Assembly: GCA_902620525.1 (NCBI GenBank)
Contig: CACNIK010000004.1
Span: forward strand, 58,354-122,353
Direction of reading: 5' to 3'
Length of the DNA stretch: 64,000 bases
From: an uncultured Pelagibacteraceae bacterium
GTDB taxonomy: Bacteria; Pseudomonadota; Alphaproteobacteria; Pelagibacterales; Pelagibacteraceae
Positions 1 to 64,000 of the stretch are shown here, piece after piece. Each line of letters starts with the position of its first letter. Within the stretch, counting starts at the first letter, position 1. The notes beneath the pieces are model-generated. The model worked only from the letters and a program-made list of their open reading frames with translations, made no database searches and had not been told where the DNA came from. A program made the position numbers and the translations under genes.

Positions 1-481
1 TTTTTAAACGTAATTTTTCCTTGTTATTTCCCTCAAATTTTATCGGTATTGTACATGTTCTCTTAAATACCTGCTTAAGCTTATTTTCTGGTAAACCAAA
101 TATTTGAATTTGTTCTTGCGTTGTTAGATTTGAAATAACTCTACATTTGGATTTTAAATCTTGATTTATATTTTTATTAAAAATATTTTGAATTTCATAA
201 ACATTTTTAGCTAGAATAATTTTGTTTGGGAATTCGCTACTTAAAAAATTTAGGTTATGAATAATTGATCCATTTTCACTGATAAATGGAAATTTAAAGT
301 TGGCTTCATTATTAAATTCTTTTATTTCATCCTCGGTTTTACTAGAATTCGGTATAATTATAATATTTTTGTTTTTTAACTCTTTTAGGAAAATTTTAAT
401 ACTGTCGAACTTAAAAGTATCTCTATTTAAAAGTGTTCCATCTAAATCGGTAAATATTAAAATGGAAGAATTTGAATACAT
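1..481 (-). CDS. HAD-IIB phosphatase, mannosyl/glucosyl-3-phosphoglycerate phosphatase type (partial)
   Basis: Too broken by the window edge for the ORF track: translating the minus strand from the ATG at 479-481 gives an open frame that runs off the left end with no stop, about 160 residues. It begins with the HAD motif I nucleophile signature FTDLDGTLLN and then shows NSSKT (motif II region) and PFISENGSII, which are typical of mannosyl-3-phosphoglycerate phosphatase. Family members dephosphorylate mannosyl- or glucosyl-3-phosphoglycerate to the compatible solutes mannosylglycerate or glucosylglycerate. The cap domain begins in the visible part; the C-terminal lysine and aspartate motifs lie outside. 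The matching synthase is not in the window and would be expected just to the left. Sugar specificity cannot be read here. The family call is fairly sure, the substrate is not. Confidence 0.75.
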   Translation of the reverse strand, partial: MYSNSSILIFTDLDGTLLNRDTFKFDSIKIFLKELKNKNIIIIPNSSKTEDEIKEFNNEANFKFPFISENGSIIHNLNFLSSEFPNKIILAKNVYEIQNIFNKNINQDLKSKCRVISNLTTQEQIQIFGLPENKLKQVFKRTCTIPIKFEGNNKEKLRLK

Positions 482-509
482 TTAAACTTTTAACACAAAA
501 ATAGTAAGA

Positions 510-1952
510 TTATACTTCAATAACTAAAGTATCTTTTGAACCACCGCCTTGTGAACTATTAACTATAGTGCTTCCTTTTCGAAGAGCTACTCTAGTAAGG
601 CCACCAGTTGTAACCCATGAAGTTTTGCCACTAAGAACGAACGGTCTTAAATCAAGATGTCTTGGTTCAATTGAGTTTTCTGAAATTGTAGGAGTTGTTG
701 ACAAAACTTCAAGTGGTTGGGCAATGTAACCTTTTGGATCTTTATTAATCTTATTTATAAAATCGTTTTTTTCTTTTGTTGAAGCTTTGGGTCCTATCAT
801 AATACCATTTCCTCCAGATCCATTAGTTGGTTTTATTACTAGTTCTGAAATATTCTCTAAAACATGCTCTCTTTCTATTTTGTTTCTACATAAAAAAGTT
901 TCAACTTGATTAATTTTTGGCTCCTCATTTAAATAAAATTTTATCATTTCACCAACATATGAATAAATAGCTTTATCGTCCGCAATTCCTGTTCCAGGTG
1001 CGTTGACTATTCCTACGTTTCCTTTAATCCAAGATTTGAATAGACCGGCAACACCTAAAAGTGACTTCTTATAAAAAGTTTTTGGATCTAGAAAATTGTC
1101 ATCTATTCTTCTATAAATACAATCTACCTTTAACGGACCTTTAACCGTTTTCATGTAAACATAATCTTTTTCTACGAATAAATCTTTACCTTCAACTAAA
1201 GCTATACCCATTTGATCAGCTAAAAATTCATGTTCAAAATAAGCCGAGTTATATATACCTGGTGTAAGTAAAACCATATGTGGATTTTTAGTTTTTTTTG
1301 GTACGCATTCTTGCATACAGTTATAAAGTTTATTTGGATATTGATGAATTGAAGATACCTTGTATCTTGTAAATAATTCTGGAAAAACATCTCTCATCAC
1401 CATACGATTTTCAAGCATGTAAGATACACCTGATGGAACTCTTAGATTATCCTCTAAAACTAAAAACTCTCCGTCTTTATTTTTAATTAAGTCAACACCT
1501 GATATATTAGACCAAGCTTTGTGCTTAGGTGAAAATCCTTCACATTGCTTTAAATAATAAGGAGATTTGAAAACCAATTCCTCAGGAATTAATTTTTCCT
1601 TAAAGATTTTTTTTTCATTATACACATCATCTATAAAAAGATTGAGCGCTTTGACTCTTTGTAATAATCCCTTTGAAACTTTATTCCATTCTTTTTTTTC
1701 TATAATTCTTGGGATAATATCTAAAGGCCATTTTTTTTCGTCTTGTCTTTTATCAGCAGAATAAACTTTAAAATTAATACCTCTGGCATTAATAGTGCTT
1801 TGACAGTTTTTCTCAATTTCATTTAATTTTTTTATTCCATATCTTTCTAGGATGCCTGATATGGTTTTAGCTTGTTTTCTAAGCTTATTATCTAAGTTAA
1901 AATACTCATCATAAGACTTGCTAGAGTTATATTTTTTCCATATATCAACCAT
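510..1952 (-). CDS. Circularly permuted ATP-grasp protein (COG2308, DUF404/DUF407 type)
   Basis: The 480-residue protein matches the circularly permuted ATP-grasp family by its order of blocks: an N-terminal helical part, the stretch SGVDLIKNKDGEFLVLEDNLRVPSG in the middle third, TPGIYNSAYFEH, and a C-terminal KPTNGSGGNG nucleotide-binding loop followed by LRPFVL. The family is proposed to form peptide-like bonds in a predicted peptide-tagging or peptide-synthesis system together with alpha-E (DUF403), transglutaminase-like and Anbu protease proteins. Here it diverges from an Anbu gene 107 bp away, but neither DUF403 nor the transglutaminase lies beside it. Its stop is 29 bp from the start of the next gene on the same strand. 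Biochemical function is unproven; the family call is strong. Confidence 0.9.
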   Translation of the reverse strand: MVDIWKKYNSSKSYDEYFNLDNKLRKQAKTISGILERYGIKKLNEIEKNCQSTINARGINFKVYSADKRQDEKKWPLDIIPRIIEKKEWNKVSKGLLQRVKALNLFIDDVYNEKKIFKEKLIPEELVFKSPYYLKQCEGFSPKHKAWSNISGVDLIKNKDGEFLVLEDNLRVPSGVSYMLENRMVMRDVFPELFTRYKVSSIHQYPNKLYNCMQECVPKKTKNPHMVLLTPGIYNSAYFEHEFLADQMGIALVEGKDLFVEKDYVYMKTVKGPLKVDCIYRRIDDNFLDPKTFYKKSLLGVAGLFKSWIKGNVGIVNAPGTGIADDKAIYSYVGEMIKFYLNEEPKINQVETFLCRNKIEREHVLENISELVIKPTNGSGGNGIMIGPKASTKEKNDFINKINKDPKGYIAQPLEVLSTTPTISENSIEPRHLDLRPFVLSGKTSWVTTGGLTRVALRKGSTIVNSSQGGGSKDTLVIEV

Positions 1953-2005
1953 AAGTTAAAATTATTAATTATTTAGACAATTAATCAAATGCAAGAAATA
2001 GATGT

Positions 2006-2035
2006 CTGGCATGTGTAATTTGGATTATCTATAAT
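2006..2035 (+). promoter_or_regulatory. Candidate sigma70 promoter for the Anbu gene
   Basis: CTGGCA (4 of 6 to TTGACA), an 18-bp spacer, and a perfect TATAAT. The predicted transcript would start near 2042, giving a 5' leader of about 18 bases before the ATG at 2060. Read by eye only. Confidence 0.4.
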
Positions 2036-2059
2036 AGACTAAATATTTTAACATTAATT

Positions 2060-2785
2060 ATGACTTATTGTGTTGGTATAAAAACAAACGAGGGCGTAGT
2101 TTTGGCATCGGACTCAAGAACTAATGCTGGTTTAGATAACGTCAATATTTACTCTAAGATGTTGACTTATGATGTAGGAGATAGAACAGTAATTATAGTA
2201 ACATCTGGAAATTTGGCTACCTCTCAAGCAGTTTTTAAATCATTAGAAAAAGATATAAAAAATAAAGATAGCTCGTTAAGTTTAAATACCTGTAAAGATT
2301 TTGAACAGATTGCATCTTATATTGGAAAACTCAATGTTAAACATTCATCACCTGATGGAGTAAATACGGACAGTTTAGTGCTAGGATCTACTTTTATTAT
2401 TGGAGGACAGATAAGAGGACAACAATTAGAACTGTACATGGTTTATCCACAGGGTAACTATATCAGACCTGCTGATAGTAAGCCTTATTTAGTAATAGGT
2501 GAAGTTAAGTACGGCAAACCAATTTTAGATAGAGTTATAACTCCAAGTGTTTCTATTGGGGATGCTTCAAGGTGTGCATTAATTTCTATGGACTCAACTC
2601 TTAAAAGTGATCTTACAGTTGGACCACCTATTGATATTGCTGTTTATAAAAAAGATGAAAAAAAAATTTCTTATTTAAAATGTCTGAATACTAGTGATGA
2701 TGATTACGCAAAAGTTTGTAACCAATGGTCAGATAAAGTTTTACAAGTTTTTGACACTTTCCCTAAATTTGATTGGGAAAAATAA
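2060..2785 (+). CDS. Anbu-type proteasome-like peptidase (T1 family)
   Basis: The protein starts MTYCVG, so removal of Met exposes the Thr nucleophile expected of Ntn hydrolases. The other catalytic positions are visible as Asp18 in ASDSRTNAG and Lys33 in YSKM. This N-terminus is characteristic of Anbu, the ancestral beta subunit / proteasome-type protease related to HslV, and the 241-residue length fits. Anbu proteins form open ring or lock-washer assemblies in the cytoplasm and have weak or unknown peptidase activity. It diverges from a circularly permuted ATP-grasp gene, a known partner, while the usual alpha-E and transglutaminase genes are absent nearby. There is no HslU- or ARC-like unfoldase in the window. 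Confidence 0.9.
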   Translation: MTYCVGIKTNEGVVLASDSRTNAGLDNVNIYSKMLTYDVGDRTVIIVTSGNLATSQAVFKSLEKDIKNKDSSLSLNTCKDFEQIASYIGKLNVKHSSPDGVNTDSLVLGSTFIIGGQIRGQQLELYMVYPQGNYIRPADSKPYLVIGEVKYGKPILDRVITPSVSIGDASRCALISMDSTLKSDLTVGPPIDIAVYKKDEKKISYLKCLNTSDDDYAKVCNQWSDKVLQVFDTFPKFDWEK

Positions 2786-2798
2786 TTAAATTTTCAAA

Positions 2799-3215
2799 TT
2801 AATCCCCAATATAATGAAGATTAATTTTTCTTTGATGTTTTTGAGTTCTATGTTCAAACAAAAAAAGACCTTGCCAAGTACCTAATACCAAATTGGAATT
2901 TTTAATAGATAAGCAAAGATTTGTTGAAGTTAAAATTGTTTTTAAATGTGCTGGCATATCATCTTTGCCCTCCATTTTATGAATATATCTGTTATCCATT
3001 GGTACTAGTTTATCGAAAAAGTTTAGAATATCTTTTTGTACGTCAGAGTCTGCATTTTCTTGAACAATAATTGATGCGCTTGTATGTAAAATGTTAATAT
3101 TTAAAATTCCTTTATTAAAATCTTCATTCTTTATCCATTGTTGAACACTTGAGGTAAAATTATAAAGTTTTCTACCTTTTGTGTTTATTTCCAGTTGGTG
3201 AAATTTTTGTATCAT
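2799..3215 (-). CDS. yjbQ: YjbQ family protein (UPF0047)
   Basis: 138 residues with the family signatures HTSASIIVQENAD, EGKDDMPAH and LGTWQGLFLFEHR. The conserved His, Glu and Asp residues make the trimeric metal-site fold of UPF0047. Members have been reported to have secondary thiamine-phosphate synthase activity, but the physiological role is not settled. The gene is convergent with Anbu (13 bp gap) and sits 2 bp downstream of the phosphofructokinase gene, so the two are likely co-transcribed, though no functional link is obvious. Confidence 0.88.
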   Translation of the reverse strand: MIQKFHQLEINTKGRKLYNFTSSVQQWIKNEDFNKGILNINILHTSASIIVQENADSDVQKDILNFFDKLVPMDNRYIHKMEGKDDMPAHLKTILTSTNLCLSIKNSNLVLGTWQGLFLFEHRTQKHQRKINLHYIGD

Positions 3216-3217
3216 AA

Positions 3218-4333
3218 TTATTTAATATCACCAATATAAGTTCCGAGAGAAAGTGCTGTTTCAACTAAAGGATCATTTCTTTTAACGTTTCTATAAGTTT
3301 TTATACCTTTGTCTATTGGAACGTCTACTACTCTTCTATTGTTCCATGCAACCATTCGATTAAAATTTCTTTTAGCTAATAAGTCAACTGCATATACACC
3401 AAAGGCACTTGCCAATATTCTGTCATTTGCAGTTGGGGGAGCTCCTCTTTGTACATGGCCTAAAGTAGTTACTCTGCACTCAATATCAGTTTTTTTCATT
3501 ATTTCAGAAGCTATATATTCTCCTATCCCACCCAATCTTTTTTCATCATTTATATATTTTTGTATTACTTTTAATCCATTTTCTTTTTTTACTGCCTCGG
3601 CTACAATTATTAAAGAGTGTTGAATTTTATTCTCTTTCATCTCGTTAAGTTTATTAATGATTCCTTTTATTGAATATTTTATTTCAGGTATTAAAATTAT
3701 ATCAGCCCCACCTGCTATACCTGCATTTAGAGCAATGTGGCCTGCGTCTCTTCCCATTACCTCTAATATCATTGATCTTCTATGGCTTGCCGCAGTTGAT
3801 TGTAAATTATCTAAAGCTTGAGTTGCAACATCAATTGCTGTGTGAAAACCAATAGAATTTTCTGTGGCCCCAACATCGTTATCAATAGTTTTTGGAATTG
3901 CGACGATATTCATTTTTCCTTTCATAGCTAACTTTTTTAATATTCTCATACTTCCATCTCCCCCAATAATTATTAAACCGTCAAGATTTAAAGATTTGTA
4001 ACCCTCAATAATAAGTTTTGAGGTATCTATGATTTTTCCTTTTTTCTTAAATTTAAAAGGATTGTCTTTGTTATTGGATCCTAAAAAGGTTCCTCCTTGT
4101 CTTAATAAATAGCCTCTAAAAATATTTCTAGTTAACTTCTGCACGTCTGGTGGTCTTCTGGCTAAACCAATGGTTCCATCTCTAATACCATAAACATCCA
4201 TATTATATTTAGTCTTAGCCCTGAAAAAAATTGATCTAATAGCTGCGTTCAGTCCCCCACAATCGCCTCCACTTGTCAAAATTCCGATTTTTTTTATTTT
4301 GCTCATTATGAAATTTATTTTTTTAGGAATCAT
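3218..4333 (-). CDS. pfkA: 6-phosphofructokinase (PFK-A family)
   Basis: 371 residues with the PFK-A blocks TSGGDCGGLNAAIR, IGGDGS, PKTIDNDVG and ILEVMGRDAGHIA. The enzyme phosphorylates fructose-6-phosphate, the committed Embden-Meyerhof step. At the phosphoryl-donor determinants it has Gly in GGDGS (E. coli Gly104, ATP type) and Lys in PKTIDND (E. coli Gly124), a pair found in ATP-using members of the mixed-substrate group III and in plant enzymes. ATP use is therefore more likely than pyrophosphate, but needs an assay. The start at 4333 or the internal ATG at 4306 (MSKIKKIG) are both possible; the second fits the family N-terminus better. It is divergent from pyruvate kinase across 27-54 bp. 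Confidence 0.92.
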   Translation of the reverse strand: MIPKKINFIMSKIKKIGILTSGGDCGGLNAAIRSIFFRAKTKYNMDVYGIRDGTIGLARRPPDVQKLTRNIFRGYLLRQGGTFLGSNNKDNPFKFKKKGKIIDTSKLIIEGYKSLNLDGLIIIGGDGSMRILKKLAMKGKMNIVAIPKTIDNDVGATENSIGFHTAIDVATQALDNLQSTAASHRRSMILEVMGRDAGHIALNAGIAGGADIILIPEIKYSIKGIINKLNEMKENKIQHSLIIVAEAVKKENGLKVIQKYINDEKRLGGIGEYIASEIMKKTDIECRVTTLGHVQRGAPPTANDRILASAFGVYAVDLLAKRNFNRMVAWNNRRVVDVPIDKGIKTYRNVKRNDPLVETALSLGTYIGDIK

Positions 4334-4360
4334 GATAATATAACATATCTTATTAGAATA

Positions 4361-5773
4361 ATGGAAAAAAAAGCAAAAATTATAGCGACTATCGGTCCAG
4401 CAATATCATCTTCTAGTCAAATTAAAAAATTAATTACACTTGGTGTAGATGCATTTAGAATAAATTTCAGTCACGAAACGAAAGAATTAAGAAAAATAGT
4501 TCAAAGAATAAGAAACCTAGAAAAAAAAACAAAAAAGAAAATTTCTTTAATTGCAGACTTGCAGGGTATAAAATTACGAATAGGTAAGATTAATAATAAC
4601 TTCGCATTTGTAAAAAAAAACCAAAAATTTATTTTTGATCTTAGTAAAAAAGAAGGAAATTCGTTAAGAGTTAATTTGCCCTATCCTTTTATAATTAAGA
4701 AAATTAAGAAAAACAATATTATTTTGATAGATGATGGAAAATTTGCTTTTAAAGTCATCAAAAAGTCAATTACTTCAATTACAACAAAATGTTTGAGTCA
4801 AAATTGTAAGTTAAAAAGTAGAAAAAGTTTTCATGTATCTAAAATTTCTTTGCCTTTTAATAGCTTAACTTCAAAAGATAAAAAAGATATTAGAACAGCA
4901 AAATCAATAGGGTGTAATTGGATAGCATTATCATATCTACAAAATTCAAAATTAATTTATCAAACAAGAAAATTAATTACAAAAGATATTGGTATAATTT
5001 CTAAAATTGAGAATAAAATAGCTTTAAATAATATTAATGAAATTATCAAAGCCACTGACGCCGTAATGATAGCTAGAGGTGATTTAGCTTTAGATGTAGG
5101 ACATAGCGAAGTTCCTAAAATACAATTATCTTTAATTAAAAAATGCAATAGATTTTCAAAATCAGTTATCGTAGCAACACAGATGTTAGAAAGTATGATA
5201 GAAAATTTTACACCAACCAGAGCCGAAATTAACGATATCGCTACTGCAATTTTTCAAGGGGCAGATACCGTGATGTTATCTGCAGAAACTGCCGTAGGTA
5301 GGTATCCAATACAATCTGTTAAAACCATGTTTAAAACTATTATTTCAACAGAAAAATATAAGAGGGATCATATTGAAGACTTTAAAAATTCAATTGAAAC
5401 AAAAAAAGATCCTATTAAATCCATAGTTTTATCTGTAAAGGATTTGGCATACAATCCATCGGTAAAGGCTATAATAGCATTTTCAAATTCTGGTAAAACT
5501 GCTAAATTAGTTTCTGCAGTAAGACCCAGCGTAAAAATAATAACTATATCTCCAAATATAAATATAAGTAGACAAATGTCATTATTATGGGGTGTTCAAT
5601 CTATAAAAAGTAAAGATGCTAGAGGATGGAAAGACATGATTAATATATCTAAACAAATAATAAAAAAAGATAAATCTATTAAAAAGAATGATTATGTTGT
5701 TATTACTGCAGGTTTACCTTTTGGTAATGCTGCTATGACTAATATGATAAGACTTTATAAAGTTGGAACATAA
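4361..5773 (+). CDS. pyk: Pyruvate kinase
   Basis: 470 residues with the expected order: KIIATIGPA at the N-terminus, ADLQGIKLRIG, the catalytic-lysine segment ISKIENKIAL, MIARGDLALDVG, ATQMLESM and PTRAEINDIATAIFQGADTVMLSAETAVGRYP, then a C-terminal regulatory-type domain. It transfers phosphate from phosphoenolpyruvate to ADP. The sequence is Lys/Ile-rich like its neighbours, so no sign of a recent foreign origin. It diverges from pfkA and overlaps a short downstream ORF by one base (TAATG). Finding both irreversible EMP kinases side by side is notable for a SAR11-like genome. Confidence 0.93.
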   Translation: MEKKAKIIATIGPAISSSSQIKKLITLGVDAFRINFSHETKELRKIVQRIRNLEKKTKKKISLIADLQGIKLRIGKINNNFAFVKKNQKFIFDLSKKEGNSLRVNLPYPFIIKKIKKNNIILIDDGKFAFKVIKKSITSITTKCLSQNCKLKSRKSFHVSKISLPFNSLTSKDKKDIRTAKSIGCNWIALSYLQNSKLIYQTRKLITKDIGIISKIENKIALNNINEIIKATDAVMIARGDLALDVGHSEVPKIQLSLIKKCNRFSKSVIVATQMLESMIENFTPTRAEINDIATAIFQGADTVMLSAETAVGRYPIQSVKTMFKTIISTEKYKRDHIEDFKNSIETKKDPIKSIVLSVKDLAYNPSVKAIIAFSNSGKTAKLVSAVRPSVKIITISPNINISRQMSLLWGVQSIKSKDARGWKDMINISKQIIKKDKSIKKNDYVVITAGLPFGNAAMTNMIRLYKVGT

Positions 5774-5934
5774 TGGAAGAAAAATATTCTATTAATGAAA
5801 TTTTAAATGCGGTAAATGAAATAAATGAAGTTAAGGTCAATACCCAAATAAAACCGAACAAGAGAATCGATAATAGCGATATCCCTGCAAATACACTTAA
5901 GTTAATTGAACAAGCAGAAAAATCAAAAGACTAA
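5773..5934 (+). CDS. Hypothetical 53-residue protein, coupled to pyruvate kinase
   Basis: Below the length cutoff of the ORF track. The ATG overlaps the pyk stop codon (TAATG), an arrangement used for translational coupling, and the frame stays open to a TAA that overlaps the convergent gap stop by 4 bp. The product (MEEKYSINEILNAVNEI... ending EKSKD) is charged, has no membrane segment, no Cys and probably two short helices around a proline-containing linker. I do not recognise the family. Tight coupling and use of the whole gap between two genes favour a real gene, but conservation has not been checked. Confidence 0.55.
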   Translation: MEEKYSINEILNAVNEINEVKVNTQIKPNKRIDNSDIPANTLKLIEQAEKSKD

Positions 5935-6935
5935 ATTAGTCCCGCAATTTGAATAGAAGTATCGCACATTCTATTAGAAAATCCCCATTCGTTATCATAC
6001 CAAGAAAGGACTCTACTAAATTTTCCTTTAACTACTTGTGTTTGGGTTACATCAAAAATTGAGCTATGTGGATTATGGTTAAAATCTTTTGAAACTAAAG
6101 GTTTCTGATTAACATCTAGAATTCCTTTAAGCTCACCTTTAGCCGCTTTAATCATTGCATCGTTGATTATCTCAGGTGTTACATCTTTTTCTGTAACCAA
6201 GGTCAAGTCTATTAGTGAAACGTTAGGTGTAGGAACTCTAATTGCAGTTCCATCTAATTTTCCTTTCAAGCTTGGTAAAACTAAACTCATAGCTTTTGCT
6301 GCACCAGTTGAGGTTGGTATCATAGCTCCCTCTGTAGACCTAGCTCTTCGCAAATCTTTATGTAGTGTATCTAAAAGTTTCTGATCTCCAGTGTAACTAT
6401 GTATTGTTGTCATATAGCCATAATTTATTCCAAAATTTTTTTCCAGAACCATTGCGACTGGGGCTAAACAATTTGTAGTGCAAGAACCATTTGAAATTAT
6501 ATTATGGTCTTTTTTTAATTCTTTGCTATTCACGCCTTGAACGACAGTAAAATCAACCTCTTTTCCAGGCGCTGATATAATAACTTTTTTTGCCCCTCCT
6601 TTAAGATGTTTTTCAGAAGTTTTTTTATCGAGAAAGATTCCGGTGCACTCTAAAATTATATCTGCTCCGGCTTTTCCCCAAGGAATATTTTCTGGGTCTC
6701 TCTCTGAAAAAACTTTAATATGCTGATTAGAAATTTTAAATCCATCTTTTGATGTAGTAACTTCATCATTGATAATACCATGGGTGCTATCATATTTAAT
6801 TAAGTGAGCATTCGTTTCAATAGAGCCTAAATCATTAATAGCAACTACCTGAATCTTATTTTTGTAATTTTCAAGAATAGCCCTTAATATAAGTCTACCA
6901 ATTCTTCCGAAGCCATTTATACCTACTTTAATCAT
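5931..6935 (-). CDS. gap: Glyceraldehyde-3-phosphate dehydrogenase, type I
   Basis: 334 residues with the NAD-binding start KVGINGFGRIGRL, the active-site motif SNGSCTTNCLAPV (catalytic Cys), the partner His in TIHSYTGDQ, and the C-terminal WYDNEWGFSNR. It oxidises glyceraldehyde-3-phosphate to 1,3-bisphosphoglycerate in the cytoplasm. The gene begins 5 bp after the last glycerol-transporter gene and so is probably the tail of the glycerol operon, where it would process triose phosphate produced from glycerol. An Asp at the end of the second beta strand (AINDLG) is typical of NAD-preferring enzymes. Confidence 0.95.
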   Translation of the reverse strand: MIKVGINGFGRIGRLILRAILENYKNKIQVVAINDLGSIETNAHLIKYDSTHGIINDEVTTSKDGFKISNQHIKVFSERDPENIPWGKAGADIILECTGIFLDKKTSEKHLKGGAKKVIISAPGKEVDFTVVQGVNSKELKKDHNIISNGSCTTNCLAPVAMVLEKNFGINYGYMTTIHSYTGDQKLLDTLHKDLRRARSTEGAMIPTSTGAAKAMSLVLPSLKGKLDGTAIRVPTPNVSLIDLTLVTEKDVTPEIINDAMIKAAKGELKGILDVNQKPLVSKDFNHNPHSSIFDVTQTQVVKGKFSRVLSWYDNEWGFSNRMCDTSIQIAGLI

Positions 6936-6940
6936 AAAAT

Positions 6941-7294
6941 TTATACGTACCTAAATACAACAATAAAATAACCAACGCAAATTATAGACGCTATCCATAG
7001 TAAACTGCCGACTAATCCGAGCCAAGCTAAATGAATAAACGCACTCCCTAGCAAAGAAACAAATAATCTGTCACCTCTAGTTGTGTCTAAACCTAAAATA
7101 CCTTTTCGGGGAGAGCCGCCTGGCACTTTTTTTTCCCAAATAAGCATTACTGTTATACATAATGCTATAAAAATGAAAAAAGCGGCTGTTTGCCATGTCC
7201 AAGCCATCCATGAAAATAAATCAAAATCAAAAAAACCTTTTTCTTTGGCTTTACCAACCTCACCCCATGTAGCAGCGTATAATTTTGTAAACAT
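6941..7294 (-). CDS. glpU: DUF2160 small membrane subunit of the glycerol ABC transporter (GlpU)
   Basis: 117 residues with three hydrophobic segments: about 32-53, 78-95 and 97-115. It belongs to the DUF2160 family of small inner-membrane proteins found with the GlpSTPQV glycerol importer of rhizobia. Its exact part in transport is not known. The start codon overlaps the stop of glpQ by one base, so expression is coupled, and gap follows after 5 bp. The family call rests on position and on the motif GSPRKGILGLDTTRGDRLF between the first and second membrane segments. Confidence 0.85.
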   Translation of the reverse strand: MFTKLYAATWGEVGKAKEKGFFDFDLFSWMAWTWQTAAFFIFIALCITVMLIWEKKVPGGSPRKGILGLDTTRGDRLFVSLLGSAFIHLAWLGLVGSLLWIASIICVGYFIVVFRYV

Positions 7295-8094
7295 TAAACT
7301 CTCCCCATTGCAAATCCTTTGGCAATATAATTTTTAACGAAGTAAATTACAATAGCTCCAGGAATAATTGTTAAAGTTCCTGCTGCAGCTAATAAACCAA
7401 GCTCATAGCCTGAGGTACTTGCAGTTCTTGTCATAGTAGCCGCAATTGGTTTTGCGGCTGTAGCCGTTAGCGTTTTAGCTAATAAAAGTTCAACCCATGA
7501 AAACATAAAACAGAAAAACATAGTTATTCCTATTCCTGCAGCGATTGTTGGAACAAAAATTTTAAAGAAAAACCTACCAAAAGAATACCCATCTACATAG
7601 GCTGTTTCGTCTAGTTCTTTAGGTACTGCAGACATAAATCCTTCTAATATCCAAACTGCTAAAGGTATATTAAATAAACAATGTGATAGAGCAACTGCTA
7701 TATGGGTATCAAACAAATTTACTGAAGAATAAAATTGAAAAAACGGCAAAGCAAAAACTGCTGGTGGAGCCATTCTATTTGTTAACAACCAAAAGAACAA
7801 ATGCTTATCACCTAAAAATTTATATCTAGAAAATGCATAAGCGGCTGGTAAAGCTGCGGCAACAGAAATAACAGTATTAAAAACAGTATAAGTAATTGAG
7901 TTAATGTAACCCATATACCAGGTGCTATCTGTAAAAATTTTTACATAATTTTCTGTTGTAAATTTTTGTGGCCATAAAGAATATGTATTTATAATTTCAG
8001 TAGTTGTTTTAAATGACATATTTATTAACCAATAAATCGGTAGCATTAAAAAAATTATATATAATGTAGGTACTAACCATTTATATTTTTTCAT
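7294..8094 (-). CDS. glpQ: Glycerol ABC transporter permease (GlpQ)
   Basis: 266-residue MalG-like permease with six membrane segments and the EAA loop ELDETAYVDGYSFGRFFFKIFVPT that docks onto the ATPase. The C-terminus ends in a short KGFAMGRV tail typical of this permease class. It overlaps glpP by 4 bp and glpU by 1 bp. Together with glpP it should form the membrane channel for glycerol fed by the GlpV binding protein. Specificity is inferred from the operon, which includes DUF2160 and glycerol kinase. Confidence 0.88.
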   Translation of the reverse strand: MKKYKWLVPTLYIIFLMLPIYWLINMSFKTTTEIINTYSLWPQKFTTENYVKIFTDSTWYMGYINSITYTVFNTVISVAAALPAAYAFSRYKFLGDKHLFFWLLTNRMAPPAVFALPFFQFYSSVNLFDTHIAVALSHCLFNIPLAVWILEGFMSAVPKELDETAYVDGYSFGRFFFKIFVPTIAAGIGITMFFCFMFSWVELLLAKTLTATAAKPIAATMTRTASTSGYELGLLAAAGTLTIIPGAIVIYFVKNYIAKGFAMGRV

Positions 8095-8957
8095 GACTGT
8101 GCCTCATTTTTCATCATTAAATTATAAAATACCCAACAAACTAAAAGTACGATAAAGAAATATATTAATGACATTGCAGCTGCTGGTCCTAAATCAAATT
8201 GACCCAAAGCCATTTTAACTAAGTCAATAGATAAAAATGCTGTAGTATTTCCTGGCCCACCTCCTGTTAGTACAAATGGCTCAGTGTAAATCATAAAACT
8301 ATCCATAAATCTTAATAAAATTGCTAAAGTTAAAACCTTTTTCATTTTTGGTAATTCAATATATCTGAAAGTTGCCCATCTACTAGCACCATCAATTTCT
8401 GCAGCTTGATAGTACGCAGGCTGAATTGAGTTAAGACCTGCATAAGACAAAAGAACAACTAAAGATGTCCAATGCCAAACATCCATTAAAATTGTTGTGA
8501 ACCATGCATCACCAGGTTGTTGGGTAAAATTATAATCAAAACCCATTGCATTTAATGAGTGACCAAGAAAACCAATATCTGGGAGTGCAAATATATTCCA
8601 CATTGCTCCAACAACATTCCAAGGAATTAGAAGCGGCATAGACATTAAAATTAAACAAACTGGTACACCCCATCCTTTTTTTGGCATTGTAAGTGCAATA
8701 GCAATTCCTAAAGGTATTTGGATTAAAAGTATTATAAAAGTAAAAGCAAATTGCCTTCCTAATGAAGCATGAAATCTTTCGGATAACAAGATTTGTTTAA
8801 ACCACCTTGTACCTTCCCAAGCGAATACGTTGTTTCCAAAAGTTTCTTGAAATGAATAATTTACGACTGTCATTAAGGGAATAGCTGCATTAAATGCAAC
8901 AAGAACGAATACGGGAATTACAAAATACCAAGCTTTTTGATTAATAGTTTTATTCAT
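8091..8957 (-). CDS. glpP: Glycerol ABC transporter permease (GlpP)
   Basis: 288-residue MalF/UgpA-like permease. After a first membrane segment (about 12-34) it has a short periplasmic loop, five further segments and the EAA loop YYQAAEIDGASRWATFRYIELP. GGPGNTTAFL in the last third is a common block in this class. It overlaps glpT by one base at the start and glpQ by 4 bp at the end, so all five transport genes glpSTPQU are in one translationally coupled string. Confidence 0.88.
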   Translation of the reverse strand: MNKTINQKAWYFVIPVFVLVAFNAAIPLMTVVNYSFQETFGNNVFAWEGTRWFKQILLSERFHASLGRQFAFTFIILLIQIPLGIAIALTMPKKGWGVPVCLILMSMPLLIPWNVVGAMWNIFALPDIGFLGHSLNAMGFDYNFTQQPGDAWFTTILMDVWHWTSLVVLLSYAGLNSIQPAYYQAAEIDGASRWATFRYIELPKMKKVLTLAILLRFMDSFMIYTEPFVLTGGGPGNTTAFLSIDLVKMALGQFDLGPAAAMSLIYFFIVLLVCWVFYNLMMKNEAQS

Positions 8958-10021
8958 TATTCTATAATCCAGTTATCTCCATAAACATAAGTATATTTTT
9001 GATTGAAAGTTATATGAGCGCTTCCACTTGGAATTTCAGTAGAGGCTTTGGATAATATTTTAATAGTACCCCCATTACATTCTGTATCAATAATTTTATG
9101 TCTTCCAGTATTACTTACTCTTTTTATATTAACTGGAATCCCATCTTTTGAAAAATTTATAAATTCAGGTCTAATGCCTATTTGAGTTTTGCTAAAATTT
9201 GATTTTTTTATAGCTTTGTGACTTTGTATTTTTTGACCACTGAAATTTATTTCGCCATTTTTAATTTCACAAGGAAGTATATTCATTCCAGGTGAACCAA
9301 TAAAATGTCCAACAAAAGTATGTTTGGGTTTCTCAAATAATTCAACAGGAGTTCCAGTTTGAACGATTTGACCTTCATGCATGACTACAACTTGATCTGC
9401 AAAAGTTAGGGCTTCTGTTTGATCGTGTGTCACATAAATCATAGTACGATTAATTTTTTGGTGTAGTTCTTTTAATTTAGATCTTAAAACCCACTTTAAA
9501 TGTGGATCTATAACAGTTAATGGTTCATCAAACATAATTACATTTACATCTGATCTGACAAGTCCTCTACCTAAGGAAATTTTTTGTTTTCCATCAGCTG
9601 TTAAACCTGATGCTCTGTTATTTAATGTAGATGTCAATTCAAGCATCTTAGCAATTTCTTTAACTTTTGATGCGACTTCTGAGTCTGAAAGACCTCTATT
9701 TTTTAATGGGAAAGCTAAATTATCATATACAGACATGGTGTCATAAATGACTGGAAACTGAAATATTTGAGCAATATCTCTTTCAACGGGGTTAAGTGAT
9801 GTCATATCTTTATCATCAAATAAAACACTGCCCTTTGTTGGTTTTAATAAGCCTGAAACAATATTTAATAAAGTTGTCTTTCCACAACCAGATGGACCTA
9901 ATAATGCGTAAGCACCTCCGTCTTTCCAATCAATATTAACATCTCTTAAAGCCCAATCAGTATCGTTATTCTGTTTTTCTAAATAACTATGACTTAAATC
10001 TCTTAATGTAATTTTAGCCAT
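8957..10021 (-). CDS. glpT: Glycerol ABC transporter ATPase (GlpT) with degenerate signature motif
   Basis: 354 residues: nucleotide-binding domain (1-235) followed by an OB/TOBE-like regulatory domain. Walker A is GPSGCGKTT, the Q loop IFQFP, Walker B IMFDEP and the switch His is in YVTHDQTEA. The ABC signature, normally LSGGQ, reads LTADGKQ, and the D loop is LTVIDP instead of LSNLDA. Thus the protein keeps its own hydrolysis residues but would offer a poor signature to its partner. GlpS shows the opposite pattern. It overlaps glpS by 8 bp and glpP by 1 bp. Confidence 0.9.
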   Translation of the reverse strand: MAKITLRDLSHSYLEKQNNDTDWALRDVNIDWKDGGAYALLGPSGCGKTTLLNIVSGLLKPTKGSVLFDDKDMTSLNPVERDIAQIFQFPVIYDTMSVYDNLAFPLKNRGLSDSEVASKVKEIAKMLELTSTLNNRASGLTADGKQKISLGRGLVRSDVNVIMFDEPLTVIDPHLKWVLRSKLKELHQKINRTMIYVTHDQTEALTFADQVVVMHEGQIVQTGTPVELFEKPKHTFVGHFIGSPGMNILPCEIKNGEINFSGQKIQSHKAIKKSNFSKTQIGIRPEFINFSKDGIPVNIKRVSNTGRHKIIDTECNGGTIKILSKASTEIPSGSAHITFNQKYTYVYGDNWIIE

Positions 10022-11078
10022 TGTTTACCAATCTGTTATTTTGATCAAAATATAAAAACTCATCCGTGTTCATATATAGTTTAGTATCTTCTCCAACATT
10101 TTTTTGCTGGGTGCCATTAGACAATGAAACCCAGTTTAAATTTCCGTTAGTAAAGTGAATTAAGCTTTCTGATCCACTAAGTTCAGAAATTTGAACTTTA
10201 CCGTTAATCTCGACTGAATTATTTCCCTCTTTATAAGTAGTAATATTATGGGGTCTTATACCAATTTTATATGTGCCATCTTTAATTTTTGCTGATGATT
10301 TCCATTGAACATCATTATCTGTAAATTTACAATTATCACCTCTTTTTGTGATTTCAGCTATATTCATTGGTGGATCACTAAAAACTTTAGCTGAAATTAA
10401 ATTTTCAGGCTTATTATAAACCTCTAGAGTTTTACCATACTGAATAACTTTCCCTTCTAATAATGTCGCTGTATTTCCCCCAATCATTAAGGCATCTGAT
10501 GGCTCTGTTGTTGCATAAACAACAATGCAATCTCTATCTTCAAATAGTTTCGGTAATTCTTCTCTTAGTTCTTCTCTTAATTTAAAATCTAAATTTGCCA
10601 AAGGCTCATCTAATAAAATTAAATCTGAGTCCTTTACTAATGCTCTAGCAAGAGCAGTTCTTTGTTGTTGTCCGCCTGATAATTCATCAGGTTTTTTATT
10701 TAACATTGCTGATAATTTTAAAAGTTCAGCCACCTTTCCTACTCTTTGTTTAATCTCATCATCTTTAACTCCTGTAATAACCAAGGGGGAAGCAATATTT
10801 TCGTAAACTGTATAATTTGGATAATTTATAAATTGCTGATAAACCATAGAACAATTTCTTTTTTGTACTTTCATACCTGTAACATTTTTTCCATCAAACC
10901 ATATCTCACCTGAAGTTGGTTTATCTAACCCTGCCATTATTTGCATTAAAGTTGTCTTCCCAGCTAGTGTGGAACCGAGAAGTACATTTATTGTATTTTT
11001 CTTTAATTTAAGACTTGTAGGATGAATATGAGTATCTATTCCAACTTTTTTTTCTACATTTTTTAATTCTAGACTCAT
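10014..11078 (-). CDS. glpS: Glycerol ABC transporter ATPase (GlpS) lacking the switch histidine
   Basis: 354 residues with the same layout as GlpT: nucleotide-binding domain, then TOBE-like domain. Walker A is the unusual GSTLAGKTT, the signature is a perfect LSGGQQQR, Walker B is LLDEPLANLD, but the H loop reads YATTEPSDA, so the switch His is replaced by Thr. In a GlpS-GlpT heterodimer, the site made by GlpT Walker motifs and GlpS signature would be intact and the other degenerate. It follows the binding-protein gene after a 68-bp gap holding a hairpin, which should lower its expression relative to glpV. Confidence 0.9.
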   Translation of the reverse strand: MSLELKNVEKKVGIDTHIHPTSLKLKKNTINVLLGSTLAGKTTLMQIMAGLDKPTSGEIWFDGKNVTGMKVQKRNCSMVYQQFINYPNYTVYENIASPLVITGVKDDEIKQRVGKVAELLKLSAMLNKKPDELSGGQQQRTALARALVKDSDLILLDEPLANLDFKLREELREELPKLFEDRDCIVVYATTEPSDALMIGGNTATLLEGKVIQYGKTLEVYNKPENLISAKVFSDPPMNIAEITKRGDNCKFTDNDVQWKSSAKIKDGTYKIGIRPHNITTYKEGNNSVEINGKVQISELSGSESLIHFTNGNLNWVSLSNGTQQKNVGEDTKLYMNTDEFLYFDQNNRLVNNG

Positions 11079-11099
11079 AATTTAAAATTTAGTTTTAAA

Positions 11100-11126
11100 A
11101 AAAGGGGGCAGCAAGTGCCCCCTTTT
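11100..11126 (-). terminator. Intra-operon hairpin (partial terminator) between glpV and glpS
   Basis: An 11-bp stem (AAAAGGGGGCA / TGCCCCCTTTT) with a 5-base loop. Read on the minus strand it is followed by seven Ts, the form of a Rho-independent terminator. It lies 20 bp beyond the glpV stop and before glpS, so it probably protects the glpV message and reduces readthrough into the permease and ATPase genes. It is strikingly GC-rich for this genome. Confidence 0.8.
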
Positions 11127-11146
11127 CAATTTAGATTAACCTCTTA

Positions 11147-12877
11147 CTATTTCCAAGCTTTCGCGTACGGAACAGTTTTTCCTTGAGGTTTCTCATCACG
11201 TTTAGCTTTTGGTGAACCTTTCTTATTTAACCAATAAGAAGCTTCTCTTGGTTTATTAAGTCTTGGTCCACATCCACCGTATGCATTGCTACCTTTGTCA
11301 GCAGCTTCCATACGAGACATTACTAAGTCCATCTCTTCTGCAAGACGATCCATAGCTTGTTGTGGAGTAAACGCACCTGAGTTTACATCTCCAATTTGTT
11401 GCCACCAGATTTGTGCAAGTTTCGGATAGTCCGGAACATTTACACCTGTTGGTGACCAAATATTTCTGTTGTTTGATCTGTAGAACTCAACTAGTCCACC
11501 AAGTGCTGGTGCTCTTTCTGTGAAAGATTTGTGGTCTATTGAACTATCTCTAATGATAGTTAAACCTACGTGACTTTTCTTAAGATCTACTGTTTTTGAT
11601 ACAACGAATTGAGCGTACAACCATGCAGCTTTTCTATTTTTAACTGGTGTAGACTTAAATAAAGTCCATGATCCAGCATCTTGATATCCAAGCTTCATGC
11701 CTTCTTCCCAATAAGGTCCTTTTGGTGATGGACCCATTCTCCATAACGGCATTCCTTTATCATCAACAACTTTGTTGTTAGGATTTTTTCCTACTAAAGA
11801 AGCTGTGAATGCTGTGTACCAGAAGATTTGCTGAGCAACGTTTCCAGAAGATAGTGACGGTAGAGACTGATAGAAGTCCATAGCCGCAGCACCTGGAGGT
11901 GCGTAGTTTCTTAACCACTCATCCCATTTTCTGATTGCGTATACAGCAGCAGGACCATTTGCAGCTCCACCTCTTGTTACTGAAGCTCCAACAGGGTTAC
12001 AAGAACCTTTTTCCATTCTTATTCCCCACTCGTCCACTGGTATTCCATTAGGTTTTCCAACATCACCTGCTCCAGCCATTGATAACCACGCGTCAGTCAT
12101 TCTCCAACCTAAGTCAGGAGCTCTTTTACCGTAGTCCATGTGACCGTATATTCTTACACCATCAATATTTTTCACATCTTCTGAAAAATATTTTGCGATG
12201 TCTTCATATGCAGACCAATTTAAAGGTACACCTAAATCGTAACCGTATTTGGCTTTAAAACCTTTTTTGATTTCAGGTCTGTCAAACCAATCTTTTCTAA
12301 ACCAATAAAGGTTAGCAAATTGTTGGTCAGGCATTTGGTATAGGTCGCCATCTGGACCTGTAGTAAACTGTTTACCAATAAAATCGTCTAAGTCTAAAGT
12401 TGGCAAAGTAACATCTTTACCTTCTCCAGCCATCCATTTCGTTAGGTTTACAGCTTGTTGCATTCTAGCGTGAGTACCAATCAAATCTGAGTCATTGATG
12501 TACGCATCGTAAATACTTACGTTAGTTTGCATCTGTGTTTGTACTGCCATTACTACGTCACCTTCTCCAAGTAACTGATGATTTACTTTAATCCCAGTAA
12601 TTTCTTCAAAAGCTTTTGTTAAAACTTTTGATTCATACTCGTGAGTAGGAATAGTTTCTGACAATACTTTAATAGACATTCCTTTGAACGGCTTTGCAGC
12701 ATCGTGAAACCATTGTAGTTCTTTCTCTCTTTCTTTTGCAGAAAGCGTAGAAAGACTAAACTCACCATTAGACCATTTCTTAATTGCAGCCATGTGACCG
12801 TCTGCAATCGCATTCGAAATGGTAAGTATAGAAAATGAAACAGCAACAGCTATTATAGTTTTCAATGTTTTAAACAT
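11147..12877 (-). CDS. glpV: Glycerol ABC transporter substrate-binding protein (GlpV)
   Basis: 576 residues. A signal peptide occupies about residues 1-25 (basic start, hydrophobic core, cleavage near SNAIA-DG). The rest is a family 1 extracellular binding protein, longer than the usual 420-450, as in rhizobial GlpV. It carries repeated Trp/Tyr-rich blocks (WFRKDWFDRPE, YGHMDYGKRAPDLGWR) and a GGCGPRLN segment near the end. It should bind glycerol in the periplasm and hand it to GlpPQ. Codon use is noticeably tidier (more G/C third positions) than its neighbours, consistent with high expression, as is the strong ribosome-binding site. Confidence 0.9.
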   Translation of the reverse strand: MFKTLKTIIAVAVSFSILTISNAIADGHMAAIKKWSNGEFSLSTLSAKEREKELQWFHDAAKPFKGMSIKVLSETIPTHEYESKVLTKAFEEITGIKVNHQLLGEGDVVMAVQTQMQTNVSIYDAYINDSDLIGTHARMQQAVNLTKWMAGEGKDVTLPTLDLDDFIGKQFTTGPDGDLYQMPDQQFANLYWFRKDWFDRPEIKKGFKAKYGYDLGVPLNWSAYEDIAKYFSEDVKNIDGVRIYGHMDYGKRAPDLGWRMTDAWLSMAGAGDVGKPNGIPVDEWGIRMEKGSCNPVGASVTRGGAANGPAAVYAIRKWDEWLRNYAPPGAAAMDFYQSLPSLSSGNVAQQIFWYTAFTASLVGKNPNNKVVDDKGMPLWRMGPSPKGPYWEEGMKLGYQDAGSWTLFKSTPVKNRKAAWLYAQFVVSKTVDLKKSHVGLTIIRDSSIDHKSFTERAPALGGLVEFYRSNNRNIWSPTGVNVPDYPKLAQIWWQQIGDVNSGAFTPQQAMDRLAEEMDLVMSRMEAADKGSNAYGGCGPRLNKPREASYWLNKKGSPKAKRDEKPQGKTVPYAKAWK

Positions 12878-12882
12878 TAATT

Positions 12883-12889
12883 CCCCTCT
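12883..12889 (-). promoter_or_regulatory. Strong Shine-Dalgarno site of glpV
   Basis: AGAGGGG on the minus strand, 5 bases before the ATG at 12877. A run of Gs like this is rare in such AT-rich DNA and also occurs before the other binding protein in the window, in line with heavy translation of periplasmic binding proteins. Confidence 0.65.
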
Positions 12890-12974
12890 GTTGTTTGTTA
12901 ATTTATTAATTGAAGCAAAATAGAACTTAATTGTACAGACTTAATTCTTAAAATTTATACAACTATAAATTGAT

Positions 12975-14456
12975 TTAATTAATGAGTGCTCTTTTAATAG
13001 CCTTTGACCAGCCTAACAGAAGGGATTTTCTGTCGCTGTTTTTCATTTTAGGAGTAAATTTTTTCTCAAGGCTCCAATTTTTAGAAATATCTTTTAAAGA
13101 TTTATACACTCCAATTTTTAATCCAGCCATGAATGCTGCGCCTAGTGCTGTAGTTTCATGAACTTTAGGTCTATAGACTTTGACGTTCACTATGTCTGAT
13201 AAAAATTGTGAGAACCAATTATTCATGACCATTCCTCCATCTACTTTAACCATTCTTGGTCGCAAACCATCGTGTTTCATTGCTTCAAAGAGGTCATGTG
13301 TCTGATATGCCACTGACTCTATCGTGGCCCTTACTATTTCCTTCGGACCTGTATCTCTTGTTAATCCACTTAAAACTCCTCTTGAGTTTTGATTCCAATA
13401 TGGCGCACCCATACCTGTAAAGGCTGGAACTAAATAGACATCTTTATTATCTTTTAAAGACTTTAAAATCTTTTCAGTTTCATAAGCTTTTTTAAAGAAT
13501 TTCATTCGATCTCTTAGCCACTGAACACCTGCTCCTGCGATAAAAATAGATCCTTCCATAGCATAAGTAGTTTTTCCGTTAATTCTATATCCAATTGTAG
13601 TGAGTAGTCTATTTTTGGAATAAATTTTTTTGTAACCAGTATTTAATAATACAAAAGCTCCTGTTCCATAAGTGCTCTTTAATGAGCCTGGTTCAAAACA
13701 GCATTGACCAATTGATGCAGACTGTTGATCTCCCACAACTCCAGTAATTGGTATCGATTTGCCTGTAATTGATGGATGTGTAGAACCATAATCATCAGCG
13801 CAATTTTTTACTTCAGGAAGAATATGTTTTTTAATTTTTAATATATTTAAGATTGTATCGTCCCATTTGTTTGTTGATATATTAAAAATCATAGTTCTAC
13901 TTGCGTTTGTTGCATCGGTTGCATGGACTTTGCCTTTGGTTAATCTCCAAATCAAGAAGCTATCGATTGTTCCAAAAAGAAGTTGTTTTTTATTCATCAA
14001 TTTTCTGGCTAATGAGACATTATCTAATATCCATTTTATTTTTGTTCCTGAAAAATATGAGTCAATTGGCAAGCCTGTTTTATTGAAAATAAGAGTTTCT
14101 TTGTTTTGTTTTTTTAACTTTTTACAATATTCAGCCTGTCTACGGTCTTGCCAAACTATGGCTTTATAAATTGGTTTGCCCGTTTTTTTATCCCATAAAA
14201 CTGTAGTCTCTCTTTGATTGGTAATTCCAATTGCTAATATCTTTCCCTTTAATTTTTTAGCTTTTAAAATAACATTTTTTAAAACTTTTTTTGTAGTATT
14301 CCAAATTTCTTCTGGGTTATGCTCTACCCATCCACTTTTTGGAAAATATTGTGTAAATTCTTTTTGAGAAGAAAAAACTGGCTTACCTTTTAAATCAAAA
14401 AGTATCGCTCTATTTGAAGTGGTTCCGGCGTCTATAGAAATAATAAATTTTCTCAT
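12975..14456 (-). CDS. glpK: Glycerol kinase
   Basis: 493 residues, standard length for GlpK. FGGY-kinase motifs are clear: SIDAGTTSNRAILFD at the start, TNQRETTVLWD, VWQDRR, VGDQQSASIGQCCFEPG and the C-terminal KVDGGMVMNNW. It phosphorylates glycerol to sn-glycerol-3-phosphate with ATP in the cytoplasm, trapping imported glycerol. It sits between gpsA (22 bp upstream) and the transporter operon (97 bp downstream), all on the minus strand, giving a complete uptake-phosphorylation-oxidation unit. Confidence 0.96.
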   Translation of the reverse strand: MRKFIISIDAGTTSNRAILFDLKGKPVFSSQKEFTQYFPKSGWVEHNPEEIWNTTKKVLKNVILKAKKLKGKILAIGITNQRETTVLWDKKTGKPIYKAIVWQDRRQAEYCKKLKKQNKETLIFNKTGLPIDSYFSGTKIKWILDNVSLARKLMNKKQLLFGTIDSFLIWRLTKGKVHATDATNASRTMIFNISTNKWDDTILNILKIKKHILPEVKNCADDYGSTHPSITGKSIPITGVVGDQQSASIGQCCFEPGSLKSTYGTGAFVLLNTGYKKIYSKNRLLTTIGYRINGKTTYAMEGSIFIAGAGVQWLRDRMKFFKKAYETEKILKSLKDNKDVYLVPAFTGMGAPYWNQNSRGVLSGLTRDTGPKEIVRATIESVAYQTHDLFEAMKHDGLRPRMVKVDGGMVMNNWFSQFLSDIVNVKVYRPKVHETTALGAAFMAGLKIGVYKSLKDISKNWSLEKKFTPKMKNSDRKSLLLGWSKAIKRALIN

Positions 14457-14478
14457 ACTTATTTATTTAAAATTTTTT

Positions 14479-15525
14479 TCACCTGAATAACTCCCATTTA
14501 AGATTAAGTTTTTTATCCTCTACAATAGCATTGATCATGCCAAGCATTAAAGGTAATTTTTTTTCATCAAAATCCTTATTAACTTTTTTTGCGATTTCTT
14601 TTGCCAAATCAGCTCCCTCGACTGTAACATTTTCCATTTTTGTTTTTTTTGCTTCTGAGAATGTTAAGCCTTCCCCAATATAAGATCCCATTTTAGCATT
14701 TCTGCCACCTCCTGAACTTACGTAAAGATCTCCCAGGCCTGCTAAGCCTTTTACTGTTTCCTTTTTTCCTTTTAAGTGTTCTACAAATACTTCCATTTCA
14801 TATATCGATTGTTTTATTAATGCTGAAGATGTATTCAAATAGTTTTTTTCTCTTACGTCATTTGAGATGTTGTCACTACATAAGCCCTTCGCGGCACCAA
14901 CTGCCATGGAAAATATATTTTTTATTGCAGCTGAAACTTCTACACCATTTATGTCGTCTGAAAAAGAAGTGTGATAATAGCTAGTGTTTAACATATCGGC
15001 AATTTCTTTTGCTGTTTTAATATCTTCATTAGCTATAACAACACTGCTATGAACTCGATTAGCTAATCCTGCGGCAAGACACGGACCTCCTACAGCAGAT
15101 ATATTAACTTTATTTATTCCATTTGCAGATAATAATCTTTTTAGCTTATCAACCAGCAACTCATAATTATTATTGAAAATACTCAATCCTTTTGTGAGCA
15201 TAAGTATATTTGGAATATTTTTATCTTTAAAAATTTTACTTAATTGTTCTGAAACCCATTCAATACCTTTAGAACTTATTCCTAAAACAATTAAATCAGC
15301 ACCGTTATTTAGTAAACTGTTAAAATTATCAAATTTATAAATTTTGATTTTCTTATCTAATTTTACATTCAACCCGGGATGAAAATTTTCATTAGCTTTT
15401 ACACTATCAATAAAGTCATTTTCTAAATGCGTGCCTACAATGTTTACATCATGATTATTATCTATACAGGGTATAGCAAAAGCTGATCCCATAGCGCCAG
15501 CACCGATGATAATGATCTTTGACAT
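14479..15525 (-). CDS. gpsA: NAD(P)-dependent glycerol-3-phosphate dehydrogenase
   Basis: 348 residues with the Rossmann motif IIIGAGAMGSAFAIP at the N-terminus, MLTKGL, AVGGPCLAAGLA and the conserved lysine region EVSAAIKNIFSMAVG, and GLAGLGDLYVSSGGGRN further on. The family interconverts glycerol-3-phosphate and dihydroxyacetone phosphate and usually supplies glycerol-3-phosphate for lipids. Here it directly precedes glpK, and no glpD-type flavin enzyme is in the window, so it may run in the oxidative direction for glycerol use. It starts 2 bp after the trkH stop. Confidence 0.9.
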   Translation of the reverse strand: MSKIIIIGAGAMGSAFAIPCIDNNHDVNIVGTHLENDFIDSVKANENFHPGLNVKLDKKIKIYKFDNFNSLLNNGADLIVLGISSKGIEWVSEQLSKIFKDKNIPNILMLTKGLSIFNNNYELLVDKLKRLLSANGINKVNISAVGGPCLAAGLANRVHSSVVIANEDIKTAKEIADMLNTSYYHTSFSDDINGVEVSAAIKNIFSMAVGAAKGLCSDNISNDVREKNYLNTSSALIKQSIYEMEVFVEHLKGKKETVKGLAGLGDLYVSSGGGRNAKMGSYIGEGLTFSEAKKTKMENVTVEGADLAKEIAKKVNKDFDEKKLPLMLGMINAIVEDKKLNLKWELFR

Positions 15526-15527
15526 AT

Positions 15528-16985
15528 TTATTCTTTAAATAAAAGTTTTTTGAACAAAATTAAAATAGATATTAACTCAATTTTTCCAATAATCATAAAT
15601 ATAATTAAAAATAATTTTGTACTATTCAAAAGATTTACAAAATTGATATCGCTCATGCCATATAATGAGGAATTTGTAGTATTTGTTAATGTAAGTATAG
15701 ATAGTTTAAAAGAACTTTCAAAATTTATGTTATCTAAAACTAGTATGCTCGATAAGATAAAAATACTAACAAAAAAGGATATAAAAATTAAAAAGGATAA
15801 GTTTATTATTTGATTATCTATTTTTTTTTCAGAATAGAAAATTGAATTGTTAAAAACATTATTAGGTCTTACTAGTCTTATTATTTCTGCTGCTGCTGAT
15901 TTTATCAATATATAAATTCTTATAAACTTTATTCCAGAAGAATTTGAGATTAATGATCCACCCATCGCACATAAAAAAATAAAAATAATTGTTCCACTAC
16001 TTGACTTTGTGAAAGAAATACCAGAATTGCTTATACTTGAAATTATATTGATAAAAATTTCACTAATTTCTTCATTTTTTAAAGAATAAAACATTGCAAG
16101 AGATAAGATTAAAATGAACGCTAATAAAAATAAATCTTCTTGATGGTCGTTAATAATTCTCCTTTTATTAAACAAATTAAATAGGAAAAAAATATTAATT
16201 GTCGGGATAAGAAGAGTTATTGCTAGAATATAACGATTATCTTTTAAAAATATTTGGTCTAAATTATTAGTAGGAAGAAAACCCCCATTTGAAATAACTG
16301 TCATTGAAAGATTCAACGAATTAAATAATCTTACATTTCCTATACTTAATATTATTAAAATTAATAATGTTAATAACGAATAAACTAAAAAAATTTGAAG
16401 TAAAATATTTTTGGTGTTGAATTTTGAAAAAGAACCCATATTTCCTGTGAACACCAACTGATTTAACCTAAAATTGTATTGATTGTTTGAAAAAATAATT
16501 ATTAAAAATATAAGAAAATATAAACCTCCTATCCACTGTGAAGAAGATCTCCATAATATTAAAGTTGGATCTAAATATTTAATATTTTCAAATATAGAAA
16601 ATCCAGTAGATGTTATTCCTGAAAAGCTCTCAAAAACTGAGTCAAGAAAGGTAATTTGGTAATTGCTCAAATAGTAAGGTAAAGCGATAAAAAAAGATGA
16701 AATAAAATATACTAAAATGATTAATAACAATTGCTCGTAAAAGTTAATTTTTTTAATAGAATTTTTACCGTAATAACAAAAAAAAGATCCGGTAACCAAA
16801 GTAAGAAAAAAAGTTACAGTGTAAGAGTCTATGCTTAAAAAGTAATCAAAATATGTTGAATAAAGAATATTTAAAAAAGAGAGTCCAGACAGAGGAAAGA
16901 TAAAAAGACCTAAATAAAATAGAATAGCTTTATAATTCATGTGAATATTATTATCTTCTTGAACTTTGCTGTCTCTTAATCTCAC
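15528..16985 (-). CDS. trkH: TrkH-family potassium uptake protein
   Basis: 485 residues with the fourfold membrane-pore-membrane layout of TrkH. Pore segments are visible as GITSTGFSIF, ISNGGFLPT and SNSGISFT; the fourth, which normally reads like NNxGPG, is LTNTTNSSLYG and lacks the filter glycine. The block CAMGGSLISNSSGIKFIR corresponds to the conserved GSTAGGIK region. The preferred start is the ATG at 16938-16940 (MNYKAILF), because the track start would put 15 extra polar residues before the first membrane segment and overlap nadK by 35 bp. No trkA is present here. It would import K+ across the inner membrane. Confidence 0.85.
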   Translation of the reverse strand: MRLRDSKVQEDNNIHMNYKAILFYLGLFIFPLSGLSFLNILYSTYFDYFLSIDSYTVTFFLTLVTGSFFCYYGKNSIKKINFYEQLLLIILVYFISSFFIALPYYLSNYQITFLDSVFESFSGITSTGFSIFENIKYLDPTLILWRSSSQWIGGLYFLIFLIIIFSNNQYNFRLNQLVFTGNMGSFSKFNTKNILLQIFLVYSLLTLLILIILSIGNVRLFNSLNLSMTVISNGGFLPTNNLDQIFLKDNRYILAITLLIPTINIFFLFNLFNKRRIINDHQEDLFLLAFILILSLAMFYSLKNEEISEIFINIISSISNSGISFTKSSSGTIIFIFLCAMGGSLISNSSGIKFIRIYILIKSAAAEIIRLVRPNNVFNNSIFYSEKKIDNQIINLSFLIFISFFVSIFILSSILVLDNINFESSFKLSILTLTNTTNSSLYGMSDINFVNLLNSTKLFLIIFMIIGKIELISILILFKKLLFKE

Positions 16986-17727
16986 TTCTAATTCTTTTAA
17001 TTAAACTTCTGCTAGTATCAAACAATAGCTTAATATTTATTTTTTTATTTCTATGAATAGATAAACTTTTAACATTTCTTAATTCTACATTATCAGCAAC
17101 AGCTGCTATTGGTCTTTTTTTTGAATTTAAGTTTTTTATTTTTACTATTGACTTATTAGAAATAATTTTTCCTTTCCACCTTCTGGGTCTAAAAGGGCTG
17201 ATAGGAGTAATGGCTAACTTTCCAGAATTTAAAGATAAAATTGGCCCATGAACAGAAAGATTGTATGCGGTGCTCCCAGCAGGTGTTGAAACAAGCACTC
17301 CATCACCGATTAGTTTCTTTATAATTTGTTTTTTTCCTACTGAAATATTAAGAGAGGCAGTTTGTTTACTTTGTCTAAAAATTGAAATTTCATTTATTGC
17401 TAATAATTTTTTTTTCAAACCATTTCCATACGAGCAATTTACAGAGAGGCTACTTATAGTGGTCTTTTTTGATTTTAATATCTTTCGCTCAAGATAATCA
17501 ATGTTTGAATTGTTCATCAAAAATCCGAAGGTTCCACAATTAACACCATAAAATGGCTTATTAAATTTGTAATATTTTTTTAAATTCTTCAACATAAAAC
17601 CGTCACCACCAAAAACAACAATACAAGAAGATTTCAGAGGAGAAAAATTTTTAAATATTTTAGAAAGTTTTTTTTTAAAGTTTTGTGATTTTTTATTTTT
17701 GTCGAAAACGAAATGGAATTTATTCAT
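16951..17727 (-). CDS. nadK: NAD kinase
   Basis: 258 residues with VVFGGDGFML (catalytic GGDG), NCGTFGFLMN, the NE(I) motif in AINEISIFR, and GDGVLVSTPAGSTAYNLSVHGPIL. It phosphorylates NAD to NADP in the cytoplasm. It is the first gene of the minus-strand series nadK-trkH-gpsA-glpK and begins 5 bp after the 3' end of the tRNA-Leu gene, so it may be transcribed together with it. The tail is very basic (IKRIRSEIKRQQSSRR), which is unusual but fits a compact genome with overlapping ends. Confidence 0.93.
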   Translation of the reverse strand: MNKFHFVFDKNKKSQNFKKKLSKIFKNFSPLKSSCIVVFGGDGFMLKNLKKYYKFNKPFYGVNCGTFGFLMNNSNIDYLERKILKSKKTTISSLSVNCSYGNGLKKKLLAINEISIFRQSKQTASLNISVGKKQIIKKLIGDGVLVSTPAGSTAYNLSVHGPILSLNSGKLAITPISPFRPRRWKGKIISNKSIVKIKNLNSKKRPIAAVADNVELRNVKSLSIHRNKKINIKLLFDTSRSLIKRIRSEIKRQQSSRR

Positions 17728-17732
17728 ATTAG

Positions 17733-17818
17733 TGGTGCCCTCGGCCAGACTCGAACTGGCACTCCCAAAAGGGCAAGGATTTTAAGTCCTTTGTGTCTAC
17801 CAATTTCACCACGAGGGC
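17733..17818 (-). tRNA. tRNA-Leu (anticodon UAA)
   Basis: The minus strand folds as a class II tRNA of 86 bases including an encoded CCA. Acceptor stem GCCCTCG pairs with CGAGGGC followed by ACCA; the D arm is GTGGTGAAATTGGTAGACAC; the anticodon stem-loop AAGGACTTAAAATCCTT gives TAA; the long variable arm is GCCCTTTTGGGAGT; the T arm contains GTTCGAGTC. The 5' half of this gene is repeated 6.9 kb away at 24682-24719, so the gene marks one end of a likely inserted segment. Confidence 0.97.
17779..17816. repeat. Direct repeat, copy A (inside tRNA-Leu)
   Basis: 38 bp covering the tRNA-Leu 5' part from acceptor stem through D arm to the anticodon loop. It matches 24682-24719 in the same orientation with one mismatch (G at 17786 versus A at 24689). 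This is the copy inside the intact tRNA. Confidence 0.9.
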
Positions 17819-17896
17819 TTTAGTCATAATTTGTTGATATTGTTAATATATTAATACATTAGAGTTTTAAAGAAATAAAAATAATTTATTTAAGCA

Positions 17897-19105
17897 CTAT
17901 CCTTTAACACTACCAGATGTAAGGCCACTAACCAAATATTTTTCAAAATATACAAAAATAAAAAGTACTGGTAGGGTAACTATAACAGATCCTGCCATTA
18001 AATATTGGCGAGGAGTTTCTGCATCCCCGCTTAAATATTGAATAGCCCTCGATAAAGTAAAAGATTTAGGGCTATCTAAAAACATCAAAGAAAAAAGAAA
18101 TTCATTCCATGCAATCATAAAAACATATAAAGCGACTGATGAAATCGCTGGTAAACTTAATGGAATAATAATTTTTAAAATAATGCCAAACCAATTTTGA
18201 CCATCCATAATACCTGCATCTTCAATTTCTTTAGGAATACTTTTAAAATACCCTTGCAACATATAAATGGCCACTGGAAGAGTCGTAGCGGTATAAACTA
18301 TCAATAGACCAAAAATTGAGTTTCTTAAACCCAGTTGACTAAATACAGTATACAATGGAATTACTAAAACTATCGCTGGAAACATATAAATAATTAAAAT
18401 TGAAGTTGATAAAAAATTTTTACCGAAGAAATTTAACCTAGCAACTGCATAAGCTGCAGGAATTGCAAATAACAATGTAACAATAACTGTTCCGATAGAA
18501 ACAGCTGAACTAATCAATATGTATCTACTAAAGTTATAGGTTTCAAAAATTACAAAATAAGATTTAAATAATTCTGTCAAACTTTTAGAAAAGTCTAAAC
18601 TAAAATCGAGTGGATTGACTAATAAAGCAATTTGAGTTTTAAAGCTTGTTACCAACATAATATAGAACGGAAATAAAATTACAAAAGCAAAAAAAACAAT
18701 TCCAAATAAAGTGGTAAAATCAAAAATAATTTTTTCGGACATGAAATCTTCGGTTAAAGATTTTATATTATATTTTTTTAATTTGTTCGTGAAAAATAAA
18801 ATTGTTAAGAAAACTCCAAATATATACCAATATGGAGATGATTCATTAAAGTAAAAATATAAAAATGAAAATAAAAATGATAATGAAAATATTTTAATTA
18901 AGTGATTAATTCTGTTTCCAATTAACACACATAATAAAGATAGAATAATTCCACTAAAAAAGTTTCCTGTGATATTAAGATTTGTAAAGTTTAAACCCTG
19001 AAGTGTAGACATAATTTTCCAAATTGACAAAATACATGTAAGAAAAAAAGATGAACTGACCAAAAATATTGTTATAGATTTAAATTTCATTTGCTTTTTT
19101 TCCAA
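17897..19105 (-). CDS. Sugar ABC transporter permease, MalG type with extra N-terminal membrane domain
   Basis: 402 residues against about 280 for ordinary MalG-like permeases. The C-terminal 270 residues are a normal permease with the EAA loop EIEDAGIMDGQNWFGIILKIIIPLSLP. The first 130 residues add about four hydrophobic segments (near 9-29, 46-62, 70-85 and 92-106) that I cannot assign to a known family. It overlaps the upstream permease gene by 26 bp from the track start, or 11 bp if the ATG at 19090 is used. It should form the channel with the 419-residue permease. The likely substrate is an alpha-glucoside, judged from the linked phosphorylase. Confidence 0.85.
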   Translation of the reverse strand: MEKKQMKFKSITIFLVSSSFFLTCILSIWKIMSTLQGLNFTNLNITGNFFSGIILSLLCVLIGNRINHLIKIFSLSFLFSFLYFYFNESSPYWYIFGVFLTILFFTNKLKKYNIKSLTEDFMSEKIIFDFTTLFGIVFFAFVILFPFYIMLVTSFKTQIALLVNPLDFSLDFSKSLTELFKSYFVIFETYNFSRYILISSAVSIGTVIVTLLFAIPAAYAVARLNFFGKNFLSTSILIIYMFPAIVLVIPLYTVFSQLGLRNSIFGLLIVYTATTLPVAIYMLQGYFKSIPKEIEDAGIMDGQNWFGIILKIIIPLSLPAISSVALYVFMIAWNEFLFSLMFLDSPKSFTLSRAIQYLSGDAETPRQYLMAGSVIVTLPVLFIFVYFEKYLVSGLTSGSVKG

Positions 19106-20339
19106 TTAATCTAAAATAAATAATCATAAATGCTAAAAGCAACATAACTATAACAATTGAAACAGCTGAACCCATACCAATATCTGAAACAGCAAACCCT
19201 TGCTGATAAACATTTATAGGCAAAGTTCTTGTTCCGGATGCTCCACCAGTTAATAAAAAAATATCTTCAAATTTATTAAAGTTCCAAATAAATCTAATCA
19301 TAAACAAAATAGAAATTATCGCTGTAATTTGAGGAAGTGTAATATGTATAAATTTTTTAACTGGACTTGCTCCATCTACTTCGGCTGCTTCATACAAACT
19401 TTTTGGAATAGCTTGTAATCTTGCTAAGATGAATAGAAAAGCTAGAGGAAAATAACGCCAAATCTCAAAAAATATTACTGTCGTTAATGCCAGCCTTAAT
19501 TTGAAATCAAATCCCAAAATGCTTATTGTAATATATTTTTGGCCTAATAAATTAATTGGTGACTCAATAATATTAAAATTAACCAATAGAGCATTTAAAG
19601 TTCCACTATTAGGATCAAGTAATAATGTCCAAGTATAAGCTAATGCAACAACAGGACCTACATATGGAAAAAGAAGAATGCCACGCATATAAGATCTCCC
19701 TTGAATGTTTTGATTTACCAATTGCGCTGCTAAAATTCCAAAAATTATTGCACCAACTGTACCAAAAAAAGTGAAGTAAAATGTAGTTAAAAGTAAATCA
19801 ATAAAATTATTTTCGTAAAAAACTTTTTTAAAATTTTTTAGAGTAAAATTCGTTGTTAGTAATGGATTATCTGATTTTCCACTTAAAATTGGTTTTTGAG
19901 ATTTTATTGTTTCTTTTTTAATTTTTTCACCATCGATATTTTTTAATATTATTTCAAAATTTTCTTTATATTTCGCTTCCCAATCTCCAAGTTCACAAAT
20001 GATCTTTTTAGATTTAAAATTACATCTTGAATCTAAATTTAATATTGAAGTATTTTTGGGAAATTTATCTTGGAATTTAACATCTCTTATTTCTTGAATT
20101 AATGAACTATTTCTTAATTTATAAACAATTTTTAATTCTGACCCATCATCAGAAATAGATTTAACGATTTTTTTTGCTCTAGGTTCTGGAATTCTTATAT
20201 CTTTTAACTCAATATCTTTAAAACTTATCCAAATATTTGCAAATATTGGAAATAATACTATTGCGAAAACTAATAAAACTGCAGGTAAGACTAAAGTGTA
20301 AGCAGTTCTTTTTTCTAATTTTGATAATGTGTTACTCAT
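19080..20339 (-). CDS. Sugar ABC transporter permease, MalF/UgpA type with periplasmic DUF11-like insert
   Basis: 419 residues. Membrane segment 1 spans about 13-38; residues 41-165 are a hydrophilic insert facing the periplasm; segment 2 begins near 181, and a normal permease core follows with the EAA loop YEAAEVDGASPVKKFIHITLP and FLLTGGASGTRTLPI. The insert reads like a DUF11 / Ig-like repeat: an Asn-turn (YKLRNSS), DKFPKNTSI in place of the D-x-LP-x-G element, and paired cysteines at 106 and 115 around CELGDW. E. coli MalF also has an Ig-like periplasmic loop, but between later segments. The insert may contact the binding protein. It lies 49 bp after the binding-protein gene. Confidence 0.87.
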   Translation of the reverse strand: MSNTLSKLEKRTAYTLVLPAVLLVFAIVLFPIFANIWISFKDIELKDIRIPEPRAKKIVKSISDDGSELKIVYKLRNSSLIQEIRDVKFQDKFPKNTSILNLDSRCNFKSKKIICELGDWEAKYKENFEIILKNIDGEKIKKETIKSQKPILSGKSDNPLLTTNFTLKNFKKVFYENNFIDLLLTTFYFTFFGTVGAIIFGILAAQLVNQNIQGRSYMRGILLFPYVGPVVALAYTWTLLLDPNSGTLNALLVNFNIIESPINLLGQKYITISILGFDFKLRLALTTVIFFEIWRYFPLAFLFILARLQAIPKSLYEAAEVDGASPVKKFIHITLPQITAIISILFMIRFIWNFNKFEDIFLLTGGASGTRTLPINVYQQGFAVSDIGMGSAVSIVIVMLLLAFMIIYFRLIGKKANEI

Positions 20340-20347
20340 AAATAAAA

Positions 20348-20372
20348 AGCGGATAATAAAGTATTATCCGCT
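20348..20372 (-). terminator. Intra-operon hairpin after the sugar-binding-protein gene
   Basis: A perfect 11-bp stem AGCGGATAATA / TATTATCCGCT with a 3-base loop, followed on the minus strand by TTTTTATT. It lies between the binding-protein gene and the first permease gene, the same place as the hairpin in the glycerol operon, and probably lowers permease expression relative to the binding protein. Confidence 0.72.
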
Positions 20373-20388
20373 CTTTATAAAATTATTT

Positions 20389-21711
20389 TTAAAACTTAGC
20401 TAATTCAGCGTTTATTTTTTTAACCGCTTCGTCAACTGAGATTTGATCATCTATATATTCTCTAGTGATTCTATTTAAGAACTGAGAATTAATGATTTTC
20501 GATGCTCTAGAAAGTTCACCTTCTTTAACTCCCCATCTGTTCGCGGTATCTAAACCGGCAACAATGTTATCAATAACATCTGCAGAATAAAGATCAGTCA
20601 ATGGTGCCTTTCTATCAACACCTACAGGTAATTTACTCCATGCTTTCGTGTAAGCACTTGGATCGCTCTTATTTCCTCTTCTTACAGGAAATTTTCCCTC
20701 AGGAGCAATTCCTAATGTTGCTGTATACCCCTCACTCATTGAGTATTCTATGAATTTTTTAGCTTCATCAGTATCTGCATCTGCTGTTATTCCAAAGTAT
20801 CTTACATCGGCCCAAGCAGCTCCTTTTTTATTATTTGGTCCACTAAAATTAGTAATGAAACCAGTTTTAGATGCCAGTTCTGGTGATGTAGGGTCACTAT
20901 TTATTGTTGGAGGAGCAGAATCTCTTAATCCTGCTAATTCATCCATTATAAATGGAGACCAAATAACCATTGGTGTTTTTCCTGCGAAATATAAAGCTCT
21001 AGATTGTTTCCAAAACAATTCTCCAGGAGGACTTGCTTTGGCAATTACTTTGTAAAATTCTAAAGAATTCTTTAAAGCTTTACCTTGCTTTTTAGTTCCA
21101 CCCTTTTTAACAAAGTTAACCCCATTTGCTAAAAGCACATGCTCAAGCACTTGACTCATAAAGTTTTCATCTGTTTTTGTAGCCGCAACAAATCCAAACA
21201 TATCATTACTTGATAATGTATTAACGGCTTTTACTATGTTTGCATATGATGTTGGTGGTTCTAAACCAGCTTTTGCAAATAGATCTTTTCTGTAAACAAC
21301 CATCTGTGTCCATCCATCTACTGGAACGGCTGCAATTTTTCCACCTTGTTTAGCCATATTTAATGCACCTGGTGCAAATGTTTTTTTTCCTAGAGATTTA
21401 ACAACGTCGTTATTTGCATCTATATCTAATATGCCTGCTTCAGCCCATGGTAAAACGTATTGCAAAGTATGATAAATCACATCTGGGAGCTCTCCTGCTG
21501 CTGCTGCTGCGGTAGCTCTTGTTCCAAGGTCTTTTTCTTCAACGGGTATTACTTCAACGCTAATACCTGTTTTTGCTTCAAAAGCCTTAGCCATTGTTTT
21601 TTGTTTTTCCATTCTTTCTGGTTGAACTTCAGTAGTCCAGAACTTTATTCCAGCGTAACTAGAGTTAATAAAAAATGAAAAAGCAAATATGTATATTAAT
21701 ATTTTTCTCAT
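20389..21711 (-). CDS. Sugar ABC transporter substrate-binding protein
   Basis: 440 residues, family 1 extracellular solute-binding protein. A signal peptide covers about 1-20 (MRKILIYIFAFSFFINSSYA, cut before GIKFW). The mature part has the typical ELPDVIYHTLQY region, an aromatic binding element WTQMVVYRKDLF, and PVRRGNKSD near the C-terminal lobe. No lipobox Cys is present, as expected for a Gram-negative soluble binding protein. It is the first gene of a minus-strand operon with both permeases and diverges from the ATPase gene. Substrate is not known; the island's phosphorylase suggests a glucosylated small polyol or acid. Confidence 0.9.
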   Translation of the reverse strand: MRKILIYIFAFSFFINSSYAGIKFWTTEVQPERMEKQKTMAKAFEAKTGISVEVIPVEEKDLGTRATAAAAAGELPDVIYHTLQYVLPWAEAGILDIDANNDVVKSLGKKTFAPGALNMAKQGGKIAAVPVDGWTQMVVYRKDLFAKAGLEPPTSYANIVKAVNTLSSNDMFGFVAATKTDENFMSQVLEHVLLANGVNFVKKGGTKKQGKALKNSLEFYKVIAKASPPGELFWKQSRALYFAGKTPMVIWSPFIMDELAGLRDSAPPTINSDPTSPELASKTGFITNFSGPNNKKGAAWADVRYFGITADADTDEAKKFIEYSMSEGYTATLGIAPEGKFPVRRGNKSDPSAYTKAWSKLPVGVDRKAPLTDLYSADVIDNIVAGLDTANRWGVKEGELSRASKIINSQFLNRITREYIDDQISVDEAVKKINAELAKF

Positions 21712-21716
21712 TGTGA

Positions 21717-21722
21717 CCCCCT
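21717..21722 (-). promoter_or_regulatory. Strong Shine-Dalgarno site of the sugar-binding protein
   Basis: AGGGGG on the minus strand, 5 bases before the ATG at 21711. Like the glpV site, it is an unusual G-run for this genome and suggests high translation of the binding protein. Confidence 0.6.
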
Positions 21723-21748
21723 ATATATTCTATTTATAAAAAAACCTA

Positions 21749-21765
21749 CCAATATTTGCCAATAT
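21749..21765. promoter_or_regulatory. Tandem CCAATAT direct repeat in the divergent control region
   Basis: CCAATAT occurs twice exactly 10 bp apart (21749 and 21759), one DNA turn, in the 167-bp region between the divergent binding-protein and ATPase genes. The spacing suits a regulator contacting one face of the DNA. No regulator gene is linked, so this is only a candidate operator. Confidence 0.25.
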
Positions 21766-21803
21766 AATAAACCCTTTAAAAAAAATATGGCAGGTGTACA
21801 AAT

Positions 21804-21831
21804 TTTACATTAACGTTGTTTTTTGTATAAA
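21804..21831 (+). promoter_or_regulatory. Candidate sigma70 promoter for the sugar ATPase-phosphorylase pair
   Basis: TTTACA, a 16-bp spacer and TATAAA on the plus strand, 48 bp before the ATG of the ATPase gene. Read by eye. Confidence 0.35.
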
Positions 21832-21878
21832 ATAAATTCTAAAACATTAAAATTAAACTCTGGGTTGAAAACTTATTT

Positions 21879-22931
21879 ATGGCTTTTATTGAACTAAAAA
21901 ATATCGAAAAAAGTTTTGGATCAAACAAGGTAATAAATAAATTTGATATTAAAATAAAAGATGGAGAATTTATTGTTTTAGTAGGTCCATCAGGTTGCGG
22001 AAAATCTACACTTTTAAGAATGATCTCAGGTTTAGAAACAGTCGATAAGGGAGAAATTTATTTAGATAACAAGATTATAAATAATCTAGTTCCTTCTAAA
22101 CGTGAAATTGCAATGGTTTTTCAATCCTATGCTTTGTATCCACACATGAGTGTTTTTGAGAATATGGCTTTTGGCTTAAAAATGGAAAAAATTTCAAAAA
22201 GTGAAATTAATCAAAAAGTTAATAATGCTGCTGCAACACTTCAAATAGAGGATTTACTTGAAAGGAAGCCTAAACAGCTATCAGGAGGACAAAAACAAAG
22301 AGTTGCAATCGGAAGAGCTATCACAAGGAGTCCTAAAGTTTTCTTATTTGATGAACCATTATCAAACCTAGATGCTGCTTTAAGATCTGAAATGAGAGTT
22401 GAAATATCTAAACTTCATAAAAAAATGAATTCAAATATAATCTATGTAACGCATGATCAAGTTGAAGCGATGACATTAGCTGATAGAATTGTAGTTCTAA
22501 ACAAAGGAAATATCGAACAATATGGAACACCTAATGAGATTTATTCAGATCCAAATAATATTTTTGTTGCAGAATTTATTGGATCTCCAAAAATGAATAT
22601 AATTAAGATTAATAAAGACTACATTGTTAATTCAAATACTTTTCAATTATTCAATAATAAAATATCTTTTAATAATTTTAAATTTGAAGATGAGATTTAT
22701 ATAGGTATTAGGCCGGAGGATATAAGCTTGGAAAGCAATCGCGAAATCCAGTTAGAAGTAAAAATTGAACTTGTAGAAAATTTGGGTTTTGAAAAAATTA
22801 TTTATTCTAAGATTTCAAATAATCAAATTATAATTAAATCATCTAAAAATATAAATAATGACTCACTCAAAGTTTCATTTTCAAAGGAAAATGTATTTCT
22901 TTTTAATAAGGATAAAAAAAGGATTAGATAA
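21879..22931 (+). CDS. Sugar ABC transporter ATPase (MalK/UgpC type)
   Basis: 350 residues. All nucleotide-binding motifs are standard: Walker [11 protein letters not shown] loop [11 protein letters not shown], signature LSGGQKQR, Walker [14 protein letters not shown] loop [16 protein letters not shown] regulatory domain follows ([12 protein letters not shown]). It would act as a homodimer energising the two permeases encoded divergently. In contrast to GlpS and GlpT, nothing is degenerate. The phosphorylase gene follows after 26 bp, so transport and first catabolic step are probably co-transcribed. Confidence 0.92.
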
Positions 22932-22957
22932 GTTCATTTAAATAAAAAATATTATTA

Positions 22958-24679
22958 ATGTTAGCTCAGAATTACAAAAAAAAGATAAGATCAAAACTAA
23001 ATAATATATACAAAAGATCTTTACCTAAAAATGATATTTATAAGTTTGAAGATGAAATTATTCAAATAATTAAAAATTTTAATAAAAAAAATTCAAAAAG
23101 AAAAAAAAATATTTCTGAGAAAACTTCTTTAGTGATTTGTTACGGAGATAGTATTTATTTAAATAAAAAAAGTTCAATTTCATTATTTAAAACTTTTTTT
23201 CAAAAAAAATTAAAAAAATATTTTAATACAATACACTTTTTACCCTTTTATCCTTCGAGTAGTGATAGTGGTTTTTCTGTAAAAGATCATTATAAAATTG
23301 AAAAAAAACTTGGTAGTTGGTCTGATATAAAAAAAATTTCAAAATCTAATGACATTATGGCTGATATGGTCATTAATCACTCATCGGCAAGAGGTCTGTG
23401 GTTTAGAAACTTTTTAAAAAATAAAAGTCCAGGAAAAAATTATTTTTTAAAAATTGACTCTAAATTTAATACTTCAAAAGTAGTTCGACCAAGAGATCAT
23501 AAATTATTAAAAAAAATTAATTTTTTTAACAAAAAAGAATATCTTTGGAGAACCTTTAGTTCAGATCAATTGGATCTAAATTTTAAAAATCCTTCTGTTT
23601 TATTAAGATTTATAAAAATAATGATTAATCTTATTAATCATGGTGTAACTATTTTTAGGCTGGATGCAATTGCATATCTCTGGAAAGAGAGTGGTACAAA
23701 ATGCATTAATTTGAAACAAACGCATGAAATAATTAAACTTTTAAAGCAAATTAGTATTTCACTAAATGTGGAAACCACAATTGTTACTGAAACAAATTTG
23801 CCTGAAAAAGAAAATCTCAGTTATTTTGGTAAAAATGATGAGGCTAATTGGATTTATAATTTTTCTCTCCCACCATTATTGATTCATGCGTTTTTATTTG
23901 AAAATAGTTCATACTTAAATCAATGGAGTAAAAAACTTCCGATTGCAAAAAAAGGAAATAGTTATTTAAATTTTATATCATCTCATGATGGAATAGGTAT
24001 TAGACCCACAGAGGGAATATTTAAGAAAAAAACATTAAACAACTTTCTTAAAAGATTAAAAAAAAATGGATCAAAATTTTCATATAGAAAAGTAAAGAAT
24101 AAGGCAAAAAAAGTCTATGAAGCAAATATAACTGTTTTCGATGCGCTTAAAAAATCAGATACTGATTCTAAAGGTGAATTTCTTTTAGAAAGATACGTTT
24201 CTGCACATTCTATTATTATGTCTTTTGAAGGTATCCCCGCAGTATATTTTAACTCCTTGTTTGGAAAATCTAATGATGAAGCTAAATATATAATAACTGG
24301 AAATAAAAGAGACGTTAACAGATATAAATGGAATTATAAAAATATTTCAAAAAAACTAGATAATAAAAATTCCAAACAAAGTATATTTTTTCAGAAAATT
24401 TCCAATCTGCTTAGTATTAGAAGAAAACAAAAAGCATTTCATCCAAATGCCTCAAGACAGAATATAAACCTTGGCTCAAAAATTTTTTCATTCAAAAGAA
24501 TAAGCATTGATAGAAAACAAACTGTAATTTGTATTACAAATTTGTCATCAATAACCCAAAAAGCGCACCTTGATAAAGTTTATTACAATTGGAAAAATTT
24601 AATTGGATCTAAAATTAAAGTTAACAATAAGCTTTTAATATTAAAACCCTTTGAAACAATTTGGTTAAGCAATAGATAG
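22958..24679 (+). CDS. GH13_18 glucoside phosphorylase, probably glucosylglycerate or glucosylglycerol phosphorylase
   Basis: 573 residues, sucrose-phosphorylase family. Catalytic residues are readable: nucleophile Asp236 in FRLDAI, acid/base Glu278 in VTETN, stabiliser Asp344 in SHDG; FLPFYPSSSDSGFSVKDH and ADMVINHSS are the conserved first blocks. THEIIKLL, TETNLPEKENLSYFG and NFSLPPLLIHA match the branch that holds glucosylglycerate phosphorylases (E. coli YcjM type) and glucosylglycerol phosphorylases, not true sucrose phosphorylase. These enzymes use phosphate to release glucose-1-phosphate and leave glycerate or glycerol. It is intracellular (no signal peptide) and lies next to a dedicated ABC importer. 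Family is sure; the acceptor is not. It is very Lys-rich, as are other proteins here. Confidence 0.85.
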   Translation: MLAQNYKKKIRSKLNNIYKRSLPKNDIYKFEDEIIQIIKNFNKKNSKRKKNISEKTSLVICYGDSIYLNKKSSISLFKTFFQKKLKKYFNTIHFLPFYPSSSDSGFSVKDHYKIEKKLGSWSDIKKISKSNDIMADMVINHSSARGLWFRNFLKNKSPGKNYFLKIDSKFNTSKVVRPRDHKLLKKINFFNKKEYLWRTFSSDQLDLNFKNPSVLLRFIKIMINLINHGVTIFRLDAIAYLWKESGTKCINLKQTHEIIKLLKQISISLNVETTIVTETNLPEKENLSYFGKNDEANWIYNFSLPPLLIHAFLFENSSYLNQWSKKLPIAKKGNSYLNFISSHDGIGIRPTEGIFKKKTLNNFLKRLKKNGSKFSYRKVKNKAKKVYEANITVFDALKKSDTDSKGEFLLERYVSAHSIIMSFEGIPAVYFNSLFGKSNDEAKYIITGNKRDVNRYKWNYKNISKKLDNKNSKQSIFFQKISNLLSIRRKQKAFHPNASRQNINLGSKIFSFKRISIDRKQTVICITNLSSITQKAHLDKVYYNWKNLIGSKIKVNNKLLILKPFETIWLSNR

Positions 24680-24681
24680 AT

Positions 24682-24719
24682 ATTTTAAATCCTTTGTGTC
24701 TACCAATTTCACCACGAGG
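24682..24719. repeat. Direct repeat, copy B: fragment of the tRNA-Leu 5' half
   Basis: 37 of 38 bases identical to 17779-17816 and in the same orientation. It has the acceptor 5' strand, D arm and 5' side of the anticodon arm but no variable arm, T arm or CCA, so it cannot be a working tRNA. It starts 3 bp beyond the phosphorylase stop codon and is followed by 34 bp of AT-rich sequence before the next gene end. Confidence 0.9.
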
Positions 24720-24753
24720 TCATTATTTTTTATTAACATATTTAAGCTAAGTT

Positions 24754-25596
24754 TTAACCTTTTACAACTCTGTGTTTTTGTTTTCCTAATTTATCTATTC
24801 CCAGGATAAGTTCTTCTCCACCTTTTAAAAATTTAGGTGGTTTCATATTTTCCCCGACGCCATTAGGAGTTCCGGTACAGCAGATGTCTCCTGGGTACAA
24901 AGTCATGCAGTGACTCATGTAAGAAACAAGTTGTTCTATATTGAATATCATATCTTTCGTGTTTCCAGTTTGCATTCTCTCACCATTTACATCTAAAAAC
25001 ATATTAAGATTATTGTAATCTTTAACTTCCTCTTTTGTAAGAATATATGGTCCTATTGGCCCAAAGGTGTCAAAACCTTTTCCTTTATCCCAAGTAAGAC
25101 CCTTATTTTTTTGAAATTCTCTTTCACTTACATCTGTAACTAGAAAAAAACCAAGAACATAATCGAGGGCATTTTTTTCCTCCACATATTTTGCTTTTTT
25201 TCCTATCACAAAACCAATTTCAACTTCCCAGTCTGTATGGTTTGAGTTTTTTGGAACTTCTATATTATCATTTGGTCCGACGATACAATTAGTAAATTTT
25301 GAAAATATAATTGGTTCTTTAGGAATGGGTAAATTTTGTTCCGTTGCATGATCTTTAAAATTCAAGCCAATACCCAAAAATTTTGAAGGATTTTTAACAC
25401 AAGCTCCTATTCTAGATCCAGAATCAAGAGTTGGTAAATCTTTAATATTTAATTTTTTTATTTTTTCAATAGTTTCAAAGTTTAAACTTTCAGGGTTGAG
25501 ATCAGAAATTGCGCTGGATAGATCTTTATATGAACCATCTTTATCAATTATTGCTGGTTTTTCTTTGCCTAATTCACCTATTCTACAGAGTTTCAT
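24754..25596 (-). CDS. Fumarylacetoacetate hydrolase family protein
   Basis: 280 residues, FAH fold at about 70-278. The motifs FLGIGLNFKDHA, PIIFSKFTNCIVGP, DWEVEIGFVIG (acidic metal ligands) and CCTGTPNGVG are typical. Members cleave or decarboxylate 2-keto acids such as acylpyruvates, or hydrate 2-oxopent-4-enoate. The precise substrate cannot be told. It is the first chromosomal gene outside the repeat-bounded island and is followed, in the upstream direction, by two glycosyltransferase genes on the same strand (4 bp gap). Confidence 0.88.
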   Translation of the reverse strand: MKLCRIGELGKEKPAIIDKDGSYKDLSSAISDLNPESLNFETIEKIKKLNIKDLPTLDSGSRIGACVKNPSKFLGIGLNFKDHATEQNLPIPKEPIIFSKFTNCIVGPNDNIEVPKNSNHTDWEVEIGFVIGKKAKYVEEKNALDYVLGFFLVTDVSEREFQKNKGLTWDKGKGFDTFGPIGPYILTKEEVKDYNNLNMFLDVNGERMQTGNTKDMIFNIEQLVSYMSHCMTLYPGDICCTGTPNGVGENMKPPKFLKGGEELILGIDKLGKQKHRVVKG

Positions 25597-25600
25597 ATTT

Positions 25601-26512
25601 TTATTTTATTAAGTTTCTTAAACTTTTTTCTAAAATTTTTCCCTCTAATGACTTTATATTAACCTTTATATTTTTATCAACTCTCATATCTACCCCATTT
25701 TTCCATATTCCAGCTGCCAGATGCATAATTCCTATCTCATTATTAGGAATATTAGGCTCTCTAAAAGTTTTATCGTTTTCATCATAAACTGGAAAAAGGT
25801 GACTTGTTATCCAATTGTGATTAATAGGTAAAAATTCAGTTTCTGCATTATCTATATAAACTGTCATGTTGATAGCCAAACCCTCTGATCCAAAAACTCT
25901 ACCTTTAGCTAAAGTTTTTTTTAAATTTTTTTGCCACGTATCCCAGCAAGTTGATTGTTTCATCAAAGAAAAAACTCCAATATTTAAATGAGGAGCAAAA
26001 GCAATTTTTCTTGCATCTTCTTCTGAAAGTCCAGACATTTTCGCATGTTTATAATTTTGAGTTTTAATCGCTGCAAATTTGCCAAATATCCAATTTACTT
26101 TTGCTAAACTTCTATATCCCGGTCCTATTGATTGAGTTATACCTAGTTTATTGTTCTCACAGGCTTTAAAATAATTTTCAATACACTCCCAAGAGTTTAC
26201 CCAAGCATCACAATCTATCCATAAGTACTTATCATAATTAGGAAAATATTTTGGAAGGAAGGCTCTTGATATTTGGCTTTTTAACCATTCTTTTCCCTTT
26301 TTATAAAAAGGAATATTTATATCCCAGTCTGCTTTTTTTATTTCATCAACCTGAGTACTAATTAATTCTATTTGATCAGATGATAATCCAGCATCCAATA
26401 CGCAAATATCGATATTTTCACTTTGTTTGAATTTTCTTATTGAATGAATTAATTCCTCAAGTAACGGGAAGTAATTTGAGTCTGAAAGAGTAACGATTGT
26501 TTTTTTTATCAT
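25601..26512 (-). CDS. Glycosyltransferase, GT8-like
   Basis: 303 residues beginning KKTIVTLSDSNYFPLLEELIHSIR, the start of a GT-A fold. A DxD-type metal motif is in WIDCDAWV near residue 97. Later, FAPHLNIGVF and MHLAAGIW resemble acceptor-side elements of family 8. It probably transfers a sugar to a cell-surface glycan at the cytoplasmic face. Its start is 1 bp after the stop of the GT17-like gene, so the two are a pair. Family assignment is moderate; donor and acceptor are unknown. Confidence 0.65.
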   Translation of the reverse strand: MIKKTIVTLSDSNYFPLLEELIHSIRKFKQSENIDICVLDAGLSSDQIELISTQVDEIKKADWDINIPFYKKGKEWLKSQISRAFLPKYFPNYDKYLWIDCDAWVNSWECIENYFKACENNKLGITQSIGPGYRSLAKVNWIFGKFAAIKTQNYKHAKMSGLSEEDARKIAFAPHLNIGVFSLMKQSTCWDTWQKNLKKTLAKGRVFGSEGLAINMTVYIDNAETEFLPINHNWITSHLFPVYDENDKTFREPNIPNNEIGIMHLAAGIWKNGVDMRVDKNIKVNIKSLEGKILEKSLRNLIK

Positions 26513-27403
26513 CTATTCAATCCAATTAGAATATTTTGTTTTATTTTTTTTAAGATATTCAGGCAGTTCACATCCATCTGTAGCTTTTAGATTTTGAGTG
26601 CCGTCAATTTTCTCATTTTTCATATCTGCTCTTAAGTTATAAATAGATTTTTTACTTTTAATCATTTCTTCGATTTTTTTTGTGCCTAAAGGTTTTATGT
26701 CATACTCTCTATGATGAAGGTATGTTCTCATTTTTTTTTCTATTTCTTCTGGAGTTTTCATGTTTGAAAAATGCCATCCACCATTTTCTATAAATTTAAT
26801 ATTTGAATATTTTTTATTAGAGAAAAGTACATCTAATCTCCAAAAAGGGTATTTTTTATCTTTTATGTTTCTTAACCATTGAGGTGACTTCAAATTTTTA
26901 TATTTGCATCCTTTTGTACCTAACCAAGGCATATCTTCAAGTTTAAGATTAAATTTAAAATAATAAAAATTTTGTTTAAAAAGAATTATATTGTCATTAA
27001 CTTCATTTATGTCTAAATTTGATAAATTCGGTATTTCGTCAACATCAGAAACAAGAATTAAATCATCAGGTTTTGCATTTGTAAGTCCTTTTTTTATTCC
27101 ATTTCTCTGAAAATTTTCTCTTTTTAATGCATTCATAATGTACTTAGAATTTTTTTTGTCATCGGTATCATTATCGTGAACTCTTTCTAAATCTACAGGT
27201 TCATTTTCTAGTACAATATAATTTATTTTATTTTTGAATTTGGAGTATTTGTTAATATCAAACAAAAGTTCTCTTTTTTTACCACTGTGGGTAAATTTAC
27301 TTTCAACTATTACAAACTCATGAACATGTTCATTTAAAATATTCAAACGAAGATCTATGACCAAATCTTCGTCATAAAACATAAAGCAATCGTAAATTTT
27401 CAT
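26513..27403 (-). CDS. Glycosyltransferase family 17-like
   Basis: 296 residues. The N-terminus KIYDCFMFYDEDLVIDLRLNIL and FVIVESKFTHSGKKR, then DDLILVSDVDEIPN and GGWHFSNM, are hallmark blocks of the GT17 family named for eukaryotic beta-1,4-mannosyl-glycoprotein N-acetylglucosaminyltransferase; bacterial members occur in surface-polysaccharide loci. DVDE is the likely metal site. It overlaps the CinA-type gene by 4 bp. The role is probably decoration of LPS or another envelope glycan. Confidence 0.8.
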   Translation of the reverse strand: MKIYDCFMFYDEDLVIDLRLNILNEHVHEFVIVESKFTHSGKKRELLFDINKYSKFKNKINYIVLENEPVDLERVHDNDTDDKKNSKYIMNALKRENFQRNGIKKGLTNAKPDDLILVSDVDEIPNLSNLDINEVNDNIILFKQNFYYFKFNLKLEDMPWLGTKGCKYKNLKSPQWLRNIKDKKYPFWRLDVLFSNKKYSNIKFIENGGWHFSNMKTPEEIEKKMRTYLHHREYDIKPLGTKKIEEMIKSKKSIYNLRADMKNEKIDGTQNLKATDGCELPEYLKKNKTKYSNWIE

Positions 27404-28155
27404 ACTTTTTTAATTTTCTTTTTCTCTACAATATTTTTTAAAATTTCTGTTTTACATAAAGAAATTTTATGTTTATTTTGAGACCTCAAAACTATAGATA
27501 CACCAACTCTTCCAAGCCTAAAAAAAGGATAGCTTCCTATATCGATATATTTTTTGTATTTTTTTTGTAATTTTCCTAAATCTCTGGATATATTGCTTTC
27601 AACTGTAATCAGGTTAATTGAGTCGCTGTAAACCTTTGAACCTTTTTTTAAATATTTAGCACAATTATGTATCATCGATCTTAAAATTAAAGGCACTCCT
27701 GGAAGACAAAAAACATTTTGTATTTTAAATCCTGGTGCTGCACTGGAAGGATTATAAATAAGATCTGATCCTCTTGGCATTTTGCTCATTTTTTTTCTGC
27801 CATCATTAAAATTATTTTTTCCATAGTATTTTTTTAATATTGCGAATGCTTCTGGGTGATATTCATATTTTACTTTAAACACTTTTGAAATTGATTTTGC
27901 CGTAATATCATCATGTGTTGGACCAATACCTCCAGTAGTAAATATATAATTATATTTTTTTCTTAGTTCGTTCGTTGTTTTTACAATTATTTTTTCTACG
28001 TCAGGTATAACTCTTACTTCATTAACTGAAATACCATTTTTTTCGTTCAACCATTTCGATATAAAGGAAACATTTAAATCTTGAGTTCTTCCTGAAAGAA
28101 TTTCATTACCTATTACTATAATACCTGCATTTACTTTTTTGAAATTTTTCTTCAT
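27400..28155 (-). CDS. CinA-type molybdopterin-binding (MoCF) domain protein
   Basis: 251 residues, a MoCF domain only. NAGIIVIGNEILSGRTQDLN at the start, TTGGIGPTHDDIT, and SAAPGFKIQNVFCLPGVP match the N-terminal half of CinA; the C-terminal nicotinamide-nucleotide amidase domain is absent. The CinA N-terminal domain (COG1058) has been linked to ADP-ribose pyrophosphatase activity. It diverges from sfsA by 15 bp and overlaps the GT17-like gene by 4 bp. Confidence 0.87.
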   Translation of the reverse strand: MKKNFKKVNAGIIVIGNEILSGRTQDLNVSFISKWLNEKNGISVNEVRVIPDVEKIIVKTTNELRKKYNYIFTTGGIGPTHDDITAKSISKVFKVKYEYHPEAFAILKKYYGKNNFNDGRKKMSKMPRGSDLIYNPSSAAPGFKIQNVFCLPGVPLILRSMIHNCAKYLKKGSKVYSDSINLITVESNISRDLGKLQKKYKKYIDIGSYPFFRLGRVGVSIVLRSQNKHKISLCKTEILKNIVEKKKIKKV

Positions 28156-28170
28156 AGTAAAAAATTATAT

Positions 28171-28866
28171 ATGATTTTTGAAAATGAATTAATAGCAGGT
28201 GTCTTAATTAAAAGATACAAAAGATTTTTTGTTGATATAAAAGTTAATAATAAAGTTATTACTGCTCATTGTCCCAATACAGGCTCTATGATGGGTCTGC
28301 TCAAAAAGGGTAACAAAGTATGGTTTACTGAGTCGAACGATATAAAAAGAAAGTTAAAATATACACTCCAAATAATAGAAGTTAATGGAAAGAAAGTTGG
28401 GATAAATACTCATCTAACAAACAAAATATTTTATGAGGCGTTATTAGATGGACAAATTATTGATATTAAAAAAAGTGATATATTGTTTAAGGAAAAAAAG
28501 TTTAATCAAAATACAAGATTTGATTTTTTTATAAAAAAAAACGAAAAAGGTATTTTCATTGAGGTAAAAAATGTAACATTATCAAGAATTAAAAATATTG
28601 CTGAGTTTCCAGACGCTGTAACAGAAAGAGGGCTAAAACATTTAAACGAATTAATGGAGGCAAAAAATAGAGGTTTTGATATTTATCTTGCCTTTATAAT
28701 TCAACGAGAAGATTGTAAAAATTTTAAAATCGCTGAAGACATAGACCCAAAATATAAAAAATTGTTAACATTTGCTCAAAAAAATAAACTAAAAGTTATT
28801 TGCTATGATTGTAAATTTTTATCAAAAGGAATAATAATAAATAACAAAGTTAATTTTATAAAATGA
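28171..28866 (+). CDS. sfsA: SfsA family protein
   Basis: 231 residues, the usual length. GVLIKRYKRFFVDI, HCPNTGSMMGLL, SRFDFF-like RFDFFIKKN and IEVKNVTL with a PD-(D/E)XK-like nuclease core, then FPDAVTERGLKHLNEL, are the family's conserved blocks. SfsA was named sugar fermentation stimulation protein in E. coli; its molecular function is not settled. It is the first gene of the plus-strand series sfsA-map-purB-purC-purSQL-bolA-grxD and overlaps map by 4 bp. Confidence 0.92.
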   Translation: MIFENELIAGVLIKRYKRFFVDIKVNNKVITAHCPNTGSMMGLLKKGNKVWFTESNDIKRKLKYTLQIIEVNGKKVGINTHLTNKIFYEALLDGQIIDIKKSDILFKEKKFNQNTRFDFFIKKNEKGIFIEVKNVTLSRIKNIAEFPDAVTERGLKHLNELMEAKNRGFDIYLAFIIQREDCKNFKIAEDIDPKYKKLLTFAQKNKLKVICYDCKFLSKGIIINNKVNFIK

Positions 28867-29624
28867 CTGAAAGTTTTGAAAAAACAAAAGTAGCTGGATC
28901 TATAGCAGCTGGTGCTTTAGATGAAGTAAACAAAATTATTGAACCTGGTGTAAGCACTTCAGAAATAGACAAATTATGTTATGAATATATAAATGATCAC
29001 AAAGCTTTTTCTGCACCTTTATATTATAGAGGATATCCAAAATCTTGCTGTACATCGTCAAATCATGTCGTTTGTCATGGCATTCCATCAGAAAAAATTT
29101 TAAATGATGGAGATATACTCAATGTAGATGTTACCGCTATAAAAGATGGTTGGCACGGAGACACAAGTAGAATGTTTGTTGTTGGTGAATGTTCTGTGAA
29201 GGCTAAAAAGCTAATTAAAACTACATATGAAGCTATGATGGAGGCTATCAAAATAATAAAAGCAAACATAAAAATTGGAAATATAGGCTATACAATTCAA
29301 AAAATTGTTGAAGCAGAGGGTTTTTCAGTTGTAAGAGATTTTTGCGGTCATGGCATAGGGAAAAAGTTTCATGAAAGTCCAAACGTGCTTCATTATGGAG
29401 AAAAAAATTCTGGCCAAGAACTTAAAGCTGGAATGATATTTACTGTCGAACCAATGATCAATTATGGAAAATTTGAAACAAAAACTTTAAAAGATGGATG
29501 GACTGCGGTTACTAAAGATAAATCCTTATCAGCACAATTTGAACACACTGTTGGTGTAACTAAAGAAGGATACGAAATTTTTACTTTATCAGATAAAGGT
29601 TTAAATTTTCCTCCAAATTTATAA
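28863..29624 (+). CDS. map: Methionine aminopeptidase, type I
   Basis: 253 residues. Metal ligands are visible in LNVDVTAIKDGWHGDTSR (Asp, Asp), FCGHGIGKKFHESP (His), FTVEPMIN (Glu) and AQFEHTVGV (Glu). It removes the initiator Met from nascent proteins, which in this window would expose the Thr of Anbu and the Cys of GlmS. It overlaps sfsA by 4 bp and abuts purB with a one-base overlap. Confidence 0.95.
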   Translation: MTESFEKTKVAGSIAAGALDEVNKIIEPGVSTSEIDKLCYEYINDHKAFSAPLYYRGYPKSCCTSSNHVVCHGIPSEKILNDGDILNVDVTAIKDGWHGDTSRMFVVGECSVKAKKLIKTTYEAMMEAIKIIKANIKIGNIGYTIQKIVEAEGFSVVRDFCGHGIGKKFHESPNVLHYGEKNSGQELKAGMIFTVEPMINYGKFETKTLKDGWTAVTKDKSLSAQFEHTVGVTKEGYEIFTLSDKGLNFPPNL

Positions 29625-30919
29625 TGATTGAAAGATATTCAAGAGAAGAACTGAAAAGTATTTGGAGTGATTTCAACAAATACTCTTTGTGGCTTAAAAT
29701 TGAAATTGCGGCTGCAGAGGCTATGGAAAAGTATAAAATTATTCCAAAAGGTGTTTCAAGAAAAGTTAGAAGAAAAGCTAAAATAAATACTAAAAGAATT
29801 TTAGAAATTGAAAAAAAAGTCAAACACGATGTTATTGCTTTTTTAACCTCTATAACTGAAAAAGTGGGAAAAGAAGCAAGGTATCTTCATAAAGGAATGA
29901 CCTCATCTGATGTTTTAGACACATGTTTTAATTTACAATTGAAACAATCTGGTGAAATTCTTATCAAAGACTTGGATTTACTTTTATCATCAATTAAAAA
30001 ACAAGCTATTAAACATAAATTTACAGTTTGCATGGGAAGAAGTCACGGTATTCATGCTGAACCTATAACTTTTGGTTTAAAGATGCTCTCTTTTTATCAA
30101 GAGTTTGTAAGAAACAAAAAAAGACTTTTAAATTCAATAAATGAGATTTCCACTTGTGCAATTTCTGGTGCGGTAGGCACATTTGCAAATATTGATCCTA
30201 AAATAGAAAATTATGTTGCAAAAAAACTAAAATTAAAAATTGAGCCAATATCGACTCAAGTAATACCAAGAGATAGACATGCTCAATTTTTTTCTACTTT
30301 AGCAATAATTGCAAGTTCTGTAGAAAGATTTGCAGTTGAGATAAGACACTTACAGAGAACTGAAGTTTTAGAAGTGGAAGAATTTTTTAGTAATAAACAA
30401 AAGGGTTCTTCGGCGATGCCCCATAAAAGAAATCCTATTTTGAGTGAAAATTTAACTGGGTTAGCTAGATTAATAAGAGCTAATGTTTTACCTGCATTAG
30501 AAAATGTAGCATTATGGCATGAAAGAGATATCTCTCACTCTGCTGTTGAGCGAAATATTGGGCCAGACACAACAATTGCATTAGATTTTGCTTTGACAAG
30601 ATTAAATGACATTATTAATAATTTAAATATTTATCCAAAAAATATGAAAAAAAATCTCAATTTAACAAATGGTTTATTTTTTTCTCAAAGAGTTCTTCTA
30701 GAACTTACATCTAGTGGTTTTACAAGAGAACAAGCCTACGCAATAGTGCAAAAAAATGCGATGACAACTTGGAAAAATAACACATCTTTTTTTGAAAATT
30801 TATCAAAAGATAAGAGAATTGTTAAAAAAATACCTGTTAATAAATTAAAAAAGTTGTTTGATTTAGGTTACCATTCTAAAAAAATTAATATAATTTTTAA
30901 AAGAGCTTTAAAAAAATAA
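29624..30919 (+). CDS. purB: Adenylosuccinate lyase
   Basis: 431 residues. IERYSREELKSIW is the typical start; MTSSDVLDTC, GRSHGIHAEP and the mobile signature loop GSSAMPHKRNPILSE follow. It acts twice in purine synthesis, splitting SAICAR and adenylosuccinate with release of fumarate. It starts the purine block purB-purC-purS-purQ-purL, with gaps of 6, 1, -1 and -1 bp. Confidence 0.95.
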   Translation: MIERYSREELKSIWSDFNKYSLWLKIEIAAAEAMEKYKIIPKGVSRKVRRKAKINTKRILEIEKKVKHDVIAFLTSITEKVGKEARYLHKGMTSSDVLDTCFNLQLKQSGEILIKDLDLLLSSIKKQAIKHKFTVCMGRSHGIHAEPITFGLKMLSFYQEFVRNKKRLLNSINEISTCAISGAVGTFANIDPKIENYVAKKLKLKIEPISTQVIPRDRHAQFFSTLAIIASSVERFAVEIRHLQRTEVLEVEEFFSNKQKGSSAMPHKRNPILSENLTGLARLIRANVLPALENVALWHERDISHSAVERNIGPDTTIALDFALTRLNDIINNLNIYPKNMKKNLNLTNGLFFSQRVLLELTSSGFTREQAYAIVQKNAMTTWKNNTSFFENLSKDKRIVKKIPVNKLKKLFDLGYHSKKINIIFKRALKK

Positions 30920-30925
30920 TCTTAT

Positions 30926-31717
30926 ATGAACAAAGGCAAAAAACTTTACGAAGGAAAAGCTAAAATAATTTATTCAACTAATGATAAATATTTAGTAATT
31001 CAACATTTTAAGGATGATGCGACTGCATTCAATAATTTAAAAAAATCTAAAGTTGAAGGTAAAGGCGTTTTAAATAATAGAATATCTGAGTATCTCCTAA
31101 CAAGTCTTGCACAGAGTGGGATAAAAACACATTTTGTAAAAAGACTAAACATGCGCGAACAATTAATAAGACGTGCAGAGATTATTCCCATTGAATTTAT
31201 AGTAAGAAATGTTGCAAGTGGATCTTTAACAAAAAGGCTTGGGGTGGCTGAAGGTACAGTTTTAAATAAACCTCTTTTGGAATACTGTCTCAAAAATGAT
31301 GAGTTGCAAGATCCTGTGGTATCAAAAGAACATATTTATAATTTTGAATGGGCTACAAAAGAAGAAATTAAACAAATAGACAAGATGACACTAAGAATAA
31401 ATGATATTCTAATTGGTTTATTTAGAGGTATAGGCATAAAGTTAATAGATTTTAAGATTGAATACGGAAAATCTTGGAATAAAGACAAGGGAGTAAATGA
31501 GATTGTTCTTGCTGATGAAATAAGTCCTGACACATGTAGGCTTTGGGATTCAAAAACAGAAAAAAAGTTGGATAAGGACAGATTTAGAAAAGATTTAGGA
31601 AATATAATAGAAGGTTATCAGGAAGTGGCCAGAAGACTTGGTATTTTACCAGAAATAGCAAATGTTAAAGAGGTAAATTTTAGTAAACCGCGATCAATTA
31701 AATTTAAAAAAAAATAA
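30926..31717 (+). CDS. purC: SAICAR synthetase
   Basis: 263 residues. KLYEGKAKIIYST, DDATAFN, EFIVRNVASGSL and ADEISPDTCRLWD are the conserved ATP- and CAIR-binding blocks. It joins aspartate to CAIR in purine synthesis, making the substrate of PurB encoded just upstream. Length is slightly above the bacterial norm of about 240 owing to a basic C-terminal tail. Confidence 0.96.
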   Translation: MNKGKKLYEGKAKIIYSTNDKYLVIQHFKDDATAFNNLKKSKVEGKGVLNNRISEYLLTSLAQSGIKTHFVKRLNMREQLIRRAEIIPIEFIVRNVASGSLTKRLGVAEGTVLNKPLLEYCLKNDELQDPVVSKEHIYNFEWATKEEIKQIDKMTLRINDILIGLFRGIGIKLIDFKIEYGKSWNKDKGVNEIVLADEISPDTCRLWDSKTEKKLDKDRFRKDLGNIIEGYQEVARRLGILPEIANVKEVNFSKPRSIKFKKK

Positions 31718-31718
31718 A

Positions 31719-31958
31719 TTGAGATTTGCAGTTATCATAACATTAAAAAAAGATGTACTAGATCCTCAGGGAAAAGTAGTCGAACAGACTTTACAAAGCA
31801 TGGGGATTAATTCATTAAAGAATTTGAGGCAAGGAAAATATATTGAAATTGATTTAAATGAGTCAGATGAAAAGAAAGCTCATAATATTATAGAAGAAAT
31901 GTGTAAAAAACTTTTAGTAAATTTAATTATAGAAGAATATACAATAAGAAAAATTTAA
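31719..31958 (+). CDS. purS: FGAM synthase subunit PurS
   Basis: 79 residues starting with TTG at 31719. KKDVLDPQGKVVEQTL and LRQGKYIEIDL are characteristic. PurS bridges the small PurL and the glutaminase PurQ, helping pass ammonia. Its stop overlaps the purQ ATG by one base. The TTG start is the only one upstream of the conserved first strand. Confidence 0.94.
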   Translation: MRFAVIITLKKDVLDPQGKVVEQTLQSMGINSLKNLRQGKYIEIDLNESDEKKAHNIIEEMCKKLLVNLIIEEYTIRKI

Positions 31959-32635
31959 TGAACTCCTCAGTAATTGTTTTTCCTGGATCAAACTGTGACA
32001 GAGATGTTGCAACTGCTCTTACAAATCTTCAATTTAAAAATAAAATGGTTTGGCATAAAGATAGCGAACTACCAAAATCAGATTTAATTGTTATTCCTGG
32101 TGGTTTTTCATATGGAGACTATTTAAGATCAGGTGCTATAGCTGCAAAATCAAATATTTTGAAAGAAGTTATAAAAGCTGCGAACTCAGGTTGTCTTGTG
32201 CTGGGAATATGTAATGGATTTCAAATACTTATAGAAACTGGGCTTCTCCAAGGAGCATTATTGAGGAATAAAAATCTTAAGTTTGTATCAAAAGATATTA
32301 ATTTAAAAATAATTAATAATGAGAATAAATTTTGTAATAATTATAAAAAAAATAGTGTAATTAGCTTAAATATAGCACATAACGAGGGTAATTATTTTAC
32401 TCAGAAAGATCACCTTAAAGAATTAGAAGATAATAATCTTATTCCCTTCAAGTATTGCGACGTTGAAGGTTCAATAAATGAAAGTAGTAATCCTAATGGT
32501 TCTTTAAACAATATAGCTGGAATTTTAAATAATAATAAAAATATTTTAGGAATGATGCCTCATCCTGAAAGAATGGTTGACAATTTAATTAGCAACTCAA
32601 ATGGTATTGAATTGTTTACAAGTATTTTAAGCTAA
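31958..32635 (+). CDS. purQ: FGAM synthase glutaminase subunit PurQ
   Basis: 225 residues, class I glutamine amidotransferase. [15 protein letters not shown] at the start, [15 protein letters not shown], the nucleophile Cys in [10 protein letters not shown], and the His/Glu pair in MMPHPERM are all present. It supplies ammonia to PurL. It overlaps both neighbours by one base. Confidence 0.96.
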
Positions 32636-34830
32636 TGAAAATTACAAAAGAAATAATTGATTTACACGGTTTAAAATCAGAAGAATATTCTAAAATTAAA
32701 CTTTTAATGAATAGAGAGCCAAATTATTTAGAACTGGGTATTTTTTCAGCTATGTGGAATGAACACTGCTCATATAAATCATCAAAAATTCATTTAAAAA
32801 AGTTACCTGTTAAAAATAAAAATGTAATTCAAGGCCCAGGTGAAAATGCTGGAGTAATTGACATTGGAGACGGTGATGCAATAGTATTTAAAATAGAAAG
32901 TCACAACCATCCTTCATTTATAGAGCCCTATCAAGGTGCTGCAACAGGTGTAGGAGGAATATTAAGAGATGTTTTCACAATGGGTGCTAGACCTATAGCA
33001 CTACTTAATTCAATTCATTTTGGAGATCCAAGTAATAAAAAAACAAAAAATCTTTTGAATGGTGTTGTTTCAGGTATTGGAGGTTATGGCAACTGTATAG
33101 GTATACCAACAGTTGCTGGTGAAACAAAATTTAACAGCACATACAATGAAAATATACTTGTTAATGCAATGGCTGTGGGTTTGGTAAATAAAAAAAAGAT
33201 TTTTTATTCTAAAGCCAAAGGAATTAATAAAGCTGTAGTTTATGTTGGGTCTAAAACAGGAAGAGATGGAATTCATGGAGCCTCAATGGCATCAGCAGAA
33301 TTTGATGAAAACTCTGAGGATAAAAAACCAACGGTGCAAGTAGGTGATCCATTTACTGAAAAACTTCTAATGGAAGCTTGTTTAGAATTAATGAAAAAGG
33401 ATTCTATAATCTCTATTCAAGACATGGGTGCAGCAGGTTTGACATCATCAAGTGTTGAGATGGCTTACAAAGGAGGTTTAGGAATAGAATTAGATTTGGA
33501 CAAAATTCCTTGTAGAGAAGAGAATATGAGTCCCTATGAAATGATGTTATCTGAAAGTCAAGAAAGAATGTTAATTATCTTAGAAGACGGTAAAGAAAAT
33601 GAGGCAAGACAAATATTTAAAAAATGGGATTTAGACTTTGTCGTAATTGGTAAAACAACTAATACTAAAAATTTATCTTTAAAATTTAAGAATGAGGTCG
33701 TAGCATCAATTCCTATAGGGGCATTGTCCTCAAAAGCACCTTTATATGACAGAAAATGGGTCAAAAAAAAATTAGATAAAAAAAAAATTAATATAAAAGA
33801 ACATAAAAAAATTAAATTTGACAAAGCTTTTTTTGAACTTATATCTTCTCCCAATCATTCAAACAAAAAATGGGTGACCGAGCAGTATGATCAAATGGTT
33901 ATGGGTGATACCATAGAACGTTCTGGATCGGATGCTGCTATTATAAAAATTCATCAAAAAGATAAAGCAATCGCCATGACGGTCGACTCTTCGGCTAACT
34001 ATTGTAAATCTCACCCGTTAAGTGGGGGCAAACAAATTGTTTGTGAAAGCTGGAGAAACTTAGTTTCTGTTGGAGCCAAACCAATTGCTATTACTAATTG
34101 TTTAAATTTTGGAAATCCTGAAAATCCAGAAATAATGGGACAGTTTGCAGAAAATATATTAGGAATTAAAGAGGCATGTGAATTTTTGGACTATCCGGTA
34201 GTTTCTGGAAACGTTTCATTTTACAATGGTACAAATAATAACAATATTTATCCTACTCCAGTAATAGGTGGTGTGGGATTAATAAAAAATTTAAATAAAA
34301 TTCAAAATCATAAATTTAAAAAAATTGATAGTCAAATTATGATAATAGGTAAAACTTTTGGTCATCTAGGACAAAGTGCTTTTATAAACGAGTTATACGA
34401 TATCCATGATGGAATGCCTCCTGAAATAAATTTGTTAAATGAAAAAAATAATGGTGAAATGATTTTAAAACTCATTAATAGTGAAAATATTAATTCTGTG
34501 CACGATATTTCATCTGGAGGTATCATTCTTGCTTTGGCGGAGATGTCTATAAGTTCACAAATTGGTATTAAAATACAAAAACCTCAAAAGATGTCGAATA
34601 TATTTGAATATTTTTTTGGTGAAGATCAAGGGAGATATTTAATTGAAATAGATAAAAATAATTTAACTATAGTAGAAAAAAAATTGAGAGAGAATGATAT
34701 ATATTTTGAAAATATTGGAATAACTCAAAAAGAATATTTTGAATTAGATAAAGATTTAAAAATTAAAGTAAAAGAGCTTTATGAGTTGAATAATAGATGG
34801 TATAATAAATTTAATGGCCTTAACAATTGA
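32635..34830 (+). CDS. purL: FGAM synthase subunit PurL (small type)
   Basis: 731 residues, the small form that works with separate PurS and Pur[44 protein letters not shown] and SGNVSFYN are conserved ATP/FGAR-binding blocks of the duplicated AIR-synthetase fold. It converts FGAR to FGAM. Its end overlaps the bolA start by 17 bp. Confidence 0.96.
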
Positions 34831-35044
34831 TGAAATAAAGAAACATATATTAGAAGCTATACCAGATGCATCTATTGAGATAAAAGATTTAATGGGCGAC
34901 AATAATCACTATTCTGCAATAATCAAATCTAAGATATTTAAGGGTATGAGTAAGATTGAACAACATAAAAAAGTTTACAAATCATTAAAGGGTAAAATGG
35001 GTAATGAACTTCATGCACTTGCATTAACAACTGAAGAAAAATAA
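34814..35044 (+). CDS. bolA: BolA family protein
   Basis: 76 residues. [27 protein letters not shown], and a conserved His in ELHALALTT, match the BolA/IbaG class. BolA proteins pair with monothiol glutaredoxins to hold or pass [2Fe-2S] clusters, and the next gene is exactly such a glutaredoxin with no gap. The gene overlaps the end of purL. Confidence 0.9.
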
Positions 35045-35362
35045 ATGAGTATTAAAGAAAATATACAAAATTTAATTGATCAAAATGACATTTGTTTGTT
35101 CATGAAAGGTACACCCGAAGCCCCGCAGTGTGGTTTTTCTATGGCTGTATCAAATGTTTTGAAACATTTAAATGTAAAATTTAAAAGTGTAAACGTTTTA
35201 GACGATCAGAATTTAAGACAAGGAATTAAAGACTTCAGTGACTGGCCAACTATTCCTCAGTTATACGTTAAAGGAGAATTTATTGGAGGTTGTGATATTG
35301 TTAAAGATATGTTTGAAAAAGGTGAACTAAAAAAAATATTAGAGGAAAAAAAATTAATCTAA
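35045..35362 (+). CDS. grxD: Monothiol glutaredoxin, Grx4 type
   Basis: 105 residues. FMKGTPEAPQCGFSM has the CGFS active site; WPTIPQLYVKGEFIGGCDI is the glutathione-binding region. It carries glutathione-ligated [2Fe-2S] clusters for iron-sulphur trafficking, in partnership with the BolA encoded directly before it. It ends one base from the convergent rpsD. Confidence 0.94.
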   Translation: MSIKENIQNLIDQNDICLFMKGTPEAPQCGFSMAVSNVLKHLNVKFKSVNVLDDQNLRQGIKDFSDWPTIPQLYVKGEFIGGCDIVKDMFEKGELKKILEEKKLI

Positions 35363-35980
35363 TTATCTTGAATAATATTCAATAACTAAATTTGGTTCCA
35401 TGATAACAGGATAAGGAACTTCAGAGAATTTTGGTACTCTGACTAACTTGACAGATTTACTCTTACCGTCCAATTGAATGTATTCTGGAATTTCTCTTTC
35501 TTTGCTTTGTATAGATCCATCAATTACATTAAGTTTTTTTGACTTTTCGTTCACTTCAACTTGATCTGTATCTTTTAAAAGATAACTTGAAACATTAACT
35601 CTCTTTTTATTTACCTTAATATGGCCGTGGTTAATTAATTGTCTAGCTGCAAAAACAGTTGGAGCAAGTTTAGCTCTATAAACGACTGTATCAAGTCTTG
35701 TTTCTAATAAAGCAATTAAATTTTCAGATGTATCTCCTCTTTTTGATAGTGCCTTTCTATAGATATTTCTAAACTGTCTTTCATTAATATTTCCGTAATA
35801 AGCTTTAAGTTTTTGTTTTGCTTGAAGTTGAATACCATAATCTGTTGGTTTCCCTTTTTTATTTTGGCCGTGTTGACCTGGAGGATATGCTCGAACATTA
35901 AATGGGCTTTTTGGTCTTCCCCACAGATTTGCTTTCAATCTTCTGTCGACTTTATGTTTAGATTTTAATCTTTTTGTCAT
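35363..35980 (-). CDS. rpsD: Ribosomal protein S4
   Basis: 205 residues. [15 protein letters not shown] and YPPGQHGQ at the N-terminus, then the S4 RNA-binding domain [33 protein letters not shown] and [18 protein letters not shown] at the end. It nucleates assembly of the 30S subunit. No cysteine zinc site is present, so it is the zinc-free form. It stands alone, separate from the ribosomal protein operons. Its 38-bp leader up to the trmJ-like stop shows no clear structure. Confidence 0.97.
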
Positions 35981-36018
35981 TATTTGATCACGGGTTTACA
36001 AGGTTTAGGGGGTAAATG

Positions 36019-36747
36019 TCAATTGAGCTTTTTTTTATTTTTACTTAAAGAACCAATTAAACTGCCTAAAATCCTTAGTTCTTTGTCATCCGGCTCCATT
36101 CTATAAAATAAATTGTTTATATTTTTTATCATAGAGCTTCTCTTTTCAGGGGGTTTAAAAAAGTTTTTTTGTTCAAGTTTGGCCACAAGTAGCTTAATTA
36201 TTTGAGACAACTTACCTTTTTGACCTAAATTTTTATAGAAAAGCAGTTGTTTAGTAAGTTTAAAGTTATTTAATTTAAATATCTCATAGCAAACTAATGA
36301 TACAGAATGGGAAAGATTCATTGATTTAAACTTTGGTGATGATGGTATTTGAACTACATAATTTGCATAGGATAAATCCATATTTGATAAACCTGATGCT
36401 TCTGGACCAAACATTAATCCAATTTTTTTTTGTCTAAATTTTTTTAAGATATTAAGAAATTTATTCATACTAATGTGTTTTTTATTAATATCTCTCTTCC
36501 TGGCACTAAATGAAAAAATTATATCAAAATTTTGAATAGCTGAATTAGTATTATCAAATAACTTTGTTTTATTTAAAATATCAAAAGCGCCTACTGAAGT
36601 TGCCTTAGCTTTAATATTTGGCCAACCCTTCTTTGGATTAGTAATAATTAAATTTTTAAATCCGAAATTTTTTAATGATCTTGCAGTAGCTCCAATATTT
36701 TCACCAAGTTGTGGTTTAATTAAAATAAAACCATATTTATTTTTCAT
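36019..36747 (-). CDS. TrmJ/TrmH-type SPOUT RNA methyltransferase
   Basis: 242 residues. ILIKPQLGENIGATARSLKNFGF is the SpoU N-terminus; FGPEASGLSNMDLSYANYVVQIP and SMNLSHSVSLVCYE form the knotted SAM-binding site. The C-terminal helical extension of about 80 residues resembles TrmJ, which methylates the ribose of tRNA position 32. It overlaps the cimA end by 11 bp. Confidence 0.87.
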   Translation of the reverse strand: MKNKYGFILIKPQLGENIGATARSLKNFGFKNLIITNPKKGWPNIKAKATSVGAFDILNKTKLFDNTNSAIQNFDIIFSFSARKRDINKKHISMNKFLNILKKFRQKKIGLMFGPEASGLSNMDLSYANYVVQIPSSPKFKSMNLSHSVSLVCYEIFKLNNFKLTKQLLFYKNLGQKGKLSQIIKLLVAKLEQKNFFKPPEKRSSMIKNINNLFYRMEPDDKELRILGSLIGSLSKNKKKLN

Positions 36748-38341
36748 GAATATTTGCTGGCGCTTTTTCTTTGAATAATTTGTACTCTAAACTATCAATT
36801 AAAGCCTTAAATGAAGCTTCTATAATATTTTGAGAAACACCTATGGTGAACCAACTTTTTCCAGTTTTATCTGTACTTTCAATTGAAACTCTTGTGGTTG
36901 CTCCTGTACCAGTATTTAAAATTCTTACTTTATAGTCTAGAAGTTTGAGATCAGAAAAGTATTTGTAGTATTTTTCAACCTTTTTAAAATTCGATCTAAT
37001 TGCATTATCTAGTGCATTTACTGGTCCATTTCCCTCACCTTGACAATGAATTTCTTTACCGTCAATTATAAAAGTGACCTCTGCAGTTGTTTTTAATTCA
37101 TTATCTTTTTTAACGTTTACATTATAGTTTTTTACTTTTAAATACTCTGGAAGTTTCCCTAATAATTTATTTGCTAAAAGTTCAAAAGATGCATCAGCAC
37201 CATCATATGAATAACCAGTAAACTCTCTTTCTTTAACTTCATTTAAAATTTTTTGTACTTTGGTGTCTTTTGAGTTAATTTTTATTCCATAGTTTTCGAG
37301 TCTAGATAATATATTTGATCTTCCAGCTTGATTTGAAACAATGATATTTCTGTGATTACCAACTTCTTTGGGATCTATGTGTTCATATGTTTTTGGATCT
37401 TTTTTTACTGCAGAAACATGTAATCCCCCTTTATGTGAAAATGCAGATCCTCCAACATAAGCCATGCTTTTGTTTGGTTTTTTGTTAAGAACCTCATCCA
37501 AAAATCTAGAACATTCTGTTAGCGATGAAAGTTTCTCTTTATTTATATTTAAATCAAATTTATCACTAAAAGTTTTTTTCAAAAAAAGTGTTGGAATAAT
37601 TGACATTAAATTCGCATTACCACATCTTTCACCTAAACCATTTATTGTTCCTTGTATTTGTCTAGCTCCAGCTAATACAGCGGTTAAAGAATTGCTTACA
37701 GCATTTTCAGTGTCATTATGTGCGTGTATACCTAGATTTTTCCCTGGAATTACTTTGGTAACATTATTTATTATTTCTCCAATTTCATTTGGCAAAGTTC
37801 CGCCATTAGTATCACATAAAACTACCCATCTGGCTCCTTCATCGTAGGCTTGTTTTAAACAATCTAGAGCGTAGTTGGGATTATTTTTATATCCATCAAA
37901 AAAGTGTTCAGCGTCAAAAAGAAATTCTTTTTTATTTTTAACAAAATGCTTAGCTGTTTCTTTTATATTTTTTAAATTATCTTCATTTTTTATACCTAAT
38001 GCTGTTTTGACGTGAAAATCCCATGTTTTTCCAACAACACAAACTGTTTCGCAATCGGCGTTCATTAAAGGAGATAAATTTGGATCATTATCAGCGCTAA
38101 CTCCATTCTTTTTTGTCATTCCAAATGCTGTAAACTTTGAGTTTCCAAGTTTTGGAGATTTATCAAAAAATTCATTATCTATTGGATTGGCTCCAGGCCA
38201 ACCACCTTCTATGTAGTCTACTCCTATATTGGATAAAATTTTTGCAATTTTATTCTTATCTTCAACTGAAAAATCAACTCCTTCAGTCTGTGCACCGTCT
38301 CTTAAAGTAGTATCAAATATGTATATTTTGTCTTTGCTCAT
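36737..38341 (-). CDS. cimA: (R)-citramalate synthase
   Basis: 534 residues. IFDTTLRDGAQTEGVDFSVEDK, GGWPGANP, LGIHAHNDTENAV and GLGERCGNANLM identify the DRE-TIM aldolase fold of the LeuA/CimA group; the GGWPG block and length match the TIGR00977-type citramalate synthases. A LeuA-type allosteric domain follows (about 400-530). It condenses acetyl-CoA with pyruvate to start isoleucine synthesis without threonine deaminase. It overlaps cysS by 4 bp. Confidence 0.9.
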   Translation of the reverse strand: MSKDKIYIFDTTLRDGAQTEGVDFSVEDKNKIAKILSNIGVDYIEGGWPGANPIDNEFFDKSPKLGNSKFTAFGMTKKNGVSADNDPNLSPLMNADCETVCVVGKTWDFHVKTALGIKNEDNLKNIKETAKHFVKNKKEFLFDAEHFFDGYKNNPNYALDCLKQAYDEGARWVVLCDTNGGTLPNEIGEIINNVTKVIPGKNLGIHAHNDTENAVSNSLTAVLAGARQIQGTINGLGERCGNANLMSIIPTLFLKKTFSDKFDLNINKEKLSSLTECSRFLDEVLNKKPNKSMAYVGGSAFSHKGGLHVSAVKKDPKTYEHIDPKEVGNHRNIIVSNQAGRSNILSRLENYGIKINSKDTKVQKILNEVKEREFTGYSYDGADASFELLANKLLGKLPEYLKVKNYNVNVKKDNELKTTAEVTFIIDGKEIHCQGEGNGPVNALDNAIRSNFKKVEKYYKYFSDLKLLDYKVRILNTGTGATTRVSIESTDKTGKSWFTIGVSQNIIEASFKALIDSLEYKLFKEKAPANIHEK

Positions 38342-39690
38342 TTATAGTCCCAAGTCGTTTTACCTTTTTCATCTTTTATATCAATACCTTCTTTATCTAA
38401 ATCATCCCTAATTTGATCAGCGAGTTTATAATTACCAGCTTTTTTGGCTTCTTCACGATCTTTAATTTTATTTAGTATATTGTCTTCAGATATTTTTACT
38501 TTATTTTTTTTATATTCAGCTCTTTTTTGAGAACTTTCATTGAATAAACCAATTAAGCGACATGCTTTATTGAATTCTTTTATTTTTTCTTTATCTCCAT
38601 TTTGTGATTGTTGAAACAACTCATGCAATTTGGAAATATAAAGGGGAGTATTCATATCATCTAATAAATCATTAAAACAATCGGGTATTTTTTCATTTAC
38701 TTCTGAGGAATACATTGAATACCATTTATCTAAAGTTTTAGATTGTTCTATAAGTAATTCATTATTCCAATCTAAAGGTTGTTTGTAATGGGCGCTCAAG
38801 AGTGATAAGCGAACAACTTGACCTGAATATTTTTTGGTTGCATCCTCTATTGTTGTAATATTTCCGAGGGATTTAGACATTTTTTCTTTTTTCATTGTTA
38901 CAAAACCATTATGCACCCAATAGTTAGCAAATTTATCAGTTCCATTATAAACACATGATTGTGCAATTTCATTTTCATGATGTGGAAAAATTAAATCTAG
39001 TCCCCCACCATGTATATCAAAATTTTTACCTAGATATTTTTCACTCATTACCGAACATTCTAGATGCCACCCAGGTCTACCTCTTCCCCAGGGTGAATCC
39101 CAACCAGGATCATTTTTATTTGAAGGTTTCCAAAGAACAAAATCTAAAGGATCTTTTTTTAGTTTCGATACTTCCACTCTAGCACCTGCTTTAAGATCGT
39201 CGGGATTTTTGTTTGAAAGTTTGCCATACTTTTTAAATGACGCCACTGCAAAAAAAACATGTCCATTTTTTTCATAAGCGGCATTTTTTTCAATCAATTT
39301 TTTCGTCATAATTATCATATCCTCAACGTGATCAGTTGCTCTTGGCTCTCGACTAGGTTTTAAACAAAACAAATCTTTACAATCTTTGTGAAATTTTTCT
39401 GTAACAGATTTTGTTAAGTCTGAAATATCTATTTTTTTTGTTTTTGAAGCTTCAATAATTTTGTCATCTATATCTGTTATATTTCTTACATAAAAAACTT
39501 TTTTCTCTCCATAAAGTTCAATGAGTATTCTGAAAAGAAGATCAAAAACTACTAATGCACGAGCGTTTCCAACATGAGGATTGTCATAAACAGTTGGCCC
39601 ACATGCATATAAAGAAACATTTTCTTTATTTATTGGATTAAAAATTTCTTTTTTATTTGTAAGCGAGTTAGTTAAATGTAAGTTATTCAT
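38338..39690 (-). CDS. cysS: Cysteinyl-tRNA synthetase
   Basis: 450 residues. ACGPTVYDNPHVGNARA contains the zinc-binding Cys and HIGH-like HVGN; GWHLECSVMS, GGLDLIFPHHENEIAQS and the KMSKSLGN loop follow. It charges tRNA-Cys. It overlaps cimA by 4 bp and nadE by 8 bp on the same strand. Confidence 0.97.
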   Translation of the reverse strand: MNNLHLTNSLTNKKEIFNPINKENVSLYACGPTVYDNPHVGNARALVVFDLLFRILIELYGEKKVFYVRNITDIDDKIIEASKTKKIDISDLTKSVTEKFHKDCKDLFCLKPSREPRATDHVEDMIIMTKKLIEKNAAYEKNGHVFFAVASFKKYGKLSNKNPDDLKAGARVEVSKLKKDPLDFVLWKPSNKNDPGWDSPWGRGRPGWHLECSVMSEKYLGKNFDIHGGGLDLIFPHHENEIAQSCVYNGTDKFANYWVHNGFVTMKKEKMSKSLGNITTIEDATKKYSGQVVRLSLLSAHYKQPLDWNNELLIEQSKTLDKWYSMYSSEVNEKIPDCFNDLLDDMNTPLYISKLHELFQQSQNGDKEKIKEFNKACRLIGLFNESSQKRAEYKKNKVKISEDNILNKIKDREEAKKAGNYKLADQIRDDLDKEGIDIKDEKGKTTWDYK

Positions 39691-40465
39691 TAAATTTGCA
39701 AACTGGTATAGGATTCATTTTGTGTAGGTTTTTTTCTCTTATCTTTAAATATTTCTGGTAATTTGGATCGTCTTTATTTTCCATAGCTTTTTCAAGATCT
39801 TCATAACTCATTCCTAATTGTTGGACATCATTTCTACCGTCATCCCACAATCCGTCAGTCGGTTGAGAGTCTATAATTTCTTTTGAAACTCCAAGATATT
39901 TACCTAGCTCCCAAACTTGAGTTTTTGTACAATCAGCTATTGGAGATATATCTACACCCCCATCACCATATTTAGTATAAAAGCCAACGCCAAAGTCCTC
40001 AACTTTATTCCCTGTCCCAACTACAATACCAGAATTAGCTGCTGCCACCTGATAAAGGGTTGCCATTCTTAATCTAGCTCTTGAATTTGCAAATCCGTGC
40101 TCATTATCAAAGTTATTTAAAACTTTAGAAAAGGATCCAAATATTTTGTCCATCTCGATTAAGTAATGTTCAACATTTTTAAACTTATCTTTCAGCCATT
40201 TTGCATGTTTTAAGCTTAAATCATGTTGAGATTTTATTTGTTTAATTGGCATTGTTAACACAATTGTTTTTCTACCTGTGTTTGCACATAACGTACTAAC
40301 CACAGAAGAATCTATACCACCTGAAATACCAACTACTAATGCTTTAGGATTAAATGAAGTAGTTTCACAATAATTGTTGATCCAATCAGTGATAATTTTC
40401 GCTCTTTTTTTTGCTTCCATAATTAATACACCCCCTCTTTTAAGGTCATGTCTTAATAATTTCAA
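39683..40465 (-). CDS. nadE: NH3-dependent NAD+ synthetase
   Basis: The core has the ATP-pyrophosphatase P-loop VVGISGGIDSSVV, GTGNKVEDFGVGFYTKYGDGGVDISPI and TDGLWDDGRND. It makes NAD+ from deamido-NAD; no glutaminase domain is fused, so it uses ammonia. The track start gives 260 residues, but the ATG at 40418-40420 (MEAKKRAK, 245 residues) is preferred: a GAGGGGG Shine-Dalgarno run lies about 10 bases upstream of it, inside the longer frame. It starts just after the DAHP synthase gene. Confidence 0.93.
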   Translation of the reverse strand: MKLLRHDLKRGGVLIMEAKKRAKIITDWINNYCETTSFNPKALVVGISGGIDSSVVSTLCANTGRKTIVLTMPIKQIKSQHDLSLKHAKWLKDKFKNVEHYLIEMDKIFGSFSKVLNNFDNEHGFANSRARLRMATLYQVAAANSGIVVGTGNKVEDFGVGFYTKYGDGGVDISPIADCTKTQVWELGKYLGVSKEIIDSQPTDGLWDDGRNDVQQLGMSYEDLEKAMENKDDPNYQKYLKIREKNLHKMNPIPVCKFNE

Positions 40466-40471
40466 TAATTA

Positions 40472-41854
40472 TTAAGACGCGGCTTGGATAATTTTTTTTG
40501 AATATTTTGAGTTTTTCTTAATTTCTTCAGAAATTAGAAAAGCTAACTCTAATGCTTGATCTGCATTCAATCTTGGGTCGCAATGCGTTCTGTACCTATT
40601 AGATAAGTCATTTTCAGATATTTTCTGTGCCCCTCCAGTACATTCGGTCACATCCTGACCAGTCATTTCGACGTGTAATCCTCCTGCGTAACTTCCTTCA
40701 GATTGATGTGCACCAAAAAAGTTTTTTACCTCTTTTAAAACACTGTCAAAAGGTCTTGTCTTAAATCCTGTGGCTGCTTTGATTGTGTTACCGTGCATAG
40801 GGTCACATGACCATATTACATTTAATCCCTCTTTTTTAATTACTTTAATTAGTTTAGGTAAATATTTTTCTACGTTGTCAGCTCCAAATCTTGAAATCAA
40901 GGTCATTCTTCCTGGCTCATTTTCTGGATTTAGAATATTACAGAGTTTTACAAGTTCCTCAGGTTTTAAGGTCGGACCACATTTTAAGCCTAAAGGGTTT
41001 TTAATTCCTCTACAAAATTCAACATGAGCTCCGTCTGGTTGTCTTGTTCTATCTCCTATCCATACAAAATGTGCAGAGGTGTCGTGGTATTCACCTGTTG
41101 TTGAGTCTACTCTTGTCATGGCTTCTTCAAATGGCAGTAACAGAGCTTCGTGAGAAGTATAAAAATTAACAGTTCTTAATCTTCTATTATTATCGGAATT
41201 TATTCCACAAGCTTGCATAAACGCTAAAGCATCACTAATTTTATCTTCAATCTCTTTGTATTTACCTTTAGTTTTGTCTTTTATAAATCCTAAATTCCAC
41301 AAATGAACTTGTCTTAAATCAGCAAAACCACCTTGAGAAAAAGCTCTTAATAAGTTTAACGTTGATGCTGATTGTGAGTATGCTCTAAATAATCTTTTTG
41401 CATCTGGAACTCTAGTTTTTTCATTGAAATCTACTCCATTTATATTATCGCCTAAATAACTTGGTAATTCTTTTCCATCTTTTTTTTCTGTTGGAGCGCT
41501 TCTTGGTTTAGAAAATTGTCCTGCTATTCTTCCGACTTTAACAACTGGCACTGAAGCCGATGCTGTTAAAACTAGCGACATCTGTAAAATTACTTTGAAA
41601 GTGTCTCTAATATTGTCAGGATGAAATTCTGCAAAACTTTCTGCACAATCACCACCTTGAAGAAGGAAGGCTTTGCCTTCAACTACTTCTGCTAACGCCT
41701 TTTTTAAAGATCTTGTTTCTCCAGCAAAAACTAGTGGCGGATATTTTTGTATTTTACTTAAAACTAAATCCAGCTCTTTCTTATCTACATAAGTAGGTAG
41801 ATGTTTTGCGGGAAATTTTGTCCAACTATTTAATGTCCATTTTTTCATATTCAA
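40472..41854 (-). CDS. 3-deoxy-7-phosphoheptulonate (DAHP) synthase, class II
   Basis: 460 residues from the track, where the first codon is TTG; the ATG at 41846-41848 (MKKWTLNSW) with CAGG upstream is the better start. [53 protein letters not shown] and [15 protein letters not shown] are class II (plant/AroH-II type) signatures. It condenses PEP with erythrose-4-phosphate to open the shikimate pathway. It follows glmS by 57 bp. Confidence 0.95.
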
Positions 41855-41911
41855 CCTGTGATATGTATATAGAGTAAAGAGATTAAATTTCCAATAGTTA
41901 AATTAGAAAAT

Positions 41912-43729
41912 TTACTCAACAGTTACAGATTTAGCCAAGTTTCTTGGTTTGTCTATATCACATTTTTTTAGTAGAGCCACATGATAAGCTAATAATTGAA
42001 GTGGTATGGTTAATAAAAAAGGATTTAAAAGTTCATCAATAAAAGGCATTTCAATTTTAAATCTTATATTCTCGTTTATTACATCATCATGTTTATCTGA
42101 TATTAATAAAACCTTTCCTCCTCTTGCTATAACTTCTTGCATATTAGAAATAGTTTTTTCAAAATATTTATCTTTTGGAGCCAAAATAATTACAGGTAAA
42201 CCATCTTCGATTAAAGCTAGTGGGCCATGTTTCATTTCTCCAGCGGGGTAACCTTCAGCGTGAAGATAAGATAATTCTTTCAATTTTAATGCTCCTTCTA
42301 ATGCTATAGGGAATGATGATCCTCTCCCTAAAAACATTGATCCTTTGGCTGATAAAAAATCTTTAGCAAATATTTGAATTAATTCCTCGGTCTTTAATGA
42401 ATTCTCAATTCCTTGAGGTAAATTTTTAAGATTTTTAATTTTTTCAATATAGTTTTTATCATCAATATTCCCTCTTATTTTAGATATCTTTAAACTCATT
42501 ATATACAAAACTAACATTTGGCCTATAAAAGCTTTTGTGGAAGCTACGCCAATTTCTGGGCCCGCATGAATAGGTATAACCCAATCAGAATTCCTAGCTA
42601 TTGAGCTTTCTACTACATTAATAACAGAACAAGTTTTCATTTTATTTTTTTTTGCTATTTCTAAAGCTGCCGCTGTATCTGCTGTTTCTCCAGACTGAGA
42701 CACAAATATATATAAAGTATTAGGATTAAATCTTATCTTTCTATATCTAAATTCTGAAGCCACCTCAGTTTCTACGTTTAAATCTGTTAATTCCTCTATC
42801 CAATATTTAGCAACTTGGCATGAATGATAAGCAGTACCACATCCGATAAGGAATATTTTATTAATTTTTTTTGGGTTAATAGGAAAATCATAAAGATTTA
42901 TATCATTTCTTATTTTGTCTATATATTCGTTCAAACAATTTTTAATAGTGGTTGGTTGCTCAAATATTTCTTTAGACATAAAATTTTTATAATCACCTAA
43001 CTTGGCTTCATTTTTGTCTTCAGATAAAACTAATATCTTTTTATTAATTTTATTTTTAGAAACATCAAAAAATTCAACACTATCTTTCGTTATCTTGCAT
43101 ATCTCTCCGTCATCCAAATAAGAAATTTTATTTGTCATAGCTTTAAGTGCATATGAGTCGGAACCTAAATAATTTTCATTATTTGAGTATCCAACAGCAA
43201 GTGGGCTGCCTTGTCTAGCTCCTATAATAATATCAGATTGATCTTTAAATAATATCCCTAGTGCAAAACTTCCTTCAAGATATTTTAAAGACTTTAATAC
43301 TGCATCAATTGGATTGGAGTCTTTTAAATATTTTGTTATCAATAATGTTATGACTTCAGTATCAGTTTGAGATTTAAATTTGTAACCCTCTTTTTCCAGT
43401 TTCTTTTTAAGTGAATTAGAATTTTCAATTATTCCATTATGAACCACTGACACTATTTCAGAAGAATGTGGGTGAGCATTGACTTCGTTTGGTATGCCGT
43501 GAGTAGCCCATCTCACGTGGCCAATTCCTATATTACCTTGAGCTGGAGAATTAAATAATATTTTTTCAAGCTCTTCAACTCTTCCAGAGCATTTTTTTTC
43601 ATTAAGATTTTTTTTAGAGATTGTCGCAATACCAGCGGAGTCATATCCTCTATATTCTAGTCTTTTTAAAGAATTAATAATATTTGAGGTAACAGACTTA
43701 TTGCTCGCAATACCAATTATCCCGCACAT
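41912..43729 (-). CDS. glmS: Glucosamine-fructose-6-phosphate aminotransferase
   Basis: 605 residues. Mature N-terminal Cys nucleophile in MCGIIGIASN, LEYRGYDSAGIA, HVRWATHG; two SIS domains with SQSGETADT and STKAFIGQM; the end DKPRNLAKSVTVE is the invariant C-terminus. It makes glucosamine-6-phosphate for peptidoglycan and LPS. Its start overlaps the stop of the GlmU acetyltransferase-domain gene by one base, so both hexosamine steps are coupled. Confidence 0.97.
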   Translation of the reverse strand: MCGIIGIASNKSVTSNIINSLKRLEYRGYDSAGIATISKKNLNEKKCSGRVEELEKILFNSPAQGNIGIGHVRWATHGIPNEVNAHPHSSEIVSVVHNGIIENSNSLKKKLEKEGYKFKSQTDTEVITLLITKYLKDSNPIDAVLKSLKYLEGSFALGILFKDQSDIIIGARQGSPLAVGYSNNENYLGSDSYALKAMTNKISYLDDGEICKITKDSVEFFDVSKNKINKKILVLSEDKNEAKLGDYKNFMSKEIFEQPTTIKNCLNEYIDKIRNDINLYDFPINPKKINKIFLIGCGTAYHSCQVAKYWIEELTDLNVETEVASEFRYRKIRFNPNTLYIFVSQSGETADTAAALEIAKKNKMKTCSVINVVESSIARNSDWVIPIHAGPEIGVASTKAFIGQMLVLYIMSLKISKIRGNIDDKNYIEKIKNLKNLPQGIENSLKTEELIQIFAKDFLSAKGSMFLGRGSSFPIALEGALKLKELSYLHAEGYPAGEMKHGPLALIEDGLPVIILAPKDKYFEKTISNMQEVIARGGKVLLISDKHDDVINENIRFKIEMPFIDELLNPFLLTIPLQLLAYHVALLKKCDIDKPRNLAKSVTVE

Positions 43730-44373
43730 TATTTTTTTTTCCTTTTGTAATTTTTTTTAGTAATTTGTGGCGATCTTGTCAAAGCCAGAGAATTTTTTAT
43801 AATATTTTCAGTAATTACAGATCCTGCGCCTACTACAGAATTTTCCTCAATTACTAATGGTGCCACTAAAGAAGAGTTAGATCCTACAAATACATTTTTT
43901 TTAATTTTTGTTTTGTTCTTTTTAATTCCATCATAATTACATGTAATAGTACCTGCTCCGATATTACTATTTTCTCCAACTTCTGTGTCACCAATATAGG
44001 ATAAATGGTTTACTTTGCTTTTAGATTTAATTTTAGAGTTTTTTGTTTCTACAAAATTACCTACCTTCGAATTTGGTAAAAAATGTGATCCAGGTCTTAT
44101 TCTGGCATAAGGCCCGACTGTAACATTTTTTTCCAACTTGGCTCCCTCCAAATGGGAAAAAGATTTTATTGTAACATTATTTCCGATTTTTACTTTTGAT
44201 CTAATAACAACATATGGTTCAATTTTTACATTTTTGCCAAATGTCGTATCTTTAGATAGGAAAATTGTTTCTGGTGCGATTAACTCTACGCCTTTGTTTA
44301 AGGCTTTTATTCTTAAATTATCTTGTTCAGATCTTAGTTTAATCGCTTTTTTAAGTTTTAAATTTGTCCTCAT
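43729..44373 (-). CDS. GlmU acetyltransferase domain only (left-handed beta-helix)
   Basis: 214 residues. After a 40-residue helical linker the protein is a left-handed beta-helix of hexapeptide repeats. GPYARIRPGS, VGNFVETKNSKIK, VNHLSYIGDTEVGENSNIGAGTITCNYDG carry the Arg, Lys, His, Tyr and Asn that bind glucosamine-1-phosphate and acetyl-CoA in bifunctional GlmU. The roughly 230-residue N-terminal uridylyltransferase is missing, and only 71 bp separate this gene from gph, so it is not nearby. It should acetylate glucosamine-1-phosphate; a separate uridylyltransferase must exist. It is next to glmS, supporting the role. Confidence 0.88.
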   Translation of the reverse strand: MRTNLKLKKAIKLRSEQDNLRIKALNKGVELIAPETIFLSKDTTFGKNVKIEPYVVIRSKVKIGNNVTIKSFSHLEGAKLEKNVTVGPYARIRPGSHFLPNSKVGNFVETKNSKIKSKSKVNHLSYIGDTEVGENSNIGAGTITCNYDGIKKNKTKIKKNVFVGSNSSLVAPLVIEENSVVGAGSVITENIIKNSLALTRSPQITKKNYKRKKK

Positions 44374-44444
44374 AAAAAGTTCTCTTTACATTAGAAATGG
44401 ATTATAAATAAGTCACAAAATATTTCTTTTTAAAACTTTAAAAA

Positions 44445-45107
44445 ATGACTCAAAACTTAACCATTTTATTCGATCTAGACGGAACAATTGTTAACACTGC
44501 CCCGGATTTAATGTCTGCACATAATCATGTAATGAGAAAATTTGGTTTTGAAGAAAAAAAAATGGCAGATATAAAATCACTGGCTGGAAAAGGTGCGTGG
44601 GTAATGATGCAAAGATCGTTTAAAGAAGAAATTAAAAGTGAAGAAACTAAAAAAGCAATGACTAAAGAGTTTATTGATTTTTATTCTAAAAATATTGATA
44701 CGTATAGTAAGCCATTAAAAGGGCTAGTTAAATTTTTAGATTGGGCAAAAAGCAAAAAAATTTCAATGGCCGTTTGTACAAATAAACAAGAGCGTTTAGC
44801 AATTGATTTATTAAAGAAATTAAATATTTATAAGTATTTTGAATATGTTGCAGGATCAGACACTTTTGAATTTAACAAACCTGATCCTAGACATTTAACA
44901 GATGTCGTTGAAATTATTGGCGGAGATTTAAATAAAACAATAATGATTGGTGACAGTGAGGTTGATGAGATGTCTGCTCACAATGCTAAATTACCTTTTA
45001 TTTTAGTAAAAGATGGCTACACAGAAAAATCTGAAAATGAAATTAAGCATGACGCTTTAATTTCAGATTTTGTTGGTTTCGAAAAAGTTATAGAAAAATA
45101 TTTATGA
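44445..45107 (+). CDS. gph: Phosphoglycolate phosphatase-like HAD hydrolase
   Basis: 220 residues. Motif I FDLDGTIVNTAPDL, motif II VCTNKQ, and motif III/IV NKPDPRHL with IMIGDSEVDEMSA are in order, with a helical cap between. Phosphoglycolate phosphatase removes phosphate from 2-phosphoglycolate; related HADs act on other sugar phosphates. It diverges from the GlmU-domain gene and overlaps the LysE gene by 4 bp. Confidence 0.82.
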   Translation: MTQNLTILFDLDGTIVNTAPDLMSAHNHVMRKFGFEEKKMADIKSLAGKGAWVMMQRSFKEEIKSEETKKAMTKEFIDFYSKNIDTYSKPLKGLVKFLDWAKSKKISMAVCTNKQERLAIDLLKKLNIYKYFEYVAGSDTFEFNKPDPRHLTDVVEIIGGDLNKTIMIGDSEVDEMSAHNAKLPFILVKDGYTEKSENEIKHDALISDFVGFEKVIEKYL

Positions 45108-45703
45108 TAACTTTTGCCCTATTCTCGGCGCTAGCAACTTTTTATTTTACTATGTTTATAACTCCTGGCCCAAATAATGCTATGTTAACTGCTTCTGGAT
45201 TAAAATTTGGTTTTTTTAGAACCTTACCTCACTTAATAGGAATTCCTCTTGGTCATATATTTCAAATAGGATTAACTTGTTTTGGTTTAGCAAATTTATT
45301 TTTAATTTATCCTCAGGTTCAATTTTATATGGAAATTTTGTGTTTTTTATATTTGCTTTACCTAGCTAAAACAATGATTGGTTCTTTCAATATGATTCAA
45401 AAAGAAACAGGAAGACCTCTAAAGTTTTATGAGGCTTCTATTTTTCAATTTGTAAATCCCAAAGCGTGGTCTATAGCTGTAACAGTAGCTTCAGGTTTTT
45501 TTCCTACTGAAGAAAATATTTTTATAGGTGTTGCATTTGTCACAATTACTGCTGCAGTAATATGCTTTCCATCAATATGCGTTTGGGCTTTATTTGGTAG
45601 TGGCTTAAGAAAATTTGTTACAAATTTGAAGATTAAAAAAACAATCGAATATTTACTTGCAATACTATTAGTTTTAACAGGCTTATTTATTTTACTTAAA
45701 TAA
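45104..45703 (+). CDS. LysE family amino-acid exporter
   Basis: 199 residues with about six membrane segments. FITPGPNNAMLTASGLKFG at the first loop is the family signature; FVNPKAWSIAV is the conserved middle block. Members export basic or neutral amino acids or homoserine lactones across the inner membrane. Substrate cannot be assigned. It overlaps gph by 4 bp. Confidence 0.88.
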   Translation: MITFALFSALATFYFTMFITPGPNNAMLTASGLKFGFFRTLPHLIGIPLGHIFQIGLTCFGLANLFLIYPQVQFYMEILCFLYLLYLAKTMIGSFNMIQKETGRPLKFYEASIFQFVNPKAWSIAVTVASGFFPTEENIFIGVAFVTITAAVICFPSICVWALFGSGLRKFVTNLKIKKTIEYLLAILLVLTGLFILLK

Positions 45704-45744
45704 TCTTTGATTTTTACACTCTGCTCTAATATACATTTTGGCAA

Positions 45745-46641
45745 ATGCACTTTACAAAAAAAACAGTAGCAGAAAAAAGATCTAATTTAATAAGTAAATT
45801 ACAATCTAAAAAATTACTGAGGTTTCCAGGCGCTTACAATCCTCTGTGTGCGAAATTAATTGCTGAAATTGGTTTCGACGGCGTCTATGTTTCTGGTGGA
45901 GTAATGTCAAATGACTTAGGACTACCTGACATAGGTCTAACCTCGTTAGATCAAGTGAGCTATAGAAGTAGTCAAATAGCAAGGGTTACAGATTTGCCCA
46001 CGATAGTGGATATCGATACAGGTTTTGGAAATTGTAAAAATACAATTGAAGTCTTTGAGGCTAAAGGTTTAGCTGGTTGTCATCTTGAAGATCAGGTTCC
46101 TGAAAAAAGGTGTGGCCACTTAGACAATAAAGAACTTATTTCTATTGAGGAAATGGTTAAGAAAATTGAAGAATGTGTCAAATCAAGAAAAGACAAAAAC
46201 TTTTTAATTATCGCCAGAACAGATGCTAATACGGTTGAAGGTCTAGATAAAACAATTAATAGAATTAAAGCATATGAAGGCGCAGGGGCTGATATGATAT
46301 TTCCAGAGGCTTTAAAAGATGAGCATGAATTTGAAAAAGTAAGAAAAAATTCAAAAGGCTATTTGCTAGCCAATATGACTGAGTTTGGTAAATCTAAATT
46401 ATTAGATAAAAAACAACTGGAAAATTTAGGATACAATTTAGTTATTTATCCAGTAACAACTCAAAGATTAGCTATGAAAAGTGCAGAAGAGGGTCTGAAA
46501 TCAATTTTTAAAGATGGCCACCAAAATAATATTATAGACAAAATGCAGACTAGAAAAAGGTTGTATGAGCTCGTAGAATATGAGAAATACAATACGCCAG
46601 ATAAGAAAATTACAGATTTTTCTACTGAGGGACATGAATAA
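45745..46641 (+). CDS. prpB: 2-methylisocitrate lyase
   Basis: 298 residues. FPGAYNPLCAKLIAEIGFDGVYVSGG, DIDTGFGN, HLEDQVPEKRCGHLDNK (catalytic KRCGH) and ARTDANTVEGLD are family blocks. It splits 2-methylisocitrate to pyruvate and succinate in propionate use. The gene overlaps prpC by one base. No prpD follows. Related phosphonate-type lyases share the fold, but the pairing with prpC makes this assignment firm. Confidence 0.92.
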   Translation: MHFTKKTVAEKRSNLISKLQSKKLLRFPGAYNPLCAKLIAEIGFDGVYVSGGVMSNDLGLPDIGLTSLDQVSYRSSQIARVTDLPTIVDIDTGFGNCKNTIEVFEAKGLAGCHLEDQVPEKRCGHLDNKELISIEEMVKKIEECVKSRKDKNFLIIARTDANTVEGLDKTINRIKAYEGAGADMIFPEALKDEHEFEKVRKNSKGYLLANMTEFGKSKLLDKKQLENLGYNLVIYPVTTQRLAMKSAEEGLKSIFKDGHQNNIIDKMQTRKRLYELVEYEKYNTPDKKITDFSTEGHE

Positions 46642-47765
46642 TGAGTGAGGAAATTAAAAAAGGTTTATTAGGAATAGTAGTTGATGAAACTACGATATCA
46701 CACGTTGTTCCAGAATTGAGTACTCTTACATACAGGGGTTACACGGTTCAAGAATTATGTGACAAATGTGATTTTGAGGAAGTGGCCTACTTAGTTTTAC
46801 ACGGAGAATTGCCAAACAAAAAACAATTAAAAAAATTTATAAAAGATGAAAGAGCAGAAAGAAAACTTTCAAAACAAATTTTAAATGATATTCAAAAAAT
46901 GCCAAAGACTGCGCATCCTATGGATGTTATTAGAACTTGTGTAAGTTTAATGGCCTTAGAGGACAAAGACACAAAAGATAACTCTCCTAAAGCTAACATG
47001 AGAAAAGCAATGAGAATTTTTGCTAAGACGCCTACAGCAGTTGCGGCCTATTTTAGATATCGAAAAGGTAAAAAAATTATCTCTCCAGATAAAAAATTGT
47101 CATTTTCACAAAACTTTTTCAAAATGATGTTTAATAAAGTTCCCGATAAAGAAATTGTTAGGGCTTTTGATATTTCTCTAATCCTTTATGCTGAACATAG
47201 TTTTAATGTTTCGACTTTTACTGCCAGAACAATAACTAGCAGCTTATCTGATTTACACGGTGCTATTACTGGAGCGATAGCTTCACTTAAAGGTCCATTA
47301 CATGGCGGAGCTAATGAAGCTGTAATGCACATGATGAAAGAAATAAAGAAACCAGAGAAAGCTAAAGCTTGGATTGAAAATGCTTTAGATAAAAAAAAGG
47401 TTATTATGGGATTTGGTCACAGAGTTTACAGAACTGGAGATTCTAGAGTGCCTACGATGAAACATTATATGTTCAAAGTTGCAAAACTTTTAAAAAAAGA
47501 AAAATATACTCAAATTTATGAAATTTTGGAAAAAGTCATGTTAGAGAAAAAGAATATACACCCTAATGTAGATTTTCCATGCGGACCTACTTACTATATG
47601 ATGGGAATAGATATAGATTTTTATACTCCAATATTTGTAATGTCTAGAATTACAGGTTGGTCAGCTCATATTATGGAACAGCATGCGTCTAACAAACTAA
47701 TTAGGCCTTTATCTAAATACAAAGGTCAGGAAGTTAGAGAAGTTATGCTTTTAAATCAAAGATAG
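46641..47765 (+). CDS. prpC: 2-methylcitrate synthase
   Basis: 374 residues, short citrate-synthase form. Active-site segments are HSFNVSTFTAR (His), GFGHRVYRTGDSR (His) and GIDIDFYTPIF (Asp). The start GLLGIVVDETTIS with YRGYTVQEL is typical of methylcitrate rather than hexameric citrate synthases. It condenses propionyl-CoA with oxaloacetate. It is convergent with nrdB, with 12 bp between the coding ends. Confidence 0.9.
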   Translation: MSEEIKKGLLGIVVDETTISHVVPELSTLTYRGYTVQELCDKCDFEEVAYLVLHGELPNKKQLKKFIKDERAERKLSKQILNDIQKMPKTAHPMDVIRTCVSLMALEDKDTKDNSPKANMRKAMRIFAKTPTAVAAYFRYRKGKKIISPDKKLSFSQNFFKMMFNKVPDKEIVRAFDISLILYAEHSFNVSTFTARTITSSLSDLHGAITGAIASLKGPLHGGANEAVMHMMKEIKKPEKAKAWIENALDKKKVIMGFGHRVYRTGDSRVPTMKHYMFKVAKLLKKEKYTQIYEILEKVMLEKKNIHPNVDFPCGPTYYMMGIDIDFYTPIFVMSRITGWSAHIMEQHASNKLIRPLSKYKGQEVREVMLLNQR

Positions 47766-47777
47766 TCTATTCTCAAT

Positions 47778-48797
47778 TTAAGAGAATGCTTCGACCCAAG
47801 TTCCTTTTGTTGAAGCTTTAGAATACTCTGTGGCTCTACCTTCAAAAAAGTTCATGTGCTCAACAGCATTGAGCATGGTGTCTAACCATGTTAATGGATT
47901 TTTCTTAACATCATAAATAGGTTCTAATCCTAATTGAACTAATCTTCTGTTTCCAATGAACCTAATATAATCTTTTACCTCTTGAGCAGTCAAACCTTTC
48001 ATCGGACCCATCTCAAAAGCTAAATCGATAAAAGCATCTTCATGCTCAACAATTGTTCTACAAGCCTCGTAAAGCTCTTTTTTTAATTTAGGTGTCCAGA
48101 TTTCTGGATTTTCTTTTATGAACTCCTTAAATATTCTAATCATTGAATTACAGTGCAGAGTTTCATCTCTTACAGACCAAGTTACTATTTGGCCCATGCC
48201 TTTAAGTTTATTATGTCTCGGAAAATTTAGGAGAATTGCAAAACTAGCAAATAATTGAAGCCCTTCTGTGAAAGCACTAAAAACTGCTACGGTTTTAGCA
48301 ATATCCTCTTTTGAATTGACATTAAAACCTTGCATGTAATCGTATTTGTCTTTCATTTCTTTGTACTTCATGAAAGCAGAGTATTCTGACTCAGGCATAC
48401 CAATAGTATCTAATAAATGAGAATAAGCAGCTACATGAACAGTTTCCATGGATGCAAAGGCAGTCATCATCATTAATACTTCTGTTGGTTTAAAAACAGT
48501 AGTGTAATGTCTTAAGTAGCAATTGTTTACTTCTACGTCTGCTTGAGTAAAAAATCTAAAAATTTGTGTGACTAGATTTTTTTCAGGTTGAGATAAATTT
48601 TTTTGCCAATCTCTTACATCATCACCAAGTGGAACTTCTTCTGGTAACCAATGAATTCTTTGTTGTGTTAACCAAGCGTCATAACACCAAGGATATCTAA
48701 AGGGTTTATAAACAGGATTTTCTACTAATAATCCCATTTTTTTTGGCTCTATAATTTTCTTACTGTTCTCTTTTTTTGCTACTGACATGATAAACAC
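47778..48797 (-). CDS. nrdB: Ribonucleotide reductase, class I small subunit
   Basis: 339 residues from a GTG track start; the ATG at 48786-48788 (MSVAKKEN) with GGAG about 8 bases upstream is preferred. Metal ligands are seen in TQADVEV, FASMETVHVAAYSHL (Glu, His and the radical Tyr four residues on), FTEGLQLF, and SVRDETLHCNSM (Glu, His). A tyrosyl-radical diiron or related metal site is therefore intact. It overlaps the nrdA end. Confidence 0.94.
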   Translation of the reverse strand: MFIMSVAKKENSKKIIEPKKMGLLVENPVYKPFRYPWCYDAWLTQQRIHWLPEEVPLGDDVRDWQKNLSQPEKNLVTQIFRFFTQADVEVNNCYLRHYTTVFKPTEVLMMMTAFASMETVHVAAYSHLLDTIGMPESEYSAFMKYKEMKDKYDYMQGFNVNSKEDIAKTVAVFSAFTEGLQLFASFAILLNFPRHNKLKGMGQIVTWSVRDETLHCNSMIRIFKEFIKENPEIWTPKLKKELYEACRTIVEHEDAFIDLAFEMGPMKGLTAQEVKDYIRFIGNRRLVQLGLEPIYDVKKNPLTWLDTMLNAVEHMNFFEGRATEYSKASTKGTWVEAFS

Positions 48798-50728
48798 TCC
48801 TCATATTTGTTTTCTTCATTATTTGATTCTTTGTTAGCTTTATAAACGTTTTTTGTCACATCTGTTGAAGATCCAGTGTTAACGTTTTCAGCTCTTTGTA
48901 TTGATTTTGATCTGCAATAATACAGACTTTTCAATCCTTTTTTCCATGCTTGAAAATGTATTTGATGTAAGTCTCTCTTATGAATATCTGCTGGAACAAA
49001 TACATTTATTGATTGAGCTTGAGATATGTTTGGTGTTCTATCTGCTCCTAATTCTACAATCCATCTTTGATCGATTTCAAAAGCTGTTTTAAAAGTATCT
49101 TTCTCAATATCTGTTAAGAAATCTAGATGCGAAACAGATCCTTGATTAGTCGTAATTGAGGACCAAGTTTCATCGTCATTTTTTCCGTGTTTTTCTAAAA
49201 TCTTAGCTAAATATTTATTTCTTACGTTAAATGAACCAGATAAAGTTTTATGAGTGTAGCTGTTCGCAGCAATAGGCTCAATTCCAGGAGAAGCTCCTCC
49301 ACAAATAACTGAAATTGAAGCAGTTGGAGCTATAGCCGTTTTATTGGAAAATCTCTCTTTGATTCCATACTCTTCAGCATCAGGACAAGAACCTCTCTCT
49401 TCAGCTAATTTTACTGAAGCCTGATCAGCTTTTTCTTGTATATGTTTGAAAATTTTTTGGTTCCATACTTTGCTCATCACTGATCCAAAAGGAATATTTT
49501 TTTGTTGAAAAAATGAATGTAAGCCCATAACTCCTAAGCCTACACTTCTTTCTCTTGCAGCAGAATATTTTGCATTGCTAAAACTGTCCGGTGCTCTATT
49601 TATAAAATCAGACATTACGTTATCTAAGAATCTCATTACATCTTCAATAAACATTGTGTCATCTTTCCATTCATCATATGTTTCGATATTTAAAGAGGAT
49701 AGGCAACAAACAGCTGTTCTTTCTTTTCCAGTATTATCTATTCCAGTAGGTAATGTGATTTCGCTACACAAATTAGATGTTTTTACTTTTAATCCAGCAA
49801 GTTTGTGGTGTTGAGGAATTTGCCTATTAACTGTATCGATGAAAACTATATAAGGCTCACCTGTTTCAACTCTAGCAGTTAATAATCTGATCCATAAGTT
49901 TCTTGCTGGCATGGTCGATTGCACACTTCCGTCTTTTGGACTTCTAAGTGCCCATTGACCGTCTGTTTCAACCGCTCTCATAAAATCGTCTGAAACTAAA
50001 ACGCCGTGATGTAAGTTCAAAGATCTTCTATTCACATCGCCACCAGTTGGTCTTCTCATTTCAATAAACTCTTCTATCTCTGGATGATCTATTGGAAGAT
50101 AGCATGCAGCAGAACCTCTTCTTAAAGATCCTTGACTAATAGCAAGTGTAAGTGAGTCCATGACTTTAATAAAAGGAATGATTCCAGAAGTTTTACCTAC
50201 TTTACCAATTTTTTCTCCTATAGATCTTAAGTTTCCCCAGTAGCTTCCAATACCGCCTCCTCTTGCGGCTAGCCAAACATTTTCACTCCAAAGACCAAGT
50301 ATTCCTTCTAGGCTATCTCCTGCCTCATTCAAAAAACATGAAATCGGTAGGCCTCTTTCAGTTCCACCGTTTGATAATACTGGTGTTGCTGGCATGAACC
50401 ATAAGTTGCTTATATAGTTGTATAATCTTTGAGCGTGTAAGTTATCATCAGCGTACACACTTGCTACTCTTGCAAATAGATCTTGAAATGACTCGTTTTG
50501 ACCTAAATACCTATCTGTTAATGTTGCTCTACCAAAATCTGTTAGATTAGAATCTCTAGATCTATCAATTTTAATTGTAATACCTTTATCATTTTGAAAT
50601 AATTCAGTATCACCTGATAAAGAGAATAAATCTGGTTTTTTGGGACCATTGATAGCCAGATCATTTTGGTTCAACTGGCTCATATTGCCCATAGCTTTTT
50701 TTATTGCCAAAGATACGTTTTTACTCAT
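48779..50728 (-). CDS. nrdA: Ribonucleotide reductase, class I large subunit, no ATP-cone
   Basis: 649 residues, shorter than E. coli NrdA (761). The region before the first catalytic block is only about 90 residues and contains no ATP-cone motif, so the overall activity site appears to be missing. Active-site parts are intact: PISCFLNEAGDSLEG, NLCSEITLP, TAPTAS-like IAPTASISVICGG, and the C-terminal redox pair CLSC. It reduces ribonucleoside diphosphates to deoxy forms. Two NrdR-like boxes lie upstream. Confidence 0.93.
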   Translation of the reverse strand: MSKNVSLAIKKAMGNMSQLNQNDLAINGPKKPDLFSLSGDTELFQNDKGITIKIDRSRDSNLTDFGRATLTDRYLGQNESFQDLFARVASVYADDNLHAQRLYNYISNLWFMPATPVLSNGGTERGLPISCFLNEAGDSLEGILGLWSENVWLAARGGGIGSYWGNLRSIGEKIGKVGKTSGIIPFIKVMDSLTLAISQGSLRRGSAACYLPIDHPEIEEFIEMRRPTGGDVNRRSLNLHHGVLVSDDFMRAVETDGQWALRSPKDGSVQSTMPARNLWIRLLTARVETGEPYIVFIDTVNRQIPQHHKLAGLKVKTSNLCSEITLPTGIDNTGKERTAVCCLSSLNIETYDEWKDDTMFIEDVMRFLDNVMSDFINRAPDSFSNAKYSAARERSVGLGVMGLHSFFQQKNIPFGSVMSKVWNQKIFKHIQEKADQASVKLAEERGSCPDAEEYGIKERFSNKTAIAPTASISVICGGASPGIEPIAANSYTHKTLSGSFNVRNKYLAKILEKHGKNDDETWSSITTNQGSVSHLDFLTDIEKDTFKTAFEIDQRWIVELGADRTPNISQAQSINVFVPADIHKRDLHQIHFQAWKKGLKSLYYCRSKSIQRAENVNTGSSTDVTKNVYKANKESNNEENKYEECLSCQ

Positions 50729-50763
50729 AATTTTACTTGTTTTACTGGTTAATTGTTAATAAA

Positions 50764-50779
50764 CAACTATATGTTGTGT
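50764..50779 (-). promoter_or_regulatory. nrdA: NrdR-like box 1
   Basis: CAACTATATGTTGTGT fits the NrdR consensus acaCwAtATaTwGtgt at 13 of 16 positions and contains the inverted repeat ACAAC-N5-GTTGT. It lies 36 bp upstream of the nrdA start, in the expected promoter zone. NrdR represses nrd operons in response to ATP and dATP. Confidence 0.6.
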
Positions 50780-50794
50780 TACATTTATGTTAAT

Positions 50795-50810
50795 ATACTA
50801 TATACCACCA
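50795..50810 (-). promoter_or_regulatory. nrdA: NrdR-like box 2 (weak)
   Basis: ATACTATATACCACCA has a strong left half and poor right half (9 of 16). Its CTATATA core is exactly 31 bp from the core of box 1, the three-turn spacing usual for tandem NrdR boxes. Confidence 0.45.
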
Positions 50811-50915
50811 AAATCAATAGAACATTATAAGAACATCTGATTATTTTTGCAAGTGGAAAATTTTGTTAATAAACATTTAATAACAAATGCCTTTATTCTC
50901 TAGTATTTATAGCTC

Positions 50916-52358
50916 ATGAAAATTAATCCTAATGGTTTTAGAGAATACGATGCTCGTTGGATCTTTGAAAAAGACATCGATATAGAGGGAATCACCAATT
51001 TAGGAAAAGGTCTAGGAACTCAAATAATAGGACATACAAAAAAAAATAATCCAAAAGTAATAGTTGGTCACGATTATAGGTCATACAGTGAAAAAATTAA
51101 AAAAGCTTTAAGTGAAGGTTTAGTATCGACAGGCTGCAATGTTGAAGATATTGGTTTGTCTCTTTCCCCAATGGTTTACTTCGCTCAATTTAATTTAAAG
51201 TCTGATGCAATAGCAATGGTAACAGCTAGTCATAACGAAAATGGTTGGACTGGGGTAAAAATGGGAATCAAAAAAGGATTAACACATGCTCCAGAGGAAA
51301 TGTCTGAGTTAAAAAACATTACTCTTGAAAATAAATTCAAATCAGGCAAAGGTAGTTTAAAAAAAATTAACAACTTTAAAAACATATACACACACGATTT
51401 AATCAAAAATAATAAAATTAACAAAAAAATTAAAGCTGTAGTTGCTTGTGGAAATGGAACAGCTGGAATTTTTGCACCAGATATTTTAAGGGGAATAGGT
51501 TGCGATGTAGTAGAATTAGATTGTAAACTAGACTGGTCATTTCCAAAATACAATCCTAATCCAGAAGACTTAGAAATGCTTCATGCTATTTCAAAATCTG
51601 TTAAAGCTAATAAAGCTGATATAGGTTTCGGTTTTGATGGTGATGGAGATAGATGCGGAGTAATTGACGAAAAGGGTAATGAAATTTTTTCTGATAAAAT
51701 AGGTTTATTGATAGCTAGAAACTTGGCGCCGAAGTATAAAAATTCCAAATTCATTGTAGATGTTAAATCAACCGGTCTTTACTCAAAAGATAAAGTTTTA
51801 ACAGAAAATAAATGCAAAACTATTTATTGGAAAACAGGACACTCACATATCAAAAGAAAAGTGAATACAGAAAAAGCGTTGGCAGGTTTTGAGAAAAGTG
51901 GGCATTTCTTTTTTAATCAACCTTTAGGATATGGTTATGATGATGGTATTAATTCTGCAATACAGGTTTGTCATTTATTAAATAATCAAAATAAAAAAAT
52001 TAGTGAATTGATAATAGAATTGCCAATTACATATCAAACCCCAACTATGGCCCCCTTCTGTAAAGATGAAGAAAAATACGGAGTTGTTAATGATATGGTA
52101 AAGGAGGTTCAAAAAATTCAAAGAGAAAATAATAAAATTGATAATCAGAAAATCGTAGAAATTTTAACTGTAAATGGTGTAAGATTTTCTTTAGAAGATG
52201 GATCTTGGGGTTTAATTAGAGCTTCATCTAATAAACCTTCACTAGTTGTGGTAACAGAAAGCCCAACATCTGACGATCGTAAAAGAAAGATTTTTGAATT
52301 TATTGATAGTTTACTACAAAAAACTGGTAAAATTGGAGAGTACGATCAAAAAATTTAA
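50916..52358 (+). CDS. Phosphomannomutase/phosphoglucomutase
   Basis: 480 residues, alpha-D-phosphohexomutase family. FREYDARWIF start, phosphoserine loop VTASHNENGW, metal loop GFDGDGDRCG, sugar-binding FEKSGH and phosphate-binding RASSNKPSL. It interconverts hexose 1- and 6-phosphates. It could pass glucose-1-phosphate made by the GH13_18 phosphorylase into glycolysis as well as serve envelope sugars. The upstream 187-bp region is shared with nrdA and holds the NrdR-like boxes, with no other gene seen. Confidence 0.9.
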   Translation: MKINPNGFREYDARWIFEKDIDIEGITNLGKGLGTQIIGHTKKNNPKVIVGHDYRSYSEKIKKALSEGLVSTGCNVEDIGLSLSPMVYFAQFNLKSDAIAMVTASHNENGWTGVKMGIKKGLTHAPEEMSELKNITLENKFKSGKGSLKKINNFKNIYTHDLIKNNKINKKIKAVVACGNGTAGIFAPDILRGIGCDVVELDCKLDWSFPKYNPNPEDLEMLHAISKSVKANKADIGFGFDGDGDRCGVIDEKGNEIFSDKIGLLIARNLAPKYKNSKFIVDVKSTGLYSKDKVLTENKCKTIYWKTGHSHIKRKVNTEKALAGFEKSGHFFFNQPLGYGYDDGINSAIQVCHLLNNQNKKISELIIELPITYQTPTMAPFCKDEEKYGVVNDMVKEVQKIQRENNKIDNQKIVEILTVNGVRFSLEDGSWGLIRASSNKPSLVVVTESPTSDDRKRKIFEFIDSLLQKTGKIGEYDQKI

Positions 52359-53185
52359 AGTGAAAAATATTCATAAAGAAATCTAGTTCCTATAACTACT
52401 AAAAATAAACCAAAATATTTAGTCATTTTGTTTTTATTAATTCTATGACTAGCTTTAGCCCCTAACCTAGCCATAAAAGCTGTAATTGGAAAAAATATAA
52501 GAAATGCTGGTATATTTAAAAATCCAATACTAAGAGGTAACTGAGCATTAAGATATGTACCAGATATTAAGAATCCTACTGCGCCAAATAAAGCGATAAT
52601 AAAACCAATGGCTGCAGCACTTCCTATCGCTTTATTTATAGGGTAACCAAAGAACTTTAAAATTGGCACATTCATTACTGCACCACCTATACCCATAGGT
52701 GCAGATATGAAACCACTTACAATTCCTGCTATTATCCTGGATGGCAAACTTATTTTTACATCCAAATTTTCTTCTTTTTCTTTTAAGAATAGTAAATAAA
52801 AAGCTAAAAGATAAACAACAATTGTGAAAAATAAAATTAGAGGTTTAGTTTTTAAACTTGCTGCTAAAATTGTTCCTAAAATTACCCCTGTTGCTACAAA
52901 TATTCCATAGCCTTTGACAATGTTAAAATCTACAGCTTTATGTTGATGATGTGTCATTACAGAAACAATAGAAGTTGGAATTATAATTCCAAACGAGGTA
53001 CCAACCGCTAAATGCATTAAATAACTAGGTTCTATTCCTGAAGTGCTAAAAATATAAAACAAAATTGGAACCGTAATTAAACCGCCACCAATACCAAATA
53101 AACCTGCGGCAAATCCAGCGGGAATTGCTGTGAAGATCATTATAAAAATTAAATAAATAATTTCTGATTGTGAAAGAATATCCAA
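52355..53185 (-). CDS. TauE/SafE family membrane transporter
   Basis: 276 residues with about eight hydrophobic segments. GFAAGLFGIGGGLITVPIL and the repeat GFISAPMGIGGAVMNVPIL are the two conserved GIGGG half-motifs. Members move sulfite, sulfonates or other organic anions. It follows dusA by 2 bp and overlaps the convergent phosphohexomutase by 4 bp. Confidence 0.9.
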   Translation of the reverse strand: MDILSQSEIIYLIFIMIFTAIPAGFAAGLFGIGGGLITVPILFYIFSTSGIEPSYLMHLAVGTSFGIIIPTSIVSVMTHHQHKAVDFNIVKGYGIFVATGVILGTILAASLKTKPLILFFTIVVYLLAFYLLFLKEKEENLDVKISLPSRIIAGIVSGFISAPMGIGGAVMNVPILKFFGYPINKAIGSAAAIGFIIALFGAVGFLISGTYLNAQLPLSIGFLNIPAFLIFFPITAFMARLGAKASHRINKNKMTKYFGLFLVVIGTRFLYEYFSL

Positions 53186-53187
53186 AA

Positions 53188-54171
53188 TTATCTTTCTAAA
53201 GATACAGGATTTGTTTTTTTAACCTGATCCATTATATGATTGACCTTTTGTAGGTCTGCATCTCTAATACACATATTTTTTGAAAGATATTGTTTCCAAG
53301 TTTTCGATCCATTTTGTCCATGAAATAATCCAACGGTATGTCTCATGATATGATTTAGTTGTACGCCTTTAGATGTTTGTTCTTGAATGTAAGGAATTAA
53401 TTTTTCCATAACATCACTTCTTGAAGGAATATTTTTGTTATTGAATATATCTTTTTCAATATCGGCTAAAAAATAAGGAGAATGATAAACGGCTCTACCA
53501 ATCATTGCACCGTCAACTTTCATTAAATGATTTTTAATATCTTCAATTGACTTTATTCCCCCATTAATAATAATTTCATCATTTTTAAAATATTCTTTTA
53601 GTTTATAGACAAAGTCATATTTTAAAGGAGGTATATTTAAATTTTCCTTTGGACTTAATTTTTTTAATAATGCTTTTCTTGCATGAATAATAAATTTTTT
53701 TGATCCAGCGTCTTTAGTTGTTTGAATAAAAGATTTTAAAAATTCAAAGTCTTCGACCTCGTTGTAACCAATTCTTGTTTTAATTGTTATTGGTAGCTTG
53801 GTTGATTTTGCCATAGCTTCAATACACTTTGCAACTAAGTCTGGTTCTTGCATTAAACACGCACCAAATTTATTTTTTTGAACTTTTTTACTTGGGCATC
53901 CTAAATTTAAGTTAATTTCATTGTATCCGTAATCTTCTGAAATTTTACATGCTTCGCTTAGTTCGTCAGGATTTGATCCTCCTATTTGGAGGGTTACTGG
54001 ATTTGATATCTTGTTAAAAGACAACAATTTTTTTCTATCTCCTCTTATTATTGCATTAGCAACAATCATTTCTGTATATAAATGAACATTTTTACTAATA
54101 AGGCTTAAAAAATAAATTTCATGCTTATCAGTACAGTCCATCATTGGAGCAACTGAAATTGTTTTTTTCAT
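53188..54171 (-). CDS. dusA: tRNA-dihydrouridine synthase A
   Basis: 327 residues. VAPMMDCTDKHEIYFLSLIS at the start, INLNLGCPSKKVQKNKFGACLM with the catalytic Cys, ITIKTRIGYN, FIIHARKA and GAMIGRAVYHSPYFL fit DusA, which reduces U20/U20a in tRNA with FMN. It abuts rpoZ by one base. Confidence 0.94.
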   Translation of the reverse strand: MKKTISVAPMMDCTDKHEIYFLSLISKNVHLYTEMIVANAIIRGDRKKLLSFNKISNPVTLQIGGSNPDELSEACKISEDYGYNEINLNLGCPSKKVQKNKFGACLMQEPDLVAKCIEAMAKSTKLPITIKTRIGYNEVEDFEFLKSFIQTTKDAGSKKFIIHARKALLKKLSPKENLNIPPLKYDFVYKLKEYFKNDEIIINGGIKSIEDIKNHLMKVDGAMIGRAVYHSPYFLADIEKDIFNNKNIPSRSDVMEKLIPYIQEQTSKGVQLNHIMRHTVGLFHGQNGSKTWKQYLSKNMCIRDADLQKVNHIMDQVKKTNPVSLER

Positions 54172-54662
54172 TATTTGTCTTCTGTATTTTTAATTTCTTC
54201 TTTGAGCTCTAAAGGTTCTTCTTTTTCAATATCTTCCTGCTTAATTTCAGGTTGTTCTGATTTAAGCTCTGATAATGCTTCTTTAGCTAAGTTACTTGTT
54301 GGTTTTTGATCAGGCGTTCTTCTAGTTCTTTTTGATGGTAAGACAGCAATACCACTTTTTGAAACTTGACCTTTGTATATGTTTTCAAAGTCATCATTAA
54401 CCTCTTCTTCCGTGTCCTCTAGTTCTTCGACTTCATCGGGCTCTTTTCTTAATCTTGTTATAGCATTTTTTTCGAGCTCTTTAATTGATAACTTTCCGTC
54501 TCCAATTTCTCTTAATGCAATAATTGTTTTTTTGTCATTATCCTCCTCAACGAGCATAGGTGAACCAGAATTTAACTGGGCAGTTCTCTCTTTTGCTAAT
54601 AGAACTAGATCGTATTGATTATCGATTTTTTTTAAACAGTCCTCTACAGTAATTCTTGCCAT
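54171..54662 (-). CDS. rpoZ: RNA polymerase omega subunit with acidic tail
   Basis: 163 residues. The first 70 are omega: MARITVEDCLKKIDNQYDLVLLAKERT, then IIALREIGDGKLS. Residues 75-163 are a disordered, Glu-rich extension broken by a basic patch PSKRTRRTPDQKP. Typical omega is about 70-130 residues. Omega assists folding and assembly of the beta-prime subunit. It starts the rpoZ-dusA-tauE series. Confidence 0.9.
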   Translation of the reverse strand: MARITVEDCLKKIDNQYDLVLLAKERTAQLNSGSPMLVEEDNDKKTIIALREIGDGKLSIKELEKNAITRLRKEPDEVEELEDTEEEVNDDFENIYKGQVSKSGIAVLPSKRTRRTPDQKPTSNLAKEALSELKSEQPEIKQEDIEKEEPLELKEEIKNTEDK

Positions 54663-54707
54663 GGTGAGAATTATTTATTCAATATATCTAAATAAATCAA
54701 GTACATT

Positions 54708-55916
54708 TTATAATTTAACTGGCTTAAGTTTTGTTCTAAAAATTAGCAATAAAACTAAAGATAAAAGGATATACGCTGCACTTATTTGAGCTATTCCTTT
54801 AATAGAAAAACCTTGGTCAATTAATATCCCAAATAAAGCAGTGCCAAAAGCTGTTGAAAATACCATTAAAGCTGTTGTTAAGGCTTTAATACTACCGATA
54901 AACTTTACTCCATAAATTTCTGCCCAAGTAGAGGAGCCTAGAACATTTGCTAAACCATTTGATATTCCCATTAAGCCAAAAAATAAAAAGGCACTTAAAT
55001 CATGTTTAAAAAAAATAAGAATTACCATTGATAATAGTAAAGGAATATTTACAACTGGAATAAGTTTTCTGCTAGTAAATTTATCCACTAAGAAACCTGA
55101 TAAAATTAATGAAAATATTGATATTATTGAGTAAAACATAAAAGCTTTTGGTATAAGAAATAAATTCCAACCTTTAGCTTCTGAAATAAAAGATTGATAA
55201 ATGAATATTCCCGTTATTATCCAAGGTCCAGCTAACATATTTAGTGAGACGATATAAAATTTATAATCTTTTATTACCTCGAGACGGGTCCATTGTTTAA
55301 TTTGATCTTTTTTTTCAGTAAATAACTCTTCTTCTCTTGAGTCTAACTTAATAGTTTGAATACATTTGAATATAATTATTGGTAGTAAAATTATAATAAG
55401 TAAAGCTATACCCTGCCAAACTATTCTCCAAGAGTACAAAAATGTAAGATAAGTTATAAAAAGTGGTAAAATAAATTCAGCTGTCGATAAGCCAAACCAT
55501 GTTATGCTTAAGGCTTTTCCTCTGGATTTGTCAAAGAATCTTGAAATGGCTGTTGTTGACGTGTGACTCATTAAACCTTGGCCAGAAAATCTCATAAAAA
55601 ATATTCCAATTGCTAAAAAATAAATATTATTGATAAAAGAAAATAATAACGATGAAATAGAAAGTAAAACTACTACAAATAATGAATAATGTAATAATTT
55701 AAAGTCATCAATTTTTTTTCCTACCCATATTAACAATAAACTGGAACATATTGTTGCCAAAGCATAAATTGTTCCAAATTGTCCGTGTGAGATATCAAGT
55801 TCTTTTCTTATTGGTGCGTTAAACAATCCCAAAAAAAAACTCTGTCCAAAACTTGAAAAAAATGTAAATATGAATCCAAATATAATTACTTTTTTATTAA
55901 GAGAGAGATTAATCAT
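54708..55916 (-). CDS. MFS transporter
   Basis: 402 residues with twelve hydrophobic segments and the loop 2-3 signature region GKKIDDFKLLHY, plus a large charged central loop (EEELFTEKKDQIKQWTR). HTSTTAISRFFDKSRGKALS is common in oxalate/formate- or monocarboxylate-like MFS groups. Substrate unknown. It is divergent from the dehydrogenase gene with 2 bp between start codons, so both promoters must lie inside the opposite genes. Confidence 0.87.
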   Translation of the reverse strand: MINLSLNKKVIIFGFIFTFFSSFGQSFFLGLFNAPIRKELDISHGQFGTIYALATICSSLLLIWVGKKIDDFKLLHYSLFVVVLLSISSLLFSFINNIYFLAIGIFFMRFSGQGLMSHTSTTAISRFFDKSRGKALSITWFGLSTAEFILPLFITYLTFLYSWRIVWQGIALLIIILLPIIIFKCIQTIKLDSREEELFTEKKDQIKQWTRLEVIKDYKFYIVSLNMLAGPWIITGIFIYQSFISEAKGWNLFLIPKAFMFYSIISIFSLILSGFLVDKFTSRKLIPVVNIPLLLSMVILIFFKHDLSAFLFFGLMGISNGLANVLGSSTWAEIYGVKFIGSIKALTTALMVFSTAFGTALFGILIDQGFSIKGIAQISAAYILLSLVLLLIFRTKLKPVKL

Positions 55917-55918
55917 TT

Positions 55919-56788
55919 ATGAGTTGTAAAGTTTCATTCATAGGCTTAGGTGTAATGGGATACCCTATGGCAGGATTTATATCAAAAGCTGGGCATAATG
56001 TAACTATTTATAATAGAACTAAATCTAAAGCTGAAAAATGGATAAAAGAATATAAAGGTAATCTTGCGGAAACACCAATGGAGGCTGCTAAAGATTGTGA
56101 TTTTATTTTTACTTGTGTTGGAAATGATAATGATCTTAGAGAAGTTACACTGGGAGATAAAGGTTTATTTAAAACTGCAAAGAAGAATTCAATTTATATA
56201 GACAATACAACTGCTTCAGCAAATATTGCTCGTGAATTATACAAGGAGGCTAAAGCTAAAGGATTTGATTTTTTAGATGCTCCTATATCAGGTGGACAAG
56301 CTGGGGCTGAGGGTGGAACACTCACCGTAATGGTTGGTGGTGATGAGGCCCCTTTCAAAAAAGCTCAGCCAATAATAGATTGTTATAGCAAGAAAATTAA
56401 GCTTTTAGGTCCTTCTGGAAGTGGGCAATTAACTAAAATGGTAAATCAAATTTGTATAGCAGGTTTAGTACAAGGATTATCAGAAGCAATTAATTTCGGA
56501 ATGAATGCTGGTTTAAACATGCATGATGTGATTGAAGTAATTTCTAAAGGTGCTGCTCAATCTTGGCAAATGGATAACAGACATAAGACTATGATAGAAG
56601 ATAAATTTGATTATGGTTTCGCTGTTGATTGGATGAGAAAAGATTTGAAAATTGCGATGGACGAAGCTAAGAAAAATAATTCTCCTTTACCAATAACAAA
56701 AATAATAGATGAATATTACGCTGAAGTTCAAAAAATAGGTGGAAAAAGATGGGATACTTCTAGCTTGATAAAAAGATTTAGAAAATAG
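55919..56788 (+). CDS. 3-hydroxyisobutyrate / beta-hydroxyacid dehydrogenase family
   Basis: 289 residues. FIGLGVMGYPMAGFISKAGHNVTIYNRT is the Rossmann start (Arg/Thr after the second strand suggests NADP), DAPISGGQAGAEGGTLTVMVGG the substrate loop, and TKMVNQICIAGLVQGLSEA holds the catalytic Lys. Candidates are 3-hydroxyisobutyrate dehydrogenase and tartronate-semialdehyde reductase; the sequence does not decide. If it made or used glycerate it would tie to the glucosylglycerate idea, but that is speculation. Overlaps the next gene by one base. Confidence 0.88.
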   Translation: MSCKVSFIGLGVMGYPMAGFISKAGHNVTIYNRTKSKAEKWIKEYKGNLAETPMEAAKDCDFIFTCVGNDNDLREVTLGDKGLFKTAKKNSIYIDNTTASANIARELYKEAKAKGFDFLDAPISGGQAGAEGGTLTVMVGGDEAPFKKAQPIIDCYSKKIKLLGPSGSGQLTKMVNQICIAGLVQGLSEAINFGMNAGLNMHDVIEVISKGAAQSWQMDNRHKTMIEDKFDYGFAVDWMRKDLKIAMDEAKKNNSPLPITKIIDEYYAEVQKIGGKRWDTSSLIKRFRK

Positions 56789-57399
56789 TGTCAGTAGAAA
56801 ACGTCAGTTATTACGAAGACTTTAATGAGATTGAAAAAAAATTATGGTCATTGCTTGTAAGAGCGGTAAATGATCGAAGTTCAGAATTTAGAACTCCTGT
56901 ATTCATTTGTGGTGATAAAAATAACTTAGATGGAAGAATTGTTGTTCTAAGAAAAGCAGATGAGAAAAATTTATCTCTTCAATTTCATAGTGACATAAGA
57001 TCGACTAAAATTGATGTTATTAAGAAAAATCCTAATAGCTCTCTTTTGTTTTATGGAAAAAAAGAAAAAATACAACTAAGGATGAAAGTAGAAAGTAAAT
57101 TACATTATAATGATGAGATTACAAAAGTATCTTGGGATAAAACAGGACATATTAGTAGGAAATGCTATTTAGTAACTAATGGCCCAGGTACAAAATCTGA
57201 AAAACCAACTTCAGGATTAGATAATAAGTTTGATAATTTTGATTTTACCAAAGAAGAAAGTGAAGCAGGTTATAAAAACTTTTGTGTTATCAAATGTAAA
57301 ATTAAAAGTATTGAATGGCTATACCTTGCCGCAAAAGGTCATCGTAGAGCTTTAATTGAGTTTCAGGGATCAAAAAAATTTTCTTGGTTAATTCCCTAA
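56788..57399 (+). CDS. Pyridoxamine 5'-phosphate oxidase-like flavoprotein
   Basis: 203 residues starting at GTG (TAGTG overlap with the previous stop). FRTPVFICGDKNNLDGRIVVLRKAD, FHSDIRSTKIDVIKKNP and an FMN-binding QLRMKVES strand indicate the split-barrel flavin fold. The C-terminal RRALIEF resembles PNPOx family members of unknown role. It is not the canonical PdxH, which has a longer C-terminal dimer motif. Convergent with the carbonic-anhydrase-like gene, overlapping 12 bp. Confidence 0.8.
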   Translation: MSVENVSYYEDFNEIEKKLWSLLVRAVNDRSSEFRTPVFICGDKNNLDGRIVVLRKADEKNLSLQFHSDIRSTKIDVIKKNPNSSLLFYGKKEKIQLRMKVESKLHYNDEITKVSWDKTGHISRKCYLVTNGPGTKSEKPTSGLDNKFDNFDFTKEESEAGYKNFCVIKCKIKSIEWLYLAAKGHRRALIEFQGSKKFSWLIP

Positions 57400-57933
57400 A
57401 TTTTTATATTTTTTATAATTTTTTACGTAATGCTCTGCGTTTTCTTTAATATGTTTAATTTCTTCATCTGTGACTTGTCTAATCACTTTACCTGGGCTTC
57501 CAATAACTAAAGATCTTTCGGGAATAACTTTATTCTCTGTTATTAAGGCATTAGCGCCTATAATTGAGTTTTTTCCTATTTTTGCTTTGTTGAGAATCGT
57601 ACTTCCAATTCCGATTAAGCAATCATCTTCAATTATACAGCCATGTAACATTACCAAATGTCCTACTGTAACATTTTTACCAATAGTTGCCGGACAACCG
57701 GGGTCTGTATGAATAACGCTTCCATCTTGTATATTTGAACCCTCGCCTATTGTAATTGGTTCTACATCTCCTCTTAACGTTGCGTTAAACCAAACGTTTG
57801 CATCTTTTTTAAGAGTGACGTTGCCTATTAAAACTGAATTAGGTGCAAACCAACTATCTTTATCGATTTTTGGACTTATATTGTTGAAATTATAAATCAT
57901 TAATATAATTATAATATAATATGGTCTTAACAA
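57388..57933 (-). CDS. Gamma-carbonic anhydrase family protein
   Basis: A left-handed beta-helix protein. VWFNATLRGDVEPITIG, NIQDGSVIHTDPG, VGHLVMLHGC and the three His (IHTD, GHLVMLH) match the metal ligands of the gamma class. The true start is probably the ATG at 57898-57900 (MIYNFNN, 170 residues), because the track's first eleven residues (MLRPYYIIIIL) would overlap the divergent gene at 57921. It is often annotated as PaaY/CaiE-like. Activity as a carbonic anhydrase is not certain. Confidence 0.88.
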   Translation of the reverse strand: MLRPYYIIIILMIYNFNNISPKIDKDSWFAPNSVLIGNVTLKKDANVWFNATLRGDVEPITIGEGSNIQDGSVIHTDPGCPATIGKNVTVGHLVMLHGCIIEDDCLIGIGSTILNKAKIGKNSIIGANALITENKVIPERSLVIGSPGKVIRQVTDEEIKHIKENAEHYVKNYKKYKNLGN

Positions 57934-58475
57934 AAACCCCTATATGTAATTTTGATGAAAAAGCTTACGATTTCAATCTAAAAGGAGTAGATAATAAATT
58001 TTACAAACTAGATAATTGTTTAGGAAAAAATGGAACTTTGATTATGTTTATTTGCAATCATTGTCCCTACGTCAAAGCTATAATTCAAGAATTAGTGGAA
58101 GATATAAAAGATATAAAAAAAAATGGAATTGAAACTGTTGCTATCATGTCCAATGATACGAAAAATTATCCTGAAGATTCGTTTGAAAACATGTTCTCTT
58201 TTTCAAAGGAGAACAATTTTGAATTCCCATACCTGTTTGACGATAATCAAGAAATAGCTAAAAAATTTGGGGCTGTGTGTACTCCTGATTTTTTTGGTTA
58301 TAATAAACTATTAAAATTACAATATAGGGGTAGGTTTAGAGAGTTAAAAAATCTTACTCCTATTAAAAACGGTGAAAGTGACCTCAAAAAAGCTATGTTA
58401 AAGATTTCTAAAACACAAAACGGTCCAAAAGAACAAATACCAAGTATGGGCTGTAACATAAAGTGGATTAAATAA
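57921..58475 (+). CDS. Thioredoxin-fold redoxin (AhpC/TSA-like)
   Basis: 184 residues. MFICNHCPYVKAIIQEL carries a CNHC pair in the position of thioredoxin's CxxC, followed by VAIMSNDTKNYPEDSFENM and CTPDFFGYN. This form is widespread as 'thioredoxin family protein' and is not a classical peroxiredoxin. No signal peptide. It abuts the GT4 gene with a one-base overlap. Confidence 0.85.
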   Translation: MVLTKTPICNFDEKAYDFNLKGVDNKFYKLDNCLGKNGTLIMFICNHCPYVKAIIQELVEDIKDIKKNGIETVAIMSNDTKNYPEDSFENMFSFSKENNFEFPYLFDDNQEIAKKFGAVCTPDFFGYNKLLKLQYRGRFRELKNLTPIKNGESDLKKAMLKISKTQNGPKEQIPSMGCNIKWIK

Positions 58476-59566
58476 TGTTTTTAATATCAACAAGAAACTT
58501 TCCTCCAGAAATTGGTGGAATGCAAAATTTAATGGGTGGATTATCTTTATCTTTGTTAAAGCATGGGCCTGTAAAAGTATTTGCAGAAAAAACTAATGTG
58601 GAAAATAACTTTGATAAAAATTCAGGCATCAACATTACTCGTGTTTCAGGTTTTAAAATTTTTAGAAAATATAGAAAAGTTAATTTAATAAAAGAATTTT
58701 CTCTCAAAAATTCGATTAGAGCTTTTTTTTTCGATCACTGGAAAAGTATAGAAAAAATAGATGATAAAATCTTAGCTAATACAACATCATTTTGCTTAAT
58801 ACATTCTAAAGAAATTAACCACATTGAGGGAACTTTTATAAATAAAAGAATGTTAAAAGCTTTAAATAAAGCAAGTTATGTAATTTCTAATTCTGAGTTT
58901 ACAAAAAATCTTGCTGTTAAAAACGGATTAAACGAAAAAAAAATTAAAATTATTCATCCTGGCTGTAACTATCCAATTAAAATTGATAACAAAAGTTTAG
59001 ATAAAGCGAAAGATTTGTATAGAAATAGCTTTCCAAAAATCCTTACAGTAGCGAGACTCGATAAGAGAAAAAGTCATCAAAATATTTTAATGACAATTAA
59101 AAATTTAAAACCAAGATTTCCAAACATTAAATACATTTCTATTGGAGATGGTGATGAAATGCAAAATCTTAAAAATTTAAAAAATGAGTTAGGTCTTGGT
59201 AACGAGGTGCTACTCTTAAATGAGTCAACGGAACTTTTAAAAGCAGCTCTATTAGAACAGTCTGATCTTTTTTTAATGCCTTCAGTAATTTATAAAAAAT
59301 CTGTCGAAGGGTTTGGAATATCTTTCATAGAGGCAGCTGCTTTCGGAACTGGTTCAATCGGGGGTATTGCTGGTGGTGCCTCTGATGCTATTCAAGAGGG
59401 AGTTACTGGATATTTATGTGACGGAGGTGACTTAAATTCTATATATGAAACTATTGTTAAGTTTTATGATAATGATAACTTTAAGCAATTAGGTAAAAAT
59501 GCTTTTACGTTTTCAAAAAATTTTAGTTGGGATAAAATAATAAAAAAATATATTAAACTAATCTAA
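58475..59566 (+). CDS. Glycosyltransferase family 4
   Basis: 363 residues, GT-B fold. RNFPPEIGGMQNLMGGL is the donor-independent start; the C-terminal Rossmann domain has ILTVARLDKRKSHQ, SIGDGDE, and the E-x7-E motif in EGFGISFIEAAAFG. It probably builds a surface glycan from a nucleotide sugar. Its end overlaps the convergent GT9 gene by 9 bp; the two together with the DUF6165 gene look like an envelope-glycan group. Confidence 0.87.
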   Translation: MFLISTRNFPPEIGGMQNLMGGLSLSLLKHGPVKVFAEKTNVENNFDKNSGINITRVSGFKIFRKYRKVNLIKEFSLKNSIRAFFFDHWKSIEKIDDKILANTTSFCLIHSKEINHIEGTFINKRMLKALNKASYVISNSEFTKNLAVKNGLNEKKIKIIHPGCNYPIKIDNKSLDKAKDLYRNSFPKILTVARLDKRKSHQNILMTIKNLKPRFPNIKYISIGDGDEMQNLKNLKNELGLGNEVLLLNESTELLKAALLEQSDLFLMPSVIYKKSVEGFGISFIEAAAFGTGSIGGIAGGASDAIQEGVTGYLCDGGDLNSIYETIVKFYDNDNFKQLGKNAFTFSKNFSWDKIIKKYIKLI

Positions 59567-60529
59567 ATTTTTTTTAATATAACTAAGAACATCTTCAACT
59601 TTTAATTCTGCTAGATTATTGACTGTTAGCGTTTTAAAATTTGTATTCCCTATATTAACTTTTTTTGCTGTAGTGTGACTTCCAAATAATGCAATGCCTT
59701 TTTTATTTAGATGAGAACAAATGTGTGCAGGTCCTGTGTCATTAGATACAATATATTTAGCAGAATTAATTAATGAGACCAAAAAGTTGATACTAACTGG
59801 TTTGTTTTTATCCAAAACAAGTTTTGCATTTAGTCTCTTTGCCTCATCTATTTCATTAGGACCAGGAGCAACTAAAACTGGGTATCTATTTTTATAGAAT
59901 TCTTTTATTTTGACTATTAATTCAGAATAATAAGGCCATTTCTTTTGAACATGCTTTTTTGAGCAAAATGGAAAAAGTAGAACATACTCTCCATTTGTAT
60001 ACTGTTTTAAATTTCTAGAAATATCTTTAATACTCCAATTCAAATTTATTGCTTGAGTGTTATTAATTAAAACATTGCTTTTTTTCAATTGTCTCTCTAT
60101 CCTTGTCAAGACAGAGTCTTCATTAAAATCTGATAATTTTTCTCCATCATCAAGAGAAGTTTCTGATGATGACCAAATAGGTTTTTTTAATAAATATTTT
60201 TTGTAAAATTTTGTTCTATTTGAGTTTTGCAAATCAAATACGTGTGAGAATTTATATCTTTCCAATAATTTTTTTAGATCTCGTAAATAAAACAAGTTCC
60301 ACCTGGGTAGTCTTTTATCTAAAATTACCCCATCTATATAAGGACATGATGACATAAATTCTAAATAAGCCATTGAAGTTAAAAGTAAAACTTTAGATGT
60401 TTTAAAAGAATTTTTTATGTCCTGAATAGCCCCATTTGCCTGTATAAGATCTCCTAGAGATCCATGCTTTATTATAAGTATATTTGACATAATTTTAACT
60501 TTATATAATGAATTAATTAGTATAATCAA
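59558..60529 (-). CDS. Glycosyltransferase family 9 (heptosyltransferase-like)
   Basis: The core has ILIIKHGSLGDLIQANGAIQDI at the start, YVLLFPFCSKKHVQKKWP and SNDTGPAHICSHLNKKGIALFG, all GT9 signatures. It would add heptose or a similar sugar to the LPS core. The ATG at 60488-60490 (MSNILIIKHG, 310 residues) is preferred, because the track's additional 13 residues precede the conserved first strand and reach into the divergent control region. Confidence 0.87.
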   Translation of the reverse strand: MIILINSLYKVKIMSNILIIKHGSLGDLIQANGAIQDIKNSFKTSKVLLLTSMAYLEFMSSCPYIDGVILDKRLPRWNLFYLRDLKKLLERYKFSHVFDLQNSNRTKFYKKYLLKKPIWSSSETSLDDGEKLSDFNEDSVLTRIERQLKKSNVLINNTQAINLNWSIKDISRNLKQYTNGEYVLLFPFCSKKHVQKKWPYYSELIVKIKEFYKNRYPVLVAPGPNEIDEAKRLNAKLVLDKNKPVSINFLVSLINSAKYIVSNDTGPAHICSHLNKKGIALFGSHTTAKKVNIGNTNFKTLTVNNLAELKVEDVLSYIKKNLD

Positions 60530-60540
60530 AAAAATACTTT

Positions 60541-60936
60541 ATGAATACAAAATTAAATCAAATACTAGCTGAGATTTCTGCTGGAGAGCTATTAGATAAA
60601 ATTACTATTCTGGAGATAAAGAAGGAAAAAATAACAGACAGTGAAAAATTAAAAAATATAAACAAAGAGCTATCTTCGCTTACAAAAACATCTAATGAAA
60701 AAATACCTGATAAAAACAGAATAGAAGGTCTTATTTCAAATTTAAAAAAAATTAATCTTAAACTTTGGAATATTGAAGAAAATAAAAGGAAAGCCGAAAA
60801 AGAGAAAAAATTTGATTCAGCTTTCATACAGCTCTCACGAGATGTTTATAAATCTAATGATGAAAGAGCTAAAATAAAACTAAAAATTAATGAGATATTG
60901 GGATCTAATATTAAAGAGGTTAAATCTCATTATTAA
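60541..60936 (+). CDS. DUF6165-like coiled-coil protein
   Basis: 131 residues, mostly helical and highly charged, with coiled-coil potential through most of its length. ISAGELLDKITILEIKKEKI near the start and FIQLSRDVYKSNDERAKIKLKIN toward the end match the family I know as DUF6165, often beside glycosyltransferases. Function unknown. It diverges from the GT9 gene and overlaps the amidase stop by 4 bp. Confidence 0.68.
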   Translation: MNTKLNQILAEISAGELLDKITILEIKKEKITDSEKLKNINKELSSLTKTSNEKIPDKNRIEGLISNLKKINLKLWNIEENKRKAEKEKKFDSAFIQLSRDVYKSNDERAKIKLKINEILGSNIKEVKSHY

Positions 60937-61727
60937 TCATAACTAACACTCGGAATAGTTCTTCTTAATTTGATAGGTTTTTTTGGATCAATGGTTGAAG
61001 TGATAACACCCTCACGTTTGCCTAATTCTTTTAAAATTTTACCATCAGGAGATACAATTAAAGAATGTCCGAAAGTTTTTCTTCCATTGCAATGTTTTCC
61101 AGCTTGTCCTGGTGCGAAAACGTACGAAAAATTTTCAATAGCTCTTGCCTTTAACAAAGTGTGCCAATGTCTTCTTCCAGTAGTCTCAGTAAAGGCAGAG
61201 GGAATGCTTAAAAAAATTGCCCCTTTTTTTGACATTTTTCTATACATGTTAGGAAATCTCAGGTCATAACAAATTGATAGTCCTAATTTACCCCAAGGGA
61301 GCTTAACAACTTTAATATTTTTACCTGCTTTAAAAGTTTTTGACTCAAAATATTTTTCTGTTTTACTCAATTTAGCATCATACATATGAATTTTATCATA
61401 AAATGTTTTTATTTTTCCTTTATTATTTATAAGAACCGATCTATTTAAAAGTTTCTTTTTATTTTTAATTATTAGAGATCCAATTAAAATCCATTTTTTA
61501 TATTTTTTTGCTAATCTTTTTATCCCTAAAAGGTAGGAGTCTTTATTCATAGTTGTGGCAACTTGTAAAAGTTTCTTTTTATTTAATGAGAACTTTGATG
61601 ATACCTCAGGAGTTATAATTAGATTACCTTTTTGACTTACTGCCTTTTTAATAAGTTTTTCACTTCTTTTAAGATTATCTTTGATACAATCAGACGAACA
61701 CATTTGAATGCAAGAAACTCTAAACAT
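60933..61727 (-). CDS. Nitrilase-superfamily amidohydrolase (Nit1-like)
   Basis: 264 residues. The catalytic triad is readable: Glu in IITPEVSSKF, Lys in FYDKIHMYDA, Cys in SICYDLRFPNMY. The N-terminus RVSCIQM and FVFAPGQAGKH-like FSYVFAPGQAG are typical of Nit proteins that deaminate glutathione side-products or act as omega-amidase. KIHMYDA is close to the Nit1 branch. Cytoplasmic. Confidence 0.87.
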   Translation of the reverse strand: MFRVSCIQMCSSDCIKDNLKRSEKLIKKAVSQKGNLIITPEVSSKFSLNKKKLLQVATTMNKDSYLLGIKRLAKKYKKWILIGSLIIKNKKKLLNRSVLINNKGKIKTFYDKIHMYDAKLSKTEKYFESKTFKAGKNIKVVKLPWGKLGLSICYDLRFPNMYRKMSKKGAIFLSIPSAFTETTGRRHWHTLLKARAIENFSYVFAPGQAGKHCNGRKTFGHSLIVSPDGKILKELGKREGVITSTIDPKKPIKLRRTIPSVSYD

Positions 61728-61753
61728 TTGTAAATTCTAGGGAATAAATTGAT

Positions 61754-61769
61754 AATATACTAGTATATT
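61754..61769. promoter_or_regulatory. Perfect 16-bp palindrome upstream of the amidase gene
   Basis: AATATACTAGTATATT is an exact inverted repeat in the 63-bp gap between speDE and the amidase gene, 27 bp before the amidase start. It may be an operator or chance in AT-rich sequence. There is no T-run on the minus strand, so it is not a terminator. Confidence 0.25.
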
Positions 61770-61790
61770 TTTATTGTGTAATATTAAGGC

Positions 61791-62831
61791 TTAACGCATC
61801 AACGATGATGCAAAATTCCATTTGCAGTCAAAACTTGGCACGTATGCACCTGAAAGTTTTACATTGCCAAAATTTTTTTCCAAAACATTGCACCATTTTT
61901 CTACCTGTTTTGGTTTTTTATCTTGGCTTCCAACTTGAGCCGTGATTACGCCACCTTTTTTTAAAATTCTTTTTAAGTTTTTCATATTTTTTTTGGCTAA
62001 ATCAATACAATATTGGTCGTCATTTAAATCTACAAAAATTTTGTCATATTTTGAGTCTTCTATTTCTTTTATACTTTTAAATGCATCACCCCAAAATGTT
62101 TTTATTTTATTACTTTTTTTAACTTTAGAACAAACTTTTGGAAGGTGTTTAAAACAAACATCTACAATTTCTGGATCGAGTTCAAACCAATCAATATAAT
62201 TAGAATTGTTTTCTAAACAAGCTCTTGCTACTCCTCCATCTCCTCCCCCAATAATGGCAACATTATTATTTTTTTTACTTAAATCATAACTCGATTTGAA
62301 AAAATTAGAGCTATAAATTTTTTCATCCTTTTCTGATACTTGAATTTCATGGTCTATGAATAGTGCATTACCAAATTCCTCTAAATCCATTATTTCAACA
62401 AATTGACCTACTTTTGATGTAAATTTTTCTAAAACATTTTTGACTACATAATATTTTTTTTGACCTGGGGTACTATAAATATCATCATACAGCCCGATAC
62501 TGCTTCTATCAAAAGCATTAGTCACAACTCTTTCATGTTGAATTTCTTTTCTTAAAATCTTTAGAGCAACTTTGGGATTTACTTTTCCGCAGGTAAAGAA
62601 ATCAAAACTTATTACACCTTTCTCTGGAAATGTATGAAAACTGAAATGACTTTCGGCTAATAATGCTACTAACGTAAAACCTTGTGGCTGAAAACGATGT
62701 GATGCAACATTTAAAATTTCAACTTTGGCTGCTTTAGCAATTGTATATATAATTTTTTCATAAAATTCAGGTGTGTAGTCTTTTTTAACACCTAGAAAAT
62801 CAATTGTAATGTGTTCGCCAACTTTAACCAT
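61791..62831 (-). CDS. Fused S-adenosylmethionine decarboxylase / spermidine synthase-like protein
   Basis: 346 residues. Residues 1-115 are SpeD: self-cleavage site at Glu60-Ser61 in LLAESHFSFHTFPEKG (Ser becomes pyruvoyl), His66 and the catalytic Cys81 in DFFTCG. Residues 130-345 are a SpeE-like methyltransferase fold with VAIIGGGDGGVARA, FELDPEIVD and FVDLNDD. In SpeE the entry motif usually reads DEFxYHEM; here it is DEKIYSSNFF, so the conserved His-Glu is lost. The fusion would channel decarboxylated SAM to aminopropyl transfer, making spermidine and methylthioadenosine. Some SpeD homologues fused to SpeE have been shown to decarboxylate amino acids instead, so the first activity needs testing. 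Confidence 0.85.
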   Translation of the reverse strand: MVKVGEHITIDFLGVKKDYTPEFYEKIIYTIAKAAKVEILNVASHRFQPQGFTLVALLAESHFSFHTFPEKGVISFDFFTCGKVNPKVALKILRKEIQHERVVTNAFDRSSIGLYDDIYSTPGQKKYYVVKNVLEKFTSKVGQFVEIMDLEEFGNALFIDHEIQVSEKDEKIYSSNFFKSSYDLSKKNNNVAIIGGGDGGVARACLENNSNYIDWFELDPEIVDVCFKHLPKVCSKVKKSNKIKTFWGDAFKSIKEIEDSKYDKIFVDLNDDQYCIDLAKKNMKNLKRILKKGGVITAQVGSQDKKPKQVEKWCNVLEKNFGNVKLSGAYVPSFDCKWNFASSLMR

Positions 62832-62837
62832 AAAAAA

Positions 62838-63482
62838 TCACTCTTTTTTATAATTTTTAAATTTACCTAAAACTATTTTCATTTCTTTTTTTGAAAGAAT
62901 CTTAGGTATCCCGATTCTTATGGCATTAATGTATTGATGGCAAATATTTTCGATCTCTTGAGCGAGCTCAAAAGTGTTATCCAGATTTTCACCAAAAGCA
63001 ACTTGTCCATGATTAGCAATTAAACATGCTGACCTATTTTTTAAAGCTTTGATAATATTTTTAGAAAGATTTTTGGTACCAAAAGTTGCATATTTAGTGC
63101 ATTTAATGTCCTCTCCTCCTGCAACTGCAACCATATAGTGAAATGCTGGAATATTTTTTTGATGAGTTGAAACTGCTGTTGCACAAGTAGAATGAGCATG
63201 AACAATGGCTTTAGCTTCTTTTTTATTCACATAAATTTCTTGATGAAATCTCCATTCCGATGAAGGTTTTCCTTTTTTTTTATCATAGAGTCCTTTTAAG
63301 GAAACAAAGACTATATCTTTTGGTTTAAGTGTTGAGTACTTCCTGCCCGAAGGAGTAATATAAAAACCTTCCACACCATTTTCTTTTACTCTAACTGATA
63401 TATTTCCAGATCTTAAAGCTGATAGATTAGTTAAATTTAATTTTTTTGAATATTTGATTACTTCTGTCTTAAGTTTTTTCAC
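62838..63482 (-). CDS. Class II aldolase, L-fuculose-phosphate-aldolase type (possible DHAP-shunt aldolase)
   Basis: 214 residues. [42 protein letters not shown] (zinc His), [11 protein letters not shown] and [11 protein letters not shown] track E. coli FucA closely. Next to mtnA it could be MtnB (a dehydratase of the same superfamily) or the Ald2-type aldolase of the DHAP shunt, which splits 5-methylthioribulose- or 5-deoxyribulose-1-phosphate. The FucA-like blocks favour the aldolase. It overlaps mtnA by 4 bp and lies 6 bp before speDE. Confidence 0.82.
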
Positions 63483-64000
63483 TTAAATAATCCCTTTAAC
63501 CCCTGTTCTGAAGCTTCACAAACACCTTTTTCTGTAATTAATCCTGTAACTAGTTTAGCAGGCGTTACATCAAAGGCTAGATTTAATGACTTACTTTTCT
63601 GTGGGTATATTCTTACTTTTTTAATATTATTATTTTCATCAACTCCTTCAACATGGGATAATTCTTCAGGGTTTCTCTCCTCAATAGGTATTTTTTTATG
63701 ATCTTTAATATTCCAATCGATTGTTGAGCTTGGTAATGCAACATAAAAAGGAACGTTATTATCCTTTGCAGACAATGCCTTTAAATAAGTGCCTATCTTA
63801 TTGCAAACATCACCGTTTGATAAAGTTCTATCGGTACCTACAATACACATATCGATCTTTCCTCTTTGCATTAAAATTCCTCCAGTATTATCTGTAATAA
63901 TAGTATTAGGAATTTTTTCCTCGTTTAGTTCATAAGAAGTTAAATTGGCTCCCTGATTTCTTGGCCTAGTCTCGTCAACCCAAACATGTACCTTTATCCC
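63479..64000 (-). CDS. mtnA: S-methyl-5-thioribose-1-phosphate isomerase (partial)
   Basis: The frame is open to the right edge; the track shows only the part after an internal Met. Reading back from the edge gives [19 protein letters not shown], then [32 protein letters not shown] (catalytic Asp region), [12 protein letters not shown] and [19 protein letters not shown], all MtnA / eIF2B-like isomerase blocks. It converts methylthioribose-1-phosphate to the ribulose form. The N-terminal half is outside the window. It overlaps the aldolase gene by 4 bp. Confidence 0.92.

Follow-up and report, generated by a model that had tools for sequence, protein, structure and literature searches.

A predicted glucosylglycerate importer of SAR11 bacteria that is paired with either a GH13_18 phosphorylase or a GH63 hydrolase

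Glucosylglycerate phosphorylases (GGaP, EC 2.4.1.352) of glycoside hydrolase subfamily GH13_18 have been characterised from E. coli (YcjM), Meiothermus silvanus and Spirochaeta thermophila. A review of the subfamily lists two marks of these enzymes, the motif (T/S)ETN at the tip of beta-strand 5 and a Glu replacing Gln in loop A, and states that the characterised members of the clade do not cleave sucrose (PMC7178133). In E. coli the enzyme is encoded in the ycjMNOPV cluster beside a binding protein, two permeases and an ATPase; the ligand of YcjN, the best-studied related binding protein, is unknown (PMC11543891). The same predicted substrate is handled by GH63 enzymes, which have an unrelated fold and act by hydrolysis, not phosphorolysis: the Thermus mannosylglycerate hydrolase and GgH of Mycolicibacterium hassiacum. 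The latter (catalytic residues D182 and E419) hydrolyses glucosylglycerate and, less efficiently, mannosylglycerate (PMC6608630).

The DNA analysed here is a stretch of 64,000 nucleotides (the window) from a 1.09-Mb, 96% complete assembly of a SAR11 (Pelagibacteraceae) genome. It contains the following cluster:

17897-19105, minus strand: importer permease B (MalG/UgpE-like, by profile matches)
19080-20339, minus strand: importer permease A (MalF/UgpA-like, by profile matches)
20389-21711, minus strand: substrate-binding protein, YcjN-like, 440 aa; best PDB matches 7v09, 8ula and 8vqk
21712-21878: divergent intergenic region of 167 bp between the binding-protein and ATPase genes
21879-22931, plus strand: ABC importer ATPase of the MalK/UgpC type, 350 aa; NF008653 above cut-off, Pfam ABC_tran
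22958-24679, plus strand: predicted GGaP (GH13_18), 573 aa; D236, E278, D344; TETN at 277-280; loop A Glu388

The first-pass annotation had described the open reading frames of 21879-24679 as an ATPase and a co-directional, intracellular enzyme. Both were found at these positions, 26 bp apart, and no signal peptide was evident in the 573-aa enzyme. The binding protein, in which a signal peptide was recognised by eye, and both permeases are encoded on the opposite strand, so that the cluster is divergent. Profile matches identify the importer as a CUT1-type sugar ABC set (MalK/UgpC ATPase, two permeases and extracellular binding protein). The 167-bp divergent region contained no more promoter-like sites than shuffled sequences, no known RNA elements were found in the cluster, and the genome yielded no second GH13 gene. 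An FAA-hydrolase family gene (24754-25596, minus strand; near NF053535 but below its cut-off) converges on the GGaP gene at a distance of 74 bp, a position that is not conserved in more distant relatives.

The arrangement resembles that of E. coli, whose ycj binding protein is related to the SAR11 one (8vqk, 1e-21). Unlike the SAR11 versions, the ycj cluster also encodes a kojibiose phosphorylase and 3-keto-glucoside enzymes, whereas SAR11 versions carry GpgS and GpgP or have them in the same genome. A glycerol-3-phosphate (Ugp) importer standing beside an unrelated enzyme would account for an ATPase scoring above the UgpC subfamily cut-off and for UgpA being the best NCBIfam match of permease A. 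However, ATPases of the UgpC and MalK types are closely related, the permeases stayed far below the Ugp cut-offs (UgpA 107 of 335 bits, UgpE 61 of 297 bits), and the binding protein had no UgpB match, its nearest structures being YcjN-like. We regard this reading as scarcely conceivable.

The GH13 enzyme gave a Pfam Alpha-amylase match above cut-off, matched YcjM with an E-value of about 1e-95 (34% identity), and in a sequence search matched GH13_18 structures of the PDB far above chance (E 1e-45), its identity to solved sucrose and glucosylglycerol phosphorylases being about 28-29%. This sequence search of the PDB returned no structure of a GGaP. D236, E278 and D344, named as catalytic in the first-pass annotation, occupy the same alignment columns as their counterparts in YcjM and the solved GH13_18 phosphorylases. 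Both published GGaP signatures are present: residues 277-291 read TETNLPEKENLSYFG, beginning with T277, E278, T279 and N280, and loop A reads KKVYEAN with E388 at the position occupied by Gln in the solved sucrose and glucosylglycerol phosphorylases. These five residues were invariant in 97 of 97 aligned homologues. With the characterised GGaPs the SAR11 enzyme shares the catalytic residues, TETN and the loop A Glu, as well as length, an N-terminal extension and the association with GpgS, GpgP and glycerate kinase. In the tree, in which YcjM is the characterised GGaP (the M. silvanus and S. thermophila sequences are not among the rows), the enzyme grouped with SAR11 and SAR116 sequences as a distinct branch of the clade containing YcjM, apart from four solved outgroup chains that are represented by partial rows (aligned stretches only) at the end of a long branch, both of which weaken this grouping. 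One of these chains, 9j1u, is a glucosylglycerol phosphorylase by its PDB title. Assignment of the enzyme to GGaP is thus well supported by sequence and genomic context.

Sucrose phosphorylases belong to GH13_18 too, and the enzyme matched their equivalog TIGR03852 at 174 bits; in addition, the lowest Foldseek E-values of its AlphaFold model (mean pLDDT 91.7, pTM 0.91) were to amylosucrases and sucrose hydrolases, slightly below those to GH13_18 phosphorylases (TM about 0.85 by target length), probably helped by N-terminal helices which are present there as well. A sucrose phosphorylase or amylosucrase-like enzyme served by a sucrose importer would fit these matches. Against this, the TIGR03852 cut-off is 334 bits, the sucrose-type loop A N(L/V)D(I/L/V)YQ is absent and the beta5 motif differs, the tree placed the enzyme with YcjM and not with sucrose phosphorylases, GH13_18 phosphorylases outscored amylosucrases in the PDB sequence search (160 versus 103 bits), and sucrose is not cleaved by characterised members of the clade (PMC7178133). 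Sucrose as the substrate is highly improbable, as the first-pass annotation had already judged.

The annotation had, on the other hand, left the choice between glucosylglycerate and glucosylglycerol, citing sequence blocks common to both phosphorylases. The likeness held for the glucosylglycerate enzymes (TETN) but not for the glucosylglycerol enzymes, which have PEVH. The Marinobacter glucosylglycerol phosphorylase (7xdq, 9j1u) has the same GH13_18 fold (TM 0.85 by target length) and catalytic residues, but is about 28% identical and carries a VGAIYQ loop and PEVH where the SAR11 enzyme has a YE loop and TETN; in the alignment neither VGAIYQ nor PEVH was present in the 573-aa enzyme. Two genes near the cluster bear on the same question:

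12975-14456: glycerol kinase (GlpK)
14479-15525: GpsA-like gene

Both are found to one side of the cluster and could use glycerol released, together with glucose 1-phosphate, from imported glucosylglycerol; phosphorylases for this compound are of the same subfamily and were among the best PDB sequence matches. However, besides the missing loop signature and the tree position, GlpK and GpsA flank the cluster in close relatives only (not in L039-L042), and beside relatives it is GpgS that is found, not glucosylglycerol synthesis genes, although the latter were not directly queried. GlpK and GpsA also adjoin another ABC operon (7294-12877, minus strand; two permeases, two ATPases and a 576-aa binding protein), which we take to resemble a GlpSTPQV-type glycerol importer. 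The neighbouring glycerol kinase, which looks like part of that separate importer, was therefore rejected as a sign of glucosylglycerol. Cleavage of glucosylglycerol is very unlikely, and of the two substrates named by the annotation glucosylglycerate is the predicted one.

Genes for the synthesis of glucosylglycerate and for the use of its products were found in the same genome:

2-481, minus strand: GpgP-like phosphatase (HAD-IIB, MPGP family), first 160 codons (5' part), the rest lying outside the window
G000:C4:56802-58016: GpgS, following GpgP outside the window; full-length NF040724 match
50916-52358, plus strand: phosphohexomutase (PMM/PGM-like), candidate for converting glucose 1-phosphate to glucose 6-phosphate

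A D-glycerate-3-kinase-like (GLYK-like) gene, with D-glycerate 3-kinases among its best PDB matches, is located on G000:C1; it was found instead of Class I and II glycerate kinases (PF02595, PF13660), which are absent from the genome. GpgS and GpgP lie about 21 kb from GGaP and the glycerate kinase that far or farther, whereas these genes are adjacent in most relatives. In the 80 closest GTDB loci the GGaP neighbourhood contained GpgS in 77, GpgP in 72 and a homologue of the genome's own kinase in 34, most commonly in the order kinase-GpgP-GpgS-GGaP. Marine plasmid-borne relatives of GGaP adjoin a glycosyl transferase, which matches NF040724 (glucosyl-3-phosphoglycerate synthase) over its full length at 360 bits (strict cut-off 700), and a HAD-IIB phosphatase matching the mannosyl-3-phosphoglycerate phosphatase family. 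Within SAR11, locus L047 has a run ATPase-GpgP-GpgS-GGaP, from which the genes of the same binding protein and permeases diverge. In locus L054 the ATPase, binding-protein, permease and GGaP genes form a single run, GpgS and GpgP not being beside it. Judged from its gene content, the window's genome probably makes glucosylglycerate as well as breaking it down; since GpgS- and GpgP-like genes are present, the enzyme may serve to recycle solute made by the cell itself, besides the imported one.

GpgP is adjoined by genes for a 480-aa protein (510-1952, minus strand) and a divergent 241-aa proteasome-like protein (2060-2785, plus strand), and both recur near GpgS or GGaP in L047, L050 and L051. 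A Pseudoalteromonas locus (L033:8868-10607) encodes a glycerate-kinase-like domain fused to a GpgP-like phosphatase, which brings two opposing reactions of glucosylglycerate metabolism together in a single protein.

The distribution of the importer was determined in 297 genomes of the SAR11 family. The binding protein was present in 120 of them, 82-100% identical across nearly all, and many of these genomes had no GGaP. In those the gene following the permeases encodes a 420-aa GH63 protein, so that a GH63 enzyme takes the place of GGaP at the same importer. It matched the glucosylglycerate hydrolase family NF047898 at 287 bits (strict cut-off 550; GpgS and GpgP likewise stayed below their strict NCBIfam equivalog cut-offs, with 360 of 700 and 157 of 164.75 bits), and the structure of the Thermus mannosylglycerate hydrolase at 310 bits versus 170 bits for the mycobacterial GgH. 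The alignment shows the catalytic D182 and E419 of M. hassiacum GgH to be conserved in the GH63 protein. GGaP was detected in 51 of the 297 genomes, GH63 in 93 and both in none, many of the genomes being incomplete, which blurs counts of absence; the window's genome has no GH63 hydrolase. One or the other enzyme was found in 113 of the 120 binding-protein genomes and in 61 of the 63 genomes with GpgS. The genes were linked: GGaP lay within 8 kb of the binding protein in 23 of 28 genomes and GH63 in 80 of 85, and most exceptions were contig ends or split assemblies.

The binding-protein tree required at least three enzyme swaps, and a single clade of GGaP-linked binding proteins was rejected (p-AU 2.5e-44). 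This tree test was preferred over Fisher tests on genome counts because the latter ignore relatedness. Glucosylglycerate is the substrate common to the two unrelated enzyme families and therefore the best candidate ligand of the importer; two unrelated enzymes, one substrate and one importer make up the best evidence for its cargo. From the swap and the linkage we infer that the importer carries glucosylglycerate. It may also carry mannosylglycerate, because the GH63 protein is nearer to mannosylglycerate hydrolase than to GgH.

In four genomes (L073, G140, G216 and G262) the GH63 gene was located within 8 kb of GpgS, and in the last three of these the importer was not detected; GH63 thus replaces GGaP in the synthesis cluster too. 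In L039 (G077), which belongs to another genus, the binding protein is 98% identical to that of the window, compared with about 89% for same-genus GH63 genomes, which suggests that importer and GGaP were transferred together. In G139 and G288 the GH63 frame is broken by stop codons, possibly by decay or by assembly error.

No copy of this importer (binding protein) was detected in 23 of the 51 GGaP genomes; hence the link of the enzyme to it is not a strict one. Together with the presence of GpgS and GpgP in the window's genome, this would suit an enzyme that recycles only the cell's own glucosylglycerate next to an importer with some other cargo. However, GpgS was not detected in 77 genomes that have the importer together with GGaP or GH63, among them G063, a single contig of 99% completeness; the enzyme was swapped behind one conserved importer; and in L054 GGaP shares a single run with the genes of the ATPase, the binding protein and the permeases. 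We consider recycling alone unlikely.

Judging from sequence and gene context, we prefer the reading, with a probability of roughly 0.84, that this cluster serves the import of 2-O-alpha-glucosylglycerate (GGA) and its phosphorolytic breakdown. The first-pass proposal of an osmolyte-glucoside phosphorolysis enzyme paired with an ABC importer is thus upheld as a prediction, by GH13_18 membership and by the gene cluster. GGA would be captured by the periplasmic binding protein and carried into the cytoplasm by the two permeases and the ATPase. There GGaP would convert GGA and inorganic phosphate to alpha-glucose 1-phosphate and D-glycerate by a retaining two-step mechanism, with D236 as nucleophile and E278 as acid/base. 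Glucose 1-phosphate would enter metabolism through the phosphohexomutase and D-glycerate through the D-glycerate-3-kinase-like enzyme. GGA made as the cell's own osmolyte by GpgS and GpgP would probably be recycled by the same GGaP. Phosphorolysis avoids one hexokinase ATP, and to this extent the saving of one ATP claimed in the annotation stands; a kinase is, however, probably required for the glycerate half.

No other heterotroph of the surface ocean is as abundant as SAR11, and to our knowledge most of its importers have no assigned substrate. Glucosylglycerate is a sugar-acid used by marine cyanobacteria and other plankton against salt stress. It is a main compatible solute of Prochlorococcus (PMC3686209, PMC11631117). 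Synthesis genes have been noted in offshore SAR11 genera in a 2025 study (PMC12636525); in the open-access literature searched, no description was found of glucosylglycerate import by SAR11, nor, as far as that search shows, of a phosphorylase and a hydrolase alternating at one importer of these bacteria. The 77 genomes with importer and enzyme but no detected GpgS, some of them nearly complete, look like consumers, while scavenging and recycling are both possible roles in the window's genome, which has the synthesis genes too. We lean slightly towards a picture in which glucosylglycerate is a traded currency of the plankton: many non-making SAR11 lineages would import it via one conserved high-affinity transporter and split it with a phosphate- or water-using enzyme exchanged repeatedly between lineages, and others, like that of the window, would both make and import it. 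The analysis offers a specific predicted ligand for a binding protein present in 120 of 297 genomes of the family. The alternation of phosphorylase and hydrolase would serve as a natural experiment on whether one ATP saved makes a difference to energy-lean cells, and through the importer carbon might pass directly from Prochlorococcus to SAR11.
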